Virus record (IMG/VR): IMGVR_UViG_3300043399_000272
Coordinates: 124,001-188,000 of that record
DNA: 64,000 bases
Origin: a virus
Strand: one strand, 5' to 3'
The notes beneath the pieces are model-generated. The model saw only the letters and a program-made list of their open reading frames with translations. It did not search any database and was not told where the DNA came from. The position numbers and the translations under genes are program-made. Positions 1 to 64,000 of this stretch are shown piece by piece. Position 1 is the first letter of the stretch. Every line of letters starts with the position of its first letter.

Positions 1-2
1 AA

Positions 3-3000
3 ACTAACAATTACGCAAATGTGCCATTTGCTAAATCAGGAGGAATGATAACAGAAACATTTGGAACAAGTGTTGCGTATATTCCTGACTTTGGATATCT
101 AGTAGGTGATAGTGCTGCTGGAAAAGTTTATGTGTTTGTACAGGCTGATAACGGAAGTTTCTTCTTAAAAGATACTATGTCATATCCTGGTACTACATTT
201 GGCACAGTAATTGCATACAGTGAACAATTGGTTGTAATTACTGCACCGGGTCCAGCCCTAGGGATCAGTCAAATTTATATTTACAGAATACCAACTACCA
301 ACAGTATCAATGGTTTGACACTACAACAAGTAATTACATTTGGTGGCACTATAGGTAAGAGTGTAACTATCTCACAAGATAGTAACTTATTGTATTTAGG
401 AAGTGAAGATAACAACCTAGTTGTAATATTCCAATTAGATCGTGTTCCAACTCACACTGGTTCAGGACTTAGTTTAGCGGCGGCTACTCAGGTCAGAAGC
501 AAACAGTTTATATGTTCCGGTAATGTAGGTAACTTAATAACTGAAGGACAGCGTGTAAGTTTCTCAACAGCTTATACTAATTTAGGAGTAACAACTTATT
601 ACCCTATAACTGAATTCATGAATGAATTTAAAGTCTTGGGTAACCAAACAGGATTATTATCCTATGGTGATCAAGTGACGTTTAATACATCTGGAACCGG
701 TAGCACAATTGCATACACAATTGGTTCTTTCTATGTTGATGAAGGTCTAACATTAAATATCACCGGCGCTGCAGGCAATGGCACCTTTGCTGCGGTATCT
801 TATGCAGCACAAGCAGTTGCACCTTTCCAAATAGGAGAGAAAATTATAATCTCCGGTATGACACCGGCAGCGTACAATGGAACTCATACCGTAGTAGCTT
901 GTACTACAACTCAAGTCACCTTTGCATCAACTGCGACTGGACCAATGACAGTTGCAGGCACGGTGTCAGCACCTACAATAACTGTATTCAGTACTATAGA
1001 AAACTTTGCTACAGGAACTAATATTAATGTAGGTAACCCAATTTACAAGATTACTTTTAGCCAAGATGATGTGCATACTGTTGTAACGAGCACCTATAAT
1101 TCGTCTACAAATAAAACTACTTTCTTGTTGCAAGATGAAATTAGTTATTCTACTCCATCTGGATCTAATATCTTTATAGTGTCAGATGCATTTAGTATTG
1201 GTGGTATACTATCATCAGTATTAGCCGCAGAAGACGACAAGTATGGTTTTAGCCTAACTACCAATTACGATGGTAGTAAATTGTTTGTTGGAGCACCGTA
1301 CACTGATTTTAGCGAAAGTCTAACAGATACAGGTGTCGTGTTCGCATATGACAGATTGATCATAAATGTAGAAGTACAGTATGATCAAAAAGAAGGTCAA
1401 CCATTCGTTATTCGTCCTCCATTCACACCTACAGACCAAACTAGAGTACTGTTAAACGGTGTATTGTTACAGAGTAATCAATATATTGTTATATTTGGTG
1501 TAATATTTATTGATGATATTGGAATGGTTGCAGGAGATATCTTAACAGTTAACAGCATTAATTTTGTGCTAACATCACAATTGTTCAGCCAAGACAATTT
1601 AAGTGATTTGCGTCAAGGTGAGTTGTTCGGGTACAGTCTTTCTTCTAACAAGTATGGTAGTGAGTTATTAGTGGGTGTACCGTTCGATGTGTCGAATAAT
1701 ACACAAAAAGAGGGTTCTGTAATACGTTTTACAAATGCAGGAAAGCGTTTTGGAAGAATACAAGGTGTAATAGAATGCAACCTATATGAACCGACTTACT
1801 TATTACTAAACGGTCAGATTGTTAATGCATTCTCTGAAACACCATTGCTAGCTACTATAAGTACAGGTGCAACAACATGTACTATTAGTGCATTAGCAGC
1901 CTCATACTTACCTAACTCAGGTGTTATCTCGTTTACGAATACGTTAACTGGTAGCATACAGTCAATTGCTTATACTAGTGTAAACGCTACAACAGGTGTA
2001 ATAACATTTGCAGTTCCGCTACCAACTAAGAATGGGTCTTCTCAAACATTTACTGCCGGAACAACTACAGTTACATTGCCATTAGGTAACGCAGCAAATG
2101 TTGCGAATGCAATTAACAATACAAATATTGATAATATCAGAGCATTCTCAACTGAAGATAACAGACTACAAATTTTCTTATTAAAGAACAATTTAGGTCA
2201 ATCTAATAACAAATTGAATTTAGGTGTGTTTAATGGTAACTTCTTAACAATGTTAGGTGTTATAGATTATGTTAAGTCACAGGTCATTCAAGACCCACAT
2301 GCACAGACACATACTCAATTTGGTTATTCTGTAAAATTTAACCAAGAAGACTCGTTTGTTGTAGGAGCTCCATCTAGTGATAGATATAATTCCACTACGT
2401 TCGATGAGCAGTATGAGGACACACATAAAAACACTGTCTTTGATAATGACTTAACTATCTTTGAAGATCGTGCATTTAATGCAGGTAGTGTCTACATGTA
2501 TGATTATATTGTTTCATACGATGAGAGTCTCACCAATATCGGAAATTACATTTATGCACAATCATGCAATTACACAACTAATGATTATGGTTCTTTCCCA
2601 TACTATGGACAAGTTGTAGATTACAATGATGGTGTTGTTATGGTCGGCGCCCCACAGTTTAAACCGGGTGTTGAAAATGGACAAACTTGGATATTCGCTA
2701 ATGACTCTATGGAACCAAATTGGCACCCATATAGAGAAAGCGATCCAATCGTTAACACAGAAAAGATTCAAAAAGCACAACTGTATGACAACGTAACTAA
2801 CGAAACTCTTGTCTCTTTAGATTACATTGATCCGTTACAAGGAAAGTTATTAGGAGTAGTAGGAGAAAACTTAGATTTTGTTTCCACGACTGATCCTGCA
2901 AACTACACAGCGGTTGACATAAACAATGGAAGTGCAACTTGGTCATGGGCACAAGTAGGTAAACTATGGTTTGATACAAGCACTACTAAGTTCTTAAATT

Positions 3001-6000
3001 ACCATCAGAACGATGTTACGTATAATAGTGAATATTGGGGTTCTGTATTCCCTGGTAGTACCGTTACTGTCTACACTTGGATCGAAAGTTTAGTATTACC
3101 GGTATTGTATGAGGGACCGGGGACAGTCTATGATTCTGGTAAGTACTCAACTGTTTATGTAACTGATAGCAATGATAACTTAGTTCCTAAATATTACTTC
3201 TGGGTAAGAGGAACTAACCAGTTATTTACTGCTGCTGGCAAAACATTGACTGACTCTATCATTGAACAGTATATTGCTAATCCTAAGAATTCAGGTATTG
3301 CATTCGTTGCTCCACTAAGACCTAATACATATGCTTTCTATAACTCTAAAGAGTATATTAATAATAAAACTACAAACTTCCACTTAGGATACAGTAGTAG
3401 TGACAACGACAATACAGGTCATCAAGAATTCCAACTAATACGCACAAACTTTACTGATGATTTCTTGTATGGGTTTGTAAACACTAGCAAAGGATATGCT
3501 GTACCCACTAGTTTATATGACAAATATATCGATAGCTTCTCAGGCACAGATGAGATGGGTGCACCTGTTCCCGATATCACTTTACCTAAGTTGATGCAAT
3601 CAGGTGTTAGTGTAAGACCTAGACAAAGTTTTTACTATAATAGGCTATTAGCTCTACAAAATTACTTAGAGTATGCTAACAACGTAGTTAAGCAATATCC
3701 CATAAATGAGATGGGAAATATTACTTTCTTGTATGCACAGGGAGAATTCTATAACACACCTAACTATTGGGAAAATATTTATTGGTGGGCAGAAGGATAT
3801 AGTAATACTACGAAGGCAAGGTTCGAAGTACCGATTTATAGTGATCTATTAACACTAACTCCTACAGAGGGATTAATAGTAGGTGTTGCTCAAAATCCGC
3901 AAGGCAAGAGAGAAGTATATGTATATCGTGAGTCTAAGTGGTCTAGAATCGGTCTTGAAGATGGTACTATACAATTCTTAGATTCTTTGTGGGATTACAG
4001 TAGCAATCAAATTGGGTTTGGTGAGAATTTCTTTGACAACACCCCATATGATTCATATCCTTCAGTTGAAACTCGCTATATCATTCGAGCACTTAACGAA
4101 CAAATTTATGTTGGATCCCTACAACAACATAGAAATAATAGTTTAACCTTAATGTTTGAATATATTCAAAGTGAAAGTGTAGAAAACCAAAACTATTTAC
4201 CATGGCTAACAAAAACCAGCTTTGTTGATGTTCATTATACCGTTAGAGAACTCACTGAAAATGAAAAATTCCAGAGAGATAATCAAACTTTATTAGAAGG
4301 ATACATCAATGAACTTAAGCCGTACAGAGTTGTATTAAAAGATTTCTACTTAAAGTATAGTAAGACTGATTTATACGCAGGAGAGATAACAGACTTCGAT
4401 TTACCTGCAGTTTGGAATGACACTATAGGTAGATTTGTTTCACCACAGTTGACATTTAACCAAGATAACGGTCCTTATAAATTTGGCGTAGAGAATAATA
4501 TTTGGAACGAATATCAGTACAGCGATTGGTTCAATAATTACGGTACTATATTCTCAGAAATTAGTAACACGTTAGTTACCGAATTATCTGAATTTATTAG
4601 TAGCACACAAACTTACTTGTATGTTAAAAACTCTAATAGTTTACCGGTAACTGGTGTTATAAGAATAGGTGAAGAAAAAATTTCTTACGGTGGTATTTCT
4701 CAACTTGAAGGTAAACTAACTGGATTAATAAGAGGGTTTGATGATACAGTGTCCAGCTCACATACTGCTAATGCGTCGGTATATATGGATGTTCCTGCAG
4801 TTGTAGTACTTGATGCTGGTAGAGACTATGCTAGTACACCTAACGTCATTGCTTATGTTGATTTGAGTAAATATCCTCCACCAAAGAGAGAAGCTAGATT
4901 GCAAGCTGTTATGGCAGTAGACAAAGTAGCTTCAATAACTGTTGTAGATCCAGGTGAAGGTTACGTAACTACCCCATCTATTGTTATAGAATCAAGTGTG
5001 GAATATACTTCTACCAAAGACGCTATCAACTTTGTTTCTAATTTGGTTCAAGTAGAAACTACTGATCTTGCTACCGGTGAGTTAGTATATGTTTCTAGCA
5101 GTGCAGATAATGGAAGTAAGAAAATTATACCTGATGGATATTACTATATTAATGTAATTGAAATTTCATTGCTATCAGTAACAGGTACGTCCTTAGTCAG
5201 TTTCTATACCACTTTAGCAGATAGTATTAAGGGTATAAATCGAGTAGACTTTACAAACTCTGAATATATAAGTAATTCCTATACTATCACGGTGGGAATT
5301 CGAGCAAGAGCTAGAGCCACAATGGATAGCTTACAAGTTCGCTCATTAAAGCCAACTCTACGATTCGATAGAACTAGCTATCGTCCTATGATAACTCCAT
5401 GGACACCTAACGAGTATTATTCTAGTCAATATATTAGTTATGGTAATGATGCTAGTTCCCCAATCAAATTGTATGACAGTTTGGTTTATGAAAATGTATC
5501 GGGAACGGTTTCCCCTGCAGGCGGAACAGGTGCTACATTTACTGTATATGTAGTAGTTACTGGTGTCGAGTACAACGTTTCAGTAGAAGACTTGGGACAA
5601 GATTATGATATAGGTGACGTAATCACTATCTTAGGAACTTCTTTGGGCGGAACTACTTCAAATAATTGCATTATTACAGTAGATGCAGTTGACGGTGACG
5701 GTGGTATAACTGATGTAAGTGTATCCGGCACACCATTCATCTCAACTGAAGGGATTTACATTAATCCTAGTTATGCAAGTTTACAAGGTGCATTGTTACC
5801 AGTAACTGATTTGTCTAGTGTTGATGGTTCTGCAGTGGTTACAGTTGATTTAAACTACAGCGGATTAAAGCCAGGCCAAATTAATAATACTTATATGTAT
5901 TTCTTCACTGAGCCAACTGAAGCTAACCAAGGTATTTATGTTTACGATGATAGTTTATCAGGCGGTGCTGTGATTAGAATCAGTCGTCCTAAATTTAACC

Positions 6001-9000
6001 CTTCTGACCTCAGTAATCTATATGAAATATTGATCGAAGATGCTGGCTTAGGATACGCTGAGGGCAATGAAATTAGAATATCCGGAAGTTTATTAGGTGG
6101 ACAGAATGGTATTAACGATGCGATTATTGTTATTACCAAAGTAAACCCTGATACTTCTATTTTCTCAGCAACTATTTCAGGCACTGCGAATGGTGATTTT
6201 GGACGTTATTATGTAAGAGTAAATTCATACGACTCCGCATTGAACCAGTGTGAAATGTCAATATTCTCTGATCAAAATTTACTAATTCCTGTTTCTTATG
6301 CATCATTCATTTGGAACGGAACTAATACAAGTTACGGATACTTACCAGAACAAATAGTAGACAATTACACATTTAATTATAACGTTGGTTCTGTTGTATC
6401 TTATGCGGGATATGTGTGGAAATGTATCAACGCAAATAATGATAGTGAATTCAACGTCAATAACTGGATAATTATATCCAGTGACAATTACATCTTAAAT
6501 GCGCTTGATAGAATTGAAGCATACTATGAGCCTACTATCAATATGCCAGGAAAAGATCCTCAGCAATTGATGAAGGGTATATCATATCCTAATAACACTT
6601 ATCTAGGTAATAAGTTTGCTCCTGAAGATGAAATCCCATTAGATTTCATCTTACGAAATAATACGTTCTACCCTAGAACTATTAACATCAAGGGAGTCGT
6701 ATTCAATGGTAATACTGTTGTTGCAGTCGGTGACTCAACCTCTGGAAGCTCTGTATTAATATACGACAATGAAACGTCCTTGTTCTCTAACTATAATATT
6801 TCTGAAGTATCTTTGGGAATAACAGATTTATCATTCTCTAATGGTAGATATGTGTTGACTACAACAAATCAAAATCAATCAGTGTGGATCAGTGATGATG
6901 CAGTTAACTGGTTCACAGTTGGTACATATAGTCCTTATGATTTTATGGATTATGATGAATTACAATATGATTCTTCTGGTTTGGTCGTAGAAAGTTATCC
7001 TAAGAACGGCGCGCTTGCTGCCGATGAATTCTCACTAGTTACAGGAAATCAATCTATTTCTAAATCTACTGATGAAGTAGTTTGGGAAGAAATATTCAAC
7101 ATTCAATCTAACTTAAATCAGATACTAAAAGATATTATCTATGTAGATATTTCAGCATTCACTGGCTACATGGCATTTGGTGTCGGAGAAGAAGTTACAT
7201 CTGGTGCAGGTACTGCTGCACCAGTGATAAGTAGTTGTTCCTTAATTTACACAAGTGATGACACTACTGTTTGGACAAAGCAAACTCCTACACTAAGTAC
7301 ATTGGGTATTTACGGTGCGGTTGCAACTACCACGTCTGTTATAGTAGTGGGAGAATCAGGGTTAATATACTCAACAACAAATATGTCTACATGGACCGCG
7401 GGAGTAATTTCAGGGTCACCCGTGACTACAAATATAAATTCTGTTGCATTTGGTAACGGTGTCTTTGTTGCAGTAGGAGATAAAACAGGTACAAGTTCTA
7501 CTGATCCTGGATTAATATTACGTTCTACTAACGGCACAACTTGGACACAAGTTTCCAGTGTATTCTTTACGAATAACAACCTAAACAAGGTTACTTATGG
7601 TGAAGATGGATACTTCTATGCTGCAGGTGAAAACGCAACAATACTAAGAAGTTTGAATGGGTCAAATTGGGAAAACATGTCTAATATTCAAGTTGACGAT
7701 CCTTACTATATTGTACAAGGTAATGACTTCTTGTTTGGTTACGGCCCTGAAGAATTAGTCCCTGGAATAGTAACAGACACGTTATCTATGTATGTAAGAA
7801 GTGCACCTGGTGCATATTGGGACTTGGATACCGTCACTACTATAAATCCAGATGTTCCGTATTGGTACAAGCACACTGGATTTAACATGCAGACAGTCGT
7901 TGCTAAACCTGACAATGACAATGTTGTTAGTTTTGCAGGTTTAGTAGTAAACCCAATGACATTGAGCGTATTCGTCATAGATGATGAAACTCAATTAGGT
8001 ACTAGAATTTATACTGACCTAAGTTCTAATACACCGGTCACAACCAGTAGTAATCCTATAGGATACTCTATTGACTGGATAACAGAGACAATTACATTGT
8101 CTGGCGCAATTTCTGCCACTGAATCTATCATGATTGAAGTTTATGAAGTTGGTAATGGTCAAGAACTCGTGAGAGCGAATTCTAAGATTTACCCAATGAA
8201 GACAGATGGAAATGGAAAAACTATTATTGTATTTGAACAGTTGTACCAAGAAATCGTAGCAGATCCTGTAGTATTTGTTAATGGTGTAAAATTTGAATAT
8301 GTTACTACATTTACGGATACAAACCAATTTACTGTAACAAACACATCTGAAAACTTCTTGATGTTGCAGTTTAATACCGCGCTCTCATCAGAAACTGACT
8401 ATGTAGTGTATGCAATATTGGCAACAGGTTCTACTCTCAGAAACCGTAATCAAGTATTAAACTATAGTATTCCAGAAACACAAGTTTATGTACCTACAGG
8501 AACTGAGACAACGATTGATTTAGATTTTGATATATCGATCGGCACCAATGAAGACAATGCAATTGTTGAAGTTAATGGTGAACGCCTAATACCAGTCACT
8601 GAATATTCATTTAACACATCAACTAATCAACTTGTTTTAGTAAATTCAGTCACTAGTGACGATATTGTAGCCATTACTACTTACAATGATACTTCTAGAC
8701 AATGGTTAGTAACTGATACCTACACTGGCATTTCAGTGTACCCTATAAGTTATATAGATACTTCATTGGCTGTAGCGACAATTACATTTGAAACTGATCC
8801 AGCATATAGTTCAGGGACAATGGTGTATATTAATGGCACTAACGGAACTGTAGAACTAAATAGAAACGCTTATTATGTAAAACCAGTTGAAGTGGATAGT
8901 GTCTATTATTATGAAATATACACCGATGCTGATTTATACTATCCAGTTACTGGTCACGATATCGGCACGTATACTGGTGGTGGTGTAGCAAGTGAAAGTA

Positions 9001-9878
9001 CATTCTCAGTACCCTACCCAGATGTTCCGTTCGGAATGGATCCAATGACATATACTGAAGGAAGTAGAACATGGATCACTGTAAATAGCAAGAGAATAGA
9101 CCCTTCACTTGTAATTTTTGGTGAGAATAATCAGTTGAGTATAATCAGTGATATTTCTAGCAGTGACCAGGTAGTAATAACTGCTATGGTTACAGGAGCA
9201 AGTCCAAACCCAATGACGTTTGATATTAACATCAATAAGTATTCAACTCCGGTGGCATATAGAACTAACTTGCAAGATGGTTCTTGGTTAACTGAAGAAT
9301 TTACAGGTGAAACGGATTATATGACGTTCTTTAACGTAAGCAACTTAGTAGAATCTATTTCTAAGACACTAACCGTAATTGCAAATGGTACAGAGTTATA
9401 TACATTATTGCAAGTTAATATCAACCAGATTAAGGAAGTTATTGTATATAATAATACTACTCTTACTACACTAAGCAGTAATGATTTCACTTTGAGCTTG
9501 ATTTCAGGCGCAAGTGGGTTGACATTCACAAACGGTGCAGAAGAAGGTGACTCAATAACAGTAACGTTAATATTGGGAGACACTGTAGAAATTAACGGAG
9601 AGCGTATTAGATTCAGTACAATTTCTATTGAAAATAATACTATTTCTGGATTGACTCGCGGTGTTGACGGAACACTAGTAGCTCCGGTTCATCCTCAATA
9701 TGCTATAGGATATGGTATCAACGATGCAAGAAGATTGACGCCTGAGCAATATAGTGTAGTTTGGGAAAGTACAGATATTGTATCTACTTCATATTATGAC
9801 GAGATTCCTAAAACAGATCCATTACAGATCAGTACAACGGAAATTGCTCAGTTTTTACAAAGTAGCGCATCAAATTGA
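3..9878 (+). CDS. Giant virion/fibre protein, beta-propeller rich (5' end cut by window)
   Basis: The frame is open to the first bases of the window, so this protein of more than 3285 residues is 5'-truncated; the GTG at 21 and ATG at 45 lie inside a propeller-like repeat and are unlikely starts. The first ~900 residues hold FG-GAP-like repeats (FGYS...LLVGVP, FGYS...FVVGAP, YGFS...LFVGAP). Around residues 2230-2560 there are sialidase/BNR-like blades (ILRSTNGTTW, IYSTTNMSTW, ILRSLNGSNW). No enzyme motif was seen. Size, Ser/Thr/Asn/Gly richness and the following fibre genes suggest a tail fibre or baseplate-attached adhesin. The exact role is inference. Confidence 0.8.
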   Translation, partial: TNNYANVPFAKSGGMITETFGTSVAYIPDFGYLVGDSAAGKVYVFVQADNGSFFLKDTMSYPGTTFGTVIAYSEQLVVITAPGPALGISQIYIYRIPTTNSINGLTLQQVITFGGTIGKSVTISQDSNLLYLGSEDNNLVVIFQLDRVPTHTGSGLSLAAATQVRSKQFICSGNVGNLITEGQRVSFSTAYTNLGVTTYYPITEFMNEFKVLGNQTGLLSYGDQVTFNTSGTGSTIAYTIGSFYVDEGLTLNITGAAGNGTFAAVSYAAQAVAPFQIGEKIIISGMTPAAYNGTHTVVACTTTQVTFASTATGPMTVAGTVSAPTITVFSTIENFATGTNINVGNPIYKITFSQDDVHTVVTSTYNSSTNKTTFLLQDEISYSTPSGSNIFIVSDAFSIGGILSSVLAAEDDKYGFSLTTNYDGSKLFVGAPYTDFSESLTDTGVVFAYDRLIINVEVQYDQKEGQPFVIRPPFTPTDQTRVLLNGVLLQSNQYIVIFGVIFIDDIGMVAGDILTVNSINFVLTSQLFSQDNLSDLRQGELFGYSLSSNKYGSELLVGVPFDVSNNTQKEGSVIRFTNAGKRFGRIQGVIECNLYEPTYLLLNGQIVNAFSETPLLATISTGATTCTISALAASYLPNSGVISFTNTLTGSIQSIAYTSVNATTGVITFAVPLPTKNGSSQTFTAGTTTVTLPLGNAANVANAINNTNIDNIRAFSTEDNRLQIFLLKNNLGQSNNKLNLGVFNGNFLTMLGVIDYVKSQVIQDPHAQTHTQFGYSVKFNQEDSFVVGAPSSDRYNSTTFDEQYEDTHKNTVFDNDLTIFEDRAFNAGSVYMYDYIVSYDESLTNIGNYIYAQSCNYTTNDYGSFPYYGQVVDYNDGVVMVGAPQFKPGVENGQTWIFANDSMEPNWHPYRESDPIVNTEKIQKAQLYDNVTNETLVSLDYIDPLQGKLLGVVGENLDFVSTTDPANYTAVDINNGSATWSWAQVGKLWFDTSTTKFLNYHQNDVTYNSEYWGSVFPGSTVTVYTWIESLVLPVLYEGPGTVYDSGKYSTVYVTDSNDNLVPKYYFWVRGTNQLFTAAGKTLTDSIIEQYIANPKNSGIAFVAPLRPNTYAFYNSKEYINNKTTNFHLGYSSSDNDNTGHQEFQLIRTNFTDDFLYGFVNTSKGYAVPTSLYDKYIDSFSGTDEMGAPVPDITLPKLMQSGVSVRPRQSFYYNRLLALQNYLEYANNVVKQYPINEMGNITFLYAQGEFYNTPNYWENIYWWAEGYSNTTKARFEVPIYSDLLTLTPTEGLIVGVAQNPQGKREVYVYRESKWSRIGLEDGTIQFLDSLWDYSSNQIGFGENFFDNTPYDSYPSVETRYIIRALNEQIYVGSLQQHRNNSLTLMFEYIQSESVENQNYLPWLTKTSFVDVHYTVRELTENEKFQRDNQTLLEGYINELKPYRVVLKDFYLKYSKTDLYAGEITDFDLPAVWNDTIGRFVSPQLTFNQDNGPYKFGVENNIWNEYQYSDWFNNYGTIFSEISNTLVTELSEFISSTQTYLYVKNSNSLPVTGVIRIGEEKISYGGISQLEGKLTGLIRGFDDTVSSSHTANASVYMDVPAVVVLDAGRDYASTPNVIAYVDLSKYPPPKREARLQAVMAVDKVASITVVDPGEGYVTTPSIVIESSVEYTSTKDAINFVSNLVQVETTDLATGELVYVSSSADNGSKKIIPDGYYYINVIEISLLSVTGTSLVSFYTTLADSIKGINRVDFTNSEYISNSYTITVGIRARARATMDSLQVRSLKPTLRFDRTSYRPMITPWTPNEYYSSQYISYGNDASSPIKLYDSLVYENVSGTVSPAGGTGATFTVYVVVTGVEYNVSVEDLGQDYDIGDVITILGTSLGGTTSNNCIITVDAVDGDGGITDVSVSGTPFISTEGIYINPSYASLQGALLPVTDLSSVDGSAVVTVDLNYSGLKPGQINNTYMYFFTEPTEANQGIYVYDDSLSGGAVIRISRPKFNPSDLSNLYEILIEDAGLGYAEGNEIRISGSLLGGQNGINDAIIVITKVNPDTSIFSATISGTANGDFGRYYVRVNSYDSALNQCEMSIFSDQNLLIPVSYASFIWNGTNTSYGYLPEQIVDNYTFNYNVGSVVSYAGYVWKCINANNDSEFNVNNWIIISSDNYILNALDRIEAYYEPTINMPGKDPQQLMKGISYPNNTYLGNKFAPEDEIPLDFILRNNTFYPRTINIKGVVFNGNTVVAVGDSTSGSSVLIYDNETSLFSNYNISEVSLGITDLSFSNGRYVLTTTNQNQSVWISDDAVNWFTVGTYSPYDFMDYDELQYDSSGLVVESYPKNGALAADEFSLVTGNQSISKSTDEVVWEEIFNIQSNLNQILKDIIYVDISAFTGYMAFGVGEEVTSGAGTAAPVISSCSLIYTSDDTTVWTKQTPTLSTLGIYGAVATTTSVIVVGESGLIYSTTNMSTWTAGVISGSPVTTNINSVAFGNGVFVAVGDKTGTSSTDPGLILRSTNGTTWTQVSSVFFTNNNLNKVTYGEDGYFYAAGENATILRSLNGSNWENMSNIQVDDPYYIVQGNDFLFGYGPEELVPGIVTDTLSMYVRSAPGAYWDLDTVTTINPDVPYWYKHTGFNMQTVVAKPDNDNVVSFAGLVVNPMTLSVFVIDDETQLGTRIYTDLSSNTPVTTSSNPIGYSIDWITETITLSGAISATESIMIEVYEVGNGQELVRANSKIYPMKTDGNGKTIIVFEQLYQEIVADPVVFVNGVKFEYVTTFTDTNQFTVTNTSENFLMLQFNTALSSETDYVVYAILATGSTLRNRNQVLNYSIPETQVYVPTGTETTIDLDFDISIGTNEDNAIVEVNGERLIPVTEYSFNTSTNQLVLVNSVTSDDIVAITTYNDTSRQWLVTDTYTGISVYPISYIDTSLAVATITFETDPAYSSGTMVYINGTNGTVELNRNAYYVKPVEVDSVYYYEIYTDADLYYPVTGHDIGTYTGGGVASESTFSVPYPDVPFGMDPMTYTEGSRTWITVNSKRIDPSLVIFGENNQLSIISDISSSDQVVITAMVTGASPNPMTFDININKYSTPVAYRTNLQDGSWLTEEFTGETDYMTFFNVSNLVESISKTLTVIANGTELYTLLQVNINQIKEVIVYNNTTLTTLSSNDFTLSLISGASGLTFTNGAEEGDSITVTLILGDTVEINGERIRFSTISIENNTISGLTRGVDGTLVAPVHPQYAIGYGINDARRLTPEQYSVVWESTDIVSTSYYDEIPKTDPLQISTTEIAQFLQSSASN

Positions 9879-9879
9879 A

Positions 9880-9887
9880 GATAAATA
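9880..9887 (+). promoter_or_regulatory. T4-type late promoter box
   Basis: GATAAATA matches the T4 late -10 box TATAAATA at 7 of 8 positions and ends 7 bases before the ATG at 9895. No Shine-Dalgarno sequence lies between. Confidence 0.6.
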
Positions 9888-9894
9888 AAATATT

Positions 9895-10041
9895 ATGAGT
9901 GAAAAACCTGAAAAAGAAGAACCCGTAAAAGAAGAAAAAAGGCCCGTAAATGAGCTTTCGGGCTTCTTTTTCAGTTCTGCTATCAAAATATACGACCCAA
10001 ATACAAAAGAAGTATTAGTACAACAACGAGGCGATAACTAA
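9895..10041 (+). CDS. 48-residue protein, partial paralogue of the next gene
   Basis: Short acidic/basic protein with a charged start (MSEKPEKEEPVKEEK). Its end (IKIYDPNTKEVLV) copies residues 14-26 of the next protein (IKIHDPNTGEVLV). The stop overlaps the next start by one base (TAATG), so the two are probably translationally coupled. It looks like an N-terminal module of the following structural protein that either became a separate gene or was left by a partial duplication. The function is unknown. Confidence 0.6.
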   Translation: MSEKPEKEEPVKEEKRPVNELSGFFFSSAIKIYDPNTKEVLVQQRGDN

Positions 10042-10661
10042 TGTCACAGACCATGATTCCGATTCAAATTGAAGGCTTTATTAAGATCCATGATCCTAAT
10101 ACAGGCGAAGTATTAGTGGACAAGAAAAATGCTATCCACTATGAAAATATTAGTGTAGCGATAGCACAAACACTAAGCAACCGAGGTTTTGGTGCTATTT
10201 ACAAAATGGCTTTTGGTAACGGTGGATCCAGCGTTGACTCAACTGGTATAATCACGTACTTGCCACCGAATACAACAGGTGAAAATGCTAGTTTATACAA
10301 TCAAACATATGCCAAAGTTGTCGATGATACAAACATTTTAAACTTTAATCCTACATTAAACAAGATGACAGTCGCACACTCTTCTGGTAAAGTTTATACT
10401 GATATTATTGTTCAATGTTTGTTAGATTACAATGAACCATCAGGACAAGACGCATTTGATAATGCAACATATTCAGATTCTACATTTGTGTTTGATGAAC
10501 TTGGTTTATTATCATATAACGGAACTGATAATGCTGGTGTAGAACTAACAAAATTGTTAACACATGTAATTTTTCACCCAGTTCAAAAGAGTTTGAATAG
10601 ACAAATACAAATTGACTACACAGTTAGAATTCAAAGTTTGACTAACTTAGTAACAGTATAA
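10041..10661 (+). CDS. Virion-associated protein of unknown function, 206 aa
   Basis: Lies between the giant fibre gene and the next fibre gene and starts by TAATG overlap with the 48-residue gene. The N-terminus (GFIKIHDPNTGEVLVDKKNA) and the rest are beta-rich without catalytic motifs, signal peptide or membrane segment. I associate this type with structural proteins encoded near T4-like tail fibres, but that comes from context and no named family was assigned. Confidence 0.65.
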   Translation: MSQTMIPIQIEGFIKIHDPNTGEVLVDKKNAIHYENISVAIAQTLSNRGFGAIYKMAFGNGGSSVDSTGIITYLPPNTTGENASLYNQTYAKVVDDTNILNFNPTLNKMTVAHSSGKVYTDIIVQCLLDYNEPSGQDAFDNATYSDSTFVFDELGLLSYNGTDNAGVELTKLLTHVIFHPVQKSLNRQIQIDYTVRIQSLTNLVTV

Positions 10662-10669
10662 GATAAATA
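10662..10669 (+). promoter_or_regulatory. T4-type late promoter box
   Basis: GATAAATA lies 20 bases before the ATG at 10690. This one has room for a leader containing a Shine-Dalgarno-like GCGGAGC. Confidence 0.55.
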
Positions 10670-10689
10670 TTTTATTAGCGGAGCAATAA

Positions 10690-11883
10690 ATGGCATACAC
10701 AATCATCAAAACTGACGGCAATATTCTAACTACAATCGCCGACGGTACAATCAACACATCCAGTACTTCACTAGGTTTACCTGGCAGAAACTACGCAGGT
10801 TATGGTAACGTTTTAGACACTAATTTTGTTCGTCTACTTGAAAATTTTGCTTTCTCGGATGTTCCTAGCAACCCAATTCGAGGACAGTTGTGGTGTGATA
10901 CAACCACGACTCCACCTGTATTGCGTATGTGTCCTTCAGACGGGGAATTAAACGCTAGCAACTGGGTTGTATTAAGTTCAATTAATAGTGGAAATTCAAA
11001 CTTTGGTAACATTTCAGCATCCGGTACAGCTACCATAGGTGCTAATCTTGGTGTAGCAAATACAATTACTACAGATAACATTGTTGCTAATACTGCAACA
11101 ATCAACGCTAATTTAGCAGTAGCAAATATTTCTGTTACCACTGCTAACTTAGCAAAAATCTTTACAGGTAATGTCAATACTATTTCAGGTAATGCTACAA
11201 TAAACGGTAATTGGACAATTACTAGCTCACCCACATTTAATGCTAACTTGCTATTTGCTAATGCAAACGTAGGTATTAGATGTGACAACTACATGTACGG
11301 AAATGGTCAACCATTCAACCCAGCTGGTACATATAGCAACTCTAACGTAGCTAGCTATATTGTTACATATAACGGTAACGTCGGTGGAGGAACAGCGACA
11401 TTTAGTGGTACAACATTAAGTGCAGGAGCAAACACTACTGCCGGTACTATTACTGGTAACTGGACACTGTCTGCCGGTTCTAGATTGAATTCTACATATG
11501 CTGACTTGGCAGAACGTTTTGAGGCTGATACATACTATGAGCCAGGCACAGTTGTTGAATTAGGTGGCGAAAAAGAAATTACTGTAGCTAAAGAAGAATT
11601 AAGCGAATCGGTATTCGGGGTTATTTCTAACACAGCCGGTTACGTTATGAACGGTATGGCAGGTAGTGACGAAACACACCCACCAGTAGCTGTAACAGGT
11701 CGAGTATTTGTTAAAGTTAAGGGCAAAGTCAAAAAGAATGATAGACTAGTCAGTGCAGGTAAAGGTTATGCTAGAGCCGCACAAAAACACGAAGTAACTC
11801 CATTCAACACTATCGGTCGAGCACTAGCAAACAAAGAAGATTCTGGATTAGGAACTGTAGAAGCCATTGTTATACTTAGATAA
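10690..11883 (+). CDS. Tail fibre protein with G2-peptidase-like C-terminal domain
   Basis: 397 residues. The N-terminus (FVRLLENFAF, NPIRGQLWCD) is of the kind seen in structural proteins of aquatic T4-like phages. The middle (residues ~100-250) is a low-complexity Ala/Asn/Thr beta-helix-like shaft with repeated ANLAVAN-type units. The C-terminal ~130 residues begin ADLAERFEADTYYEPGTVVE and continue with VFGVISNTAGYVMN and VAVTGRVFVKVKG, resembling the Peptidase_G2 autoproteolytic/chaperone domain at the end of phage fibres. Whether it self-cleaves cannot be read from the sequence. It has its own late promoter and Shine-Dalgarno. Confidence 0.75.
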   Translation: MAYTIIKTDGNILTTIADGTINTSSTSLGLPGRNYAGYGNVLDTNFVRLLENFAFSDVPSNPIRGQLWCDTTTTPPVLRMCPSDGELNASNWVVLSSINSGNSNFGNISASGTATIGANLGVANTITTDNIVANTATINANLAVANISVTTANLAKIFTGNVNTISGNATINGNWTITSSPTFNANLLFANANVGIRCDNYMYGNGQPFNPAGTYSNSNVASYIVTYNGNVGGGTATFSGTTLSAGANTTAGTITGNWTLSAGSRLNSTYADLAERFEADTYYEPGTVVELGGEKEITVAKEELSESVFGVISNTAGYVMNGMAGSDETHPPVAVTGRVFVKVKGKVKKNDRLVSAGKGYARAAQKHEVTPFNTIGRALANKEDSGLGTVEAIVILR

Positions 11884-11891
11884 GGATTACA

Positions 11892-12848
11892 ATGTACGAT
11901 CAGTATAATCAGGTATTAGCATCCGACTTTAACACGTTTGTTGGTACTGTTAACGGAAACACAGCTAACGCATTAAACACGTTTTGGGGTGTTGGATTCG
12001 GCAACGTAGGATATGGGCAACCACAGGTAAGTCAGATAGAAAGCGGTGGCAAAGTAAATGCTACATCTTGGAGTGGCCTCTTTACCGGCATGACTTCTGC
12101 TAGCGCACATCAAGGCACTTCAATAACTGCATTGCCTACTGTAACTACTGGTTCTAGACTAAATGCCGTTAACACTGTTAGTACTGATTTAACTAGTTGT
12201 TACGCAAACAGATTGAATGCGGTTACGCAGGGCACGACTTCTACGACCGCCGGACAACGCACAACCTCATGGTCAAATGCAGTATCTATTACACATACTG
12301 TTACATTTGAATCCGGTGACAAGGCTAGATACTTTTTTAATTCAGGTGGCCAAATCTCTTTGAACTTTTCACTGTCTGGTGGAACAACTTCAATCTATTC
12401 TTTGTTTCAAACTCTTGCCTCACGTTGCGGAACTATATATCTAAGTGCCCCTACATCAACTAACACAGCTTCTATTGCAGGAACAACATATACTGGTATT
12501 CAGAAAATAGGCGGTAGTGGCACCCCATCTGATTTACTAACATCAAATGGATATTATGCTTTAACTACTACTGACACCTTAGTGTTCAAGCAGTTAGCTG
12601 CTGGGTTGACTCCGTCGGGGTACATTAATTCTTTTATCAGTGTTAGTATGCGATCCAATGGTGTTCAAGGAAGTTACGGAGATGCAGGAAGTATTATAAC
12701 TATTACAACTACGTTTGATGAGGTACCGAATAATTTAGTAGTCGACGGGACTACGACAGTTAATTGCACTATCCGTCCTCCCGAAACAACAAACCTTACC
12801 AATTCATGGGGGTCTGTAATAGTAAATGCTACTACAATAGGATCATAA
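11892..12848 (+). CDS. Fibre-like structural protein, tandem paralogue 1 of 3
   Basis: 318 residues, first of three adjacent paralogues. Shared marks are a start containing a D-(F/Y)-N motif about 12 residues in, a central HTVTFESGDKARYFFNSGGQ block, and an end with FDEVPNNLVVDG followed by RPPETTNLTNSWG. No membrane or secretion signal. Probably a virion surface/fibre subunit. The copies differ most between the shared blocks, as expected for exposed loops, but the role is inferred from context. Confidence 0.7.
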   Translation: MYDQYNQVLASDFNTFVGTVNGNTANALNTFWGVGFGNVGYGQPQVSQIESGGKVNATSWSGLFTGMTSASAHQGTSITALPTVTTGSRLNAVNTVSTDLTSCYANRLNAVTQGTTSTTAGQRTTSWSNAVSITHTVTFESGDKARYFFNSGGQISLNFSLSGGTTSIYSLFQTLASRCGTIYLSAPTSTNTASIAGTTYTGIQKIGGSGTPSDLLTSNGYYALTTTDTLVFKQLAAGLTPSGYINSFISVSMRSNGVQGSYGDAGSIITITTTFDEVPNNLVVDGTTTVNCTIRPPETTNLTNSWGSVIVNATTIGS

Positions 12849-12849
12849 T

Positions 12850-13788
12850 ATGACATACAGCGCAAATAGTCTAATAGAAGCAACTGATTACAACACATTA
12901 GTTGGTGCATATAATACATTATGGGGTACGGGTTTGGGGAGTACAGGTTTAGGACAAACTACAACTCTAAGCGAAGTCCTACAAGAATCTAGTGTATTAA
13001 ACACCGAATGGAAAAATTTAGCCGCAGGCATAACTAATTTAGGTGTATTTCAGGGCAGTGTTGTAGCCTCTTTACCTGCTTTTAATAAAGGTGACTTAAT
13101 TGCCTATGTAGCTGGACTACAGACTAGTTTAACTACGTTGAATGCAAACAAGGGAAGCGCCGCAGAACAGGGGACTATGATAGTTAATTCAACTGAGACT
13201 ACTTCGTCTTGGTCAAATAGTTTAACTTTCACTCAAACTGTTACATTTGCATCCGGTGATTCTGCTCGTTACTTCTTTAATGCAGGTGGTCAAATAGTAA
13301 TACAGCCTAGTATGGTCAATAGCAATCAAGCAACTGGCTCTGTCTTTTTCAATCGTTTAGCAACACAATGTGGGTCTTGGGTAATTAGTGGTCTAGGTGG
13401 AAAGATTGTAGGTACTACCTATACACCATTTACTAAACTAGGTGGCAGATCAAACGTATCACCTAGCAACATAAACACGACTTTGGGTTATTATAATCTA
13501 ACTACAAATTATCAAGAAGCAGTTAAAATATTCAGCGATGATACATTTGGCGGCGCCTATAGTTCTGGATCATATATTAATTTAAGTATTAAAACTGATG
13601 GTCCAGATGGCATCAATAATGACAACGGTAGTACATTGACATTCAGAATAGTGTTTGATGAAGTTCCCAATGGCTTAACTGTTTCAGGAACTACAAAAGT
13701 TTCTTGCTTTGTAAAACCACCTAGAAATTTATATATTAGGAATACCTGGGGAAATATTTCTTTTGCAGGAACAGTAACCGGCAGCTAA
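12850..13788 (+). CDS. Fibre-like structural protein, tandem paralogue 2 of 3
   Basis: 312 residues, starting two bases after the previous stop. Carries QTVTFASGDSARYFFNAGGQ in the middle and FDEVPNGLTVSG plus KPPRNLYIRNTWG at the end, matching the blocks of its neighbours. The N-terminus reads MTYSANSLIEATDYNTLVGA. The trio probably arose by tandem gene duplication, and the three products may assemble together or give alternative binding specificities (inference). Confidence 0.7.
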   Translation: MTYSANSLIEATDYNTLVGAYNTLWGTGLGSTGLGQTTTLSEVLQESSVLNTEWKNLAAGITNLGVFQGSVVASLPAFNKGDLIAYVAGLQTSLTTLNANKGSAAEQGTMIVNSTETTSSWSNSLTFTQTVTFASGDSARYFFNAGGQIVIQPSMVNSNQATGSVFFNRLATQCGSWVISGLGGKIVGTTYTPFTKLGGRSNVSPSNINTTLGYYNLTTNYQEAVKIFSDDTFGGAYSSGSYINLSIKTDGPDGINNDNGSTLTFRIVFDEVPNGLTVSGTTKVSCFVKPPRNLYIRNTWGNISFAGTVTGS

Positions 13789-13791
13789 TTT

Positions 13792-14745
13792 ATGACATAC
13801 GCTAAAAACAGTAAAATTACAGCCGCTGACTACAACAGTTTGGTTTTAGATGTAAACAAAGTCTATTCAGTGGGTTTTGCTGAGACCGGTTTAGGTCAAA
13901 CTGCATTGACTCAAATCAGTGAGGGCAACACGGTTGATAATACTGAATGGGATAATCTAGGAGATACAATAACTAAAGTAGCGGCACACCAGGGCACCGC
14001 TATAACTACTATACCCTCAATAAATGAAGGTGATCTTATACAATATCTGTCATCGATAGAAAATGGCAAGAATGCAATTCTTAACAAGAATTGGAAAGCA
14101 GCAGCGCAAGGTTCTACAACTACTGTAACGACCCCGTTTTCTTCTAGTTGGAGTAATTCATTAACGTTTACACACATAATAACCTTTGCTTCAGGTGACG
14201 CTGCACGTTATTTTTTCAATGCCGGCGGACAAATCGCAATGAGCTTTCAAAAAAATGGCTCTGCACCAATGGATATAGTTTGGCAAAATTTAATATCTAA
14301 AATGGGTACATTAGTAATTAGTGCAGGTGCAAAAACAGGTAGTCCAACAGCAACTGTTGCGGGCACCGCATATACTGGATTTACGCAAATTAGTAGTTCT
14401 TCTATTAAAACCCTAGGTAGATCAGTGTACCAAACCGATTACGGATATTTTAGATTATCATCAGTTGATTCTGTTTTATATTCACAAACTGCACAAACCA
14501 CTACAGCTACTACTGGATACGGTGTTTCCTACATTAAAGTAAGTGCAAAGGCTAACGGACCTAGAGGAATTAACGGCGACAACGGTTCTACTATTACTAT
14601 CACTACAATTTGGGATGAAGTCCCCAATGGCTTAGTAGCATCTGCAGGTACGTTTACTACTGTCACTATCAGACCTCCTAGCACAGCTAACATAAATAAT
14701 ACTTGGGGAATGGTTACTGTATCTGGATTCGTTACCGGCTCATAA
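13792..14745 (+). CDS. Fibre-like structural protein, tandem paralogue 3 of 3
   Basis: 317 residues, starting three bases after the previous stop. N-terminus MTYAKNSKITAADYNSLVLD, middle HIITFASGDAARYFFNAGGQ, end WDEVPNGLVAS and RPPSTANINNTWG. Same architecture as the two genes before it. No enzymatic motif is visible. Confidence 0.7.
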   Translation: MTYAKNSKITAADYNSLVLDVNKVYSVGFAETGLGQTALTQISEGNTVDNTEWDNLGDTITKVAAHQGTAITTIPSINEGDLIQYLSSIENGKNAILNKNWKAAAQGSTTTVTTPFSSSWSNSLTFTHIITFASGDAARYFFNAGGQIAMSFQKNGSAPMDIVWQNLISKMGTLVISAGAKTGSPTATVAGTAYTGFTQISSSSIKTLGRSVYQTDYGYFRLSSVDSVLYSQTAQTTTATTGYGVSYIKVSAKANGPRGINGDNGSTITITTIWDEVPNGLVASAGTFTTVTIRPPSTANINNTWGMVTVSGFVTGS

Positions 14746-14767
14746 AATTTTCACCCAACACTTCTTC

Positions 14768-14775
14768 AGTAAATA
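14768..14775 (+). promoter_or_regulatory. Late-promoter-like box abutting the start codon
   Basis: AGTAAATA ends 5 bases before the ATG at 14781. No Shine-Dalgarno is present, so this belongs to the set of box-ATG arrangements that imply leaderless late mRNA. Confidence 0.45.
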
Positions 14776-14780
14776 TTCAG

Positions 14781-15086
14781 ATGAATACTGAAGATTTGAT
14801 AAAAGAAGCCAAAGCCAGGTTTCATCACAACTACCAAAAAATACAATTATCACAAAAATACAATAGTAAATTGTTGTTCGCCTCTCAGGGCGGACTTTGG
14901 GCAGCAGGCCCAGAATTATTTGGAACACTACATTGTCTAACATCAGATGAAGTTGTGTTATTAGATAACTATAAAAATCCAGTGAAAATAAAACGAGATG
15001 AATTGCGTGTAAAAGCAATCGAAGTTTATGAAGCTGTCATGCGAGAGTGGCATGCTGAATATGAGTCATTGAAGAATAATAGATGA
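14781..15086 (+). CDS. Conserved-looking hypothetical protein, 101 aa
   Basis: The ATG at 14781, just after a late-promoter-like box, is preferred over an in-frame upstream start at 14703 that would overlap the preceding gene. The N-terminal half is helical and charged (EDLIKEAKARFHHNYQKIQL), followed by a compact FASQGGLWAAGPELFGTLHC segment and a helical end. It could be a small assembly factor or fibre chaperone because of its position after the fibre genes, but no family was recognised. It overlaps the next gene by four bases (ATGA). Confidence 0.65.
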   Translation: MNTEDLIKEAKARFHHNYQKIQLSQKYNSKLLFASQGGLWAAGPELFGTLHCLTSDEVVLLDNYKNPVKIKRDELRVKAIEVYEAVMREWHAEYESLKNNR

Positions 15087-15862
15087 AGGGCGTTCTCCTT
15101 TTTGCATTTAATAGTCCTACCGTAGACTATTTTAGTTTAGCTGTATATACTGCAAAACGAGCCAATCGATTTTTGGGCTTACCTGTATCGGTAGTTACAG
15201 ATAAAAATACTGATTTATCACTGTATGACTATAAGTTTGATAACGTGTTTTTAGTTAGCTCAGACTCTACCAATACAAAGAATAAAGACATTTGGATAAA
15301 CAAAGGTAGATACCAAGCATATGACCTTTCCCCATATGATGAAACGTTACTAATTGATGTAGATTACCTAATAAACTCTGACAGACTATTAACTATATTT
15401 GATATATACGATGATTTCATGTGTCCCAAAGAAGCATCATATGTTTTGTATGAAAATCAACCAGATGAAATGTTAAGTCAAAAATCACATCAGTCGTTGT
15501 GGGCTACTGTCATTGCTTTTAAGAAAACTAAAAAAGTAAAACAAATTTTTGAATGCATGAAAATGGTTCAAGAAAACTATAGCTACTATGTACAGCTACA
15601 TAATATTTTAGGATACACGTACAGAAATGATTTTGCATTAACAATTGCATTGAATATTGTTAATGGTCAAACAGAAAATTCTGTAAATTATCTGCCTTGG
15701 GATTTGCTTCACGTGACAAAGGATGTAAAAATTCTTAGAAAAACAGATACATCTTATGTTGCAATAGAAGATATGACCGATAAAAAGCGTTATTGTATGT
15801 TGAACGATACTGACTTTCATTGCCTAAATAAAGATACTTTCATTGGACTAATTAATGAATAA
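15083..15862 (+). CDS. Glycosyltransferase-like protein (GT-A type)
   Basis: 259 residues. Starts KGVLLFAFNSPTVDYFSLAV, as expected for a GT-A Rossmann first strand, and has LLIDVDYLI at ~91-99, a DxD-type metal/nucleotide-sugar motif. No membrane segment, so likely cytoplasmic. The next gene has the same overall form and the two overlap by 8 bases. Together they open a gene cluster with carbamoyltransferase and radical SAM enzymes, consistent with building or modifying a glycan. Donor and acceptor cannot be told. Confidence 0.65.
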   Translation: MKGVLLFAFNSPTVDYFSLAVYTAKRANRFLGLPVSVVTDKNTDLSLYDYKFDNVFLVSSDSTNTKNKDIWINKGRYQAYDLSPYDETLLIDVDYLINSDRLLTIFDIYDDFMCPKEASYVLYENQPDEMLSQKSHQSLWATVIAFKKTKKVKQIFECMKMVQENYSYYVQLHNILGYTYRNDFALTIALNIVNGQTENSVNYLPWDLLHVTKDVKILRKTDTSYVAIEDMTDKKRYCMLNDTDFHCLNKDTFIGLINE

Positions 15863-16667
15863 AGGATTTGTAATCTTAGCCCAAAATACAATTAGCACTA
15901 ACTACGTTGAATGTGCTGAGGCTTTAGCCTATTCGATTAAAACAGTAATGCCTAACGTAAGTGTTACTTTAATATCTAACGAGCATGTTACTTCTACTGT
16001 GTTTGATAATATAGTTTCATTACCTCACGGTGATACTGTACCTAACTCTGAATGGAAACTAAGCAATGACTGGCAAGTGTACGAAGCAAGCCCCTACGAA
16101 TACACTATCAAACTGGAAGCTGACATGTATATTCCTGCGAATATTGAATACTGGTTTGATATATTAAAAGATAGAGATATAAACGTATCTTCGACTATAC
16201 GTGATTACAAAAATCAACAGTCTAACGTGAGAGTATACCGACAATTCATTGATGATAACAAACTACCCGATGTTTATAACGCCATCACGTACTTTCGTAA
16301 ATCAGATATTGCTAAACAATTCTTTTCAATTGTAAGAGATGTGTTTGAAAATTGGGACAAGTACAAAGAAATATTTGTATGTAACGCTGATGAAACCGCG
16401 ACTACAGATTGGGCATATAGTATAGCATGCCATATTTTAGGTGTAGAAAACACGACAATGCCTCGCTTCACAGAGTTCAGCATGATTCACATGAAGCAAT
16501 ACATTAACAACTTGATGACCGAAGACTGGACAAATGAATTAGTCTATGAGTTCACTAAACCATTAAGAATTCACACGTTTACTCCTAATTACCCAGTTCA
16601 TTATCATATTAAATCATTTGGGAAAAAATTAAAGGACAATTATGACAGAAATGCGTCTTTACTATGA
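15855..16667 (+). CDS. Glycosyltransferase-like protein, second copy
   Basis: 270 residues. The N-terminus KGFVILAQNTISTNYVECAE and the later KLEADMYI (an ExD-like version of the DxD motif) resemble the gene before it, indicating a diverged paralogue or a related nucleotide-sugar enzyme. ETATTDWAYSIACHILG may line the acceptor site. Overlaps both neighbours. The substrate is unknown. Confidence 0.6.
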   Translation: MNKGFVILAQNTISTNYVECAEALAYSIKTVMPNVSVTLISNEHVTSTVFDNIVSLPHGDTVPNSEWKLSNDWQVYEASPYEYTIKLEADMYIPANIEYWFDILKDRDINVSSTIRDYKNQQSNVRVYRQFIDDNKLPDVYNAITYFRKSDIAKQFFSIVRDVFENWDKYKEIFVCNADETATTDWAYSIACHILGVENTTMPRFTEFSMIHMKQYINNLMTEDWTNELVYEFTKPLRIHTFTPNYPVHYHIKSFGKKLKDNYDRNASLL

Positions 16668-16941
16668 TGACAACGGTAACGTTTTGTATTATACTTGTGA
16701 TAAACCTGAGGGTAATTTTATTGTCATTGATAAAGATGTTTATGCCGAATGCAGATTTGACATAAAAGTAGTAGACGGTAAGATAGTCAAACTACAAGAT
16801 AGCATTGTTGTTGAAAAAATGACAATTGATCCTGATGGTACTTTGTGTAGCAGTGACGACATTAATATTATAGTCGATAGTAGCTACACTGGTAAAACAA
16901 CCAAGTGGAAATTAAAACAATATGAGTTCAAAAATAATTGA
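16642..16941 (+). CDS. Small hypothetical protein, 99 aa
   Basis: Starts inside the end of the upstream gene after AAAGGAC (a usable Shine-Dalgarno) and overlaps the next gene by 20 bases. Beta-rich, with the start MRLYYDDNGNVLYYTCDKPE and alternating Val/Ile/Asp, resembling the short beta proteins encoded beside fibres. No family recognised. Tight packing between glycosyltransferase-like genes argues that it is real and co-expressed. Confidence 0.6.
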   Translation: MTEMRLYYDDNGNVLYYTCDKPEGNFIVIDKDVYAECRFDIKVVDGKIVKLQDSIVVEKMTIDPDGTLCSSDDINIIVDSSYTGKTTKWKLKQYEFKNN

Positions 16942-17869
16942 TATAGCAGATTTAGATTGTATCTATCTAAGCTACGATGAACCGCAGAAAGAAGAATTTT
17001 GGCTTAAAATCAAAAACATGATTCCATGGGCACGTAGAGTAGACGGTGTGAAAGGATCAGATGCCGCACACAAAGCAGCAGCCGAAGAAAGTTTTACAGA
17101 TAGATTCATTCTTATTGACGGTGATAACTTACCGGATATGGAGTTTTTCAACTTAGCGTTAGACTTCACTAACAAAGACCCTATATATGAACAAGCACAA
17201 TATAGATGGAGAGCAAAGAATCACATTAATGGTTTACGTTACGGTAACGGTGGTATTAGTTCATGGACAAAAGAATACGTCATGAACATGAAAACTCACG
17301 AAGCTAGTAACGGAGATAGTACAACGACAGTTGACTTTTGCTTAGACTATCAGAACAGTATATATTGGGCAATGCATGATTGTTATTCAACAACCTATCC
17401 TAATTACACACCATTTCAAGCATGGCGAGCCGGATTCCGTGAAGGTGTTAAGATGTGTTTAGTGGGAGGTAATGTTCCTGAAATAAATGATTTCAAACGC
17501 AATGTTGCAAGTAGAAATATGAACAATCTAACAATATGGCATAATGTAGGAGCTGACGTTGAAAATGGTTTATGGGCTATTTACGGAGCTAGATTAGGCA
17601 CATACTTAACGATGTTGCAAGATTGGGATGTTAACAAAGTACAATGGTTTGATAACTTTACTGAACTATGGGACCGATATGGCAATGTAGATCCACTAGA
17701 ACAGTCTGATATTATCGGTGAAAAATTAAAAGACAAACTTGGATTACCGATGTGTGTATTGTCACCAGAACAGTCTATTTTCTTCAAAAGACACTATAAT
17801 GCCGATAAGTATAATCTCGGACCATTAGTAAGAGAAATCGATGTTATTAGAAAGATTGAGGGTTGGTAA
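16922..17869 (+). CDS. Glycosyltransferase-like domain protein, paralogous to the end of the 777-aa repeat protein
   Basis: 315 residues. RFILIDGDNLPD is a GT-A-like DxD region. AQYRWRAKNHINGLRYGNGG, FQAWRAGFREGVKM and LTIWHNVGAD...GLWAIYGARLGTY correspond to RRHYIFRATNPVNGLEYGHQ, YRTAFRECIKL and LNIWLTIANGDFAQYSLLGA in the last ~250 residues of the protein at 25631-27964, so the two share a domain. Likely cytoplasmic. The next gene starts by TAATG overlap. The reaction is unknown. Confidence 0.6.
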   Translation: MSSKIIDIADLDCIYLSYDEPQKEEFWLKIKNMIPWARRVDGVKGSDAAHKAAAEESFTDRFILIDGDNLPDMEFFNLALDFTNKDPIYEQAQYRWRAKNHINGLRYGNGGISSWTKEYVMNMKTHEASNGDSTTTVDFCLDYQNSIYWAMHDCYSTTYPNYTPFQAWRAGFREGVKMCLVGGNVPEINDFKRNVASRNMNNLTIWHNVGADVENGLWAIYGARLGTYLTMLQDWDVNKVQWFDNFTELWDRYGNVDPLEQSDIIGEKLKDKLGLPMCVLSPEQSIFFKRHYNADKYNLGPLVREIDVIRKIEGW

Positions 17870-19251
17870 TGACAAAGAACCTAAATCAAATGAACATAGA
17901 AAATATGTTGACCAGAATGACTGAGATAGAGAGCAAACTTGGCAGCAAAACTGTATGTACTGCAAAATGGTTACAAAGTACAATTTATCTAATGAACGGG
18001 TTTACTCACAGTTGTCACCACCCCAGCACACATAAAATACCTATTAGCGAAATAAAAAGAAGTCCTAGCGCACTACACAACACGGAATATAAAAAACAAG
18101 TTCGCGGCAAAATGCTCAACGGTGAACAACCGGATGAATGCAGATATTGCTGGAATATCGAAAACTTGGGTACCGGTAACATAAGTGATAGGACGTACAA
18201 GAGTGCAAACGTTGAATGGAGTTACTCGTTTTTAGATAGAGTTATAGATACACAAGACACAGGAGATGTAGACCCTACCTATCTTGAAGTTGCTTTTGAT
18301 AACACTTGTAATTTTAAATGCATGTATTGTACTCCTGACATTAGCAGCAAATGGATGGAAGAAATAGAACAGCATGGCCCATATTCAGTTGGGGTAGGTA
18401 ATATTGAATGGTTGCAACTTTCTGGAAAGATGCCAATTCCTCAAAGAGAATATAATCCATACGTTGACGCATTTCACGAATGGTTTCCTAAAGTTAAAGA
18501 AAACTTAACCAATTTTAGAATTACTGGTGGTGAGCCACTGTTGAGCAAAAACATGTGGCGCACATTAGACGAATTACTAAAAGAACCTAACCCTAATTTG
18601 ACGTTGGGCATTAATAGTAATATGGATGTTCCTGACAATTTAATCGATAAGTTAATTCAGTATATTCATGAACTGAAGAAAAATGTTAAACAAGTCGAAA
18701 TTTATACTAGTTGCGAAGCACACGGTGAGCAAGCTGAATATATTCGTTATGGTATGAAGTATGAACGTTTTATGGAAAACGTCAATAAGATTTTGACACA
18801 AACTGACACCCGAGTTAATTTTATGGTTACATTCAATGCATTGAGTATAACTAGCTTTACTAAGTTTTTAAGTGACATGTATGATTTGCGAGTAAAATAT
18901 AACGAAAATGATAGTATCAATCGAATTCCATTAATGATTAGTTACTTGCGTTGGCCACAGTTCCAAGATGTTAGAGTATTGCCTAATGAAATTAAACAGC
19001 GTTACATTGATGAAATCATAACTTTTATGAAACAACGGGATCGTAACAACAGTAGCAACCGTGCTGGGAGATTTTATTTGGAAGAAATAGATCAAGCCGA
19101 AAGATTGAAAAATTTTATGTATACTGATCCGGATAATATAGATACGTTGCGTGAACAATTTAGAAGTTTCTATAAAGAATATGATTCCAGAAAAAACACA
19201 AACTTTATAAAAACTTTCCCAGAATTAAAAGATTTTTACTTAGGATTATAA
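17869..19251 (+). CDS. Radical SAM enzyme with N-terminal cysteine module, copy 1 of 4
   Basis: 460 residues. The ATG at 17869 overlaps the previous stop by one base and is preferred to a TTG at 17863. The canonical cluster motif CNFKCMYC (~147-154) binds the 4Fe-4S that cleaves SAM, and ITGGEPLL (~218-225) is the SAM-contacting GGE motif. Upstream of it an extra cysteine module (CTAKW, SCHHP, ECRYCW, residues ~28-100) resembles the N-terminal twitch arrangement named for such phage proteins; in most SPASM/twitch enzymes the auxiliary cluster is C-terminal. First of four consecutive radical SAM genes. Substrate unknown. Confidence 0.85.
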   Translation: MTKNLNQMNIENMLTRMTEIESKLGSKTVCTAKWLQSTIYLMNGFTHSCHHPSTHKIPISEIKRSPSALHNTEYKKQVRGKMLNGEQPDECRYCWNIENLGTGNISDRTYKSANVEWSYSFLDRVIDTQDTGDVDPTYLEVAFDNTCNFKCMYCTPDISSKWMEEIEQHGPYSVGVGNIEWLQLSGKMPIPQREYNPYVDAFHEWFPKVKENLTNFRITGGEPLLSKNMWRTLDELLKEPNPNLTLGINSNMDVPDNLIDKLIQYIHELKKNVKQVEIYTSCEAHGEQAEYIRYGMKYERFMENVNKILTQTDTRVNFMVTFNALSITSFTKFLSDMYDLRVKYNENDSINRIPLMISYLRWPQFQDVRVLPNEIKQRYIDEIITFMKQRDRNNSSNRAGRFYLEEIDQAERLKNFMYTDPDNIDTLREQFRSFYKEYDSRKNTNFIKTFPELKDFYLGL

Positions 19252-20771
19252 TGCCAAAGAAGCCAGAAGAAACATACCAACAATATAGAGATAGAGTAAT
19301 CAACTCTATAAGCCCTAGCTTCTGCGGAGCTAAGTGGTACAATGCTACTATATGGTTAGGATCTGGAACAACTGCTAGTTGCCATCATCCACCTGCACAC
19401 AAAATTCCTATTGAAGAAATTAAGAGAAACTACAAAGCACTTCATAATACAGAATATAAAAAACTCGTTAGAGAACAGATGCTCAGAGGTGAAAGACCCA
19501 CAGAGTGTGATTACTGCTGGCGTATTGAGGATTTGGGCGACGATAAAGTTAGCGATAGAGTTTACAAATCAATTATATATTCTGATGACAAGTTAATAAA
19601 AGCAAAAGACATATTTGGTAGTAAATTAGATGTTGATTTGGAAACACTAGAAATTGCGTTTGATGCTAATTGTAACTTTGCATGTAGCTATTGCAATCCT
19701 AGTTTCAGCACAACATGGATGAGTGATGTTAAAGTCAATGGCCCTTATCAGAATTTAGTTAGTGACGGTGGCGGTGCGTACCAACAAGACGGTAGCTGGG
19801 CACAACCGTATGGATTAAAGAATGAAGGTAATCCATACATTGAAGCATTTTGGAAATGGTGGGAAAGCGACCTACAACATTCACTAAAAGAATTGAGAAT
19901 TACAGGTGGCGAAGCCACTATGAGTCAAGACTTTTGGAAGTTGCTAGATTGGTGGAACGAACATCCAGAGTGCCAGGTAAGTTTAGCCATTAACAGCAAC
20001 TTGGGAACAGTTACACAATTAACAGAAAGATTGTGCAAAGCTACCCATAGTCATAAAAACTTCCATTTATATACAAGTAACGAAGCACACGGAAAACATG
20101 CCGAATACATTCGTGACGGATTGAACTATGAAAATTGGTTAAAGAATCTAACATACATGATAGAAAATGGTAACTGCAAAGGTACGCATGTTATGATGAC
20201 TATTAATAGTCTTTGTTTGTTTAGCATTACTGATTTTATGGATGACATGATTAAACTCAAGAAAAAGTATGGAAGGAATCATGCTATGATGAGTTTTAAC
20301 ATTCTACGTTTCCCTAGTTTTATGAGTGCAGTTACATTACCTGAATCTATATGCAGAGCACAAGCTGATAAATTGGAAACATGGGTTAAAGATAAAACTG
20401 ACCTACACCAAATGGAGCGTGACGGAATCGCTAGACTAATTGCATATCTTAGAGAAGTACGTGAGGGTCACAGCCATACATCAAGTATTGAAAGTAGAGA
20501 ACGTGACTTTAAAACTTTCTTTATGCAATATGACACTAGAAGAAAGAAAAACTTTTTAGCAACATTTCCTGAATTAACTGAGTGGTATAACAATATACCT
20601 ATCACTAAACTAGAACCACTTAAAGAGTTCAAAGACGGTGATAGTACAAAGGGCTGGTCTCATGTGCAATTAGAGTTAGTCAAAAGAGCAAATGACGAAA
20701 AGTGGATATTAAAACCTAGTAATGTAAATCCAGGTGGAGAAAACTATGAGCGACCAAAAGAAGGTATCTGA
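19251..20771 (+). CDS. Radical SAM enzyme with N-terminal cysteine module, copy 2 of 4
   Basis: 506 residues, the longest of the four. Cluster motif CNFACSYC at ~141-148; N-terminal module FCGAKW, SCHHPPAHKIP, ECDYCWRIED. The SAM motif is GGEAT, not GGEPL, so the usual proline is replaced by alanine. Closest to the gene before it (same HKIP-EEIKR-ALHNTEYKK stretch), so the pair is a recent tandem duplication. The C-terminus has an extra ~50-residue tail (NIPITKLEPLKEF onward) absent from copy 1. Starts by TAATG overlap with copy 1. Confidence 0.85.
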   Translation: MPKKPEETYQQYRDRVINSISPSFCGAKWYNATIWLGSGTTASCHHPPAHKIPIEEIKRNYKALHNTEYKKLVREQMLRGERPTECDYCWRIEDLGDDKVSDRVYKSIIYSDDKLIKAKDIFGSKLDVDLETLEIAFDANCNFACSYCNPSFSTTWMSDVKVNGPYQNLVSDGGGAYQQDGSWAQPYGLKNEGNPYIEAFWKWWESDLQHSLKELRITGGEATMSQDFWKLLDWWNEHPECQVSLAINSNLGTVTQLTERLCKATHSHKNFHLYTSNEAHGKHAEYIRDGLNYENWLKNLTYMIENGNCKGTHVMMTINSLCLFSITDFMDDMIKLKKKYGRNHAMMSFNILRFPSFMSAVTLPESICRAQADKLETWVKDKTDLHQMERDGIARLIAYLREVREGHSHTSSIESRERDFKTFFMQYDTRRKKNFLATFPELTEWYNNIPITKLEPLKEFKDGDSTKGWSHVQLELVKRANDEKWILKPSNVNPGGENYERPKEGI

Positions 20772-22062
20772 CTATTTTTGTGTCGCGCCTTGGACTCATA
20801 CTTATCTAAGTCCCCAAAGTGAACGTAGATTGTGTTGTGCTAGTAGAGAAACTGCTAGTTTTCAAAAACAGTACATCGATAGCGGTGACAAATATAATGA
20901 ATACAGCCCCGTAACACTGGAAGAACACTGGAATAGTGAACACATGAAAAGTGTTCGCCGCCGTATATTGAATGGAGAAAGTATCCCAGAATGTCAAGTT
21001 TGCAATAATAACTTATTGAATCTATACACATATCGTCAATATTTTACTAACAATCTTTTCCCACATAAAGTTGATGAAATATTATCATCCACTGATGAAA
21101 CTGGTTATACTACAATGAAACCAATTTCATTTGATTATCGCATTTACAATCTATGTAATTTTAAGTGCAGAATGTGCGGAGAACAGCTATCTAGTTCATG
21201 GGAAACCGAAAAGCGTAAAATGAATATGTGGTCACCTACACATGACCGATGGATGCTTCCTGAAAATAAAGCTAAAATAGAAAACTTTCAACAAACTGTT
21301 GCTGAAAATGAGTTGTGGGAAGCGGTAAAGAACGGAACAATAGAAGAAATTTACTGGGTCGGTGGAGAACCATTAATGTACGAGATTCATTGGGACATAA
21401 TGAAATATCTTGTAGAAAATGATTTAGCAAAAAATGTAGTTGTTAGATATAATACCAACCTTAGTAAAACTTCATTTAAAGGTGTAGAGTTATATGATTT
21501 ACTACCGCACTTTAAGAAAGTAAACATCTGTGCTAGTATGGATGCCACCGGAGAAGTTGCAGAATATATTAGAACAGGCCTTGATTGGGATATTTGGTTA
21601 GATAACTTTAAACGCGGAATCTTTTTAAACGACATTTATGGCATGGATGCAATGGTATTAGATGTTACACTAACATTGCCCGGTTTGTTAGATATGAAAA
21701 ATTTAATTGATTTAGCAGTTGAATTAAAAGTTAAAAGTTATGTAAAGATATGTTTTGACTTTACCCCTAGCGCAATAATGAGTCCTATGTGTGTACCTAG
21801 AAATATATTAAATCCGATATTGGACGATTTAATAGAATACGAACAGACACATGGAAATGAATTCACTAAAATATATAAAGAAACTTTCAACGATATGAAG
21901 ACCAGACCGAACTTTAGTGACAAGTATCCTGATATTAATAAAGGGCTATCTGACGGTAAACATAGATATATTCGGATTGATGAATATAGAAAAGAAAAAG
22001 ATTTATTATTGAATATTTTAAGTCGGAATAAAGAATTATCAGATTGGTATAAAAATATATGA
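20746..22062 (+). CDS. Radical SAM enzyme with N-terminal cysteine module, copy 3 of 4
   Basis: 438 residues from the ATG at 20746, which follows AGGTGGAG at a good distance; a GTG four codons upstream is possible. N-terminal module FCVAPWTHTYLSPQSERRLCC then ECQVCNN; cluster motif CNFKCRMC (~138-145) after RIYNL; SAM motif VGGEPLMYE. Belongs with copy 4 as a second subgroup (xPW-H start), distinct from copies 1-2. Overlaps both neighbours. Probably acts on a peptide or nucleotide-linked substrate in the same pathway (inference). Confidence 0.85.
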   Translation: MSDQKKVSDYFCVAPWTHTYLSPQSERRLCCASRETASFQKQYIDSGDKYNEYSPVTLEEHWNSEHMKSVRRRILNGESIPECQVCNNNLLNLYTYRQYFTNNLFPHKVDEILSSTDETGYTTMKPISFDYRIYNLCNFKCRMCGEQLSSSWETEKRKMNMWSPTHDRWMLPENKAKIENFQQTVAENELWEAVKNGTIEEIYWVGGEPLMYEIHWDIMKYLVENDLAKNVVVRYNTNLSKTSFKGVELYDLLPHFKKVNICASMDATGEVAEYIRTGLDWDIWLDNFKRGIFLNDIYGMDAMVLDVTLTLPGLLDMKNLIDLAVELKVKSYVKICFDFTPSAIMSPMCVPRNILNPILDDLIEYEQTHGNEFTKIYKETFNDMKTRPNFSDKYPDINKGLSDGKHRYIRIDEYRKEKDLLLNILSRNKELSDWYKNI

Positions 22063-23213
22063 GTAAGACATTTTGTCCATTACCTTGGATGCATTTAGCG
22101 ACACATCCTGAGGGTAAAGCTACATTATGCTGTGTGAGCGACCATACTAACAACATGTCTGTTGCAAGAACCAACGGTAAAGTTTTAAATCTTAACAGAA
22201 ATAAAGTAATTGAAATAATGAACAGCGATTATTATGTTGAGGTCAGAAATCAGATGCGTCAGGGCATTAAGCCAAAATCTTGTTTGAGATGTTACAATGA
22301 AGAAGATATGGGCATTGTTAGTAAACGAGAATTAGAAACTTCCAGATTTGGCACTGATTACAGAGATAATAATGGTATAATAGATCCTAATCTAAAGTTT
22401 ATTGAGTTGCGCCTGGGCAATTTATGTAATGTTAAATGTAGAACCTGTAACCCTGCATCTAGCACTCAATGGATTACTGAGTATAACAAACTACAAAATG
22501 AATTATCTTTTGTCACACACTATGATAGTAAGATTAATACAGATTGGACACAATCAGATCAATTTTGGGAAGATTTATTAGAAAACAGTAAAGACGTTGA
22601 GCTAATATATATCAACGGTGGAGAACCAACATTAGTAGAAAAACACTGGAATTATTTAGAAAGATTAATTGATAAAGGACTGAATAAACAAGTTAAATTG
22701 TGGTACAGTATTAACATGACAAATGTACCTGACAAACTAATTAACATTTGGAAACAATTCAAAGAAGTAGAAGTTCATGGCAGTGTAGATGATCTTGGCC
22801 AGCGCAATAGTTACATACGAAAAGGAACTAAATGGGAAGATGTTGAGAAAAGTCTAAAAAAAATAAAAGAAAATGATTGGATAAAATTTAGTGTCACTCA
22901 AACAGTAAGTTGGATGAACATCTATTACGTAGATGAATTCAAAAAATACTTTGATAATTTGAATATACCAACACAAACAAATCTGGTTTATGATCCTAAA
23001 TTTTATAGTATATGCATCCTACCAGAACATATCAAATACCAATTACAGGATAAGATATCTAACTTTGGTAATTTGTTAAATCAAGTTTCTACTGACATAA
23101 ATACAGAGTTATTTAATCAGGGGATGATATACAATAAATGGTTGGACACCCATCGAAATGAAAGATTTTCTGAAATATTTACTGAATGGTCCGCTGTACT
23201 TGGATACAAATGA
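22059..23213 (+). CDS. Radical SAM enzyme with N-terminal cysteine module, copy 4 of 4
   Basis: 384 residues, the shortest copy, starting by ATGA overlap. N-terminal module FCPLPWMHLATHPEGKATLC then SCLRCYNEED; cluster motif CNVKCRTC at ~123-130; SAM motif INGGEPTLVEKHW. The region after it, WYSINMTNVPDKLI and EVHGSVDDLGQRNSYIRKG, aligns with the corresponding part of copies 1-3 (ASMDATGEVAEYIRTG), confirming one family. No signal peptide. Confidence 0.85.
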   Translation: MSKTFCPLPWMHLATHPEGKATLCCVSDHTNNMSVARTNGKVLNLNRNKVIEIMNSDYYVEVRNQMRQGIKPKSCLRCYNEEDMGIVSKRELETSRFGTDYRDNNGIIDPNLKFIELRLGNLCNVKCRTCNPASSTQWITEYNKLQNELSFVTHYDSKINTDWTQSDQFWEDLLENSKDVELIYINGGEPTLVEKHWNYLERLIDKGLNKQVKLWYSINMTNVPDKLINIWKQFKEVEVHGSVDDLGQRNSYIRKGTKWEDVEKSLKKIKENDWIKFSVTQTVSWMNIYYVDEFKKYFDNLNIPTQTNLVYDPKFYSICILPEHIKYQLQDKISNFGNLLNQVSTDINTELFNQGMIYNKWLDTHRNERFSEIFTEWSAVLGYK

Positions 23214-23214
23214 A

Positions 23215-24054
23215 ATGAGTTATTTACTAACATCACCGTTCGGGAATGAACACTCGATAAATAAAAGTTTCGCTCATACTGATATTAAAAGTAATTTTAA
23301 TACAAACAAATTGTTGTTTGGTCCGGAATGGATTTGGTCTACCATTCCTATAAATTACAATCACAATTCTCATGGTTATAGAATGGACAAGGAGTTAGAT
23401 GAAGTAGATTTATCTAACTATATTGCCTTTTTTGGATGTAGTTTTACAGTAGGTATTGGTTTACCGTTAACATATACATTTGCATATAAATCAGCAAATC
23501 AGTTAAATGTAGACTATGTTAATGGCGCTGTAAGCGGATCTTCCTGTGACTATGCATTTCATAATATTGTGAAATTAATTTCAACTGCGAAGATAAAACC
23601 GAAAGCAATTATTATAAATTGGCCAGAGATAACTAGAACTTTTTATTGGAAAAACAATACCATGGAATTTTATCTAGTAAACGCAGATTTAGGCTCATAT
23701 TATTGGAAAAATGCATATAGAGCATTTCTTATGGAAGAATCACATCTGTATAATAGATTTGAATTTATCCGATCTACTGTAAAACTGTTATGTAGCGCAT
23801 TTAATATTAGACTTTTTGAATTTACTACATATCAATCGGATTTAAAAACTTTTTTAAAAAAATATCCTGACATTGGATTTACACATATAGTAGATCAAGA
23901 GAATAAACTAGATCCAACTTCTGTGGAATATTTAAATAATTTTAGTGCCAGGGACGTTTTGACAAAAAATGGCAGTCATTATGGTTATCATCCGGGAATA
24001 TACTTTCATAATCAGGCAACAAAACAGATAGTAGAGTGGTTTAACAATGTTTAA
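23215..24054 (+). CDS. SGNH/GDSL-like hydrolase
   Basis: 279 residues from the ATG at 23215, one base after the previous stop; an in-frame ATG at 23158 would add 19 residues and overlap the radical SAM gene. FFGCSFTVGIGL fits SGNH block I (nucleophile Ser in GxSxT-like context), VNGAVSGSSCDYAFHN fits block II (Gly), INWPE sits where the block III Asn is expected, and SHYGYHPG near the end could supply the catalytic His. Such enzymes add or remove acyl groups on glycans, which suits the neighbouring glycosyltransferase and carbamoyltransferase genes. Substrate unknown. Confidence 0.6.
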   Translation: MSYLLTSPFGNEHSINKSFAHTDIKSNFNTNKLLFGPEWIWSTIPINYNHNSHGYRMDKELDEVDLSNYIAFFGCSFTVGIGLPLTYTFAYKSANQLNVDYVNGAVSGSSCDYAFHNIVKLISTAKIKPKAIIINWPEITRTFYWKNNTMEFYLVNADLGSYYWKNAYRAFLMEESHLYNRFEFIRSTVKLLCSAFNIRLFEFTTYQSDLKTFLKKYPDIGFTHIVDQENKLDPTSVEYLNNFSARDVLTKNGSHYGYHPGIYFHNQATKQIVEWFNNV

Positions 24055-24148
24055 TTTTTTTAAAAAAATCTTTTGTAAGGTAATATTTGATATTAGATAT
24101 CGTAAAAGAATCAAAAAGCTAAAGAAAGCAGATCCGTTTATTTACTAA
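24047..24148 (+). CDS. 33-residue basic small protein
   Basis: Overlaps the previous gene by 8 bases and ends two bases before the carbamoyltransferase start, so it is probably coupled to both. A Phe-rich hydrophobic start (MFNFFKKIFCKVIFD) leads into a basic stretch (RYRKRIKKLKKADPFIY). This could be an amphipathic membrane-surface peptide or a small partner of the next enzyme. No family assigned. Confidence 0.5.
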   Translation: MFNFFKKIFCKVIFDIRYRKRIKKLKKADPFIY

Positions 24149-24149
24149 T

Positions 24150-25631
24150 ATGAATTATATTGGAATATCATCAGGGTTTCACGATGCATCCGTAACTGTT
24201 CTTAAAGACGGACAAATTCTATTTGCGGGTCACAGTGAACGTTATAGTAAAATAAAAAATGACAAGAATTTAGACGTTGACCTCATCAAAGATGCATTAA
24301 GTTATATTGATGGCCCGCACGAATTGCATTATTATGAAAAACCCTGGTTAAAGGTTTTGCGTCAATGGTACGCTGGACAAAAAACTCATTGGTCTAATAT
24401 ATTTACTAGCAATGTGATCGGTAAGAGTTATCACGAAATGTTAGGGAAAAAGACTATTCATACACACAGTCATCATTTAAGCCATGCTGCTGCAGGGTTT
24501 CAAACTAGCCCATTTAATGAAGCAACTATTGTCGTTATTGATGCTATCGGTGAGTTTGATACTGTAACTATTTGGAGTGCTCATTATGATTATAATCACA
24601 ATGCGGTATACAAAAAACTTTATACAAAACGCTATCCAAATAGTATCGGTCTTTTCTATAGCGCAGTTACTAAGCGTGTAGGGTTGAGACCCAATGATGA
24701 AGAATACATCACTATGGGAATGTCTGCTTATGGTTCACCTGTAGTTATAAGTGAGTTATGTTCTGAAGTTTTTGATGACTTAAATGAATTAAAATTTAGA
24801 AAAAATTTACATATAGGGTTTGACGAAGATTTCTTACCAAATGCAAAAGATGAAGATATTGCCCGCTCAGCACAAGATATAGTCGAACACTCAATAATGA
24901 ATATTATGCAAAAAGCTAGAACATTGAGTGAAAGCAATAATCTTGTCTATGCAGGTGGTGTAGCATTAAATTGTTTAGCTAATCGTTTGATTGGAAAATA
25001 TTTCTCTAACCTTTGGATAATGCCCAATCCAGGTGATGCTGGCTCTAGTTTAGGAGCAGCATGTTTAGGTTACAGAAAAAAAGTAGAATTTAATTCAGCT
25101 TTCTTGGGTCACGAAATTCAAGGTGAATATCCAGTTCATAATATCTTGCAAGGATTGTTGACAGACAAGATAGTAGGTGTTGCTAGTGGTAAGGCTGAGT
25201 TCGGCCCCAGAGCATTTGGTAATAGAAGTTTATTAGCAGATCCTAGAAGTAAAGACATAAAAGATCAGGTAAACGAAATTAAGCGCAGACAGAAGTTCAG
25301 ACCTTTCGCACCTGTTATATTAGAAGAACATGCACCTAACTATTTCATTATGCCATTAAATTGGAAGAATTCACGTTATATGCAAGTTGTTGCTAAGTGC
25401 AAGAATCCTGAACGATTCCCTGCAATCGTGCATGTAGATGGCACTAGCAGAGTGCAAACTGTTCCTAAAGACGGATCAGGAATTCGTAAGCTATTAGAAG
25501 AATGGCATAAAAAGACTGGGTGCCCAATGTTATTGAACACTAGTTTAAACATTCGAGGCGAACCAATGGTTAATGATCGGGCAGATGCGGATAGATTTGA
25601 ACAGCTATATAATGTTAAAGTCTATAGTTAA
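24150..25631 (+). CDS. Carbamoyltransferase (NodU/CmcH family)
   Basis: 493 residues. The N-terminal domain has GISSGFHDASV (5-15) and HHLSHAAAGF (~108), the His residues that bind metal and carbamoyl-adenylate in the family, plus VYAGGVALNCLANR and NPGDAGSSLGAA. The C-terminal YrdC-like part has AEFGPRAFGNRSLLADPRS and RPFAPVI. The family transfers carbamoyl from carbamoyl phosphate to hydroxyls of sugars or antibiotics. Length is slightly short of bacterial NodU (~550-600). With the glycosyltransferase-like and SGNH genes it points to O-carbamoylation of a phage or host glycan (inference). One-base overlap with the next gene. Confidence 0.88.
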   Translation: MNYIGISSGFHDASVTVLKDGQILFAGHSERYSKIKNDKNLDVDLIKDALSYIDGPHELHYYEKPWLKVLRQWYAGQKTHWSNIFTSNVIGKSYHEMLGKKTIHTHSHHLSHAAAGFQTSPFNEATIVVIDAIGEFDTVTIWSAHYDYNHNAVYKKLYTKRYPNSIGLFYSAVTKRVGLRPNDEEYITMGMSAYGSPVVISELCSEVFDDLNELKFRKNLHIGFDEDFLPNAKDEDIARSAQDIVEHSIMNIMQKARTLSESNNLVYAGGVALNCLANRLIGKYFSNLWIMPNPGDAGSSLGAACLGYRKKVEFNSAFLGHEIQGEYPVHNILQGLLTDKIVGVASGKAEFGPRAFGNRSLLADPRSKDIKDQVNEIKRRQKFRPFAPVILEEHAPNYFIMPLNWKNSRYMQVVAKCKNPERFPAIVHVDGTSRVQTVPKDGSGIRKLLEEWHKKTGCPMLLNTSLNIRGEPMVNDRADADRFEQLYNVKVYS

Positions 25632-27964
25632 TGATTACACAAGACGAACTACAACGCCGACAAGATTTGTGGGCACAGGGGTATTGGGAAGTACCCGAAA
25701 ATTTAGATACAAGTAACTTCAATTTCGATTGGCGCCCTGATCCATGGGATAGACCATATATTCATCAGTTCGGGACACAATGGCAAAAGACAGGTGGACC
25801 TAGATTTGTTGTCCCTCAAAATGAAGGGATAAAATATCAAACTAGTCAAACAGCAATAAGAGTACAAAACGAGAATGATAGAAGCTGGCGCCCAATGCTA
25901 GCTAATATTGAAATGGATTACTCTTGGCACCCTGACGAAACAGATCCTCCCTTTATATATGTGTTCGGCAATCAGCATTATGGTCCTGAACTCATGCCTA
26001 CAGTGATGTACAGAGTTAAAGGCGCTACTGAAAAGAAGTTTGTTGCTGATGTTACAGCGAAACTATTACCTAATAAAGAAAAGTTCAAATCACTGACAGA
26101 AGTACAGTTTGATTTTGATTATTCTTGGGTACCACATCCATATGACCCTCCCTACAACTATGTGTTCGGTAACCAACATCATAATAGTAAAGATATGCCC
26201 ACACTGATGTATTGTGTTAGCGGAGCAGTAACTGAGAAATATATAGACGATGTAAAAGCTACACTAATCGCTGATAAATCACGATGGGTAATTCCCGATC
26301 ATATAGATGATACAGAGTTTGACTACAGTTGGTATCCCAGTATACACGAACCCAAACAAACGTACCAATTTGGAACTCAATGGCAGAAGACAGGTGGACC
26401 TAAATTAGTTATAGGAGATGGTGTAACGAAGTTCATGGATTTTATGCGTGTTGTTAAATTAGCTGATCCTAATAACAGAGCATGGCGCCCAATGTTTAAT
26501 GTTGAGTTTGATTATAGTTGGCACCCAGATGATACAGAACCTGCTTATAATTATGTATTTGGCAATCAGTGGCACAGCAGTAATAAAATGCCTACTGTCA
26601 TATATAAAGTCAAAGGTGCAACAGCTACAAAATACATTGATGCTTTAAAAGCAATATTGAAACCAGACTTAACTAATTGGAATATTCCTGATGATGTTGA
26701 TGTAACACATTTTGATTTTAGTTGGGTACCTGACCCCAATGAGCCACCATACATATATCAGTTCGGTACGCAATGGCAAAAAACAGGCGGACCTCAGTAC
26801 ATAGTTAAAGGAGCTGAACATACTAAGTTCGTAGACATTCAACGAGCAATAAAGTTACCCAATTTACGCAATTGGAGAATCATTGAACCTATTGTTAAAG
26901 ATACCTTTGATTTTAGTTGGCATCCTGACGCAACAGAAGAAAACTACACGTATGTTTTCGGTAATCAGTATTTTGATGCTGAGAAAATGCCTACACTGAT
27001 GTACAAAAGTAAACAGACTGTTGGTAATAAGTATGTAACTGATATTAAGGCAAATCTGTACATTACAGTTATAAACTATACGGATTCAATTTATGAAAGT
27101 GTAATCGACAGTAAGTTTGAAACTGCATATGGATTGTTTACGAAGCCTGGTACTGAGATTGACCTTAGTAAAATTATCAGTGGTAAAATTGATACACTTC
27201 ACATTGCAGGTGATAGTGCTATTGTACCTAGAAATTGTAGAATGTTAATACATGATAAGTTAACTGATTATTATAATGTTGTAAGACATTACGATAGAGA
27301 AACTAAGCCGCTAGACATTATATTCTTCAGTAATGGTGAAGCATGTGCAGATGAAAACATGGATCATCTATTGAGTCTAAATCTACCGAATAGAATAGTT
27401 CATATCAAAGGTGTGAATGGTCGTGTGGCAAGCCAACATGCGGCAGCACAAGCTAGCAATACTGATTGGTATTTCTTAGTAAACGCTAAGTTACAAGTTA
27501 ACAAAGATTTTGATTTTAATTGGCAACCTGATATACTAAAGTCACGTAGACATTATATCTTTAGAGCAACCAATCCAGTTAACGGATTAGAATATGGACA
27601 CCAAGCTATTGTTGCTAATAACAAAATACTGACACTGAACACAGTAGTTCGAGGTCTTGACTTTACTATGGATAGCGCACATGAAGTTGTCAATATCAAT
27701 AGCGGTATCAGTAGATACAATACAAGCGAATGGGACACATACAGAACAGCATTCCGTGAATGTATTAAATTGAAGCATTATGGTGATAGTGAGAGTCTAG
27801 CTAGACTAAATATATGGCTAACAATAGCAAATGGTGATTTTGCCCAATATAGTTTACTTGGAGCTAAAGACGCTGTTGAATATTACAACTCAGTCAATGG
27901 TGATATTGAAAAACTAAAATTAAGTTATGATTGGGCCTGGATTAAAGAAAGGTTTGAAAAATGA
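25631..27964 (+). CDS. Seven-repeat WxPD/FGxQ protein fused to a glycosyltransferase-like domain
   Basis: 777 residues. Residues ~25-480 hold seven ~65-residue repeats beginning FD(F/Y)SW(H/V)PD. Two versions exist: A-type continue QFGTQWQKTGGP (units 1, 4, 6) and B-type continue VFGNQ...MPT-MYK (units 2, 3, 5, 7). An eighth, degenerate unit (FDFNWQPD...RRHYIF) lies inside the C-terminal domain, which is paralogous to the protein at 16922-17869. The repeat may therefore have been amplified from the enzyme domain. The repeats could be binding modules or substrates of the neighbouring radical SAM enzymes; neither is shown by the sequence. Confidence 0.65.
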   Translation: MITQDELQRRQDLWAQGYWEVPENLDTSNFNFDWRPDPWDRPYIHQFGTQWQKTGGPRFVVPQNEGIKYQTSQTAIRVQNENDRSWRPMLANIEMDYSWHPDETDPPFIYVFGNQHYGPELMPTVMYRVKGATEKKFVADVTAKLLPNKEKFKSLTEVQFDFDYSWVPHPYDPPYNYVFGNQHHNSKDMPTLMYCVSGAVTEKYIDDVKATLIADKSRWVIPDHIDDTEFDYSWYPSIHEPKQTYQFGTQWQKTGGPKLVIGDGVTKFMDFMRVVKLADPNNRAWRPMFNVEFDYSWHPDDTEPAYNYVFGNQWHSSNKMPTVIYKVKGATATKYIDALKAILKPDLTNWNIPDDVDVTHFDFSWVPDPNEPPYIYQFGTQWQKTGGPQYIVKGAEHTKFVDIQRAIKLPNLRNWRIIEPIVKDTFDFSWHPDATEENYTYVFGNQYFDAEKMPTLMYKSKQTVGNKYVTDIKANLYITVINYTDSIYESVIDSKFETAYGLFTKPGTEIDLSKIISGKIDTLHIAGDSAIVPRNCRMLIHDKLTDYYNVVRHYDRETKPLDIIFFSNGEACADENMDHLLSLNLPNRIVHIKGVNGRVASQHAAAQASNTDWYFLVNAKLQVNKDFDFNWQPDILKSRRHYIFRATNPVNGLEYGHQAIVANNKILTLNTVVRGLDFTMDSAHEVVNINSGISRYNTSEWDTYRTAFRECIKLKHYGDSESLARLNIWLTIANGDFAQYSLLGAKDAVEYYNSVNGDIEKLKLSYDWAWIKERFEK

Positions 27965-28056
27965 CTTATGTAGCTTGGATTATTGGTGGAGCGATTGTAG
28001 CCGCATGCATTTATTGGATTATGGATTGGCAAAGTCAGCACGAAGACGGCGAATGA
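27961..28056 (+). CDS. 31-residue single-span membrane protein
   Basis: ATGA overlap with the repeat protein. Sequence MTYVAWIIGGAIVAACIYWI is one hydrophobic helix, followed by a short polar tail (MDWQSQHEDGE). Probably an inner-membrane mini-protein co-translated with the gene before it. Function unknown. Confidence 0.5.
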   Translation: MTYVAWIIGGAIVAACIYWIMDWQSQHEDGE

Positions 28057-28065
28057 CCAAAACTG

Positions 28066-28073
28066 CATAAATA
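28066..28073 (+). promoter_or_regulatory. Late promoter box abutting the start codon
   Basis: CATAAATA ends four bases before the ATG at 28078. A T4-type start point would fall at about the ATG itself, and no Shine-Dalgarno is present. Confidence 0.6.
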
Positions 28074-28077
28074 CTTT

Positions 28078-28644
28078 ATGCGAATCAAAGACTTGACAGA
28101 ATCCAGTGGCTATAGCCTTAGGGGCAGTTTTACTAGTGACTTAGTGACTAGTAAAGTTTGGTTATTAGATGAACTATCCAAGATATCAGATAGTTTTAGC
28201 ACTATATATGTGTTAGGTTCTTGGTATGGTAACACCGCCATTCTGTTAGAACTACTTAATAATATCGACTACGACACCCTAATCAATGTTGAATCAAACA
28301 AGAAATTTTTAAGTGGTAGCAAAAAACTATTGGATAATTTAGGGGCAACCAACATACAATATATGTTAAAGGATGCCAATACCCTAGATTATCGTCAGTT
28401 GGGCAATGACGGTGTAGTTATTAATACTAGCCTTACGGACATGCAGGGTACAGATTGGTTTGATAATATACCACCTGGTACATTAGTTGTAATGCAAGCA
28501 AGAGATAATGACCCGGGAGAGAAATTTTCTAGCCCAAAAGATATTGTCAGAAAATTTCCAGTTCGTGTGTTATATCAGGGGTCAAAGAATCTAGAAGATC
28601 CTGAGGCTAAATATAATAGATTTATGGTAATTGGAATCAAATAA
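28078..28644 (+). CDS. Methyltransferase-like protein with possible capsid-targeting N-terminus
   Basis: 188 residues. IYVLGSWYGNTAILLELL (~45-62) resembles the SAM-binding glycine loop of class I methyltransferases, followed by NVESNKKFL and YMLKDANTLDY as expected for strands 2 and 3. The usual GxGxG is weak, so activity is uncertain. The start MRIKDLTE shares the M-basic-x-x-acidic-hydrophobic-x-x-E pattern of three nearby late proteins. Driven by a late promoter and overlapping the next gene by one base. Confidence 0.55.
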   Translation: MRIKDLTESSGYSLRGSFTSDLVTSKVWLLDELSKISDSFSTIYVLGSWYGNTAILLELLNNIDYDTLINVESNKKFLSGSKKLLDNLGATNIQYMLKDANTLDYRQLGNDGVVINTSLTDMQGTDWFDNIPPGTLVVMQARDNDPGEKFSSPKDIVRKFPVRVLYQGSKNLEDPEAKYNRFMVIGIK

Positions 28645-29528
28645 TGAAATCAAGCGAATTTATAACTGAAAATATAATTCAAGAAATAGGACGTCTAAGT
28701 AAAAGCGGCTTTGAAGGCGGCAAAGAATACCTAGACAGCTACAGTAGAGAAAAGTCTGTTCAGCCATTGCCCGGGGGTAGCGGCCTGCTGTATTCCATAA
28801 CCACCGTCAGTGGCGGCGATTTTATCATCAAGCTATGGGACAAGGACAACAAAGATCCGTTTGAGCCTACACCTATAGATGCCGAGCGCCCGTCCTTTTA
28901 TACCAGACGAGAGTGGGAACAACGCATAGAGCGTATCAAACAACGGGATGTTGACCGCAAGCGAGTATATGATAGGTCGCCTGGTAAATTGATAGGTCAA
29001 CTCACAGTAGACGATGTCGGCGGTAGTTTCCCACTGCCCGGTGCTGTACAAGTGGGCACCATCACTGTGGACGAAGATTATCGCGGCATGGGCTTGGCCA
29101 AAGCACTGTATGGCATTGTGTTGACTATCATGCGTCGACCTTTGCTAGCTGGTTCTAGCCAAACACCCGGTGGTCGTAAAAACTGGTTAAGCCTAAGTCA
29201 AATTCCCGGCGTGGAAATGAAGGGTTATTTAAAAATAGATGACTATGACCTAGAGACCCGCGATACTTCTGATGTAAGTAACGCTCGTGACAAGCGTTGG
29301 GCAGCTAATCAGAACAAACACGCGGAACAAAGAATAGATACTATCATGGGTGAACTAGGTGGACAATATATAGGCAAAGCCTCTGACCGACATTACTTTG
29401 CCTTTGACGTAAAACCTAGCACCACTAAACAAGAATTACAAGCGTATGTAGACACAAACCTAAGCAAAGTCTACGGTAGTTATAATTCAGACACTGGTCT
29501 ATATGCAGTTTGGACAGGCATAAATTGA
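28644..29528 (+). CDS. GNAT-type acetyltransferase with capsid-targeting-like N-terminus
   Basis: 294 residues. GTITVDEDYRGMGLAKALYG (~137-156) is the acetyl-CoA-binding motif A of GNAT enzymes (RGxGxA). The start MKSSEFITE matches the pattern of the T4 capsid-targeting sequence (MKTYQEFIAE), which ends in the I-x-E cleavage site of the prohead protease. This suggests an enzyme packed in the head and injected with DNA (inference). The first 450 bases are richer in G and C (CCCGGGGGTAGCGGCCTG) than neighbouring genes, a possible sign of recent transfer. Starts by TAATG overlap. Confidence 0.65.
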   Translation: MKSSEFITENIIQEIGRLSKSGFEGGKEYLDSYSREKSVQPLPGGSGLLYSITTVSGGDFIIKLWDKDNKDPFEPTPIDAERPSFYTRREWEQRIERIKQRDVDRKRVYDRSPGKLIGQLTVDDVGGSFPLPGAVQVGTITVDEDYRGMGLAKALYGIVLTIMRRPLLAGSSQTPGGRKNWLSLSQIPGVEMKGYLKIDDYDLETRDTSDVSNARDKRWAANQNKHAEQRIDTIMGELGGQYIGKASDRHYFAFDVKPSTTKQELQAYVDTNLSKVYGSYNSDTGLYAVWTGIN

Positions 29529-29541
29529 CCGGAGTAAAATA

Positions 29542-29625
29542 ATGTATGACCCAGATGACAACATGATACACTTTGCTGTGGGAATGGTAATCTGTGCTCT
29601 TGTTTTTGCATTAGTTTTAATGTAA
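29542..29625 (+). CDS. 27-residue membrane mini-protein
   Basis: ATG follows CCGGAG by 8-9 bases. MYDPDDNM, then a single hydrophobic helix (IHFAVGMVICALVFALVLM) ending at the stop. Likely an inner-membrane peptide. No family recognised. Confidence 0.45.
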   Translation: MYDPDDNMIHFAVGMVICALVFALVLM

Positions 29626-29636
29626 AATAAATAAAA

Positions 29637-29675
29637 GTTATTGCTGTATGAAGCAAAGAGAAAAGTGTTCTGGAC
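29637..29675 (+). repeat. 39-base direct repeat, copy 1 (truncated tmRNA acceptor piece)
   Basis: Identical over 39 bases to 30160-30198, the first part of the tmRNA acceptor RNA, and diverges exactly where the T-stem begins. It lacks the T-arm and CCA, so it cannot be functional. The two copies bracket the acetyltransferase-like gene at 29717-30130. It is either a relic of a tmRNA gene displaced by insertion or a recombination/integration scar. Confidence 0.85.
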
Positions 29676-29704
29676 GCAAGGCGCTTAACAGTTCTTCTAC
29701 CACG

Positions 29705-29712
29705 CATAAATA
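29705..29712 (+). promoter_or_regulatory. Late promoter box abutting the start codon
   Basis: CATAAATA ends four bases before the ATG at 29717; no Shine-Dalgarno between. Confidence 0.6.
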
Positions 29713-29716
29713 CTAG

Positions 29717-30130
29717 ATGCGTATTTCGGAAATTATCACAGAAGAAATAAATCCAGATATCCTCAATCCACATTTCCGTCACGAACAAAAGATTGGGGAT
29801 TACACCTATACTGCAACAACCAGCACCAACTATGGTCTGGAGCTAGTTGTCCAAGCGTTTGATGGTAAAAAGCAAATTGGAAAATGTGACTTTGAGATAA
29901 TTGCTGACGAAAAACCACCTCGGTTGGTCAGCAACGACACCTGGGTGGACGGCCGATACCAAGAGCAAGGTGTTGCTACCACAATGTATGCCTATGCCAA
30001 GATGTTGGGCAACGACATCGTTCCGCACGAAATACAATCGGATGCTGGCAATAGAATGTGGCGTTCTTGGCATCAAGCCAAACAATCAAAGCATATCATG
30101 CCTCGTGGGTATGATCCCTTTAAGAGTTGA
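29717..30130 (+). CDS. Small acetyltransferase-like protein with capsid-targeting-like N-terminus
   Basis: 137 residues. Start MRISEIITEEIN fits the same N-terminal pattern as the gene at 28644. VDGRYQEQGVATTMYAYAKM (~78-97) resembles GNAT motif A (Q-x-x-G-x-A), followed by a helical C-terminus. It lies between the two copies of a 39-base tmRNA-derived repeat, so it may have arrived as a cassette. Its end overlaps the -35 box of the tmRNA promoter. Confidence 0.6.
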   Translation: MRISEIITEEINPDILNPHFRHEQKIGDYTYTATTSTNYGLELVVQAFDGKKQIGKCDFEIIADEKPPRLVSNDTWVDGRYQEQGVATTMYAYAKMLGNDIVPHEIQSDAGNRMWRSWHQAKQSKHIMPRGYDPFKS

Positions 30131-30155
30131 CAACACTCAAAAATAAATATACAAT
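30127..30155 (+). promoter_or_regulatory. Sigma70 promoter of the tmRNA gene
   Basis: TTGACA at 30127-30132, 17-base spacer, TACAAT at 30150-30155. The predicted start, 30161-30163, falls at the first bases of the tmRNA acceptor piece. The spacer also contains an ATAAATA late-type box (30142-30149). Confidence 0.75.
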
Positions 30156-30159
30156 GTGA

Positions 30160-30475
30160 GTTATTGCTGTATGAAGCAAAGAGAAAAGTGTTCTGGACCC
30201 GGGTTCGACTCCCGGCATCTCCACCATAAGCACACTAGTTGGGACAAAACGGTTAGATGTTTCCTCGCAAGACGAACTCTAAGCGCCCATCTAGTTAGTG
30301 TGTTTATGATGGGGATGACTTTGGTTTTCGACAGGGCAAAGAGTAACAGAGTGGACAGCACATCAGCAACGATGTAAAAAGAAGAAAATCTATAACTGCA
30401 AACGCAGCCAATGATGAGGTATTTGCCCTAGCGGCATAATCTCTGGGGGAACTATCCCTTATAACCCAAAATAGT
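30160..30475 (+). ncRNA. ssrA: Circularly permuted two-piece tmRNA (SsrA)
   Basis: The acceptor piece comes first: T-arm CCGGG-TTCGACT-CCCGG (30199-30215), acceptor strand CATCTCC and ACCA (30216-30226). An intervening segment (30227-30310) has ends that pair over 11 bp (TAAGCACACTA with TAGTGTGTTTA). The coding piece then starts GGGGATG (30311-30317), which pairs with CATCTCC to complete a 7-bp acceptor stem with one G-U. The tag frame at 30398-30439 encodes ANAANDEVFALAA and a stop. ACAGCA (30355) can pair with TGCTGT (30165) to join the pieces. Permuted tmRNAs are known in alphaproteobacteria, cyanobacteria and some betaproteobacteria. The tag ending resembles betaproteobacterial tags. Role: ribosome rescue and proteolytic tagging. 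Confidence 0.88.
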
Positions 30476-30499
30476 AATAGGGACTCAGTCCCTATTTTT
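30476..30499 (+). terminator. Terminator after the tmRNA coding piece
   Basis: Perfect 9-bp stem AATAGGGAC / GTCCCTATT with a TCA loop, then T residues. The last codons of the opposite-strand HNH gene (stop at 30492-30494) lie inside the hairpin. Confidence 0.75.
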
Positions 30500-31118
30500 C
30501 TGGATATTGCCAAGTCCAAGACCCGTCCTCTCTATATAATCTCGTTCTGCCCTTAACCTTAGTAGATAATTTAGCGGCACCTTTTCTAGCATTTTCGGCA
30601 GCCTGAGGATTTGAAAGCCCTTTATTCCAACTACTTACTCTTGGATTTTTAATTACAAGTCTCTTGCCAATATTATTTCTAGCAGTATTTCTTGCGGCAC
30701 AAGATTGACTGCAAAAAGGCTTTTCTCGTAACGGATGATGACAAAATTCTAACTTACTAAAAATCTTTGAACACTCTAAACATAAATATTGCCTACTTTC
30801 TTTTGGTTTAGTTTTTGTTCTTTTATTTTGAACAGAAAGTAATTTTGAATGTTCTAACCTTGCTCTTTCGTAATATCTGTTGGTATAGTTCTTTTTTCTA
30901 CCCATTAGATTTACAGCATGCCATTGGGTTCCTCCGTAGATTTTTGCCAAAAGAATGTGTGCTACATAATGTTCTCTGGCTGTTAAATTAACAAGATTAT
31001 CCGGGTCACCAGTCCCGCCCATAGATTTAGGAATAATATGATGGGCTTCTTTGTATCCCTCTAACAATCTTTCTTTTGCTCTTTCTATTAACAAATTATA
31101 GTGTTTGGTGTAGTTCAT
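30492..31118 (-). CDS. HNH homing endonuclease inserted in the tmRNA locus
   Basis: 208 residues. EAHHIIPKSMGGTGDPDNLV (~22-41) is the catalytic HNH core, with NLTAREHYVAHILLAK completing it. Cysteine pairs (CLECSK, FCSQSC) suggest a zinc finger, and the Lys/Arg-rich end (RNNIGKR..., KGLSNPQAAENARKG) looks like a NUMOD-type DNA-binding part. It lies on the opposite strand between the functional tmRNA tag and a second tag end, as expected for a mobile gene that entered the tmRNA coding region. It is one of only two genes here that stop with TAG. A late box (CATAAATA, minus strand, 31124-31131) precedes its ATG. Confidence 0.85.
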   Translation of the reverse strand: MNYTKHYNLLIERAKERLLEGYKEAHHIIPKSMGGTGDPDNLVNLTAREHYVAHILLAKIYGGTQWHAVNLMGRKKNYTNRYYERARLEHSKLLSVQNKRTKTKPKESRQYLCLECSKIFSKLEFCHHPLREKPFCSQSCAARNTARNNIGKRLVIKNPRVSSWNKGLSNPQAAENARKGAAKLSTKVKGRTRLYREDGSWTWQYPEK

Positions 31119-31189
31119 AACTTTATTTATGCTTTAGCAGCCTGATAACGGCAGCTTGGGGTAAGACATACCTCGCAACAGAACCTCAG
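31119..31189 (+). ncRNA. Relic 3' end of a second tmRNA coding piece
   Basis: TAT GCT TTA GCA GCC TGA TAA (31128-31148) encodes YALAA and two stops, the classic end of an SsrA tag. It is followed by a GGGGTA/TACCTC hairpin and a terminator, parallel to the layout after the intact tag at 30398. No resume codon or upstream tRNA-like part remains on its left; the HNH gene starts 10 bases away. Best read as the original tag end displaced by the homing-gene insertion. Confidence 0.65.
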
Positions 31190-31216
31190 AAAGGGCACTA
31201 GTTGCCCTTTTCTTTT
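31190..31216 (+). terminator. Terminator of the displaced tmRNA end
   Basis: AAAGGGCA - CTAGT - TGCCCTTT hairpin followed by TCTTTT. Confidence 0.75.
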
Positions 31217-31249
31217 GTAAACAATATGTTATGCATATATACTTGCATC

Positions 31250-31558
31250 ATGAGCAATGAGCAAGCAAAATTTCTAAACTCACGCCGCCGTCATAAGACC
31301 GACGTTGCAATCGCAAGACAAGTCAGAATTGCAAAACAACACAATTTAGGCTTCAACGACAAGCCCATCAAAGAACCCCACAGATTAGCAAAACACCACA
31401 CAATGGATTGTGGTAATCCCAAATGCTTCTTGTGTGGTAATCCACGAAAATCTCATAAAGATAGATTGACTGCACAAGAGAAAAGATTGTTCCAAGATAC
31501 GGAACAAAAAAGAGACCGTCATAGCAACGGTCTAGAAAATTCTGATGGCTCAGAATAA
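31250..31558 (+). CDS. Cys-rich hypothetical protein, 102 aa
   Basis: The ATG at 31250 is chosen because an in-frame upstream start at 31202 would lie in the terminator. Basic N-terminus (RRRHKTDVAIARQVRIAKQ), then DCGNPKCFLCGNPRKSHKDR (~52-71), a CxNPxCxxCxNPR motif able to bind one zinc, then a helical charged tail. I have seen this motif in aquatic phages and bacteria as an uncharacterised protein. Function unknown. Confidence 0.6.
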   Translation: MSNEQAKFLNSRRRHKTDVAIARQVRIAKQHNLGFNDKPIKEPHRLAKHHTMDCGNPKCFLCGNPRKSHKDRLTAQEKRLFQDTEQKRDRHSNGLENSDGSE

Positions 31559-31590
31559 CATACTAAATAAATCTTTAAGAGGAAAACAAT

Positions 31591-32043
31591 ATGAAGAAAA
31601 TCGCAATCGCATCTATTATCGCTTTGGCTGCTACAGCAGCATCTGCCTTAGAAGTAGGTACATCAGTAACACGTGATTACTCAGGTGAACCTGACCGCAA
31701 CGGTGGTGGTGTTAGTCTAACACAGCGTTATGGTGCTGTCGGCGTCACTGCTGGTTTTGACCGCTTTACTAAGGGTTCAAACGACCAGGATCGTTATAGT
31801 GTTGTAGCTGGATACGACATGGCTAAAGTCGGTCGATTCACCGTGACTCCTAAATTGGGTGTAGCTTATTTGAACAACCAAGTTGGTCAAGACGGTTATG
31901 CTATGACTGCTGGTGTTGGTATTTCTACTCCTATCACTAAGCAAGTTAGTCTAGGTCTAGACCTAGCTAGTCAACGTGGTCAAGACCGTGTTAAGTCTAG
32001 TGATGGTAATACTGTCGCAGTTGGTCTAAGCTATAAGTTCTGA
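31591..32043 (+). CDS. Outer-membrane beta-barrel protein with signal peptide
   Basis: 150 residues. Signal peptide MKKIAIASIIALAATAASA, then alternating beta strands (VSLTQRYGAVGVTAGFDRF, VGRFTVTPKLGVAYL, VSLGLDLASQRG) and a C-terminal strand ending in Phe (VAVGLSYKF), the signal for BAM-dependent insertion. Likely a small barrel in the host outer membrane. A good Shine-Dalgarno (AAGAGG) precedes it and a TTCG-loop terminator follows, so it is a single-gene unit. Possible roles are receptor masking (superinfection exclusion) or permeability change (inference). Probably host-derived. Confidence 0.75.
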   Translation: MKKIAIASIIALAATAASALEVGTSVTRDYSGEPDRNGGGVSLTQRYGAVGVTAGFDRFTKGSNDQDRYSVVAGYDMAKVGRFTVTPKLGVAYLNNQVGQDGYAMTAGVGISTPITKQVSLGLDLASQRGQDRVKSSDGNTVAVGLSYKF

Positions 32044-32060
32044 TATTGAACTTCTCACAC

Positions 32061-32087
32061 AAAGGCTACTTCGGTAGCCTTTTATTT
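32061..32087 (+). terminator. Terminator after the outer-membrane protein gene
   Basis: AAAGGCTAC - TTCG - GTAGCCTTT, a 9-bp stem with a stable UUCG tetraloop, then TATTTT. Confidence 0.85.
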
Positions 32088-32103
32088 TGGCATATTTTTC
32101 AGG

Positions 32104-32121
32104 TTGTCACAGTATTGTCAC
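32104..32121 (+). promoter_or_regulatory. PHO box (PhoB site) upstream of pstS
   Basis: Two identical 7-mers, TTGTCAC - AGTA - TTGTCAC, with the 4-base spacing of PhoB sites (consensus CTGTCAT, 4 bases, CTGTCAT). TAAATA (32133-32138) starts 12 bases after the box, where a PhoB-dependent -10 element is expected. Implies that the host phosphate-starvation regulator controls the gene. Confidence 0.75.
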
Positions 32122-32167
32122 AATTCTACAAGTAAATAATTATGTGTAACACAAAGGAGAAACACAC

Positions 32168-33172
32168 ATGAAAAAACTTATTATAGGTTTATTTGCTTTC
32201 TTAATGTCAGTTGCTTATGCTGCTGATATTACAGGTGCCGGCGCTACTTTCCCTTATCCCATTTACTCTAAGTGGGCAGAAGTCTACAAGAAAGAAACAG
32301 GTGTTGGGCTTAACTATCAAAGCATCGGTAGCTCAGGTGGTATTCGACAGATTAATGCCAAAACTGTAACATTCGGTGCAAGTGATGCACCAGTAAAAAG
32401 TGAAGATTTAGATAAGAATGGACAAGTTCAGTTTCCTGCAATTATCGGAGGAACCGTTCCTGTAATTAATTTGGATGGGTTCAAACCAGGAGAACTTAAA
32501 ATTACTGGTACTGTGTTAGCAGAAATCTATTTAGGTGAGATAACAAAATGGAATGACTCTAAACTGCAAGAATTGAATCCAGGTAAGAATTTACCTAACA
32601 TAAACATAACTGTTGTACACAGAGCAGATGGTAGTGGAACAACATTTAACTTTACTGATTATCTTAATGAAGTTAGTACTAAGTGGAAAGAACAAGTAGG
32701 AAAAGGCGCTGCCGTGAAGTGGCCCGCTTCCAGTAGTGTAGGGGGCAAGGGAAACGAGGGTGTTGCTGCCAATGTCAACCGTGTCAAGGGTGCAATAGGA
32801 TATGTTGAGTATGCTTATGTTAAGAAAAACAACATGAACTTCTTACAGTTACAAAACAAAAGCGGTAGATATGTAAGTCCTGATGATTTAACATTTGCAG
32901 CCGCTGCTAGTAAAGCAGATTGGTTCAGCGTACCGGGAATGGGAATCAGTATCGTAAACCAAGTAGGAAATGATGTATGGCCTATTTCTACAGCTAGTTT
33001 TATTATCATGTATAAAAATCCAACTGACAAAAAAGCAAGTCAAGACGTTTTGAAATTTTTTGACTGGGCATTTAAGAACGGAAAGAAAGACGCAATTGAT
33101 TTAGATTACGTCCCGCTTCCTGACTCATTAACCAAACAAATTCGTGAAAGAGTTTGGAGTCAAATCAAATAA
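32168..33172 (+). CDS. pstS: Phosphate ABC transporter substrate-binding protein PstS
   Basis: 334 residues with signal peptide (MKKLIIGLFAFLMSVAYA). GAGATFPYPIYSKW, YQSIGSSGGIRQI, FGASDAPV and VVHRADGSGTTFNFTDYL are the family's phosphate-binding segments; GNEGVAANV and GAIGYVEYAY follow as in bacterial PstS. Periplasmic; would feed phosphate to the host PstCAB transporter. No transporter subunits are encoded nearby, as in cyanophages that carry pstS alone. AAAGGAG Shine-Dalgarno and a PHO box upstream. It probably raises phosphate uptake during infection. Confidence 0.93.
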   Translation: MKKLIIGLFAFLMSVAYAADITGAGATFPYPIYSKWAEVYKKETGVGLNYQSIGSSGGIRQINAKTVTFGASDAPVKSEDLDKNGQVQFPAIIGGTVPVINLDGFKPGELKITGTVLAEIYLGEITKWNDSKLQELNPGKNLPNINITVVHRADGSGTTFNFTDYLNEVSTKWKEQVGKGAAVKWPASSSVGGKGNEGVAANVNRVKGAIGYVEYAYVKKNNMNFLQLQNKSGRYVSPDDLTFAAAASKADWFSVPGMGISIVNQVGNDVWPISTASFIIMYKNPTDKKASQDVLKFFDWAFKNGKKDAIDLDYVPLPDSLTKQIRERVWSQIK

Positions 33173-33176
33173 TCGA

Positions 33177-33422
33177 CTACACTGATTGAGTAGTACCGGA
33201 ACTCGTAACCGGTTGTTTATTTAAAACAAGAGGCTCATTTTGAGCCTCTATTTCCATTCCCCATTTGAATTTTAACCATATTCGTTCGTGTATGTAATGA
33301 ACAAATGTCATTGCTATATTGATTAGTATAGCTCCTTCTAACCCAGTAAAAACGGCTGTAACAGCCGTCGCAGTAACTCTCCAACTCGCCGCTCGGGCAA
33401 CTGTCCTTGTGTGTGATTCCAT
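33177..33422 (-). CDS. DUF2061-like small membrane protein
   Basis: 81 residues from the ATG at 33422, which follows GGGAG at the right spacing; a TTG at 33434 is less likely. MESHTRTVARAASWRVTATAVTA and FVHYIHERIWLKFKWG match the pattern of DUF2061 (S-x-x-R-x-x-x-K/R-A-x-S-W-R ... HER-W ... WG). Probably one or two membrane helices. Convergent with pstS, ending 4 bases from its stop. One of two genes here ending in TAG. Host-like. Confidence 0.7.
   Translation of the reverse strand: MESHTRTVARAASWRVTATAVTAVFTGLEGAILINIAMTFVHYIHERIWLKFKWGMEIEAQNEPLVLNKQPVTSSGTTQSV
33230..33249 (+). terminator. Hairpin terminator for pstS inside the convergent gene
   Basis: GAGGCTCA - TTT - TGAGCCTC perfect stem lies 58 bases past the pstS stop, inside the 3' part of the opposite-strand gene. 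Only a weak T run follows. Confidence 0.5.
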
Positions 33423-33440
33423 AATTTCTCCCAAATCATT

Positions 33441-33549
33441 TTACTTATTATGGGTAAATTAACTATAATAGTCGCATACTTAGCACTCTGTAGACCACTA
33501 AGTAAATGTATAGAGTGCTCTAGTAAAGTGCTCTACGAAAGTATAGGAA
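33441..33549 (+). promoter_or_regulatory. Promoter and structured leader before the HNH-like gene
   Basis: A consensus -10 TATAAT (33464-33469) has a weak -35 (TTACTT, 17 bases upstream). The ~75-base leader contains an 8-bp inverted repeat, AGCACTCT with AGAGTGCT, and a direct repeat of GTGCTCT, ending at TAGGAA before the ATG at 33550. It could fold, but no known riboswitch was recognised. Confidence 0.4.
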
Positions 33550-33921
33550 ATGTCAAATTTAGGTTGTTTTACTTGTTTAAATTGTGGGAAAGTCAATCCG
33601 ATAAAGGGTCACAGTTATACAAACAAATACTGCAATAACAGTTGTCAGCAAGAACATCAAAGACGCCACAAAGCGTTTGAAAATGTTCAGCGTTGGAAAG
33701 AAAGCAAAGAGCCACAAGCCTGGGCAAAAATTCCCGATTGGATTAGGAAGTATTTGATTGATAACAGAGGGCACAAGTGTGAATCATGTAGCAATGAAAC
33801 ACACAATGGGAAAGAGATTCCACTAGATGTAACTTATCGTGATGGTGATAGTTACAATACAAAGGAAGACAACTTAATGTTGATATGCCCCAATTGTAGG
33901 GCACAGAGAAAATTTCATTAA
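33550..33921 (+). CDS. HNH-like zinc-binding protein
   Basis: 123 residues. Two cysteine pairs at the start (CFTCLNCGK, YCNNSCQQEH) and CESCSNETHNGKEIPLDVTY ... NLMLICPNCRAQ at the end form an HNH-type zinc fold. The usual His-His of the active site is replaced (PLDVTYRDGDSY), so cleavage is doubtful although N and the CxxC pairs are kept. Could be a degenerate homing endonuclease or a DNA-binding protein. Confidence 0.6.
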   Translation: MSNLGCFTCLNCGKVNPIKGHSYTNKYCNNSCQQEHQRRHKAFENVQRWKESKEPQAWAKIPDWIRKYLIDNRGHKCESCSNETHNGKEIPLDVTYRDGDSYNTKEDNLMLICPNCRAQRKFH

Positions 33922-33939
33922 CACACAAAGGAAACACAA

Positions 33940-34485
33940 ATGAAAACAATCGGCGATAAAATTACAAGTTTTGCAGTTACTGGCGTTAAGCCCGGCGCAC
34001 TTACTCCAGAGGGCGCATTCGAAACTATTACTGACAAAAGTTTCGAAGGAAAATGGAAAGTTATTGTTTACTATCCTAAGGACTTCACTTTCGTATGTCC
34101 TACTGAGATTGTTGCTTATGACAAGCTCAATGGTGACTTTAGTGACCGTGACGCAGTTCTATTGATCGGTAGTACTGACAATGAATTCTGTAAACTAGCA
34201 TGGCGTAATGCACACGCGGATCTAAAAGAGACAAACTCTTGGTCATTCGCTGATGTTGCACGTGACGAAAACAGTCTAGCACAACAACTAGGTATCTTCT
34301 ATGGTCCAGCAGGTGCGGCACTTCGTGCTACATTCATCGTTGACCCTGATAACGTTATCCAGCACGTTACAGTAAACAACTTGGACGTTGGTCGTAACCC
34401 AGATGAAACATTGCGTATTCTTGACGCATTGCAAACCGGTGAACTATGCCCATGCTCACGTCCAATCGGTGGTGAGACACTATAA
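33940..34485 (+). CDS. ahpC: Peroxiredoxin AhpC
   Basis: 181 residues. DFTFVCPTE holds the peroxidatic Cys (~53), GELCPC near the end the resolving Cys (~169); FYGPAGAALRATFIVDP and the conserved Arg are present. Typical 2-Cys peroxiredoxin reducing H2O2 and organic peroxides in the cytoplasm. AAAGGAAAC Shine-Dalgarno; overlaps the next gene by one base. No AhpF is nearby, but an AhpD-like protein is encoded 1.2 kb downstream and could be its reductant, as in mycobacteria. Probably taken from a host. Confidence 0.93.
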   Translation: MKTIGDKITSFAVTGVKPGALTPEGAFETITDKSFEGKWKVIVYYPKDFTFVCPTEIVAYDKLNGDFSDRDAVLLIGSTDNEFCKLAWRNAHADLKETNSWSFADVARDENSLAQQLGIFYGPAGAALRATFIVDPDNVIQHVTVNNLDVGRNPDETLRILDALQTGELCPCSRPIGGETL

Positions 34486-34820
34486 TGTATTATCACGCAC
34501 ACATCTACTGGCAGAATGAAGCGCAAAGGTTTGAAGCACTAAAACTAAGACAACCTTTGCAAGAGTTGGGTTGCCAACTCGGCTCGATGCATGATGAACC
34601 AATTGGTCCTCATCCTTATGCAATGTATCAAGTTAATTACAATAGCAATATTGCAGAAGACGTTGAAGAATTTCTTTCTAAAACTAAACTAGATATTCTG
34701 TTGCATGAAGATACAGGAGATGATGTGCGTGATCATACAACTGGTGCAAGGTGGATTGGGAACAAACTTACTCTAAACATTGAGTGGTTAAGAAACTATA
34801 TGAGAGGAGAAAGAAAATGA
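34485..34820 (+). CDS. DOPA 4,5-dioxygenase family protein
   Basis: 111 residues. MYYHAHIYWQ, GPHPYAMYQV and DILLHEDTGDDVRDHTTGAR follow the family pattern (H-x-H near the start, GPHP, LxHxxTGDxxxDH), with His residues that would bind Fe(II). Bacterial members are small extradiol dioxygenase-like proteins, mostly without known substrates. TAATG overlap with ahpC suggests shared expression in the oxidative-stress block. Confidence 0.8.
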   Translation: MYYHAHIYWQNEAQRFEALKLRQPLQELGCQLGSMHDEPIGPHPYAMYQVNYNSNIAEDVEEFLSKTKLDILLHEDTGDDVRDHTTGARWIGNKLTLNIEWLRNYMRGERK

Positions 34821-34882
34821 ACTTTCGTGATTTATTTGAGTATCTAAAAAGAGAACACTGCCCTACTTGTCAAGGTAAATAA
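34817..34882 (+). CDS. 21-residue CPxC micro-ORF
   Basis: MNFRDLFEYLKREHCPTCQGK, joined by ATGA overlap to the gene before and TAATG to the gene after, with AGGAGAAAG upstream. The CPTC pair could bind metal or be redox-active. It may simply be a translational coupler; existence as a stable protein is unproven. Confidence 0.4.
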   Translation: MNFRDLFEYLKREHCPTCQGK

Positions 34883-35505
34883 TGTTAGAAACTATTTGTG
34901 ATACATTAGTAGAAGCATATAAACGTAATTGGATTACCAGTCGTGATGGCAATGTAAGCATTCGTCACCATGACAGAAATCATTTTTATATTACTCCTAG
35001 CGGCGTGCGTAAGCAAACTCTACAGCCCGATCAATTCAAGAAAATTAGTATTCATGGGTTGCTTTGGCAAGAGGAACATTATACAGACATAAGTGCTAAA
35101 TTAAAACCTAGCGGCGAATTACCACTGCATTTTGGTTTGCAAAGAGCAATGGGGCAACATCGCAATGATGTTAGAGTTGTAGTACATCTACATCCCACAT
35201 ATTGTGTTGCTGCAATGCATAGGGGAATTGAGTTGGGAAATCTTGCAAAAGATTTTCCTGAACTTAGTCGCTATACAAAAGTTGCACCTAACGTAGGAGA
35301 TGTTCCTCCAATTAGTCAAGAACTGGCTGATGCTTGTCATAAGAATTTGGAACTTGATGAATATTCAGGTAACATAAAGTATGATATTGTTGGCATTAAA
35401 GGTCATGGAGTTGTAGCTATTGATACAAGTCCATGGAGAGCGTTTGAGCATATCGAACGACTAGAACACATTTGCCAAATCGTATTGGCGTCCGGAAAAT
35501 ACTAA
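34882..35505 (+). CDS. Class II aldolase/adducin family protein
   Basis: 207 residues. TSRDGNVSIR, ITPSG, KPSGELPLHFGL, VVVHLHPTYC (zinc-binding His-x-His at ~102-104) and GHGVVAIDTSPWRAFEHIE are the conserved blocks of the fold, with the catalytic Glu in SGELPLH. Members include fuculose-phosphate and ribulose-phosphate aldolases and the MtnB dehydratase; the sequence does not decide among them. Unusual in a phage and probably host-derived. Confidence 0.85.
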   Translation: MLETICDTLVEAYKRNWITSRDGNVSIRHHDRNHFYITPSGVRKQTLQPDQFKKISIHGLLWQEEHYTDISAKLKPSGELPLHFGLQRAMGQHRNDVRVVVHLHPTYCVAAMHRGIELGNLAKDFPELSRYTKVAPNVGDVPPISQELADACHKNLELDEYSGNIKYDIVGIKGHGVVAIDTSPWRAFEHIERLEHICQIVLASGKY

Positions 35506-35514
35506 GGAAATAAA

Positions 35515-35682
35515 ATGCAAGTAAGAGTAGCAGAAGAAGGTAAAAGAATTGGTACGTGTGGTTGCGGTCGTAGCCCCACCGGTGACTGTATCGGTTGGCA
35601 CGGTCTAACAGAAGATCAATTTCAATTAGAATTATCAAAATATAAAGAAACAGTTTTAGAAGAAAAAACAAGAGAGGAATAA
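35515..35682 (+). CDS. 55-residue CDGSH-like cysteine protein
   Basis: MQVRVAEEGKRIGTCGCGRS, then a Cys-Ile-Gly-Trp-His stretch: the spacing CxCxxS...CxGxH resembles the CDGSH 2Fe-2S motif, but with Ile for Asp and Trp for Ser. The second half is a charged helix (EDQFQLELSKYKETVLEEK). Start follows AAGGAAAT; ends two bases before the AhpD-like gene. Could be a small redox or zinc protein in the peroxide block. Confidence 0.6.
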   Translation: MQVRVAEEGKRIGTCGCGRSPTGDCIGWHGLTEDQFQLELSKYKETVLEEKTREE

Positions 35683-35684
35683 TT

Positions 35685-36203
35685 ATGACACAATGGGTAG
35701 ACGCATTAAAAGAACAAAGTATCCCTGATTATGCAAAGGATACAAAGTTAAATATGGACGCAGTTATCAAGCGTTCAGCACTTCCCGTAGAAGAGGCAGA
35801 AGCGGTTGCATTAGCAGCAGCATTTGCAACAGGCAATAGCAAACTATGGACTTGGATGGAAAGTCAGATTGCTAACAAGACTGAGACACATGCAGCACTT
35901 ACAGCGGCAGCATTGATGGCACAAAACAACGTTTGGTATCCGTTTGTTGAAATGGCTGATGACGAAAATCTAAAAGGTCTTCCTGCTCAATTACGTATGA
36001 ATGCTATTAGTACAAGCGGTGGTACAACTAAAGAACGTTTTGAAGCATATAGCTTGGCAGCAAGTATTGTTGGTAAGTGCCACTTCTGTGTAAAAGCACA
36101 TTATGAAGGACTAAAGAAAATGGGCTATACAGTAGAACAACTACGTGATATAGGTCGCATTGCAAGTGTCATTAACTCAGTATCTAAAGTAGTAGCAAAC
36201 TAA
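35685..36203 (+). CDS. ahpD: AhpD-like alkylhydroperoxidase (carboxymuconolactone decarboxylase fold)
   Basis: 172 residues, all helical. GKCHFCVKAHYEGLKKMGY (~131-149) carries the CxxC pair plus His of the AhpD proton relay, and an upstream Glu could complete it. Probably reduces AhpC or acts directly on peroxides. Close to ahpC (1.2 kb) with matching context; the length matches bacterial AhpD (~175). Cytoplasmic. Confidence 0.85.
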   Translation: MTQWVDALKEQSIPDYAKDTKLNMDAVIKRSALPVEEAEAVALAAAFATGNSKLWTWMESQIANKTETHAALTAAALMAQNNVWYPFVEMADDENLKGLPAQLRMNAISTSGGTTKERFEAYSLAASIVGKCHFCVKAHYEGLKKMGYTVEQLRDIGRIASVINSVSKVVAN

Positions 36204-36204
36204 T

Positions 36205-36612
36205 ATGGCAAGTCTAGCTGAATATTTTGAGAAGAACCGTCCTCAACCTTATTTTGAGTTCGGTACACGTGTGTTCGGTAAATGGAATAAGATTCCTTTT
36301 GTTGGCACAGTATACGGGGATGGTATGATCAATGAAGAAGACGGCCCACGCCTAACAATTCATCTAGACTTGCCCATTAAAGTTGATAACACAGTTAAAA
36401 CAATTATAATTGATACGTATGACAAATTTAAGGGTCTAGTAGAATTATCAGACCCGGATGCGCCCGTAGCTGATCGGAAAGCAAGAGCCTCTAAAACTCA
36501 AGGTAGTGGGTTCGACTCCCACCGAGCGCACCAAACAAAACCTAAAGCTAAGGAGAAATCTAAGTCAACTTCTCTATTAGAGAATTTGAAAAAGCTCAGG
36601 GAAAAGAAATAA
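36205..36612 (+). CDS. Hypothetical protein with a tRNA gene inside its reading frame
   Basis: 135 residues. The first ~80 (MASLAEYFEKNRPQPYFEFG, FGKWNKIPFVGTVYGDGMI, LTIHLDLPI) form a compact beta domain of a type I recall as short phage proteins. At codon 86 the frame enters a tRNA-like sequence (36460-36533) and reads through it without a stop, then continues into a basic helical tail (KPKAKEKSK..., LLENLKKLREKK). Either a tRNA was inserted in frame or the tail is a chance extension. The ending overlaps a late promoter box. Confidence 0.6.
   Translation: MASLAEYFEKNRPQPYFEFGTRVFGKWNKIPFVGTVYGDGMINEEDGPRLTIHLDLPIKVDNTVKTIIIDTYDKFKGLVELSDPDAPVADRKARASKTQGSGFDSHRAHQTKPKAKEKSKSTSLLENLKKLREKK
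36460..36533 (+). tRNA. tRNA-like gene, anticodon CUA (candidate amber suppressor)
   Basis: Acceptor stem GCGCCCG / CGAGCGC (6 of 7 pairs, one C-A) with encoded ACCA; D-arm GCT-GATCGGAA-AGC; T-arm GTGGG-TTCGACT-CCCAC perfect. The anticodon arm is weaker (3 of 5 pairs, C-A and A-A mismatches) with loop CTCTAAA: U33, anticodon CTA, A37. The body resembles proteobacterial tRNA-Arg (GCGCCCGTAGCT...GCGCACCA). Would read UAG. A nine-base-loop reading could instead place UCU, but then U33 is lost. It may be a pseudo-tRNA. Confidence 0.6.
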
Positions 36613-36615
36613 ATA
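36608..36615 (+). promoter_or_regulatory. Late promoter box abutting the start codon
   Basis: AATAAATA ends five bases before the ATG at 36621 and overlaps the stop of the previous gene; no Shine-Dalgarno. Confidence 0.55.
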
Positions 36616-36620
36616 TCTGT

Positions 36621-36773
36621 ATGATTAAGTTACCTTTTATAGGATTAATGGGAGTAGGAAGCGATAACATGCTTTATACTCCTAATGGCGAAGCTCTATT
36701 CAGAGCGCCCGAATGGGCAGCGTGGCGCATCCAGCGCATTCAACATTGGATTGCACAAAAAACTTGGAGATAA
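36621..36773 (+). CDS. 50-residue hypothetical protein
   Basis: MIKLPFIGLMGVGSDNMLYT start with a short hydrophobic segment, then APEWAAWRIQRIQHWIAQKT, a Trp-rich amphipathic helix. Placed directly after a late promoter box, and ends two bases before the ATG of the amber-containing gene. No family recognised. Confidence 0.55.
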   Translation: MIKLPFIGLMGVGSDNMLYTPNGEALFRAPEWAAWRIQRIQHWIAQKTWR

Positions 36774-36775
36774 AA

Positions 36776-37378
36776 ATGGCATAGATTGAATTTGATTGTA
36801 AAGACATAGTGTTTCACTTCAACAAGAAACACCTAGAAGATCAGACCATTCCCATGTGGGTCTTAAAATTTCATGGTGAAACATATTATGTGAATCATGT
36901 GGAATGCAATGTTCCATGGTCTACTAAAGAGACTCCTGACAATTCACATACTAAAGGCTCTATTAAAGTCAGAGACTGTTTGTTACAGATTGCCGATAAC
37001 AACGAAGCCAAAATATCACCCATCACAGAAATTGACAAAGCACGAATCCGTAATACCAAAAAAGGTATCACCCGCGTTACAGTTAGTGAGCGTAACTGGG
37101 GAGGACAAAAGTTGCGTAAGTTGTTACGAGAAAAGAAAATCAAGCATGGCCCTATCAAAACTATAGGTGGCGCATGTACAACATCTTTCCATATCACTGA
37201 TATTTTTAACGAACAGGATGTAACTTATCTTGCGTTAATGTTGTCTGATACTGACTTTAGAAAACTCATGCCTAATGAAGGATACTACAGGATGTACGAT
37301 GACCCAAAGTATCAAGGGACCGGCGATATCGATTTGGATGCTGAGGACTGGTCCGATGATGACGAGAACGACCAATAA
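36776..37378 (+). CDS. Hypothetical phage protein with an in-frame UAG at codon 3
   Basis: The frame reads ATG GCA TAG ATT GAA TTT GAT TGT AAA and then stays open for ~200 codons. GGAGA (36766-36770) lies five bases before this ATG, while the next possible start (GTG 36809) has no Shine-Dalgarno. Translation from ATG needs UAG readthrough, and a tRNA-like gene with anticodon CUA lies 243 bases upstream. The body (HFNKKHLEDQTIPMWVLKFH, TPDNSHTKGSIKV) looks like a conserved cytoplasmic phage protein with a very acidic end (DIDLDAEDWSDDDEND). Function unknown. An assembly error at one base would be the simple alternative. Confidence 0.65.
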
Positions 37379-37392
37379 TCTTTAAAATATCA

Positions 37393-37470
37393 AAGCCCTA
37401 TGCTACACTAAATACTGTTGAAGCATGGGGCTTCACCTAACACTCTTTAAATATTATGGTCTTAGAGTGT
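37393..37470 (+). other. Two hairpins in the intergenic leader
   Basis: Hairpin 1: AAGCCCTATGCT (37393-37404) with AGCATGGGGCTT (37422-37433), 12 bp with one wobble. Hairpin 2: ACACTCT (37440-37446) with AGAGTGT (37464-37470). Neither is followed by a T run, so this looks like leader structure or an mRNA-stability element for the gene at 37488 and not a terminator. Confidence 0.5.
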
Positions 37471-37487
37471 GACCAGAAAAGGAAAAT

Positions 37488-38324
37488 ATGATGTACAATC
37501 AAAAGCTGGTGGCCAGCCTAAAAGCCAATGGTAAAATCCTTCGTGAATTCAAGGATACTGTCTACTGCCCATTCGGAGCAGAATACTCAATCTTACTCAA
37601 GAACCTAAACACAGTCCGAGCACTAGTCCATGTTTACATTGACGGTGAAGACATGGCACCTGGTGGTATCGTATTAAACGCACATCAAGAAATTGATCTT
37701 GAGCGTAGCATTAAGAACGGCAATCTTAATGAGGGCAATCGCTTCAAGTTCATTGAGCGTACAGGAGCAGTTGAACAACATCGCGGTATCAAATTAGAAG
37801 ATGGATTGATTCGCATTGAGTATCAGTTTGAAATGCCTCGTCCTATTATCAGTAATGCTTATGATAATTTTAGATACACTGGTATAAAAGACACTTATAC
37901 TAATGCATCCTACAATGTTAACGGCATGTTGCGTAGTGTAGACTATAGTGCTGGTGAATCAATGAAAGCGGCAGCATCTAGTGCTATTCAAGATACATTG
38001 AACAGTATGAATATTAGTGCGACATCAGCATCATTACATGACGGCATGGCTACAATGGATTCGTATGTACCAAAGAACGAAACGGGTATCACTGTGCCTG
38101 GCTCTAAGAGTGAACAGAAGTTTCAGACAACTTATATCGGTGCGCTAGATCCAGTCAAGCATTCAATCGTATTGAAGATTCTAGGCGAGACTCCTGACAA
38201 CGAACCTGTTCGTAAGCCTATCACAACAAAACACAAACCCAAATGTGTTACATGCGGTAAACAGAACAAAGCAACAGCTAAGTTCTGTACCGAATGTGGA
38301 ACTGCATTGGAAATCTTTGCTTGA
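37488..38324 (+). CDS. Beta-sandwich protein with C-terminal zinc ribbon
   Basis: 278 residues. The N-terminal half (YCPFGAEYSILLKNLNTVRA, HVYIDGEDMAPGGIVLNAHQ, EGNRFKFIERTG) is a beta domain I recall as widespread in large phages and bacteria. The end, CVTCGKQNKATAKFCTECGT, is a CxxC-CxxC zinc ribbon. AAAGGAAAAT precedes a double ATG (37488/37491). Role unknown; the zinc ribbon suggests nucleic-acid or protein binding. Confidence 0.65.
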   Translation: MMYNQKLVASLKANGKILREFKDTVYCPFGAEYSILLKNLNTVRALVHVYIDGEDMAPGGIVLNAHQEIDLERSIKNGNLNEGNRFKFIERTGAVEQHRGIKLEDGLIRIEYQFEMPRPIISNAYDNFRYTGIKDTYTNASYNVNGMLRSVDYSAGESMKAAASSAIQDTLNSMNISATSASLHDGMATMDSYVPKNETGITVPGSKSEQKFQTTYIGALDPVKHSIVLKILGETPDNEPVRKPITTKHKPKCVTCGKQNKATAKFCTECGTALEIFA

Positions 38325-38355
38325 TATAAATACTCGGATACGATATAATCCGAGT
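38325..38355 (+). promoter_or_regulatory. Perfect late promoter box fused to a hairpin
   Basis: TATAAATA (38325-38332) is an exact match to the T4 late consensus. Its last A begins a perfect 8-bp inverted repeat, ACTCGGAT (38332-38339) / ATCCGAGT (38348-38355), which ends at the base before the ATG at 38356. The transcript would start inside the hairpin. Confidence 0.6.
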
Positions 38356-38610
38356 ATGGAAATCAAAACTTCATTAGATTGGATGCAAGTAAGCATTCCG
38401 CTATTAGAACAGCAGAATGCTTTGCCATATAATCGTGACCTACACAAAATGTATAGAAATATCGGGAATATGGTCAAAGAATTATCTCAGTTAGAAGTCG
38501 AAGCACGTAGACTTAACGCACCCTATATGACAGCCGAAAAAATAGCAGAGATAAACTCTGCTATTGATAGATTAGAAAAACTAATGTTAATGGCTAAGTT
38601 GATGAATTAA
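38356..38610 (+). CDS. Small helical hypothetical protein, 84 aa
   Basis: The ATG at 38356 is preferred to an in-frame start at 38245 that would lie in the preceding gene. Mostly helix: SIPLLEQQNALPYNRDLHKM, EKIAEINSAIDRLEKLMLMA. No cysteine or catalytic motif. Last plus-strand gene before the inverted fibre cassette; ends 7 bases from the tail of the convergent gene. Confidence 0.6.
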   Translation: MEIKTSLDWMQVSIPLLEQQNALPYNRDLHKMYRNIGNMVKELSQLEVEARRLNAPYMTAEKIAEINSAIDRLEKLMLMAKLMN

Positions 38611-38617
38611 GCGTATG

Positions 38618-39688
38618 TTAAAACAAAGGTATTCCATTACTAGTGCCGCTAAGACCGCCCCTGGATAACGACAATGCACCCCTAGTTTGTATAGTTGAAG
38701 TATCAGATGCATATACTATTCGATTAACTACAGAAGTAACAACAAACGAAGGACTTGGCCCTGTCACACCACCGCCGAACCATCCGTAATCATAACTTGT
38801 AGTAGCAGATAAACTATGCTTTGCTGCACTTAACGGCGCTCTGCCAGAAGCCACCTGAGAGTCGTTTGAATAATCTATTCGATCAACTGTAGACACGAAT
38901 ACATTCGTGAATCCACCACCGATCCATCCATAATTATTGTTTCCAGTAGCACTACCTCCCCATCTAGCTAAACTCAATTGTCCTACTTGAACACCGCTAA
39001 CATCATTACTTAAGTCTATTCGATCTACTCTATTCTGTGGGTTTGACGATCCGGTAGTAGTACCACCTTGAAAATAACCAAAAGTTGGACTTGCACTACC
39101 GGTTAAGTTCGCTCTAGCTATTGTCAGTGTAGCAGGTCGTGATGCCGCAGTGTCTGATGCATATGTATATCTATAAATAGTACTTGCATATGGTGGGCTA
39201 ATACTACTACCACCGCCACCGTACCATCCGTACGTGCTGTTGCCGAAAGAACCAGCGTCCCCTCTCGATGCACTAGTCGAACGTGACGTTGCACTTGCGA
39301 GATCATTAGTGTAGGTAATGCGATATACACGACTGGCATTTGAAGTTCCGCCTCCTATAAATCCTCCACCAGCCCACCCGTAATCATACGTTCCGAAACT
39401 AAACATACCATCTAACTCTAACGGCATAGGACCTCGAACACTTGCTGTTACATCATCATTTGACTGATCTATTCTATCAATTGTGCTTGCATTAACTGTA
39501 GCAGTAGTACGGCCACCTATGTTCCACCCATACGCAGGTAATCCTGCAGGCGGAACAACCCCTGTACCGGTAACCCAAAAAGAATTCGTTGACGCAGTGT
39601 AAATGTCACCCATAGACCATACGCCCGATGCACTTAACGTAGATATGGATGCTATTTGTCCTATTAACCCACCATTATTAGATTTCAT
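38618..39688 (-). CDS. Kelch-like beta-propeller fibre tip protein, copy A
   Basis: 356 residues from the ATG at 39688 (MKSNNGGLIGQ), which aligns with the start of the neighbour (MKHNNAGVIGK). Six or seven ~50-residue blades of the form YGWxGGG...S-xDRIDYSND...A-RGPLS, typical of kelch/Attractin-like repeats in phage host-recognition proteins. No signal peptide. Part of a minus-strand fibre cassette. Likely a receptor-binding tip (inference). Confidence 0.7.
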   Translation of the reverse strand: MKSNNGGLIGQIASISTLSASGVWSMGDIYTASTNSFWVTGTGVVPPAGLPAYGWNIGGRTTATVNASTIDRIDQSNDDVTASVRGPMPLELDGMFSFGTYDYGWAGGGFIGGGTSNASRVYRITYTNDLASATSRSTSASRGDAGSFGNSTYGWYGGGGSSISPPYASTIYRYTYASDTAASRPATLTIARANLTGSASPTFGYFQGGTTTGSSNPQNRVDRIDLSNDVSGVQVGQLSLARWGGSATGNNNYGWIGGGFTNVFVSTVDRIDYSNDSQVASGRAPLSAAKHSLSATTSYDYGWFGGGVTGPSPSFVVTSVVNRIVYASDTSTIQTRGALSLSRGGLSGTSNGIPLF

Positions 39689-39701
39689 GTTTATTGCCTT
39701 A

Positions 39702-40742
39702 TTACCCTGGTCTACCGCCCACACCTGGTTGTGAATCTATTAAAAATGGCATAGGTCCTCTAGTAGCCGCAGTATCTGTGTCATTTGAATAGTCTAGCCG
39801 ATTTATTGAACACGTCCTACTAGTTATGCTTGGGGCAGTACCGTATCCTCCGGAACTATATCCATATTGATCACTTCCCATGCTAGCACCGTCATATCTA
39901 GTTGATGGATAACTACTGCGGTTTAATATAGTACTAGTGTCTGCTGAATATATAAGCCGAGATATTGTACTTGTTGCCTCGCCGAAATTAGCGCCTTGTC
40001 CACCTCCCCAGTAACCATTGATTTCTGTACCATATGTAAATAAATTATATACCGAATTCGGTAACGGGCTACGAATTACAAGAGCTGAAGTATCCTGAGA
40101 ATATTCCATCCTCTCAATGAACGAGATTGCTGTACTCAAAGGACGCAATCCTCCACCTATGTAGCCAAACGTAGCATTTCCTATGGCATTAGCGGACTCT
40201 CGTGGTAGTAATACACTATTTTGAACTGTTGCAGTTACTGTGTCATTATTGTAATCAACACGGCTAATTGATGAATTTATTAGTCCAGATGCAGCAAGAC
40301 CGGAACCAAACCAACCGTATGCGTCAATACCTATTCCGAATAAGGAACCTAGTCCCGCGGATAAGGGTCCTCTTACACTCGCAGAACCTAAATCATTGGC
40401 GTAGTCAATACGGTCTATTCTATTAATACCGCCAGCACCGCCAGCTACCCAACCGTAACTATTATTACCTGCAGCGGCGCTGGAATTCCTTGATTGCGAT
40501 AAAGTCCCCCTGGATGAAGCAGTAGTAGAATCATTAGTATAATCAATACGGTATAATCTTGATGTTGATCCAATATCAACGCCACCGCAATTCCATCCAT
40601 ATGTTTGTTGAATTCCAGAGTCTATCATCCATTGATTGATAGATGCTGCCAGTGGAATGTATCCTAAGGACCAGACACCTGGTGACCAAGTTCTAGCTGA
40701 TACTGCTAATTTACCTATTACGCCGGCATTGTTGTGCTTCAT
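39702..40742 (-). CDS. Kelch-like beta-propeller fibre tip protein, copy B
   Basis: 346 residues. Blades such as YGWVAGGAGGINRIDRIDYA, FGYIGGGLRP and NGYWGGGQGAN mirror copy A, and WSPGVWSLGYIP matches ASGVWSMGDIY there. Tandem paralogue separated by 13 bases. The blades differ most outside the structural YGW and RIDY motifs, as expected for a variable binding face. Confidence 0.7.
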   Translation of the reverse strand: MKHNNAGVIGKLAVSARTWSPGVWSLGYIPLAASINQWMIDSGIQQTYGWNCGGVDIGSTSRLYRIDYTNDSTTASSRGTLSQSRNSSAAAGNNSYGWVAGGAGGINRIDRIDYANDLGSASVRGPLSAGLGSLFGIGIDAYGWFGSGLAASGLINSSISRVDYNNDTVTATVQNSVLLPRESANAIGNATFGYIGGGLRPLSTAISFIERMEYSQDTSALVIRSPLPNSVYNLFTYGTEINGYWGGGQGANFGEATSTISRLIYSADTSTILNRSSYPSTRYDGASMGSDQYGYSSGGYGTAPSITSRTCSINRLDYSNDTDTAATRGPMPFLIDSQPGVGGRPG

Positions 40743-40752
40743 TAATAAGTCC

Positions 40753-41112
40753 TTAACTTATTATTTCATATGAACAAACACCTGTTAGGTATGAATTGTT
40801 GCCTGCAGTTAATCTTATAGAATCACCTTCTTCTAAATATACCATTGCGTCTTTGCTGATTAACACGATTGTTGCGTCATTGGGAACTACAATAGTGTAA
40901 GCTATGCGATATTCTACTGATCCTCTGTAGATACTAGCAGTAATAGTAGATGTTGCGGTGCCGTTTATATTTGCAATTATTAATGAATTAACTTTATAAA
41001 TTTTACCACTACCGCTTGAATTAGTTACGATATCTGTCGGAGTTGTTGAAATATCTTGAACCGCAGTTTTTCCGTATATCTCTGTTACGTTAACAATATT
41101 AGGGTTTGCCAT
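40753..41112 (-). CDS. Small fibre-associated protein, 119 aa
   Basis: The ATG at 41112 follows AAGGAAAAAAAA; the longer frame start is rejected because it would lie in the next gene. MANPNIVNVTEIYGKTAVQD and SGKIYKVNSLIIANINGT are of the kind found in small virion beta proteins (tail-tip or collar attachment). Sits between the fibre shaft and the kelch-like tips, so it may connect them (inference). Confidence 0.65.
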   Translation of the reverse strand: MANPNIVNVTEIYGKTAVQDISTTPTDIVTNSSGSGKIYKVNSLIIANINGTATSTITASIYRGSVEYRIAYTIVVPNDATIVLISKDAMVYLEEGDSIRLTAGNNSYLTGVCSYEIIS

Positions 41113-41122
41113 TTTTTTTTCC

Positions 41123-42235
41123 TTAACCAAAAATCAAAGCCATTGCAATGGCTTTACCTGTTGTTATTCCACCTGAACCTGAACTAGTGATCCAATTTAA
41201 ATTACCTGAACCATCAGTTGATAATACTTGTCCATTAGCCCCACCTGTAATGCGAACATTAGCTACTGGTCCTAAACTTACATTGCTTGCACCTGTTAGA
41301 TTTACTGTGCCAGTGCTTGTTAAACCAGTTAATGTACCAACACTTGTAATATTAGGTTGTGCTGCGGTCGTCACAGTGCCTGCAGTTGTTGCTGCACCAC
41401 TTAACGTACCAACAAAAGTTGTAGCTGTAATAGAAGCATTACCTAAATTAGCACTGATACTTGTATTAAACACCGCAGACGAATTACCATTTGCAGATGA
41501 TGTAGTAAATGTTGGATAAACCGTAGTAGAAGTAGAAGTGTTTTGTAGTAATGCACTAGCATTTGTTGCGCTACCAACAGTACCTAAAACATTAGCACCT
41601 GTGATAGAAGTTAAAGAAGATCCGTTACCGCTAAAGAAATTAGCAATTGCTAAATTACCTAAATTGGCGTTCCCTGAAAGTAAGTTTCCTGTTCCTGTAT
41701 TAAGAATCCCTGCGACATTGACACTAGTGCTGGAAATAGTAAGTACCCCGCTTGTACCACCTACACCCACAGTCACATTACCGTTTGTTGTAGCAATAGA
41801 CACGTTGCTAGTACCATTGGATATAGAACTGGAACTGATTGTTGCCCATGACAATGTTCCGGAACCGTCAGTAGTTAGATATTGACCGGAAGAACCACCA
41901 GTGATACGAACATTTGATATTGCTCCTAAAGTTACGTTTGATGCAGAAGAAAAGTTTATAACCCCTGAGCTAGTGATGTTAGTAACTGAAAGTGTGTTTG
42001 TTGTCTTGTTGAATGTTAGATTTGCACTACCTGCAAATGAGTTGCTATCGTTGAACTGGATTTGGGTATTAGAACCACCCGCATTTGAAGAAAATGAGTA
42101 TGGTTGTCCGTTAGCATAATAAATGTTATTTGTTCTGATGTTTCCGGCTGTAATTGTATTGGAAACATAGGAATCAGCAAACGTAAAATTTGCGGATGTG
42201 TTTACTGCAATTGGCTCTACGAATGTTAGTGACAT
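41123..42235 (-). CDS. Tail fibre shaft protein with repeated GQxLxTDGSG units
   Basis: 370 residues from the ATG at 42235, placed after AAGGATAG; upstream in-frame codons run into the divergent promoter. GGSSGQYLTTDGSGTLSW and GGANGQVLSTDGSGNLNW are two copies of a fibre repeat; the middle is Thr/Asn/Ala-rich (beta-helix-like). The end GKAIAMALIFG is of a type I recall at the end of pelagic phage fibres. First gene of the minus-strand cassette, behind a late-type box (minus strand, 42251-42258). Confidence 0.75.
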   Translation of the reverse strand: MSLTFVEPIAVNTSANFTFADSYVSNTITAGNIRTNNIYYANGQPYSFSSNAGGSNTQIQFNDSNSFAGSANLTFNKTTNTLSVTNITSSGVINFSSASNVTLGAISNVRITGGSSGQYLTTDGSGTLSWATISSSSISNGTSNVSIATTNGNVTVGVGGTSGVLTISSTSVNVAGILNTGTGNLLSGNANLGNLAIANFFSGNGSSLTSITGANVLGTVGSATNASALLQNTSTSTTVYPTFTTSSANGNSSAVFNTSISANLGNASITATTFVGTLSGAATTAGTVTTAAQPNITSVGTLTGLTSTGTVNLTGASNVSLGPVANVRITGGANGQVLSTDGSGNLNWITSSGSGGITTGKAIAMALIFG

Positions 42236-42250
42236 AAATCTATCCTTATA

Positions 42251-42258
42251 TGTATTTA
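42251..42258 (-). promoter_or_regulatory. Late-promoter-like box of the minus-strand fibre cassette
   Basis: TAAATACA on the minus strand (CTAAATA-type box), 15 bases before the ATG at 42235, leaving room for AAGGATAG. It faces away from the sigma70 promoter at 42280. Confidence 0.45.
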
Positions 42259-42279
42259 GCTTTTTCATTCTATTTAAAG

Positions 42280-42308
42280 TTGACAAAAAAACCAAAACAT
42301 CGTACAAT
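42280..42308 (+). promoter_or_regulatory. Sigma70 early promoter 1
   Basis: TTGACA (42280-42285), 17 bases, TACAAT (42303-42308). The predicted start falls at 42314-42316, on the ATG at 42315, so the mRNA would be leaderless. Confidence 0.8.
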
Positions 42309-42314
42309 TCACGC

Positions 42315-42722
42315 ATGGAATACAAAATTGAAGCTAGCAAACGTAATACCAAATACATCGAAGCACTACTGCCGTCGATGTTGAAGCAACTGAACCTGGA
42401 AAGTAGCAAAAAAGTACTACTTATTAGGGTTGCTGATGAATGTGGGACGAACCAGGGTATTACTATGGATCTTGGTAAAAATATCGGGATTGTCGTTGTC
42501 ATCAAGCCCCGCAGGAATCTCCATCAAATCGGGCTGACTTTGGCCCACGAAATGGTTCATGTAAAGCAACTGGCCAAGGGTACACTAAAAACCCGTAAAA
42601 CTGGGTCATTTATTTGGTCTGGTAAACGCTACGGTAAAAAAACTGAATACTTGAGTATGCCCTGGGAAATTGAAGCATTTAGTAAGCAAGAATTGATTCT
42701 CCGTCGTGCGTACCAGGCTTGA
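42315..42722 (+). CDS. SprT/M48-like metallopeptidase-fold protein
   Basis: 135 residues. GLTLAHEMVHVKQLAKG (~75-91) contains HExxH, the zinc-binding catalytic motif, in a helix; GKRYGKKTEYLSMPWEIEAF could supply the third ligand (Glu). Small for a peptidase and lacking a signal peptide, so cytoplasmic. The ATG coincides with the predicted transcription start, and the only upstream region is the promoter, so no Shine-Dalgarno. Early host-takeover role is possible. Confidence 0.65.
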   Translation: MEYKIEASKRNTKYIEALLPSMLKQLNLESSKKVLLIRVADECGTNQGITMDLGKNIGIVVVIKPRRNLHQIGLTLAHEMVHVKQLAKGTLKTRKTGSFIWSGKRYGKKTEYLSMPWEIEAFSKQELILRRAYQA

Positions 42723-42747
42723 CAATAAATAGTTTTGGGCATACAAT
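42719..42747 (+). promoter_or_regulatory. Sigma70 early promoter 2
   Basis: TTGACA (42719-42724), 17 bases, TACAAT (42742-42747). Followed by ATAAAT after the -35, shared with promoters 4 and 5. The -35 overlaps the stop of the previous gene. Confidence 0.8.
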
Positions 42748-42777
42748 ACATATATTGATTCATTAAAGGAGCTTTGA

Positions 42778-43062
42778 ATGTCTGATGTTTCTTACACCGT
42801 GATTGTGTTCAAAACTGACAAGCGTACCAAGTCTGGCAAGCGTCAGGTTCGTGTGTTTGAACACAAAGCAGACCGCAAGGGCATGAAGGAAGAACTCAAG
42901 CACCTGTATGAAACTTCTTGGTTCGCCAAAGACGGTTACAGTTTTGAGATCCACGAAACCTTCGTGACCCGAAAGAACCTGATGACTGGTAAAGAGTACG
43001 AGGAACGCTATGACACCCCGTATTTCTGCTCTCCGTCTAGCGAATCTTTCTGGTCAAATTAA
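42778..43062 (+). CDS. Early hypothetical protein, 94 aa
   Basis: SDVSYTVIVFKTDKRTKSGK and a following basic helix (RKGMKEELKHLYE), then SFEIHETFVTRKNLMTGKEY; alpha/beta, charged. AAAGGAG Shine-Dalgarno. Single-gene unit between two sigma70 promoters. Codon use leans to CGT/CTG/ACC like the rest of the 42-46 kb module. No family recognised. Confidence 0.65.
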   Translation: MSDVSYTVIVFKTDKRTKSGKRQVRVFEHKADRKGMKEELKHLYETSWFAKDGYSFEIHETFVTRKNLMTGKEYEERYDTPYFCSPSSESFWSN

Positions 43063-43063
43063 T

Positions 43064-43092
43064 TTGACAATAATTCCCAAATCTGACACAAT
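43064..43092 (+). promoter_or_regulatory. Sigma70 early promoter 3
   Basis: TTGACA (43064-43069), 17 bases, CACAAT (43087-43092); same TTGACAATAA start as its neighbours. Confidence 0.7.
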
Positions 43093-43125
43093 ACTTGTAT
43101 TGACACTGAAATAGAGGACAACGAA

Positions 43126-43434
43126 ATGGCACTGACTCCCCTGACCGAACGTCAAAAGGCTCTGATTGTTTCCAATGTTGTTAAGGCATGTAAGAATATT
43201 GACAGCCTTAATCGTACTGGTTACAAGTTTCTCTACCTGTGCAGTGGCTTTATTGCTCACTATGACCTGTATGGTTTCATTGCAACCTACAGCGAACCCG
43301 GTAGCCTCAAGCGTGATATTCTTTCCTATGCTGGTCAAAATCAGTGGAAGAATTTTCGCCCCGGTGAACGTGATTACGATTATTACATGAGCAAGGCTGA
43401 TGTGTACAACCGCATTCTTGCCCAAATTATCTAA
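43126..43434 (+). CDS. Early hypothetical protein, 102 aa
   Basis: Starts MALTPLTERQKALIVSNVVK; helical, with a FLYLCSGFIAHYDLYGFIAT hydrophobic patch and LKRDILSYAGQNQWKNF. GAGGA Shine-Dalgarno. Another one-gene unit with its own promoter. No motif identified. Confidence 0.65.
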   Translation: MALTPLTERQKALIVSNVVKACKNIDSLNRTGYKFLYLCSGFIAHYDLYGFIATYSEPGSLKRDILSYAGQNQWKNFRPGERDYDYYMSKADVYNRILAQII

Positions 43435-43440
43435 AATAGT

Positions 43441-43469
43441 TTGACAATAAATCCGTTATCACATACAAT
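43441..43469 (+). promoter_or_regulatory. Sigma70 early promoter 4
   Basis: TTGACA (43441-43446), 17 bases, TACAAT (43464-43469), within TTGACAATAAATCCG; upstream of the MoxR gene. Confidence 0.8.
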
Positions 43470-43509
43470 CAAGTTTCTTTCTTAACTAAGCCATAATCAA
43501 TAGGAGAAA

Positions 43510-44616
43510 ATGATGGCATCACATGTTTCTGACAATCTGACTATTACTTCCGGTCAAGTACGCAAAGCCTTGCTGACTGCGTTTAAATCAAAACGTCCTG
43601 TATTTTTGTGGGGTCCTCCCGGTATCGGTAAGTCTGAGGTCGTTGCTGAAATCGCTGAGGAACTAGGCGGTATTGTATATGACTTGCGTATGGCGCAAAT
43701 GGAACCTACTGATATTCGTGGTATTCCTTACTTCAACAAAGATATCGGCAAAATGGATTGGGCTCCCCCAGTTGACCTGCCCGATGAAGAAACTGCAAGT
43801 CAGTATCCTGTGGTTGTATTGTTCCTTGATGAAATGAACTCTGCTCCGCCCGCAGTGCAGGCTGCAGGTTATCAACTGATTCTGAACCGTCGTGTCGGTA
43901 AGTACAAACTGCCCGATAACGTTGTTATCGTTGCGGCAGGTAACCGTGACAGTGACAAGGGTGTGACTTATCGTATGCCGATGCCCCTCGCTAACCGATT
44001 CGTTCATATTGAAATGCGAGCCGACTTTGCTTCTTGGCAAAACTGGGCTGTGAACAAAGGCATTCACAAGGACGTTGTTGGTTACTTGTCTTTCGCTAAA
44101 CAAGACCTGTACGACTTTGATTCTAAGTCTGCAAGCCGTGCGTTCGCTACTCCCCGTTCTTGGTGTTTCGTTAGCGACCTGCTGAATGACGAGGATAATG
44201 TTGATACTGATACCTTGTTCAACTTGGTTGCAGGTGCAGTTGGTGAAGGTCTTGCTGTTAAGTTTGCCGCTCACCGTAAGATTGCAGGTAAGATGCCAGA
44301 ACCCACTGACATTCTGACTGGTAAGGTCAAGGATCTTTCTGTTAAAGAAATTTCAGCAATGTACTCCTTGACTATTGCAATGTGTTACGAACTCAAGGAT
44401 GCTGTCACCAACAAGAAAGCGGATAACAAAAAGTTCCACGAAATGGCTGATTATTTCTTCAGCTACATGATGACTAACTTCGAGACTGAGTTGGTTGTTA
44501 TGGGTGCTAAGATTGCACTGAAAACGTATCAACTTCCGATTGAACCTAGTCAACTTAAGAATTTTGACGAGTTCCATAAGAAGTATGGTAAGTACATCGT
44601 AGAAGCAGGCAATTGA
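43510..44616 (+). CDS. MoxR-family AAA+ ATPase
   Basis: 368 residues. FLWGPPGIGKSE (~33-44) is Walker A, VVLFLDEMN (~102-110) Walker B, AAGNRDSD sensor 1, and PLANRFVHIEM the following conserved block. MoxR ATPases act as chaperones that remodel or load metal onto partner complexes, usually with a VWA-domain protein; such a protein is encoded at 44904. ATGATG start (43510/43513) after AGGAG. Ends before a strong terminator. Confidence 0.88.
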   Translation: MMASHVSDNLTITSGQVRKALLTAFKSKRPVFLWGPPGIGKSEVVAEIAEELGGIVYDLRMAQMEPTDIRGIPYFNKDIGKMDWAPPVDLPDEETASQYPVVVLFLDEMNSAPPAVQAAGYQLILNRRVGKYKLPDNVVIVAAGNRDSDKGVTYRMPMPLANRFVHIEMRADFASWQNWAVNKGIHKDVVGYLSFAKQDLYDFDSKSASRAFATPRSWCFVSDLLNDEDNVDTDTLFNLVAGAVGEGLAVKFAAHRKIAGKMPEPTDILTGKVKDLSVKEISAMYSLTIAMCYELKDAVTNKKADNKKFHEMADYFFSYMMTNFETELVVMGAKIALKTYQLPIEPSQLKNFDEFHKKYGKYIVEAGN

Positions 44617-44654
44617 TTCTACGACTCCCGGGGGACTTATACTCCCCTTTTACA

Positions 44655-44689
44655 GGGTGAGAGTATAAAAATATTCTCACCCTTTTTTT
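44655..44689 (+). terminator. Strong terminator after the MoxR gene
   Basis: GGGTGAGA-GTAT-AAAA-ATAT-TCTCACCC, 11 paired positions with a G/T bulge, then seven T. Confidence 0.9.
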
Positions 44690-44702
44690 CTAAGGAATAA
44701 AC

Positions 44703-44855
44703 ATGTCTGGTAAAAAGTATTTTTATGCTCTTGGTCAAAGTGTCCGAGCACGTGGTCTTACCAAATCACAAGGTGAGGAACGGTACTCATTAGATAGTGC
44801 ATTGCCCTATGCAAGGATTGCGTTTGATGCGGGTTTTCGCGGGCTTAGTCTTTGA
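44703..44855 (+). CDS. 50-residue early hypothetical protein
   Basis: MSGKKYFYALGQSVRARGLT then an amphipathic end (LPYARIAFDAGFRGLSL). Preceded by TAAGGAATAA. The stop overlaps the next -35 box. Basic and small; could bind a host protein, but nothing shows this. Confidence 0.55.
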   Translation: MSGKKYFYALGQSVRARGLTKSQGEERYSLDSALPYARIAFDAGFRGLSL

Positions 44856-44880
44856 CAATAAATCGTTTTGCTGTTATAAT
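44852..44880 (+). promoter_or_regulatory. Sigma70 early promoter 5 (full consensus)
   Basis: TTGACA (44852-44857), 17 bases, TATAAT (44875-44880): both hexamers are perfect. Drives the VWA gene. Confidence 0.9.
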
Positions 44881-44903
44881 ATTCACATTGTTAAGGAGTA
44901 ACC

Positions 44904-46190
44904 ATGAGCGAAGTCATCGACAAATCTAAGTCAAAAAAGAAGCGTAGCGAAAAGTTTGAAAAACTAGTGGGACCTATGGATCCTAAAGTAGACGCACAAG
45001 CACGTGAGCGTTTGGTTACTGCTCGTGTCGGTCTGTTGTTGCGCCAAAGTTTCTATGGTAACCTTGCTACCCGAATGAAGTTGATTAACGCAGACGAATG
45101 GTGTAGCACTGCGGCAACTGACGGTCTCAATTTCTACTACAACTCTAGATTTATTATGATGCTGAAAACCAAAGAGGTTGAATTCCTTTTTGGTCACGAA
45201 GTGTTGCACGTAGTCTACGACCACATCGACCGTCGAGGCAGTCGTGATCCTCAAATCTGGAACATCGCAAACGATTATACAGTTAACGCAGACTTGAAGC
45301 GACACAAAATTGGTCAGTTTATTACTACTGTGCCGTGTCTGTACGAACAAAAATATGACGGAAAAACTTCTGAGGAAATCTATGACGACCTCATGAAGAA
45401 TCTTCCTAAACTTGATCTTGACCAACTCATTGACCAAATGATTGACGATCATATGGACAATGAAGGTGATTCCGATGACGAAAACGGAAACGAGGGTAAA
45501 GCTAAACGTCCTAAGATGAGTGCGGAAGAACGTGAACGTGTCCGTCAAGAAATCAAGCAGGCTGTAATTGCTGCCGCACAAACGGCTGAAGCAGGTCAAC
45601 TCCCTAAAGGTGTTGAGCGCATCATTAAACAAGCAACAAATCCTATCATGCCTTGGCGTGAACTGTTGCAAGTTAACCTGACTAGCGCAATTCGTAACGA
45701 TTACTCTTGGATTCGTCCTAGTCGTAGAAGTTGGCACATGGATGCAGTCATGCCTGGTATGACTCCGGGTGAAGAAATTGATGTTACTATTGCAATCGAT
45801 ATGTCTGGTTCTATCAGCGACAAGCAAGCCCAGCAGTTTCTTGCTGAGATTGCTGGTATGATGAATGCATTTGATGGCTATAAGGTGCATGTGTTCTGTT
45901 TCGACACTGACATTTATAATCCTAAAGATTATACCTCTGAGAACATGGACTCTATTGAGGAATATGAACCGAAAGGTGGCGGCGGCACAGATTTCGATGC
46001 TATCTTTGACTACCTTAAGAAAGAAGCAATCGAACCTAAGCGATTGATTGTGTTCACTGATGGTTATCCCTGCGGTTCATGGGGTGATGAAAACTATTGT
46101 GATACTACTTGGATCATTCACGGAGATCCTGATCCGAATCCCCCGTTCGGTACTTGGGCTATCTATGATGACCATAGGAAAGGTAACTAA
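44904..46190 (+). CDS. VWA-like protein with HEVLH metal site, partner of the MoxR ATPase
   Basis: 428 residues. The N-terminal part has FLFGHEVLHVVYDHIDRRG (~94-112), an HExxH zinc site as in the DUF2201 N-terminal domain. The acidic middle (DHMDNEGDSDDENGNEGKAK) is a linker. The C-terminal VWA-like domain has AIDMSGSIS (~297-305), a MIDAS-type DxSxS, and later GGGGTDF and VFTDGYP. AAGGAG Shine-Dalgarno and perfect promoter. Together with the MoxR ATPase it resembles a RavA-ViaA-type pair. What the phage uses it for is unknown. Confidence 0.85.
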   Translation: MSEVIDKSKSKKKRSEKFEKLVGPMDPKVDAQARERLVTARVGLLLRQSFYGNLATRMKLINADEWCSTAATDGLNFYYNSRFIMMLKTKEVEFLFGHEVLHVVYDHIDRRGSRDPQIWNIANDYTVNADLKRHKIGQFITTVPCLYEQKYDGKTSEEIYDDLMKNLPKLDLDQLIDQMIDDHMDNEGDSDDENGNEGKAKRPKMSAEERERVRQEIKQAVIAAAQTAEAGQLPKGVERIIKQATNPIMPWRELLQVNLTSAIRNDYSWIRPSRRSWHMDAVMPGMTPGEEIDVTIAIDMSGSISDKQAQQFLAEIAGMMNAFDGYKVHVFCFDTDIYNPKDYTSENMDSIEEYEPKGGGGTDFDAIFDYLKKEAIEPKRLIVFTDGYPCGSWGDENYCDTTWIIHGDPDPNPPFGTWAIYDDHRKGN

Positions 46191-46312
46191 TGGAACTCTT
46201 TTTAGATATTTTAGGCTACGGATTCATTGCAGTAGTATTACTTGTTATTGCATATCTGTTTGTAAAAATTTTTATTGGTGGTCTAGAGGCACTAACTAAA
46301 GATAATGATTGA
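46190..46312 (+). CDS. 40-residue single-span membrane protein
   Basis: TAATG overlap with the VWA gene. MELFLDILGYGFIAVVLLVI and following hydrophobics make one membrane helix, then KIFIGGLEALTKDND. ATGA-type overlap with the next gene. May anchor or respond to the complex before it (speculative). Confidence 0.55.
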   Translation: MELFLDILGYGFIAVVLLVIAYLFVKIFIGGLEALTKDND

Positions 46313-46538
46313 CCAAGAAGCGGGTGTAGTATACGAATCTCCTGATGGAGGTAAGACTATCTACGCCCGCACCATCGGCTCTGCTACCAGAACTCTAGTT
46401 AGTGTAGATGAACTTGTTGTCAAGGAACAACAGTTATTAGATCGATGGAAAGGTTTGAAACGTGCAGTGTTCATGGATGATCCGGTAATCAATGACCTAC
46501 TTAGTAAGATAGACGTTCTTGTAGAATTGAAAAGATGA
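46305..46538 (+). CDS. Hypothetical protein, 77 aa
   Basis: MIDQEAGVVYESPDGGKTIY start, beta hairpin followed by a helical charged region (VVKEQQLLDRWKGLKRAVFM). Overlaps both neighbours, so it belongs to the VWA operon tail. No family recognised. Confidence 0.6.
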   Translation: MIDQEAGVVYESPDGGKTIYARTIGSATRTLVSVDELVVKEQQLLDRWKGLKRAVFMDDPVINDLLSKIDVLVELKR

Positions 46539-46798
46539 TGGATTCTATTAATCCTATCACGTGGTTTAGTACACGTGAAGTTCCATTTGTACCAAAACAT
46601 TTCGTAAAGGCAAGCACCCCTCTAACTACTAAGTCTTTGTTTTGGGTAAAATCAACACTCACCGGTAGATACAGCTATCAGGCTAACTATGAGAACTCTA
46701 TTGTATTCAACGAATCAATGGTGATATTTTTCGAAGATCCTGCCGAACTTACGATATATGAACTACGTTGGTCGGGCACAAATATTTTTTCATCATAA
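46535..46798 (+). CDS. Hypothetical protein, 87 aa
   Basis: MMDSINPITWFSTREVPFVP, then basic and beta-rich (LFWVKSTLTGRYSYQANYEN). ATGATG start overlaps the previous stop. Unknown. Confidence 0.6.
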   Translation: MMDSINPITWFSTREVPFVPKHFVKASTPLTTKSLFWVKSTLTGRYSYQANYENSIVFNESMVIFFEDPAELTIYELRWSGTNIFSS

Positions 46799-46837
46799 AA
46801 CTCACGTTAAATATATACATCCTTAAGGAGATATATT

Positions 46838-47530
46838 ATGAGTTTTTTACGCCATATCGGTAAAATAGGTGATCGTAAGGTTGCTATTTTATTCAGAGAA
46901 GTGCCCGGAGAACCACATATGTGCTTAGTCGCATATACGGAAACATTGAATCAGCACATACATGATCCTATGATGGCATGTATTGAAAGTGACATTGGTC
47001 AAAACAGTGAGAATCTTGCTGACGCATTGAATAGAACATATACCAAAGACGGTAAGATTATTTTACAAGTGTTGCATTCACAGGGGTTGATTAAAAAAGT
47101 ACAAACACAACAGGTACTTGCTACTCCCACCCCTACTACTAACATTAAGTTGAATGAGTTGAACAAAATACTTGATGAAATGAAACAAGGTGAAGATGCT
47201 GTTAAGCGTTTGGCTGAACTTGATGCAAGTCGTGGTTTGCAAGATCCTGTGGATGTTGCACGTAGAATGCGCGGAGAGTCTACATTACCTGCATCGCAAC
47301 CAGTTTCACCAGCACAAGGAATATTAGGTGACGCACAGATAGCTAATAACCTCAGGCAACAGGCTGAACGTATGGCTGCAGAAGCAAAGGGCTTGCTAGC
47401 AGAGTCTAGCAGATTGATGAAGGAAGCAGCACAACTAGAAGGTGTTATGCCTGAAACAACCCACGCAGTACCTGTTGTTAGTGAAACTAAAAAAAGAGGT
47501 CGTCCTGCAAAGGCAAAGATTTTATCATAA
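46838..47530 (+). CDS. Coiled-coil protein with AT-hook-like tail, 230 aa
   Basis: Residues 1-85 are a compact domain (IGKIGDRKVAILFREVPGEP, MCLVAYTETLNQHIHDPMMA). The middle is a Pro/Thr linker and helix (LNKILDEMKQGEDAVKRLAE), then an Ala/Glu coiled coil (LRQQAERMAAEAKGLLAESS), and the end KKRGRPAKAK, an RGRP AT-hook core that binds AT-rich DNA minor groove. AAGGAG Shine-Dalgarno at 46825. Possible phage nucleoid or transcription-related factor (inference). Confidence 0.65.
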   Translation: MSFLRHIGKIGDRKVAILFREVPGEPHMCLVAYTETLNQHIHDPMMACIESDIGQNSENLADALNRTYTKDGKIILQVLHSQGLIKKVQTQQVLATPTPTTNIKLNELNKILDEMKQGEDAVKRLAELDASRGLQDPVDVARRMRGESTLPASQPVSPAQGILGDAQIANNLRQQAERMAAEAKGLLAESSRLMKEAAQLEGVMPETTHAVPVVSETKKRGRPAKAKILS

Positions 47531-47538
47531 GTAATTAG

Positions 47539-47835
47539 ATGACACCTGAATATTTAAGAAAATGGGAATCTATTATAGAGGACATTGATAAAGTAAAAGT
47601 ACCAGTTCAGTTCATCAAAAAAATTATTGTTAAAATGACTGGTAAAAAACAACATACTATCAATATTCAAAATTTGCTAAAGCAAGGATTAGACCCTGAA
47701 GAAATCGAAGAATTAGTAAGTCGCAAGCTACATGAACTCGACCCGCTGATAACAAGTTTTGAATTTATTTTAAATATTGAAAGTATTGCTGAAACGGTAC
47801 AACCTCAAACAGATAAACTATTGAATAAGTTATGA
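47539..47835 (+). CDS. Helical hypothetical protein, 98 aa
   Basis: EDIDKVKVPVQFIKKIIVKM, then a helix-turn-like IQNLLKQGLDPEEIEELVSR. Mostly alpha. Ends by ATGA overlap with the DHFR gene. Could be a small regulator; not assignable. Confidence 0.6.
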   Translation: MTPEYLRKWESIIEDIDKVKVPVQFIKKIIVKMTGKKQHTINIQNLLKQGLDPEEIEELVSRKLHELDPLITSFEFILNIESIAETVQPQTDKLLNKL

Positions 47836-48275
47836 AATTAATCATTGCTTGTGATCCTAAAGGAGGAATAGGCTTTGATGGTAAGTTGCCCTGGAGTAAA
47901 ATCGAGGGCGATTTGCCAAGATTCAAGGCATTAACAACTGGTAAGATTGTACTGATGGGACGCAATACATATGACAATTTACCGAAGAAACCTCTACCCA
48001 ACAGAGTTAATTGGGTAAAATCAACACGCCCTATCAATGATGTTGTTAATCCTGATGATAACATGATTAAAACAGAAAAAGATGTTTGGTTAATAGGCGG
48101 CGCAAAGATGGTTGAAAGCTATTGGCAATATATCGATGAAATACATCTATCTAGGACCTTTGCCGAATATACTTGTGATACTTTTATAAGTCTAGTACAA
48201 TTAGAAAATGAGTTTATGTGCTGGTTTAAAGAAAATCAATCAGACCATTCTTATGAAATTTGGAAAAGAAGATGA
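47832..48275 (+). CDS. folA: Dihydrofolate reductase
   Basis: 147 residues. LIIACDPKGGIGFDGKLPW (folate/NADPH start), GKIVLMGRNTYDNLP and VWLIGGAKMVESY are the conserved DHFR blocks; a Glu (in IEGDLPRF) sits where the active-site acid is expected. Slightly shorter than bacterial FolA (~160). Regenerates tetrahydrofolate used up by the thymidylate synthase encoded 0.2 kb downstream, as frd and td do in T4. Confidence 0.9.
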   Translation: MKLIIACDPKGGIGFDGKLPWSKIEGDLPRFKALTTGKIVLMGRNTYDNLPKKPLPNRVNWVKSTRPINDVVNPDDNMIKTEKDVWLIGGAKMVESYWQYIDEIHLSRTFAEYTCDTFISLVQLENEFMCWFKENQSDHSYEIWKRR

Positions 48276-48505
48276 TAGATATAAAATGGTATAATGATCA
48301 AACTGCTAAGATTGCATACGACCAAATGCGTTCTAAATTAGATCCTCTTGTCGTTGAAATGTTTCCTGAATATGAATTAAGTCACTTCGGTATTAATAGG
48401 AACAATGATACAGAAGAAGTTATAATTAAACTGCACTTGAACAAATTAGGAACAGTTAAGGTTGTTGGAACAGAACCCTGGAATGATTATACGAGATTAA
48501 AATGA
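48272..48505 (+). CDS. Hypothetical protein, 77 aa, between DHFR and thymidylate synthase
   Basis: ATG at 48272 overlaps the DHFR stop (ATGA); the TTG at 48260 is less likely. MIDIKWYNDQTAKIAYDQMR, then beta (EVIIKLHLNKLGTVKVVGTE). Overlaps the thymidylate synthase start. No family recognised; position suggests a nucleotide-metabolism accessory. Confidence 0.6.
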   Translation: MIDIKWYNDQTAKIAYDQMRSKLDPLVVEMFPEYELSHFGINRNNDTEEVIIKLHLNKLGTVKVVGTEPWNDYTRLK

Positions 48506-49401
48506 AACAATATCACGATTTACTACAAGATATATTAGACAACGGAATTGAAAAAGATGATAGAACTAGTGTTGGGACTTATAGTGTTTTTGGACGTCAT
48601 CTTCGCTTTGATTTGCGTAGGGGCTTTCCCGCAGTCACTACTAAAAAATTGGCATGGAAGGCTTGTGTCGGTGAGCTTCTATGGTTTATTGAAGGATCTG
48701 GTGATGAGCGTAGATTGGCAGAACTCACCCATGGTACTACCGAAGGCAAGGTTACTATCTGGACGCCGAATGCGCTTGCGCCCTACTGGAAACCTAAAGC
48801 GAAATTCGAGGGGGATTTGGGTAGGGTCTATGGCGTACAATGGCGCCACTGGAACAAATATACGGAAGAGAAAGACTACGGCGAGGCGCACAAAGGTGGG
48901 CAACGCCTAGCAGTAGATAAGACAGAAATCGATCAGTTAGCAAATTTAATTGAAGGTTTGAAAACTGACCCTAATAGTCGCAGACATATACTAAGCGCAT
49001 GGAACGTTGCAGAACTAGACCAAATGGCATTGCCTCCGTGTCATGTAATGTGTCAATTCCATGTTAGCAAATATAGAGAACTTAGTTGTCACATGTATCA
49101 ACGAAGTGTTGATGTGTTCTTAGGTCTACCATTCAACATTGCTAGTTATGCTCTACTCACACATATGATTGCACAAGTATGTGATTTCACTGTAGGTGAT
49201 CTAATCATCAGCACCGGTGATACACATATCTATAAGAATCATGTTGAACAAGTTAAAGAACAATTGTCACGCCGTGCATTCGGTATGCCCTCGTTGATTC
49301 TCAATCCTGAGATTAAAGACATTACAAAATTTACAATGAACGACATTCACCTTGAAGGATATGAAAGTCATGGACCAATTAAAGCAATCATGGCAGTCTG
49401 A
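48502..49401 (+). CDS. thyA: Thymidylate synthase (ThyA)
   Basis: 299 residues. DRTSVGTYSVFGRHLRFDLR, WKACVGELLWFIEGSGDER, LPPCHVMCQFHV (catalytic Cys ~180), SCHMYQRSVDVFLGLPFNIA and GDTHIYKNH are the classic ThyA blocks. Makes dTMP from dUMP with methylene-THF; with the DHFR it supports phage DNA synthesis. No intron interrupts it, unlike T4 td. Confidence 0.95.
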   Translation: MKQYHDLLQDILDNGIEKDDRTSVGTYSVFGRHLRFDLRRGFPAVTTKKLAWKACVGELLWFIEGSGDERRLAELTHGTTEGKVTIWTPNALAPYWKPKAKFEGDLGRVYGVQWRHWNKYTEEKDYGEAHKGGQRLAVDKTEIDQLANLIEGLKTDPNSRRHILSAWNVAELDQMALPPCHVMCQFHVSKYRELSCHMYQRSVDVFLGLPFNIASYALLTHMIAQVCDFTVGDLIISTGDTHIYKNHVEQVKEQLSRRAFGMPSLILNPEIKDITKFTMNDIHLEGYESHGPIKAIMAV

Positions 49402-49651
49402 CAATGAAGATGCCGTAACATCTTGTTGTGTGGTACATACATTCAATATGGGTGATGTAGAAGATCCCGATTTGTTGGCGGCTCAGAGTTTGTTTGAATT
49501 TGAAAAATCAGAAAAAGGTGAGTGGGTAATGAAAAATTCAGCACCTGTTGCTAGTTGGCATAGGATGCCCAAAGACTACGGATGGCAATATCAAATTCGT
49601 GCGTATCTGACACCCGAAAAAATGACATATTATAAATTGAAGTACGAATGA
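49370..49651 (+). CDS. Hypothetical protein, 93 aa
   Basis: Starts inside the end of thyA. The ATG at 49370 (MDQLKQSWQSDNED) sits 11 bases after AAGGA; TTG 49352 and ATG 49361 are alternatives. VTSCCVVHTFNMGDVEDPDL, FEFEKSEKGEWVM and YGWQYQIRAYLTPEKMTYYK are beta-rich. Overlaps the epimerase start. Function unknown. Confidence 0.6.
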   Translation: MDQLKQSWQSDNEDAVTSCCVVHTFNMGDVEDPDLLAAQSLFEFEKSEKGEWVMKNSAPVASWHRMPKDYGWQYQIRAYLTPEKMTYYKLKYE

Positions 49652-50610
49652 AAATTTTAGTAACAGGTGGATTAGGTCTTATAGGCCACCACGTTGTAAA
49701 ACGTTTGCAAAACATGAGTCACCAAGTATCTATCATGGATACACGGACTACATATGGCGTTATCCCACGTGAAGAAATCACTTATTTGATGGGCGAACGT
49801 CTTAAACAGATTCCGTCAATTGAAAGGTTATATGACTTTGATATTGCAAATCAAGGACAAGTAAATCACGTATTTTATAAAGAAGAACCTGAACTTGTCA
49901 TCCACATGGCTAGTTTCCCTCGACAAAAAGTTGTAAATGCAAATCCTGCATTAGGTTCAAGAACTATGTCAGAGGGATTATTGAATCTATGTGAAGCTAG
50001 TGTAGAATACGGAGCCAAACGTTTCTTGTATATCAGCTCCAGTATGGTGTACGGAGATTTCAAAGATGATGTTAAAGAGGATTATAATTGCAAACCTCAA
50101 GGTCAATATGGAATAATGAAACTAGCAGGAGAACACCTTGTCAAAGACTACAGCCGTCGTAATTGCTTCACTCACACTATCATTCGTCCTAGTGCTGTTT
50201 ACGGGCCACTTGATGTTGAAGATAGAGTCATATCAAAATTCATGCTCACAGCAATGCGAGGAGAAGTGCTCAAGGTCAATGGAGCGACGGAAACCTTGGA
50301 CTTCACCTACGTTGAAGATGCCGCAGACGGTATAGTTGCCGCAGCACTATCAGACAATACACACAACAAAACTTATAACATAACTAAGAGCCATAGCCAT
50401 AGTTTATTAGATGCTGCTAACCTTGCAGTAAAGATTGTGGGTAAAGGCACAGTTAATGTCAGGGATAGAGATCCTGACTTTCCTAGCAGGGGAGCGTTAA
50501 ATATCGATGCCGCACGTAAGGACTTTGGATTTGATCCAAAAGTAGACGTTGAAGAAGGCTTTCAGAAATACTATGATTGGTTAAAGGATTCTACATACTA
50601 TAATAAATAA
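49648..50610 (+). CDS. NAD-dependent sugar epimerase/dehydratase (extended SDR)
   Basis: 320 residues. VTGGLGLIGHHVV (5-17) is the NAD-binding GxxGxxG, LYISSSMVYGD and YGIMKLAGE (YxxxK, ~154-158) the catalytic parts, and RPSAVYGP the following conserved block. The family interconverts nucleotide sugars such as UDP-glucose/galactose. May supply donors for the glycosyltransferase-like genes at 15-17 kb or alter host surface sugars. Exact substrate not readable. Confidence 0.85.
   Translation: MKILVTGGLGLIGHHVVKRLQNMSHQVSIMDTRTTYGVIPREEITYLMGERLKQIPSIERLYDFDIANQGQVNHVFYKEEPELVIHMASFPRQKVVNANPALGSRTMSEGLLNLCEASVEYGAKRFLYISSSMVYGDFKDDVKEDYNCKPQGQYGIMKLAGEHLVKDYSRRNCFTHTIIRPSAVYGPLDVEDRVISKFMLTAMRGEVLKVNGATETLDFTYVEDAADGIVAAALSDNTHNKTYNITKSHSHSLLDAANLAVKIVGKGTVNVRDRDPDFPSRGALNIDAARKDFGFDPKVDVEEGFQKYYDWLKDSTYYNK
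50602..50609 (+). promoter_or_regulatory. Late promoter box abutting the start codon
   Basis: AATAAATA ends five bases before the ATG at 50615 and overlaps the epimerase stop; no Shine-Dalgarno. Confidence 0.6.
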
Positions 50611-50614
50611 CAGT

Positions 50615-51064
50615 ATGTGGATCATTAGCTTTGCACCCGAATGGGTATTTCATGTTATCTTTGGGTTAGGTGTACTTGGTACCATTGCGGGGTTTGTGCT
50701 TGGGTTCATACCTGTAATCAGACAATATAAGCTACCTATACAGATAATTAGTATTTTGACATTGATTTTAGGTGTATACCTTGAGGGTGCATTAGCAGAT
50801 TACCGTGAGTGGGAAATGAAAGCTGCTGAATTAAAAGTTAAAATTGCTGACATGGAAACCAAATTAGCCCAAAGTGACACAAAAATTGTTGAAAAAGTTG
50901 TAGTTAAAACCGAACTTGTTAAACAAAAGGGCAAGGATGTTGTAAAATATGTAGACAGAGAGATTGTCAAATACGACACTAAATTCTTGCCAGGGGGACA
51001 ATGCGAGATTCCACAAGAATTTTATAAAGCGTACAACGATTCACTGAGCTTAGATTTAAAATGA
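50615..51064 (+). CDS. Putative inner-membrane spanin (i-spanin-like)
   Basis: 149 residues. Two hydrophobic segments (~10-32 and ~40-60), then a coiled coil (MKAAELKVKIADMETKLAQS...) and a C-terminal region. The next gene overlaps by ATGA and encodes a small lipoprotein, the usual arrangement of Rz/Rz1 pairs. Two segments in place of one are unusual; an N-out topology would keep the coiled coil periplasmic. Assigned by architecture. Confidence 0.55.
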   Translation: MWIISFAPEWVFHVIFGLGVLGTIAGFVLGFIPVIRQYKLPIQIISILTLILGVYLEGALADYREWEMKAAELKVKIADMETKLAQSDTKIVEKVVVKTELVKQKGKDVVKYVDREIVKYDTKFLPGGQCEIPQEFYKAYNDSLSLDLK

Positions 51065-51330
51065 AACCACTATTATTACTAACACTTGTGCTTGCGGGCT
51101 GCTCTACTGCGGTTCCAGTAACTATGAACAATCCTTACGAGATTCCGCAATCATTAATGCAAGATTGCAGGGATCCTGAAATGCTGAATCCTGAAGCTAA
51201 ATTCAGCGATAATGTCAAAATTATGATAGACAATAACACAAAAGCCACCGAATGCAGGGTGGCTAAACGTGCTCTAAATGAACTTATTCAACAAAGAAAA
51301 GAAATCTTTGATAAGTCGATGAAGAAGTAA
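51061..51330 (+). CDS. Putative outer-membrane lipoprotein (o-spanin-like)
   Basis: 89 residues. Signal MKPLLLLTLVLAGC with lipobox LAGC (Cys14), Pro-containing stretch (VPVTMNNPYEIPQSL), then a helical tail (RALNELIQQRKEIFDKSMKK). Would be acylated and sorted to the outer membrane. Pairs with the gene before it for outer-membrane disruption at lysis. Ends next to the tail of the convergent nuclease gene. Confidence 0.65.
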   Translation: MKPLLLLTLVLAGCSTAVPVTMNNPYEIPQSLMQDCRDPEMLNPEAKFSDNVKIMIDNNTKATECRVAKRALNELIQQRKEIFDKSMKK

Positions 51331-51771
51331 TCAGTCACACCAAGACTGTTTTGCTTCCCCGAAATATTCTCGGGCAAATCCGTTCTTAATCAACATTGAA
51401 CGTAGACTTTGACCATTTAGGATAACGTCTCCTAATACACGGCCACCGAATTTATCCCACGCATATAACGTGACCTGTCTCTTTTGACTGGCAGCAACTG
51501 TGTCTTTTGTGAATTTAGTTGCTGCTTGACCTTTAGCATCCTCGGAAGCGCATTTTGCTCTGAATCCCTTTTCAGGCGTGTCGACCCCGTATATTCTTAC
51601 AGCTAATTCTGGTTTTAGCGGTGCAGGAAGAAAGGGTGCAGATATCACAATAGTATCCCCGTCATTTACACGGATAATTTGTGCGTCATATGTGACTCCT
51701 GTGGGCGTTTTTTGTGCAAAAACACTGGATGCAACGGATGCTAGTAATAAAGATAATAGTAATTTGTTCAT
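51331..51771 (-). CDS. Secreted thermonuclease-like nuclease (SNase fold)
   Basis: 146 residues. Signal peptide MNKLLLSLLLASVASSVFA. RVNDGDTIVI, RIYGVDTPEKGFRAKCASED and GQAATKFTKDTV are the staphylococcal nuclease blocks (Asp residues for Ca2+, Arg, Glu). Probably periplasmic, where it could degrade host or incoming DNA; a role in excluding other phages is possible (inference). Convergent with the spanin-like pair, with its own late box. Confidence 0.85.
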   Translation of the reverse strand: MNKLLLSLLLASVASSVFAQKTPTGVTYDAQIIRVNDGDTIVISAPFLPAPLKPELAVRIYGVDTPEKGFRAKCASEDAKGQAATKFTKDTVAASQKRQVTLYAWDKFGGRVLGDVILNGQSLRSMLIKNGFAREYFGEAKQSWCD

Positions 51772-51778
51772 AGTAAGA

Positions 51779-51799
51779 TATTTATTCCGACGATAAATA
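51779..51799. promoter_or_regulatory. Back-to-back divergent late promoter boxes
   Basis: TATTTATT (51779-51786) reads AATAAATA on the minus strand, 8 bases before the nuclease ATG. GATAAATA (51792-51799) is on the plus strand, before the gene at 51821. Only five bases separate the two boxes. Confidence 0.6.
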
Positions 51800-51820
51800 C
51801 ACTATACGCGGAATCATAAC

Positions 51821-52600
51821 ATGACAGTTACCACAGCAAATATTGACATAGGTTCTTTACCGAACGACGGAACAGGTGATCCGTTACGTACGGCGTTTGA
51901 AAAGATCAATGATAATTTTTTAATATTAGAAGAATTAGCACCCCAAGGTCCTAATGGATCATTTCAATTCAATAACGATGGCATACCTAACGGAACCGGG
52001 AATTTTACTTATGTTTCCAGTGATAATGTCATACAATTAGGAATAGATGTACGATTATTAGGAAATGTTTCTATTGGTAATACGACTAATAGACTGAGCA
52101 ATTTGTATGTAGGAAACTCTGCACTATATTTAGGTAATGTAAACATAAGAGAATCGGCAAACGTAGTAAGTTTTCCGATATCAGTGTTGCCTTCTAGTAA
52201 AGCAAGTTTAGCTGCTGATAATATCAATGCTGACGGAAATGTAGTAGCAGTTGGTAAAATTCAGACTGCAAATTTAGCCATATCTGAACTCCAAGTAACT
52301 ACCTCAAATAATAGTACAAATCAAGTTTTATTCCAAATCCCTGCAACTGAATTTGTAAATGGAATTGTCTACGTCCACACTAGAGAAGTCAATTCCAATA
52401 ATAGCCAGTCTGTTACATTAGCGGTGAATAAAAACAACAATAATAACACCGTAGGTTATAGCGTTTATGGTACTATTTTCGTTGGCACAGTATTAACAGA
52501 CTATGACGTAGACATAGGTTATGGAAATGTTAGGGTAATGGTAAATCCGTTATTAAATGCTAATATGGTTCATACGGTATCTTATCAATATACAATTTAA
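51821..52600 (+). CDS. Virion structural protein, 259 aa
   Basis: ANIDIGSLPNDGTGDPLRTA with FEKINDNF is an N-terminus of a type I recall in T4-like structural proteins. The rest is beta-rich (NRLSNLYVGNSALYLGNVNI, AVGKIQTANLAISELQVTTS) and ends HTVSYQYTI. Likely a fibre or baseplate-associated protein. Late promoter 21 bases upstream. Confidence 0.65.
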   Translation: MTVTTANIDIGSLPNDGTGDPLRTAFEKINDNFLILEELAPQGPNGSFQFNNDGIPNGTGNFTYVSSDNVIQLGIDVRLLGNVSIGNTTNRLSNLYVGNSALYLGNVNIRESANVVSFPISVLPSSKASLAADNINADGNVVAVGKIQTANLAISELQVTTSNNSTNQVLFQIPATEFVNGIVYVHTREVNSNNSQSVTLAVNKNNNNNTVGYSVYGTIFVGTVLTDYDVDIGYGNVRVMVNPLLNANMVHTVSYQYTI

Positions 52601-52601
52601 T

Positions 52602-52976
52602 ATGAGAGCATCTGAATTTATAACAGAATCGAAAAAAAGAGCAAAGGTTACTAAACGCCAGGCACAGTCTAGTGTTGGGCTAGATGTTTTCCGTGATGTT
52701 GAATTTGCTGACAGATTTTACGAACTCAACAGAGTGATGATGGCAGTTGCAGCATCAGATGGAATTAATCCAGTAAAAATTGACCAAGAATCTTGGATCG
52801 GTCGTTTAAATCTTGCAGCACCCTACAGTAGTATCGAACAAAAAATGCTTTCGGATGCGTTTAAAGCAGTTGGTGCATATCATGAAGATTTGGTACAAGG
52901 CGATTTACGTAGTCAAGAACTATCTGACGTTAACAAAACTAGCCCAGTAACTGGATTCAAGGGATTTAAAAAATAA
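52602..52976 (+). CDS. Small late protein with capsid-targeting-like N-terminus, 124 aa
   Basis: The ATG at 52602 is chosen over an in-frame upstream start at 52557 in the previous gene. MRASEFITESKKRAK closely matches the T4 internal-protein start MKTYQEFIAEA, including I-x-E. Basic after the signal (SKKRAKVTKRQAQ), then helical (ADRFYELNRVMMAVAAS). Predicted head-internal protein (inference). Confidence 0.6.
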   Translation: MRASEFITESKKRAKVTKRQAQSSVGLDVFRDVEFADRFYELNRVMMAVAASDGINPVKIDQESWIGRLNLAAPYSSIEQKMLSDAFKAVGAYHEDLVQGDLRSQELSDVNKTSPVTGFKGFKK

Positions 52977-53027
52977 ATTAATACTTCTTTGTTTGTGACT
53001 AAGTAATTTATATTTCTTAGGAAAAAC

Positions 53028-53726
53028 ATGGAAAAATTATTAGATATTAATAAAACATTAGACCTAGTAAAGTTGAAATTTTATAATGAGTGGTTATACA
53101 CTGCTCACATATACGATGAGGGAGATAGTGGTCTACACTCTTCCCTAACTAAGCAAGTTGTCTCAGCATACATAGATCCCTTAAAGTTACCCAAAGATGC
53201 AGTAATTTTAGATATGGGAGCAGGCCCCGGATATTTCTTAGATGAAATGAAAGAACGGGGATATACCAAATGTATTGGGGTCGGTCTTAGTACCAAAGAC
53301 AACGAAATAGCCCGAAGCAAAGGGCATGTTATTAAAGAATACGATTTCACTTTCATCCCCCAACAAGAAGGGTGGTATGATGAATCAGTTGATTTTATAT
53401 TTGCTAGACATTCATTAGAACATAGTCCTTATCCTATTTTCACACTAATGGAATATAATCGCTTGTTGAAACAATTTGGCAAAATGTACATCGAGCTTCC
53501 GGCACCCGGTGCGCAACGTAAATTTGAATATAATCTAAATCATTACAGTGTTTTAGGTGAAGATATGATAGTTGCTTTATTAGAGAGAACTGGTTTTAAG
53601 ATTGATTTCTTTAATATCATGGAATTTGATGCCGAGGTGAACGTTTCAGAAGATAAAAGAGAACAGATCAAAGAAAAGTATTTCTCAATCATGGTCACTA
53701 AACAAAAACCATTGGATATCAAATAA
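53028..53726 (+). CDS. SAM-dependent methyltransferase (class I, type 11-like)
   Basis: 232 residues. VILDMGAGPGYFLDEMKERG (~61-80) is motif I with a proper GxGxG-like loop, FIFARHSLEHSPYP motif IV region, KQFGKMYIELPAPG motif V. Soluble. AGGAAAAAC precedes the ATG. Could methylate a small molecule, glycan or protein; the neighbours are virion genes, so the target is unclear. Confidence 0.8.
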   Translation: MEKLLDINKTLDLVKLKFYNEWLYTAHIYDEGDSGLHSSLTKQVVSAYIDPLKLPKDAVILDMGAGPGYFLDEMKERGYTKCIGVGLSTKDNEIARSKGHVIKEYDFTFIPQQEGWYDESVDFIFARHSLEHSPYPIFTLMEYNRLLKQFGKMYIELPAPGAQRKFEYNLNHYSVLGEDMIVALLERTGFKIDFFNIMEFDAEVNVSEDKREQIKEKYFSIMVTKQKPLDIK

Positions 53727-53729
53727 ATA
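53722..53729 (+). promoter_or_regulatory. Late promoter box abutting the start codon
   Basis: AATAAATA ends four bases before the ATG at 53734 and overlaps the methyltransferase stop. Confidence 0.6.
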
Positions 53730-53733
53730 CTTA

Positions 53734-54012
53734 ATGACCTTTGATCCCTGGAAACAGCGAAAAATAATGAATGGTCTGGATAAACTTCAGACCATTCCTT
53801 TACCTGCAGAAGTTAATGATACTGTTGAAGACATGAAAAGACTTGCTGGAATATCTTCAAATCATGTACCCGAGGGGTCAAATATTAGCTTTACGGGAAA
53901 TCAAAAGGGTGAATTAATGAAAAAACATAATATTCAACCCGGAACACCTGAATGGTTTCAGCTATGGTTTAGTTTACCCTATATGACTGGTGAGAAGCCA
54001 GTTGATAAATAA
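53734..54012 (+). CDS. Late hypothetical protein, 92 aa
   Basis: MTFDPWKQRKIMNGLDKLQT, then EDMKRLAGIS and a PGTPEWFQLWFSLPYMTGEK segment. Helical; no catalytic motif. In a run of small late genes next to terminase, so it may be a head or neck accessory protein. Confidence 0.6.
   Translation: MTFDPWKQRKIMNGLDKLQTIPLPAEVNDTVEDMKRLAGISSNHVPEGSNISFTGNQKGELMKKHNIQPGTPEWFQLWFSLPYMTGEKPVDK
54004..54011 (+). promoter_or_regulatory. Late promoter box abutting the start codon
   Basis: GATAAATA ends five bases before the ATG at 54017 and overlaps the previous stop; no Shine-Dalgarno. Confidence 0.6.
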
Positions 54013-54016
54013 TAAT

Positions 54017-54292
54017 ATGAGAGCTACTGATTTTATTCGCGGATTACTCGATATCATTGACGGTGTCCAAACACAAGAGAATCCTATAGTGGATTATGCT
54101 GAAGAAAATTCGGCTGATTGCGATATGGATGAAATCGCACAGGATACCTATAGTAATACGCCTGATGAACAGATCACGCCCACTGATACAATCATGAGTA
54201 TAGGTAATGATGTACATAAACCTAAAAATCCAGCAGATATAAGAGTATCGACAGTAGCATTGTATCCAGAAACTGCATATAAAGGTAAGTAA
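54017..54292 (+). CDS. Late hypothetical protein, 91 aa
   Basis: ATG 54017 follows a late box. MRATDFIRGLLDII resembles the start of the capsid-targeting-like genes but lacks the I-x-E ending. Acidic middle (YAEENSADCDMDEIAQ), disordered. TAATG overlap with the next virion gene. Confidence 0.6.
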   Translation: MRATDFIRGLLDIIDGVQTQENPIVDYAEENSADCDMDEIAQDTYSNTPDEQITPTDTIMSIGNDVHKPKNPADIRVSTVALYPETAYKGK

Positions 54293-55152
54293 TGGCTACG
54301 ATTAATGTTGATGTACAGAGTTTAATTAACGCAGCAGAATATGATACCTACTCTGTTGCAGATACCACAACAGTTGGTACGTTTAAAACAACAATTCAAA
54401 CAGCGACTGGATGTAGCGTTGATTGGTTTGATTTGGTATATAACAACACTATTCTAGATGTTTCCAAAACCTTAGCATTTTATTCTATACCCACTGGTGC
54501 TAGTATAAGAACTCATAATAAAATTTCTCGACTCGCTACGCTGGAACTAAGACAGAAAAGCAAATTAGATTTGGCTGCATTGGATAGAGAGTATTCAGAT
54601 AATCCTCGAAGCACATACGATATTACAGAGTTGCCTACTCAATACATTGATGATTCTGTATATGACAATCCAAATCCAGGTGGGTTAACTGAAGGCCGCC
54701 CCTGGATTGACACTAAAACTCCGTTCTCATTCTATGAGGCAATCAATACTACATCAGCATTGCAAACAACGCAGTATGTAAGTGGTAATAAGATTTATGC
54801 ATATTCCTCGAGTCTTGATGTCCCTAGTTATCAACCGGCTAGGGTAATAGTCAATGATATTGAATTAGCAAACACTACGCTTCGTGGACACACCATGGTA
54901 GTCACAAATAGTTTTGGTGATTTAGTAAGTGTTACAAATTATGATACTTACGGTTCATCATCGGCAGTAACTGCATTAGCATCTGCATTGGGCGGAGTAG
55001 CAAGTGAAAATATTGTTATATTAGTAGTATATGATGCTAGTGCATTCAATGCAGCGTGTAGGTCTGCCTTAACTACGGGGTATGGTGATACTAACAGCAA
55101 CACCTGGACTTCTTCTAGGGTAGATCATATCTTTATCGGAATTAAAATATAA
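54292..55152 (+). CDS. Virion protein with ILEI/FAM3-like domain
   Basis: 286 residues. Residues ~1-85 look ubiquitin-like (VADTTTVGTFKTTIQTATGC...WFDLVYNNTILD). The C-terminal ~110 residues (RVIVNDIELANTTLRGHTMV...FGDLVSVTNYDTY...SENIVILVVYDASAF) match the ILEI (interleukin-like EMT inducer) domain pattern, also seen in phage tail proteins. Likely a fibre/tail component binding host glycans (inference). TAATG overlap with the next gene. Confidence 0.65.
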   Translation: MATINVDVQSLINAAEYDTYSVADTTTVGTFKTTIQTATGCSVDWFDLVYNNTILDVSKTLAFYSIPTGASIRTHNKISRLATLELRQKSKLDLAALDREYSDNPRSTYDITELPTQYIDDSVYDNPNPGGLTEGRPWIDTKTPFSFYEAINTTSALQTTQYVSGNKIYAYSSSLDVPSYQPARVIVNDIELANTTLRGHTMVVTNSFGDLVSVTNYDTYGSSSAVTALASALGGVASENIVILVVYDASAFNAACRSALTTGYGDTNSNTWTSSRVDHIFIGIKI

Positions 55153-56507
55153 TGGCAGGCGAAGATACCTCACAGTTATACACACCTGAACATCACTCGG
55201 GGTCGATGGATAAGCGCCTTAACTCAACTAACTACATTCATCCACAAGAGACAAATTTATTGAATCTTGCGAAGGCAATGGAGTATAATGTACAAGGTCA
55301 ACCTGTATTAAGAACTACATCAGGTGCAAGTCCGGCATCTAACGATGCGTTCGGTAGATTACGTGTAAGCAATCCATTAACATTATTTGATAGTTTTCAT
55401 CGTTACAACGATAACGGAAAGATTAACACGTACACGAATGGTACTGCATCTGCGGTAGCTAATACCAACGCCGGGCTTATTGATTGCACAGTGGGTACTG
55501 ATTCAGGTGATGCAGTATATAGGGAAAGTACAAAAGTATTTTCCTATCAACCGGGAAAAAGTTTACAGGTACTTACAACATTTTGTATGGCACCTGGTAA
55601 AACAAATCTAAGACAACGCATCGGGTATTTTGACACTAGCAATGGAGTGTTCCTAGAACAAGATGGGACAACATTACGTTTTAGAATTCGCTCATCTGTT
55701 ACTGGCTCAATACAATACGAAAGTGTAGATCAGGCTGATTGGAATGTTGATCCGTTAGATGGATCAGGAGAATCGACAATAACATTAGATATCACTAAGG
55801 CTCAAATTCTTTTCTTTGATATTGAATGGCTGGGTGTTGGTAGTGTTCGTTGTGGATTTGTTATTGATGGTCAATTTATATTAGCGCATGTTTTTAACCA
55901 CGCTAACATCATCACTGGTACATACATGACTACTGCTTGTTTACCTGTAAGAATGGAACTAGAAAATACAGGACCAACTGAGAGTTCTAGTTTATATAAG
56001 CAAATTTGCACAACTGTGATATCCGAAGGTGGATATGCACTAACCGGTAGACCACTTAGTATAGGTCATACTCTCAGTGCACCTTATGTTTTAGCAACTC
56101 CTAACACAGTATATCCTATTTTCAGTATGAGATTAAAATCCAATCGGCTAGGTGCTATAGTTTTACCTAAAAACTACAGTGTAGGACTAACCGGTAATCA
56201 CAACTTTAGATTTATGATTATAATAGGTGGTACTACTACAGGCGGCACTTGGGTAGATGCGGGATCATCAAGTTCAGTAGAATATAACTTAACAGCAACT
56301 AGCATTTCCGGTGGTAGAATAGGTGAGTGGAAACAAATCATTGGTAGCAATCAATTTGCAGGAGTTGCTGACGTTGCGGACCCATTTCAATATCAACTGG
56401 AAAGAAACACGTTTACTGACACAGCTTCAGAATTAACTATCTGTTTAACTACAAGTGGTAATAATGTTAACGTCTACGGTGCAGTAAATTGGGAAGAGAT
56501 AACTTAA
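55152..56507 (+). CDS. Virion structural protein, 451 aa
   Basis: NDAFGRLRVSNPLTLFDSFH followed by a jelly-roll-like beta domain (LQVLTTFCMAPGKTNLRQRI, FFDIEWLGVGSVRCGFVIDG) of the kind found in T4-like virion proteins (decoration or tail sheath-associated). Starts by one-base overlap. Ends just before the terminase gene. The precise location in the particle is unknown. Confidence 0.7.
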   Translation: MAGEDTSQLYTPEHHSGSMDKRLNSTNYIHPQETNLLNLAKAMEYNVQGQPVLRTTSGASPASNDAFGRLRVSNPLTLFDSFHRYNDNGKINTYTNGTASAVANTNAGLIDCTVGTDSGDAVYRESTKVFSYQPGKSLQVLTTFCMAPGKTNLRQRIGYFDTSNGVFLEQDGTTLRFRIRSSVTGSIQYESVDQADWNVDPLDGSGESTITLDITKAQILFFDIEWLGVGSVRCGFVIDGQFILAHVFNHANIITGTYMTTACLPVRMELENTGPTESSSLYKQICTTVISEGGYALTGRPLSIGHTLSAPYVLATPNTVYPIFSMRLKSNRLGAIVLPKNYSVGLTGNHNFRFMIIIGGTTTGGTWVDAGSSSSVEYNLTATSISGGRIGEWKQIIGSNQFAGVADVADPFQYQLERNTFTDTASELTICLTTSGNNVNVYGAVNWEEIT

Positions 56508-56512
56508 TACGA

Positions 56513-56520
56513 ACTAAATA
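56513..56520 (+). promoter_or_regulatory. Late promoter box abutting the terminase start codon
   Basis: ACTAAATA ends five bases before the ATG at 56526; no Shine-Dalgarno. Confidence 0.5.
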
Positions 56521-56525
56521 TCGTT

Positions 56526-58073
56526 ATGAGTGGAACTCCTGCACTAATCAAAACACCCTATCAAAAGACTAAGTTTAAAAGTGATAAGGAACTTGAAGAT
56601 TTTATAAAATGCTGTGACCCTAACACGGGTCCAATGTATTTTATGGATAACTTTTTTATGATTCAGCACCCTACTAAAGGTAGTATGAATTATCATCCAT
56701 GGGACTATCAAAAAAGACTAATCGAGACATATCACAAATATAGATATTCTATTAGTTTAATGCCTCGACAAACTGGTAAGTCAACATCGGCTGCTGGATA
56801 CTTGTTATGGTATGCAATGTTCGTTCCAGACAGTACTATTCTTATAGCAGCACACAAATATACAGGTGCACAAGAAATTATGCAGCGTATTCGTTATGCA
56901 TACGAAGCCTGCCCCGATCACATCAAAGCAGGTGTCACTACATACAACAAAGGGTCGTTAGATTTTGAAAACGGGTCTCGCATTGTATCAGCGACTACGA
57001 CTGAAAATACAGGTCGTGGTATGTCTATTACACTTTTATACCTAGACGAATTTGCGTTCGTTCGACCTACAATTGCTTCTGAATTCTGGACATCTATCAC
57101 ACCAACACTGGCAACTGGTGGTAAAGCAATTATCACAAGTACGCCCAACTCCGACGAAGATCAATTTGCACTGATTTGGAAGCAAGCTAACAAATGTGAA
57201 GACTCGTACGGTAACAAAACAGAATTAGGTATAAACGGTTTCAAAGCATATCGTTCATATTGGCAAGAGCACCCTGATAGAGATGATCAATGGGCTGCTC
57301 AAATGAAAGCGCAATTAGGCGAAGACAGATTCAGACGAGAAATAGGTTGTGAATTTATTATTGCAGACGAAACTCTAATCGCCCCCACAACACTATTAGA
57401 TTTAGAAGGTATAGAACCTATACATCGTCAAGGTCAAATCAGGTGGTATAAAAAGCCCGAAAAAGGAAATATATATGTTGTTGCACTAGACCCCGCTGTA
57501 GGTACAGGCGGAGATAATGCAGCTATTCAAGTGTATGAAGCTAACACCACAACACAAGTGGGTGAATGGAAGCACAATAAAACCGACATACCTTCACAAA
57601 TACGATTGATTGCTGACATAAACAAATACATTGTAGAATGTACTAATGAGCCTGATAACATATATTATTCTGTAGAAGTCAACGGTGTCGGTGAGGCCGC
57701 GCTCGTTAGCTTAAATGAATTCGGGTATCACAATATTCCTGGTATATTTTTAAGTGAACCTGGAAGGAAGAAACGCGGATTTAATACTACTAACAAGAGT
57801 AAACTTACAGCATGTGCTAAGTTCAAAACTTTAGTAGAAAGCAGAAAGATGACCATAAACAGCAGAAGTTTAGTGTCAGAATTGAAAAACTTCATAGCTA
57901 TGGGCGGTAGCTATCAAGCTAAAATCGGAGAATCAGATGATTTAGTTACTTCTACTTTACTAGTTGTTAGGATATTTCAGCAGTTAAGTGATTTTAACTA
58001 CGCTTTAGATCAACATATACGTGACCATGACGAGATAATAGAACCCTTGCCGTTCTTCGCAGTTCTCGGGTAA
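56526..58073 (+). CDS. terL: Terminase large subunit (gp17)
   Basis: 515 residues. SLMPRQTGKSTSAAG (~77-91) is Walker A, ITLLYLDEFAF (~169-179) Walker B, ITSTPNS the coupling motif. The nuclease domain has VALDPAVGTGGDNAA (~319-333, first catalytic Asp) and YSVEVNGVGEAAL. Somewhat shorter than T4 gp17 (610). Packages DNA into proheads. Leaderless late promoter arrangement upstream. No small subunit is recognised in the window. Confidence 0.95.
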   Translation: MSGTPALIKTPYQKTKFKSDKELEDFIKCCDPNTGPMYFMDNFFMIQHPTKGSMNYHPWDYQKRLIETYHKYRYSISLMPRQTGKSTSAAGYLLWYAMFVPDSTILIAAHKYTGAQEIMQRIRYAYEACPDHIKAGVTTYNKGSLDFENGSRIVSATTTENTGRGMSITLLYLDEFAFVRPTIASEFWTSITPTLATGGKAIITSTPNSDEDQFALIWKQANKCEDSYGNKTELGINGFKAYRSYWQEHPDRDDQWAAQMKAQLGEDRFRREIGCEFIIADETLIAPTTLLDLEGIEPIHRQGQIRWYKKPEKGNIYVVALDPAVGTGGDNAAIQVYEANTTTQVGEWKHNKTDIPSQIRLIADINKYIVECTNEPDNIYYSVEVNGVGEAALVSLNEFGYHNIPGIFLSEPGRKKRGFNTTNKSKLTACAKFKTLVESRKMTINSRSLVSELKNFIAMGGSYQAKIGESDDLVTSTLLVVRIFQQLSDFNYALDQHIRDHDEIIEPLPFFAVLG

Positions 58074-58075
58074 TT

Positions 58076-58083
58076 GATAAATA
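58076..58083 (+). promoter_or_regulatory. Late promoter box
   Basis: GATAAATA, 19 bases before the ATG at 58103, followed by AAAGAGAA as a possible ribosome site. Confidence 0.5.
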
Positions 58084-58102
58084 ATAGATAAAGAGAATAA
58101 CT

Positions 58103-59545
58103 ATGTCTATACGAAAAGAAAACCTCAACCGAGAATTATATGGATTTTTAAAGTCTCACGGATACAAACCACATGGATTTTTAAGCTCCGGTGAAAGTTC
58201 CGGAGTTCCTGAAAAAGCCGACTTTTTCCAATTTGACTTTGTTTATGATGGTAAAACATACGGTAAAATTTCAGTTTCCATTGACGGTTCTGGAAACATG
58301 GTTGTTTATATAGGCAACGATGTCGAAGACGCTCCTAAAGCAGACTCACATGATAGTATAGGACTTGATTCACTAAGAAGATACTTGTCAAAGTTTAGAT
58401 ATTCTAAGGCTTTAAAATCTTTTACATACGCCGACAATGATGATTTGGAACCTGACATGAAGAAAAGAGAACATGATAAACAAGAGAGTTTAGTAGAAGG
58501 CTATTATCCAGTTAACAAGAAAACTAGCTACAGCGACAACGTTCCTGCTACTAAGATTATCATTCAACATTCACGGGTAATGGAAGAAGGTGATCAACGC
58601 TATCGTGCTGTAGAAAAGATTTTTGTAGAGAATATGCAAGGTGAGAGATTCCTTTTACCTACAACTAAGCCAGGAATAGCTCGTGTATATGCAAGACATA
58701 TCAGTGAAGGTGGTACACCGTATGATGAAAGAGGTCTACACATAACCAGTTTATGTGAAGAATATTCAAAAATGGCTGGTTTTGTAAGAGCAACAAAGAA
58801 CAAGCAGTTCAATGAATCTGTGCAACCATTAGTGCTTGAAGGTATTAACCATTACAACCATTTGCGTGAAACTCTACACAAAATGTCAGGCAAAAGAGGT
58901 TACACAGAATACTTCAACAACTATAAACCTGCATTGTTGGAAGACGAGAACACAGAAGATTTAACTGAGATGTTCAAGGAATCAACTTTAGACCCAAGAA
59001 TAGCAAATGTCATACAAGTATTAGCTAAACTAAAAAAGAATGCTCCAATGCACAAACCATTGAAGCAAGTTAATGAATTAGAAAATTGGGCAGACCAAGT
59101 TATCGAAGGTGAGCCAGGCGACCTAGAAACAGAATTAGAAAAACAAGAATACGAACAGGATCGTGCTAGAGATGAGTATGCCGAAAAATCCATGAACGAT
59201 AAAGACGAAAATGTTGATGAAGCTGTTGAAAAAATTGCTGGTAGATATGATCCAGTTGAGTTTGATGAAAAGATAAAAAGATTAAAGGCTTTGGCAAAAA
59301 AGAATCCAGTTGACACTGCTAAACTTGCACAATTACTTCGCCAAGCAACTGAAAAAGAAAAAAACAAAGAAGTACAAGAAGCTGGTCCTGCGGGTAAACC
59401 GGGTGACTACTTCGATGACGAAACAGTTAGTACAGGCCCTATTTTAGGTCATGAGCCACAGACGCAGCATGGATTACGTGGCAAACTAGTAGGTGAATCA
59501 GAAGATTTATTGAGAATCAAACAACTTTCAGGATTACAAAAATGA
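58103..59545 (+). CDS. Putative virion/prohead-associated protein, 480 aa
   Basis: N-terminal ~115 residues form a compact beta domain (FQFDFVYDGKTYGKISVSID). The middle is helical (QFNESVQPLVLEGINHYNHL), and the last ~180 are acidic and coiled (EPGDLETELEKQEYEQDRAR) ending LLRIKQLSGLQK. Directly follows terminase and overlaps the next coiled-coil gene. Composition suits a scaffold- or head-related protein; no family recognised. Confidence 0.6.
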   Translation: MSIRKENLNRELYGFLKSHGYKPHGFLSSGESSGVPEKADFFQFDFVYDGKTYGKISVSIDGSGNMVVYIGNDVEDAPKADSHDSIGLDSLRRYLSKFRYSKALKSFTYADNDDLEPDMKKREHDKQESLVEGYYPVNKKTSYSDNVPATKIIIQHSRVMEEGDQRYRAVEKIFVENMQGERFLLPTTKPGIARVYARHISEGGTPYDERGLHITSLCEEYSKMAGFVRATKNKQFNESVQPLVLEGINHYNHLRETLHKMSGKRGYTEYFNNYKPALLEDENTEDLTEMFKESTLDPRIANVIQVLAKLKKNAPMHKPLKQVNELENWADQVIEGEPGDLETELEKQEYEQDRARDEYAEKSMNDKDENVDEAVEKIAGRYDPVEFDEKIKRLKALAKKNPVDTAKLAQLLRQATEKEKNKEVQEAGPAGKPGDYFDDETVSTGPILGHEPQTQHGLRGKLVGESEDLLRIKQLSGLQK

Positions 59546-60993
59546 AAGAATTACTTGAACTAGAACAATGGGCTGAGAATATTGTAGCCAATGAGGCTGT
59601 ACAAGATAGACCTTTGGCTAGAAGTCAAGATATTCAATATCAAGCAAGTAGAGAATACCCAGATCGTAGTCCTGAACAAGCTCTGCAATTGTATGTTGCT
59701 AATAAACTTGCAGCAACAGAAAAAATGGATTTAGATCAGAACAGACTAATTAACTCCCAAAAACGTGAAAATGAAAAATTACGTAGAAGCCTACAAGATT
59801 TAAGCCAAGACCTCAATAATCATGAGAAACAAGCTACCGACACCGGCGCAGAAATTGAACGCTTAAAGGCATTAAGTGCTAAATTAAAGCCTGCGGGAGA
59901 AATTCAGAAACAAGCTGCTAAAGCTAGTGCAGACAAAGTAGAAGCAATGTTAGCTGACTTAGAAAAAGTTAAAGTTGTTCCTGGTATGGATGAGAAGAAA
60001 TACAAAGAACTTTCTGATAAAGTTGATAAAATAAAAAACAATGCCGGAAACGAAGAAATAGCCAAAGTACAAAAAGCATTACAGCAAATGTCGCAACAAC
60101 AAAGTATAGACAACAATTTGTTTGACAACGTAATGCAACAGCTAACTAATACACAAGAACAGTTAGATGCTAAAGAAGCAAGGTTCAAAAAATACATAGA
60201 GAAAAAATCCAGTGAGATTACTTCTACTACACAAAGTCATGGCGAAGAATTAAAAAAATATGCTGACATTGTAAACAAATACAAAGATGATGTAGAATCT
60301 TTTAAAAATTACATGGACACTACTCGCAAAGAAGTAGCAAATACTAAAGCAGAAGTAGACCAACTTAAGAAAGATGCGGAGAATAAGATGCAAGAATTAG
60401 AATTCTTGTCTCCGACATTAAAGAAATTTGCAATGCAGAAGCCAGGTGAGGCGCCAACGCAGTCTTCTGATTTCAGCAGTGATAGAGCCTTCAAACAAGC
60501 AATGTCAGCAGCATCACCTGCTGCCGAACCAGCAACTAAATTGGCTATACAGAGTAAAAAAGATTTGCAAAATTTAGAAAAAGACTCAGAGATCCAGAGG
60601 AGCTATGCTATGGCTGCAACACCGACTGATAAGTTTGACTTGGATAAGTTAGACGAAAACCTTAAAAACAACAGTAACCCTGAATTTGTTGAATGGGCTA
60701 ACAAAAACATTCCAGTAGCATTAAGAATGTTTTTCAATCGTTATCCTGAATTAGAATCAATTTACGCTTTGGAACAAGTGCAAGCAGTAATGAGTGAGTA
60801 TTTCCCGTATCTATATCAATACGATGAGATTGATATGGAGACTATGAATAAGTTCTTAGACTTTATTAAAAATAAGATCAAGGCTCAACCAATTCAACCT
60901 ATGCAAAAGAGTTTGTTCGATAATTTAGCAGAAGCATATGAAACATCTTTGGATAAATTGATTGGGTTAGATTACATAAAAACCCATAGATAA
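59542..60993 (+). CDS. Coiled-coil structural or scaffold-like protein, 483 aa
   Basis: Residues ~70-310 are nearly continuous coiled coil (NSQKRENEKLRRSLQDLSQD, NTKAEVDQLKKDAENKMQEL), then a Pro/Ala/Ser linker and a helical C-terminal domain (ALRMFFNRYPELESIYALEQ). The start MKELLELEQWAENIVANEA echoes LENWADQVIEGE in the previous gene. Overlaps it by four bases. Likely partners of one assembly. Confidence 0.6.
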   Translation: MKELLELEQWAENIVANEAVQDRPLARSQDIQYQASREYPDRSPEQALQLYVANKLAATEKMDLDQNRLINSQKRENEKLRRSLQDLSQDLNNHEKQATDTGAEIERLKALSAKLKPAGEIQKQAAKASADKVEAMLADLEKVKVVPGMDEKKYKELSDKVDKIKNNAGNEEIAKVQKALQQMSQQQSIDNNLFDNVMQQLTNTQEQLDAKEARFKKYIEKKSSEITSTTQSHGEELKKYADIVNKYKDDVESFKNYMDTTRKEVANTKAEVDQLKKDAENKMQELEFLSPTLKKFAMQKPGEAPTQSSDFSSDRAFKQAMSAASPAAEPATKLAIQSKKDLQNLEKDSEIQRSYAMAATPTDKFDLDKLDENLKNNSNPEFVEWANKNIPVALRMFFNRYPELESIYALEQVQAVMSEYFPYLYQYDEIDMETMNKFLDFIKNKIKAQPIQPMQKSLFDNLAEAYETSLDKLIGLDYIKTHR

Positions 60994-61015
60994 AAATATA
61001 TTTTCCCTTTATTGG

Positions 61016-61055
61016 CATAAATAATATTGACGCAGGAGTTATTACTCGCTATAAT
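61016..61055 (+). promoter_or_regulatory. Dual late and sigma70 promoter of gp32
   Basis: CATAAATA (61016-61023) is followed by TTGACG (61027-61032), 17 bases, TATAAT (61050-61055). The gp32-type gene can thus be expressed both early and late. The leader to 61133 is ~70 bases and ends AAGGAAAATATATT. Confidence 0.75.
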
Positions 61056-61132
61056 AACTTTTGTGTTAGTCACTCACAGGGAGTGGCGAATATTAAAACA
61101 GAGACCATCTCAATTTTTAAGGAAAATATATT

Positions 61133-62134
61133 ATGGCAAGTCTAAGCGAAATCCGCGCTCGTATCGCAGCGCAAGAAAACAAATCCCAAAACAAAAACAC
61201 AACTGCACAAGGTGATGGAGCCACGTATCCACACTGGAACATGGATGAAGGCCTAACAGCTACTATCCGTTTTCTTCCCGATGCAGACAGTAAAAATACT
61301 TTCTTCTGGGTAGAACGTCAAATTATCAAACTTCCGTTTAACGGCGTGAAGGGTGATCCAAATATGAAACGTGTTGAAGTACAAGTACCATGTATGGAAA
61401 TGTATGGTGACGTTTGTCCTATCTTGGCAGAAGTTCGTCCTTGGTATAAGGATGAAAGTCTAAAAGAAATGGCAAACAAATACTGGAAGAAGCGTAGTTA
61501 TTTGTTCCAAGGCTTTGTACGACAAAACCCATTGGGTGACGATAAAACCCCAGCAAATCCTATTCGCCGATTCATTATCAGCCCACAAATCTTCACTATC
61601 ATCAAGTCCAGTTTGATGGATCCTGAAATGGAAGAATTGCCAACTGACTACATGCGTGGTCTTGACTTCAACATTAAGAAGACCAGCAAAGGCGGCTATG
61701 CTGATTACAGCACTAGTAATTGGGCACGTAAAGAATCTGCCCTCACCGAAGCAGAACAATCTGCTATCGAAGCACATGGGCTATTTAATCTAGCAGATTT
61801 CTTGCCCAAGAAACCCACAGACGCAGAATTGCGTGTCATCAAAGAAATGTTCGAGGCATCTGTTGACGGTCAACCGTATGACGTTGAACGTTGGGGTGCA
61901 TATTACAAGCCCTTCGGTGTTGAAGCACCTGCAGGAGCGACAGCGGCTACAACACAAGCAGCACCGACCGTGGCTGCACCCGCGACAGCACCCGTAGCAG
62001 AATCTACTCCCCCGTTTGATGCTGACGAACCAGTCCAAGCAAGTTCTCCTGTTGAAGTTCCTAAAACAAGCGGAACATCAAGCGACAAAGCACAAGACAT
62101 CCTAGCGATGATTCGTGCTAGACAAGCGAAGTAA
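61133..62134 (+). CDS. gp32: Single-stranded DNA-binding protein (T4 gp32 type)
   Basis: 333 residues. LSEIRARIAAQENK is the short basic N-terminal region for cooperative binding. The core holds LTATIRFLPDADSKNTFFWV, a Cys in VQVPCMEMYGDVC, and KKRSYLFQGFVRQNPL as in gp32. The Ala/Thr/Pro-rich acidic tail (PPFDADEPVQ...DKAQDILAMIRARQAK) would bind replication partners. Followed by uvsX and uvsY, the usual recombination set. Confidence 0.85.
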   Translation: MASLSEIRARIAAQENKSQNKNTTAQGDGATYPHWNMDEGLTATIRFLPDADSKNTFFWVERQIIKLPFNGVKGDPNMKRVEVQVPCMEMYGDVCPILAEVRPWYKDESLKEMANKYWKKRSYLFQGFVRQNPLGDDKTPANPIRRFIISPQIFTIIKSSLMDPEMEELPTDYMRGLDFNIKKTSKGGYADYSTSNWARKESALTEAEQSAIEAHGLFNLADFLPKKPTDAELRVIKEMFEASVDGQPYDVERWGAYYKPFGVEAPAGATAATTQAAPTVAAPATAPVAESTPPFDADEPVQASSPVEVPKTSGTSSDKAQDILAMIRARQAK

Positions 62135-62136
62135 AA

Positions 62137-62158
62137 TCTAGGGGCTACGGCCCCTAGA
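62137..62158 (+). terminator. Hairpin after gp32
   Basis: TCTAGGGGC - TACG - GCCCCTAGA, 9 bp with a UNCG-type tetraloop. No T tract, so it may be a stability hairpin or attenuator between gp32 and the next gene. Confidence 0.55.
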
Positions 62159-62173
62159 CTTAAGGAGAAATCT

Positions 62174-62428
62174 ATGACATTACCGGACGAACGCTACCGT
62201 GCCCTTAAGCAAGGTAAAAAATTATTAGAGGAGTTATGTGACCCCGGTCGCACCCCTCGTGTCCCTAGTATTATCAGAGATAAAGCAAGAGGTGCATTGC
62301 GCCATTTCCCACAAGATTGGGAAATCGATGCGTTAGCAGATAAATGCCCAGATATGCTTGATAAAGTATCATTTACTGATAAACTATTACAAAAACAACT
62401 TGGAGATAAAATTGGCAAAACCATTTGA
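62174..62428 (+). CDS. BPSL0761-like small protein, 84 aa
   Basis: MTLPDERYRALKQGKKLLEE, PRVPSIIRDKARGALRHFPQ resemble BPSL0761-type proteins of betaproteobacteria (M-x-x-PDERxRA ... PRVP ... A-x-x-LRH-P). Helical, cytoplasmic, function unknown. TAAGGAG Shine-Dalgarno. Ends 17 bases inside uvsX. Confidence 0.7.
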   Translation: MTLPDERYRALKQGKKLLEELCDPGRTPRVPSIIRDKARGALRHFPQDWEIDALADKCPDMLDKVSFTDKLLQKQLGDKIGKTI

Positions 62429-63482
62429 TGTAAGCAAATTTAGAAAAGACATTACTAAAAGTATTGAAGGATTGAGCATTGGATTTAACGACCCTACAGA
62501 TTGGGTATCTACAGGAAATTACGCTCTTAATTATCTCATTAGTGGTGATTTTAACAAAGGTGTTCCTTTGGGCAAAGTCACTGTATTCGCTGGCGAATCT
62601 GGATCTGGTAAAAGCTACATCTGTAGTGGTAACTTGGTTCGTCACGCTCAGGAACAAGGTATTTTCGTTGTTCTAGTCGATAGCGAAAACGCATTGGATG
62701 AGGAGTGGTTGCGTAATTTAGGTGTAGATACATCAGAAGATAAACTACTAAAACTTAACATGGCTATGATTGATGACGTAGCCAAGACGATTTCAGAATT
62801 TATGAAATCATACAAAACACTACCAGCAGAAGACAAACCTAAAGTATTGTTCATCATTGACTCACTGGGTATGTTGTTGACTCCTACTGACGTTAATCAG
62901 TTTGAAGCAGGTGATATGAAAGGTGACATGGGTCGTAAGCCTAAAGCATTGACTGCACTTGTTCGCAATTGTGTTAACATGTTCGGTAGTCATAACGTAG
63001 GTCTAGTTGCTACTAATCACACATATGCTTCACAGGATATGTTTGATCCTGATGATAAGATTTCAGGTGGTCAGGGTTTCATCTACGCAAGTTCAATTGT
63101 TGTTGCTATGCGTAAACTAAAACTCAAGGAAGACGAAGACGGTAACAAGGTTAGTGAAGTGCGAGGTATTCGTTCAGCCTGTAAGGTTATGAAAACTCGT
63201 TATGCAAAGCCCTTTGAATCTGTTCAAGTTAAGATTCCTTATGAGACTGGTATGAATCCTTATTCTGGACTACTTGACTTGTTCGAAGGTCAAGGTCTAT
63301 TGACTAAAGAAGGCAATCGTTTGGCATACACAACTGAAGACGGTGAAGTATTGAAATCATTCCGTAAGGGATGGGAATCTAACGATGATGGTTGCCTTGA
63401 TAAAGTGATGGAAGAATTCCAGAAAAAAAATGCAAATAAGCTAAGTACTGTTACTGCCGATGAAGGAGCGGCGACAGAATGA
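62412..63482 (+). CDS. uvsX: UvsX, RecA-like recombinase (TTG start)
   Basis: 356 residues. I place the start at TTG 62412 because GGAGA lies five bases before it and the family begins AKPFDVxKFRK. VFAGESGSGKSYICSG is Walker A (~57-72), FVVLVDSENALDEEW and VLFIIDSLGML (Walker B), GLVATNHTYASQ and ISGGQGFIYASS follow as in RecA/UvsX. Catalyses strand exchange for recombination-dependent replication. The last four bases overlap the next gene. Confidence 0.93.
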   Translation: MAKPFDVSKFRKDITKSIEGLSIGFNDPTDWVSTGNYALNYLISGDFNKGVPLGKVTVFAGESGSGKSYICSGNLVRHAQEQGIFVVLVDSENALDEEWLRNLGVDTSEDKLLKLNMAMIDDVAKTISEFMKSYKTLPAEDKPKVLFIIDSLGMLLTPTDVNQFEAGDMKGDMGRKPKALTALVRNCVNMFGSHNVGLVATNHTYASQDMFDPDDKISGGQGFIYASSIVVAMRKLKLKEDEDGNKVSEVRGIRSACKVMKTRYAKPFESVQVKIPYETGMNPYSGLLDLFEGQGLLTKEGNRLAYTTEDGEVLKSFRKGWESNDDGCLDKVMEEFQKKNANKLSTVTADEGAATE

Positions 63483-63736
63483 GTTTAGACTTGGTAACTG
63501 AAGTATGGGATGTTCTACGATCCCACATTGATTTTAATGAACGAGGCGATGCGGCTGACACACTCGTTAATTTTCTAATTGATAACAACTACGAGGCAGA
63601 GGATATCAAAGATGCCTTTAGGGGTGACAAAGAGATTATTACCGCAGTGAAAGATTACTTGTCTCAACATGAAGATGAACTAGAGTATGAAGATGAAGAT
63701 TACTACGGTGATTCGGATGACGATGAATGGGATTAA
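63479..63736 (+). CDS. Acidic hypothetical protein, 85 aa, between uvsX and uvsY
   Basis: MSLDLVTEVWDVLRSHIDFN, helical, ending in a very acidic tail (DELEYEDEDYYGDSDDDEWD). ATGA overlap with uvsX, and the stop is adjacent to the next ATG. Could bind a basic recombination partner; unknown. Confidence 0.65.
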   Translation: MSLDLVTEVWDVLRSHIDFNERGDAADTLVNFLIDNNYEAEDIKDAFRGDKEIITAVKDYLSQHEDELEYEDEDYYGDSDDDEWD

Positions 63737-64000
63737 ATGAACTGGTACACACGCATAACACAAAACTTAGGCGTGCTACCCGATTTCATTCTTCACTATG
63801 AGAATGAACTTCTCGGGGCGAAGAACGAGGTTAAAATTTTTGGCAATGTTGAAAAGAACATTGCCAATTTACCCGGTATCACTGAGCACCGTTTTAATCA
63901 ACTACAAGAAATTGAGGCTGTACTAAACTTCCTCAACATTCAACTTCGGAAAATTCGCCGAAAGCATTTTCAAAAATATTTAGAAGCGTATAATAGAGTA
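63737..64000 (+). CDS. uvsY: UvsY-like recombination mediator (3' end beyond window)
   Basis: First 88 codons are visible. NWYTRITQNLGVLPDFILHY, NLPGITEHRFNQLQEIEAVL and NIQLRKIRRKHFQKYLEAYN follow the pattern of UvsY-like proteins of marine T4-like phages. UvsY loads UvsX onto gp32-coated single strands; the order gp32-uvsX-uvsY supports the call. Confidence 0.75.
   Translation, partial: MNWYTRITQNLGVLPDFILHYENELLGAKNEVKIFGNVEKNIANLPGITEHRFNQLQEIEAVLNFLNIQLRKIRRKHFQKYLEAYNRV

Follow-up and report, generated by a model that had tools for sequence, protein, structure and literature searches.

In prfB (RF2), an early in-frame UGA ties expression to the balance between termination and decoding by means of +1 frameshifting. 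In stop-recoded phages using code 15, such as crAss-like and Lak phages, a phage-encoded suppressor tRNA with the anticodon CUA decodes UAG as a sense codon and may thereby act as a time switch (PMC9523058, PMC10879173, PMC6784885). An engineered 'leak dampener' combines an amber codon right after the start codon with a co-controlled suppressor tRNA to give an AND gate, and it also works with an opal codon and a UCA tRNA (PMC7969014). Finally, single orphan CUA or UCA suppressor tRNAs with no known target have been described in the standard-code jumbo phages XacN1 (PMC5852040), RsoM2USA (PMC8504454), Atu_ph07 (PMC6102473), and AP-J-162 (PMC11242549), and the authors of the XacN1 study sought a target and found none (PMC5852040). 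The locus described here resembles those of crAss-like and Lak phages in that a phage-encoded CUA suppressor tRNA would read UAG, but while code-15 phages have many genes with UAG and are more densely coding under code 15, here essentially one gene or operon appears to be gated near its start. With prfB it has the early in-frame stop in common, with a suppressor tRNA in place of frameshifting. The design is that of the synthetic 'leak dampener', but this one occurs naturally, is conserved across many phages, and has target families of its own; and whereas the suppressor tRNAs of jumbo phages were orphans, here we identify candidate targets, namely genes of a family that we call FHFNK and genes resembling peptidyl-tRNA hydrolase 2 (PTH2). 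A literature search with incomplete coverage found no published case in which a dedicated phage suppressor tRNA accompanies a start-proximal stop conserved in a single gene, and we regard the novelty of the arrangement as provisional.

The window, i.e. the whole stretch of 64,000 nucleotides that was analysed, spans bases 124001-188000 of a viral record that is 260,148 bp long and belongs to a large phage; positions are those of the window unless the record is named. The FHFNK gene (36776-37378, + strand) has 200 codons including the UAG and encodes a two-domain protein. It begins with ATG (36776-36778) and GCA, followed by the gate, an in-frame TAG at codon 3 (36782-36784, + strand) with A as the next base, after which the frame is open for 197 codons and ends with TAA (37376-37378). 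A Shine-Dalgarno sequence, GGAG (36766-36769, + strand), lies 6 nt 5' of the ATG, so that reading of the sequence bears out the ATG with Shine-Dalgarno and the TAG at codon 3 that an earlier note had described. The same note had proposed a CUA tRNA gene upstream, and this candidate was confirmed by a single ARAGORN call at 36460-36533 (+ strand) and by Rfam RF00005 (54.3 bits against a cut-off of 29). The gene encodes a class I tRNA with U33-CUA-A37, discriminator A73, and an encoded CCA, in other words a suppressor tRNA with a cloverleaf and an anticodon complementary to the stop codon, and 242 nt separate its end from the ATG of the gated gene. tRNA searches of the record placed some 46 tRNA genes in a cluster near one end, and this is the only one found outside it; the cluster lies on the minus strand (L003 and L004, record bases 8642-24649).

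Comparison of 107 distinct homologous CUA tRNAs revealed covariation in the acceptor, T, and anticodon stems, with pairing kept through changed pairs, which argues for a maintained tRNA fold. G1-C72 and C2-G71 predominate in this set and A73 is present in 85 of the 107; positions 31 and 39 form a Watson-Crick pair in just 30%, and this low share might limit efficiency. The suggestion of the earlier note that the identity elements resemble tRNA-Arg was not upheld: D-loop position 20, which in tRNA-Arg is A, takes all four bases among the relatives as judged by eye, and the closest tRNA in the same genome, tRNA-Arg ACG, is a weak match. ARAGORN labels the CUA tRNA 'Pyl' from the anticodon only. 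Although the pyrrolysine system shares a CUA anticodon read in single genes, tRNA-Pyl needs one base between the acceptor and D stems and has no canonical T-loop, while the tRNA described here has two bases (TA), a canonical TTCGA T-loop, and canonical D and T arms, so that its body is not that of a pyrrolysine tRNA.

A 135-aa ORF with a weak Glyoxalase_8-like match (36205-36612, + strand) contains the whole tRNA gene in frame. Its relatives without the tRNA end at ~79 aa, and in the window, L042, L043, L034, and L035 the ORF reads through the tRNA to a conserved Lys-rich tail ..SLLENLKKLKGKK; judged from these sequences, 36205-36612 is dual-coding DNA that would specify both a tRNA and a protein. 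Between the tRNA and the gated gene lies a 50-aa ORF (36621-36773, + strand), the 3' end of which overlaps the Shine-Dalgarno sequence of the gated gene, and a similar peptide precedes the gene in L029 and L030. A consensus scan identified a promoter-like TTGATA-16-TATAAT (36383-36410, + strand) ~50 nt 5' of the tRNA, and consensus matching revealed no forward-strand terminator-like site between this site and the gated gene. The window also contains a permuted (two-piece) tmRNA of betaproteobacterial type (30134-30530) with the tag ANAANDEVFALAA, and a phage tmRNA is likewise found near the gated gene in several relatives.

Scans of IMG/VR gave 24 close relatives and then ~376 in all, the best of which were retrieved. 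An in-frame TAG occupies the same site, shortly before the conserved FHFNK core, in 109 of 115 distinct homologues. Gated members may be over-represented in this set, as the homologue patterns were drawn from them, although these patterns leave out the stop. None of the 115 has TAA or TGA at the site. Clustering of the core at 90% identity gave 54 clusters, and in five the representative lacks TAG. The earlier note had pointed out that AAG or CAG at 36782-36784 would speak against a real stop; the relatives have neither but TAG, including a near-identical separate contig (L017) with the in-frame TAG at the same place. The ATG before the TAG usually has a Shine-Dalgarno sequence. The TAG is codon 3 in 71/108 homologues and ranges from codon 2 to codon 10, and the preceding residues vary (MA, MS, MK, ML, MSQQ, MTQQ, MSNEKIPRI). 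Because both the residues before the TAG and its codon number vary, it is the stop that is conserved and not the surrounding peptide.

Several features of these sequences suggest that the frame beyond the stop is translated from the ATG. In the nine codons between the TAG and the core, pN/pS is 0.095 (432 pairs), compared with 0.033 in the core, indicating that the codons after the TAG are under strong purifying selection. The codon directly after the TAG is not a conserved start (ATT, ATC, ACT, AAA, AAT, AAC, GTT, GTA, or GTC), and homologues do not begin at the later GTG at 36809, which is the start chosen by the gene caller and is replaced by GTC, GTA, or GTT in relatives. Of 108 homologues, 104 have A and four have G directly after the TAG, whereas A occupies the same position in 46% of this phage's other genes. 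A purine after UAG, and especially A, favours suppression over termination. Moreover, a CUA tRNA is present in the retrieved flanking DNA of 86/114 FHFNK loci, in all 86 on the strand of the gene, 83 times upstream and three times directly downstream, the latter arrangement being that of Rhizobium phage RHph_I1_18, in which the FHFNK gene has the TAG. In most of the remaining records searched, a CUA-tRNA-like sequence is found elsewhere; some TAG-bearing contigs show no CUA tRNA, and as several of these are fragments, its absence means little. As a separate observation, GIY-YIG-endonuclease-like ORFs upstream of the gated gene in L114 (~3328) and L232 (~3118) start with MA*IEYS, as though they had acquired the beginning of the gated gene.

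A second family, PTH2-like genes of the peptidyl-tRNA hydrolase superfamily, is gated independently in cultured jumbo phages. GAP32, CBB, XbC2, BF, ME3, and Arash have TAG at codon 3 or 4 of this gene, and RaK2, XacN1, RAS14, Munch, and phiM12 have no early stop. The CUA tRNA lies ~0.4 kb upstream in ME3 (annotated 'tRNA-OTHER anticodon CTA'), ~1 kb downstream in Arash (annotated tRNA-Phe), and 3-4 kb downstream in GAP32, CBB, and BF. Because the XacN1 PTH2 gene lacks an early stop, we assign no target to the CUA tRNAs of this phage; XacN1 (AP018399) has two identical tandem CUA tRNA-like sequences per terminal repeat (36079-36191 and 354874-354986). Among 38 distinct PTH2-like loci from IMG/VR, 32 have an N-proximal TAG. 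Two others (L356 and L357, near 4001-4300) lack an N-terminal stop; their in-frame TAG lies near codon 35, within a domain loop. L343 (~3728-4030) has TGA at codon 4, with a class I UCA tRNA, labelled tRNA-SeC by ARAGORN, ~200 nt upstream. L349 (~3970-4030, on the same contig as L310) has an in-frame TAA at codon 6, and no UUA tRNA was found in this 33-kb fragment. The gate state of L364 is ambiguous, and L334 (~3940-4000) has no in-frame early stop and its only good ATG in another frame, pointing to a frameshift or an assembly error. Against Pfam PF01981 (cut-off 23), gated PTH2-like proteins score 15.9-27.8 bits, which is weak and mostly below the cut-off, and one is unmatched; of the ungated members, RaK2 scores 27.2 and XacN1 116.2 bits. 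Profile comparison with hhalign detected no homology between the FHFNK and PTH2-like families. The two families are largely alternatives, in that records with one mostly lack the other.

The FHFNK homologues without TAG are exceptions that largely bear out the pattern. Four of them are unfused (L122, L194, L218, and L223); in L194, L218, and L223 the start codon is at or beside the place of the TAG, and L122 starts close by. In three of the four (L122, L194, and L223), the adjacent upstream gene is PTH2-like and has TAG at codon 3. In L218, the CUA tRNA directly precedes the ungated FHFNK gene and no other gated gene was found in its 8-kb locus; this case and the TAA of L349 are not fully explained by a gate. 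In the Sinorhizobium phage Phosso and the Agrobacterium phage Atu_ph07, the FHFNK domain has no stop and follows another protein in a fusion, and in both a PTH2-like gene lies two genes upstream. In Phosso this gene has TAG at codon 4, and 4.6 kb upstream the same strand carries a CUA tRNA. In Atu_ph07 it has TGA at codon 7, and the single suppressor tRNA of this phage has the anticodon UCA (PMC6102473), so that stop and anticodon match in each. The GenBank starts of both PTH2-like genes fall downstream of the stop. Because the stop is variably spaced from both the ATG and the core, can reside in the upstream PTH2-like gene or in the middle of a gene, and can be UGA accompanied by a UCA tRNA, we conclude that the gate belongs to the module and not to one residue.

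A confident AlphaFold2 model of the FHFNK protein (pLDDT 86) has two domains: residues 4-82 form a beta domain, and the other is an alpha/beta domain whose matches are ferredoxin-like or ACT-like. Searches of Pfam, PHROGs, NCBIfam, and PDB gave no significant match from which to assign a family or function, and Foldseek found no significant match of the model to solved structures in the PDB; the sole fold match is an uncharacterised phage protein in BFVD. No relatives were found in GTDB genomes. Based on the operon link to PTH2-like genes, the protein is likely connected with translation or tRNA, and we would guess that this link points to the rescue of peptidyl-tRNA, tRNA, or ribosomes.

Taken together, the comparison strongly supports the earlier proposal, in which the neighbouring tRNA would decode the UAG as an amino acid and thereby serve as a switch, based on the conserved TAG, the coding constraint after it, the same-strand CUA tRNA, and the occurrence of other stops with the matching suppressor anticodon. 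We put at roughly 0.8 the probability that this phage, which otherwise follows the standard code, gates a single gene with a nonsense codon and opens the gate with a dedicated suppressor tRNA of its own. In the mechanism that we propose, a phage tRNA with the anticodon CUA would be made from a gene 5' of its target on the same strand, and the target mRNA would have a good ribosome-binding site and ATG but UAG at codon 3. As long as the tRNA is absent, unprocessed, or uncharged, release factor 1 (RF1) would release a product of two residues; as the charged suppressor tRNA builds up, it would compete with RF1, UAG would specify an amino acid, and the full protein would be made. Because mRNA and tRNA would both be required and are both phage-derived, the circuit would constitute an AND gate, i.e. 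a coherent feed-forward loop that is tightly off and switches on with a delay. By comparison, the sequences themselves show the conserved stop, the coding constraint behind it, the tRNA fold, the linkage of tRNA and gene, and the matching of stop and anticodon. For this mechanism we infer charging of the tRNA, readthrough in vivo and its level, its timing, and its regulatory purpose or benefit, as we do the function of the protein. Because the pair of stop and tRNA has been kept in well over 100 related virus sequences, the gate has the appearance of a purposeful on-switch and not of an error.

A start-proximal UAG could be put to other uses. One that we consider unlikely, but would still take seriously, is a sensor of drop-off or termination, in which AUG-x-UAG minigenes would yield dipeptidyl-tRNA or load RF1. 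The gate would then follow the turnover of peptidyl-tRNA or the activity of RF1, in a feedback with the PTH2-like protein and with readthrough as the output. Minigenes with such effects exist, lambda bar minigenes causing peptidyl-tRNA drop-off, and the predominance of codon 3 as well as the presence of gated PTH2-like genes in an operon with the FHFNK gene agree with a sensor; gates at codons 4-10 and near codon 35 do not, nor does the weak match of the gated proteins to Pfam PTH2. Reinitiation near a stop also occurs in bacteria, and since the ORF before the TAG is short and has a Shine-Dalgarno sequence, ATG-x-TAG might be a tiny uORF for leader-peptide control, with the protein made by reinitiation at or after the UAG and the tRNA a bystander. 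This is improbable because the post-TAG codon is variable and the GTG is not conserved as a start, the nine post-TAG codons are conserved as protein, the TAG of L356 and L357 lies in the middle of the PTH2-like domain, and the linked CUA tRNA and the TGA with its UCA tRNA would be left unexplained. It is very improbable that the tRNA inserts one particular residue whose chemistry the protein needs, and that the UAG is kept for this and not for control: a single position is kept and A73, G1-C72, and C2-G71 are strongly conserved, as such a need would predict, but relative to the core the TAG is displaced by one to three codons, three unfused homologues have their start codon at or next to the site, and the stop can be found in another gene or in the middle of a gene, or can be UGA together with another tRNA.

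The two remaining explanations deny that the stop is special to this gene or real. Were the genetic code of the phage or its host altered genome-wide, with UAG as sense (code 15), the FHFNK gene would be merely one case, and the rarity of TAG as a stop (9/236 ORFs of at least 100 aa) is in line with this; but TAG still ends some genes, and reading through TAG raises coding density only from 85.2% to 87.5%, less than the control readthrough of TGA (90.1%) or TAA (92.6%). We therefore rejected a code-15 phage, regard a genome-wide altered code as extremely improbable, and conclude from the sequence that the phage otherwise appears to use the standard code. Nor was a further 5' amber without a good alternative start found in the genome, except for one candidate: of three other 5' amber candidates, those at record 18680-19240 and 218245-218541 were rejected as an ATG with a strong Shine-Dalgarno sequence lies downstream, and the third (record 22209-22595) overlaps a tRNA-like sequence. 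The HNH endonuclease gene among the tRNA genes (record 18680-19240; L003:18580-19300) ends in TAG, and two related phages have similar sequence over the next 13 codons; as the post-TAG stretch is an inverted repeat, we did not take this as readthrough. A crude all-frame search for conserved TAG returned only shadow-frame noise. Finally, although a sequencing error or a decaying gene would look alike if an early stop were seen in a single contig, the same stop in 109/115 distinct sequences and the purifying selection on the codons downstream make the probability of either negligible.

Extending the nonsense gate opened by a dedicated suppressor tRNA beyond the window, we think it likely that standard-code jumbo phages carry a natural AND gate in which such a tRNA opens a conserved start-proximal stop in one small operon, and in which evolution preserves the gate but swaps the stop (UAG, UGA, perhaps UAA), the gene (FHFNK or PTH2-like), and the position. 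Suppressor tRNAs outside recoded phages previously had no known target; candidate targets are now available in phages in culture, and gated genes could be tested by growing GAP32, CBB, BF, ME3, Arash, Phosso, and RHph_I1_18. Standard gene callers truncate or miss genes gated by a stop. The findings also raise the question of why a peptidyl-tRNA-hydrolase-like gene sits under a termination-dependent lock. If the proposed gate is true, it would explain the orphan suppressor tRNAs in many standard-code phages and would represent natural gene control by codon meaning, the counterpart of a circuit that has so far been engineered (PMC7969014).
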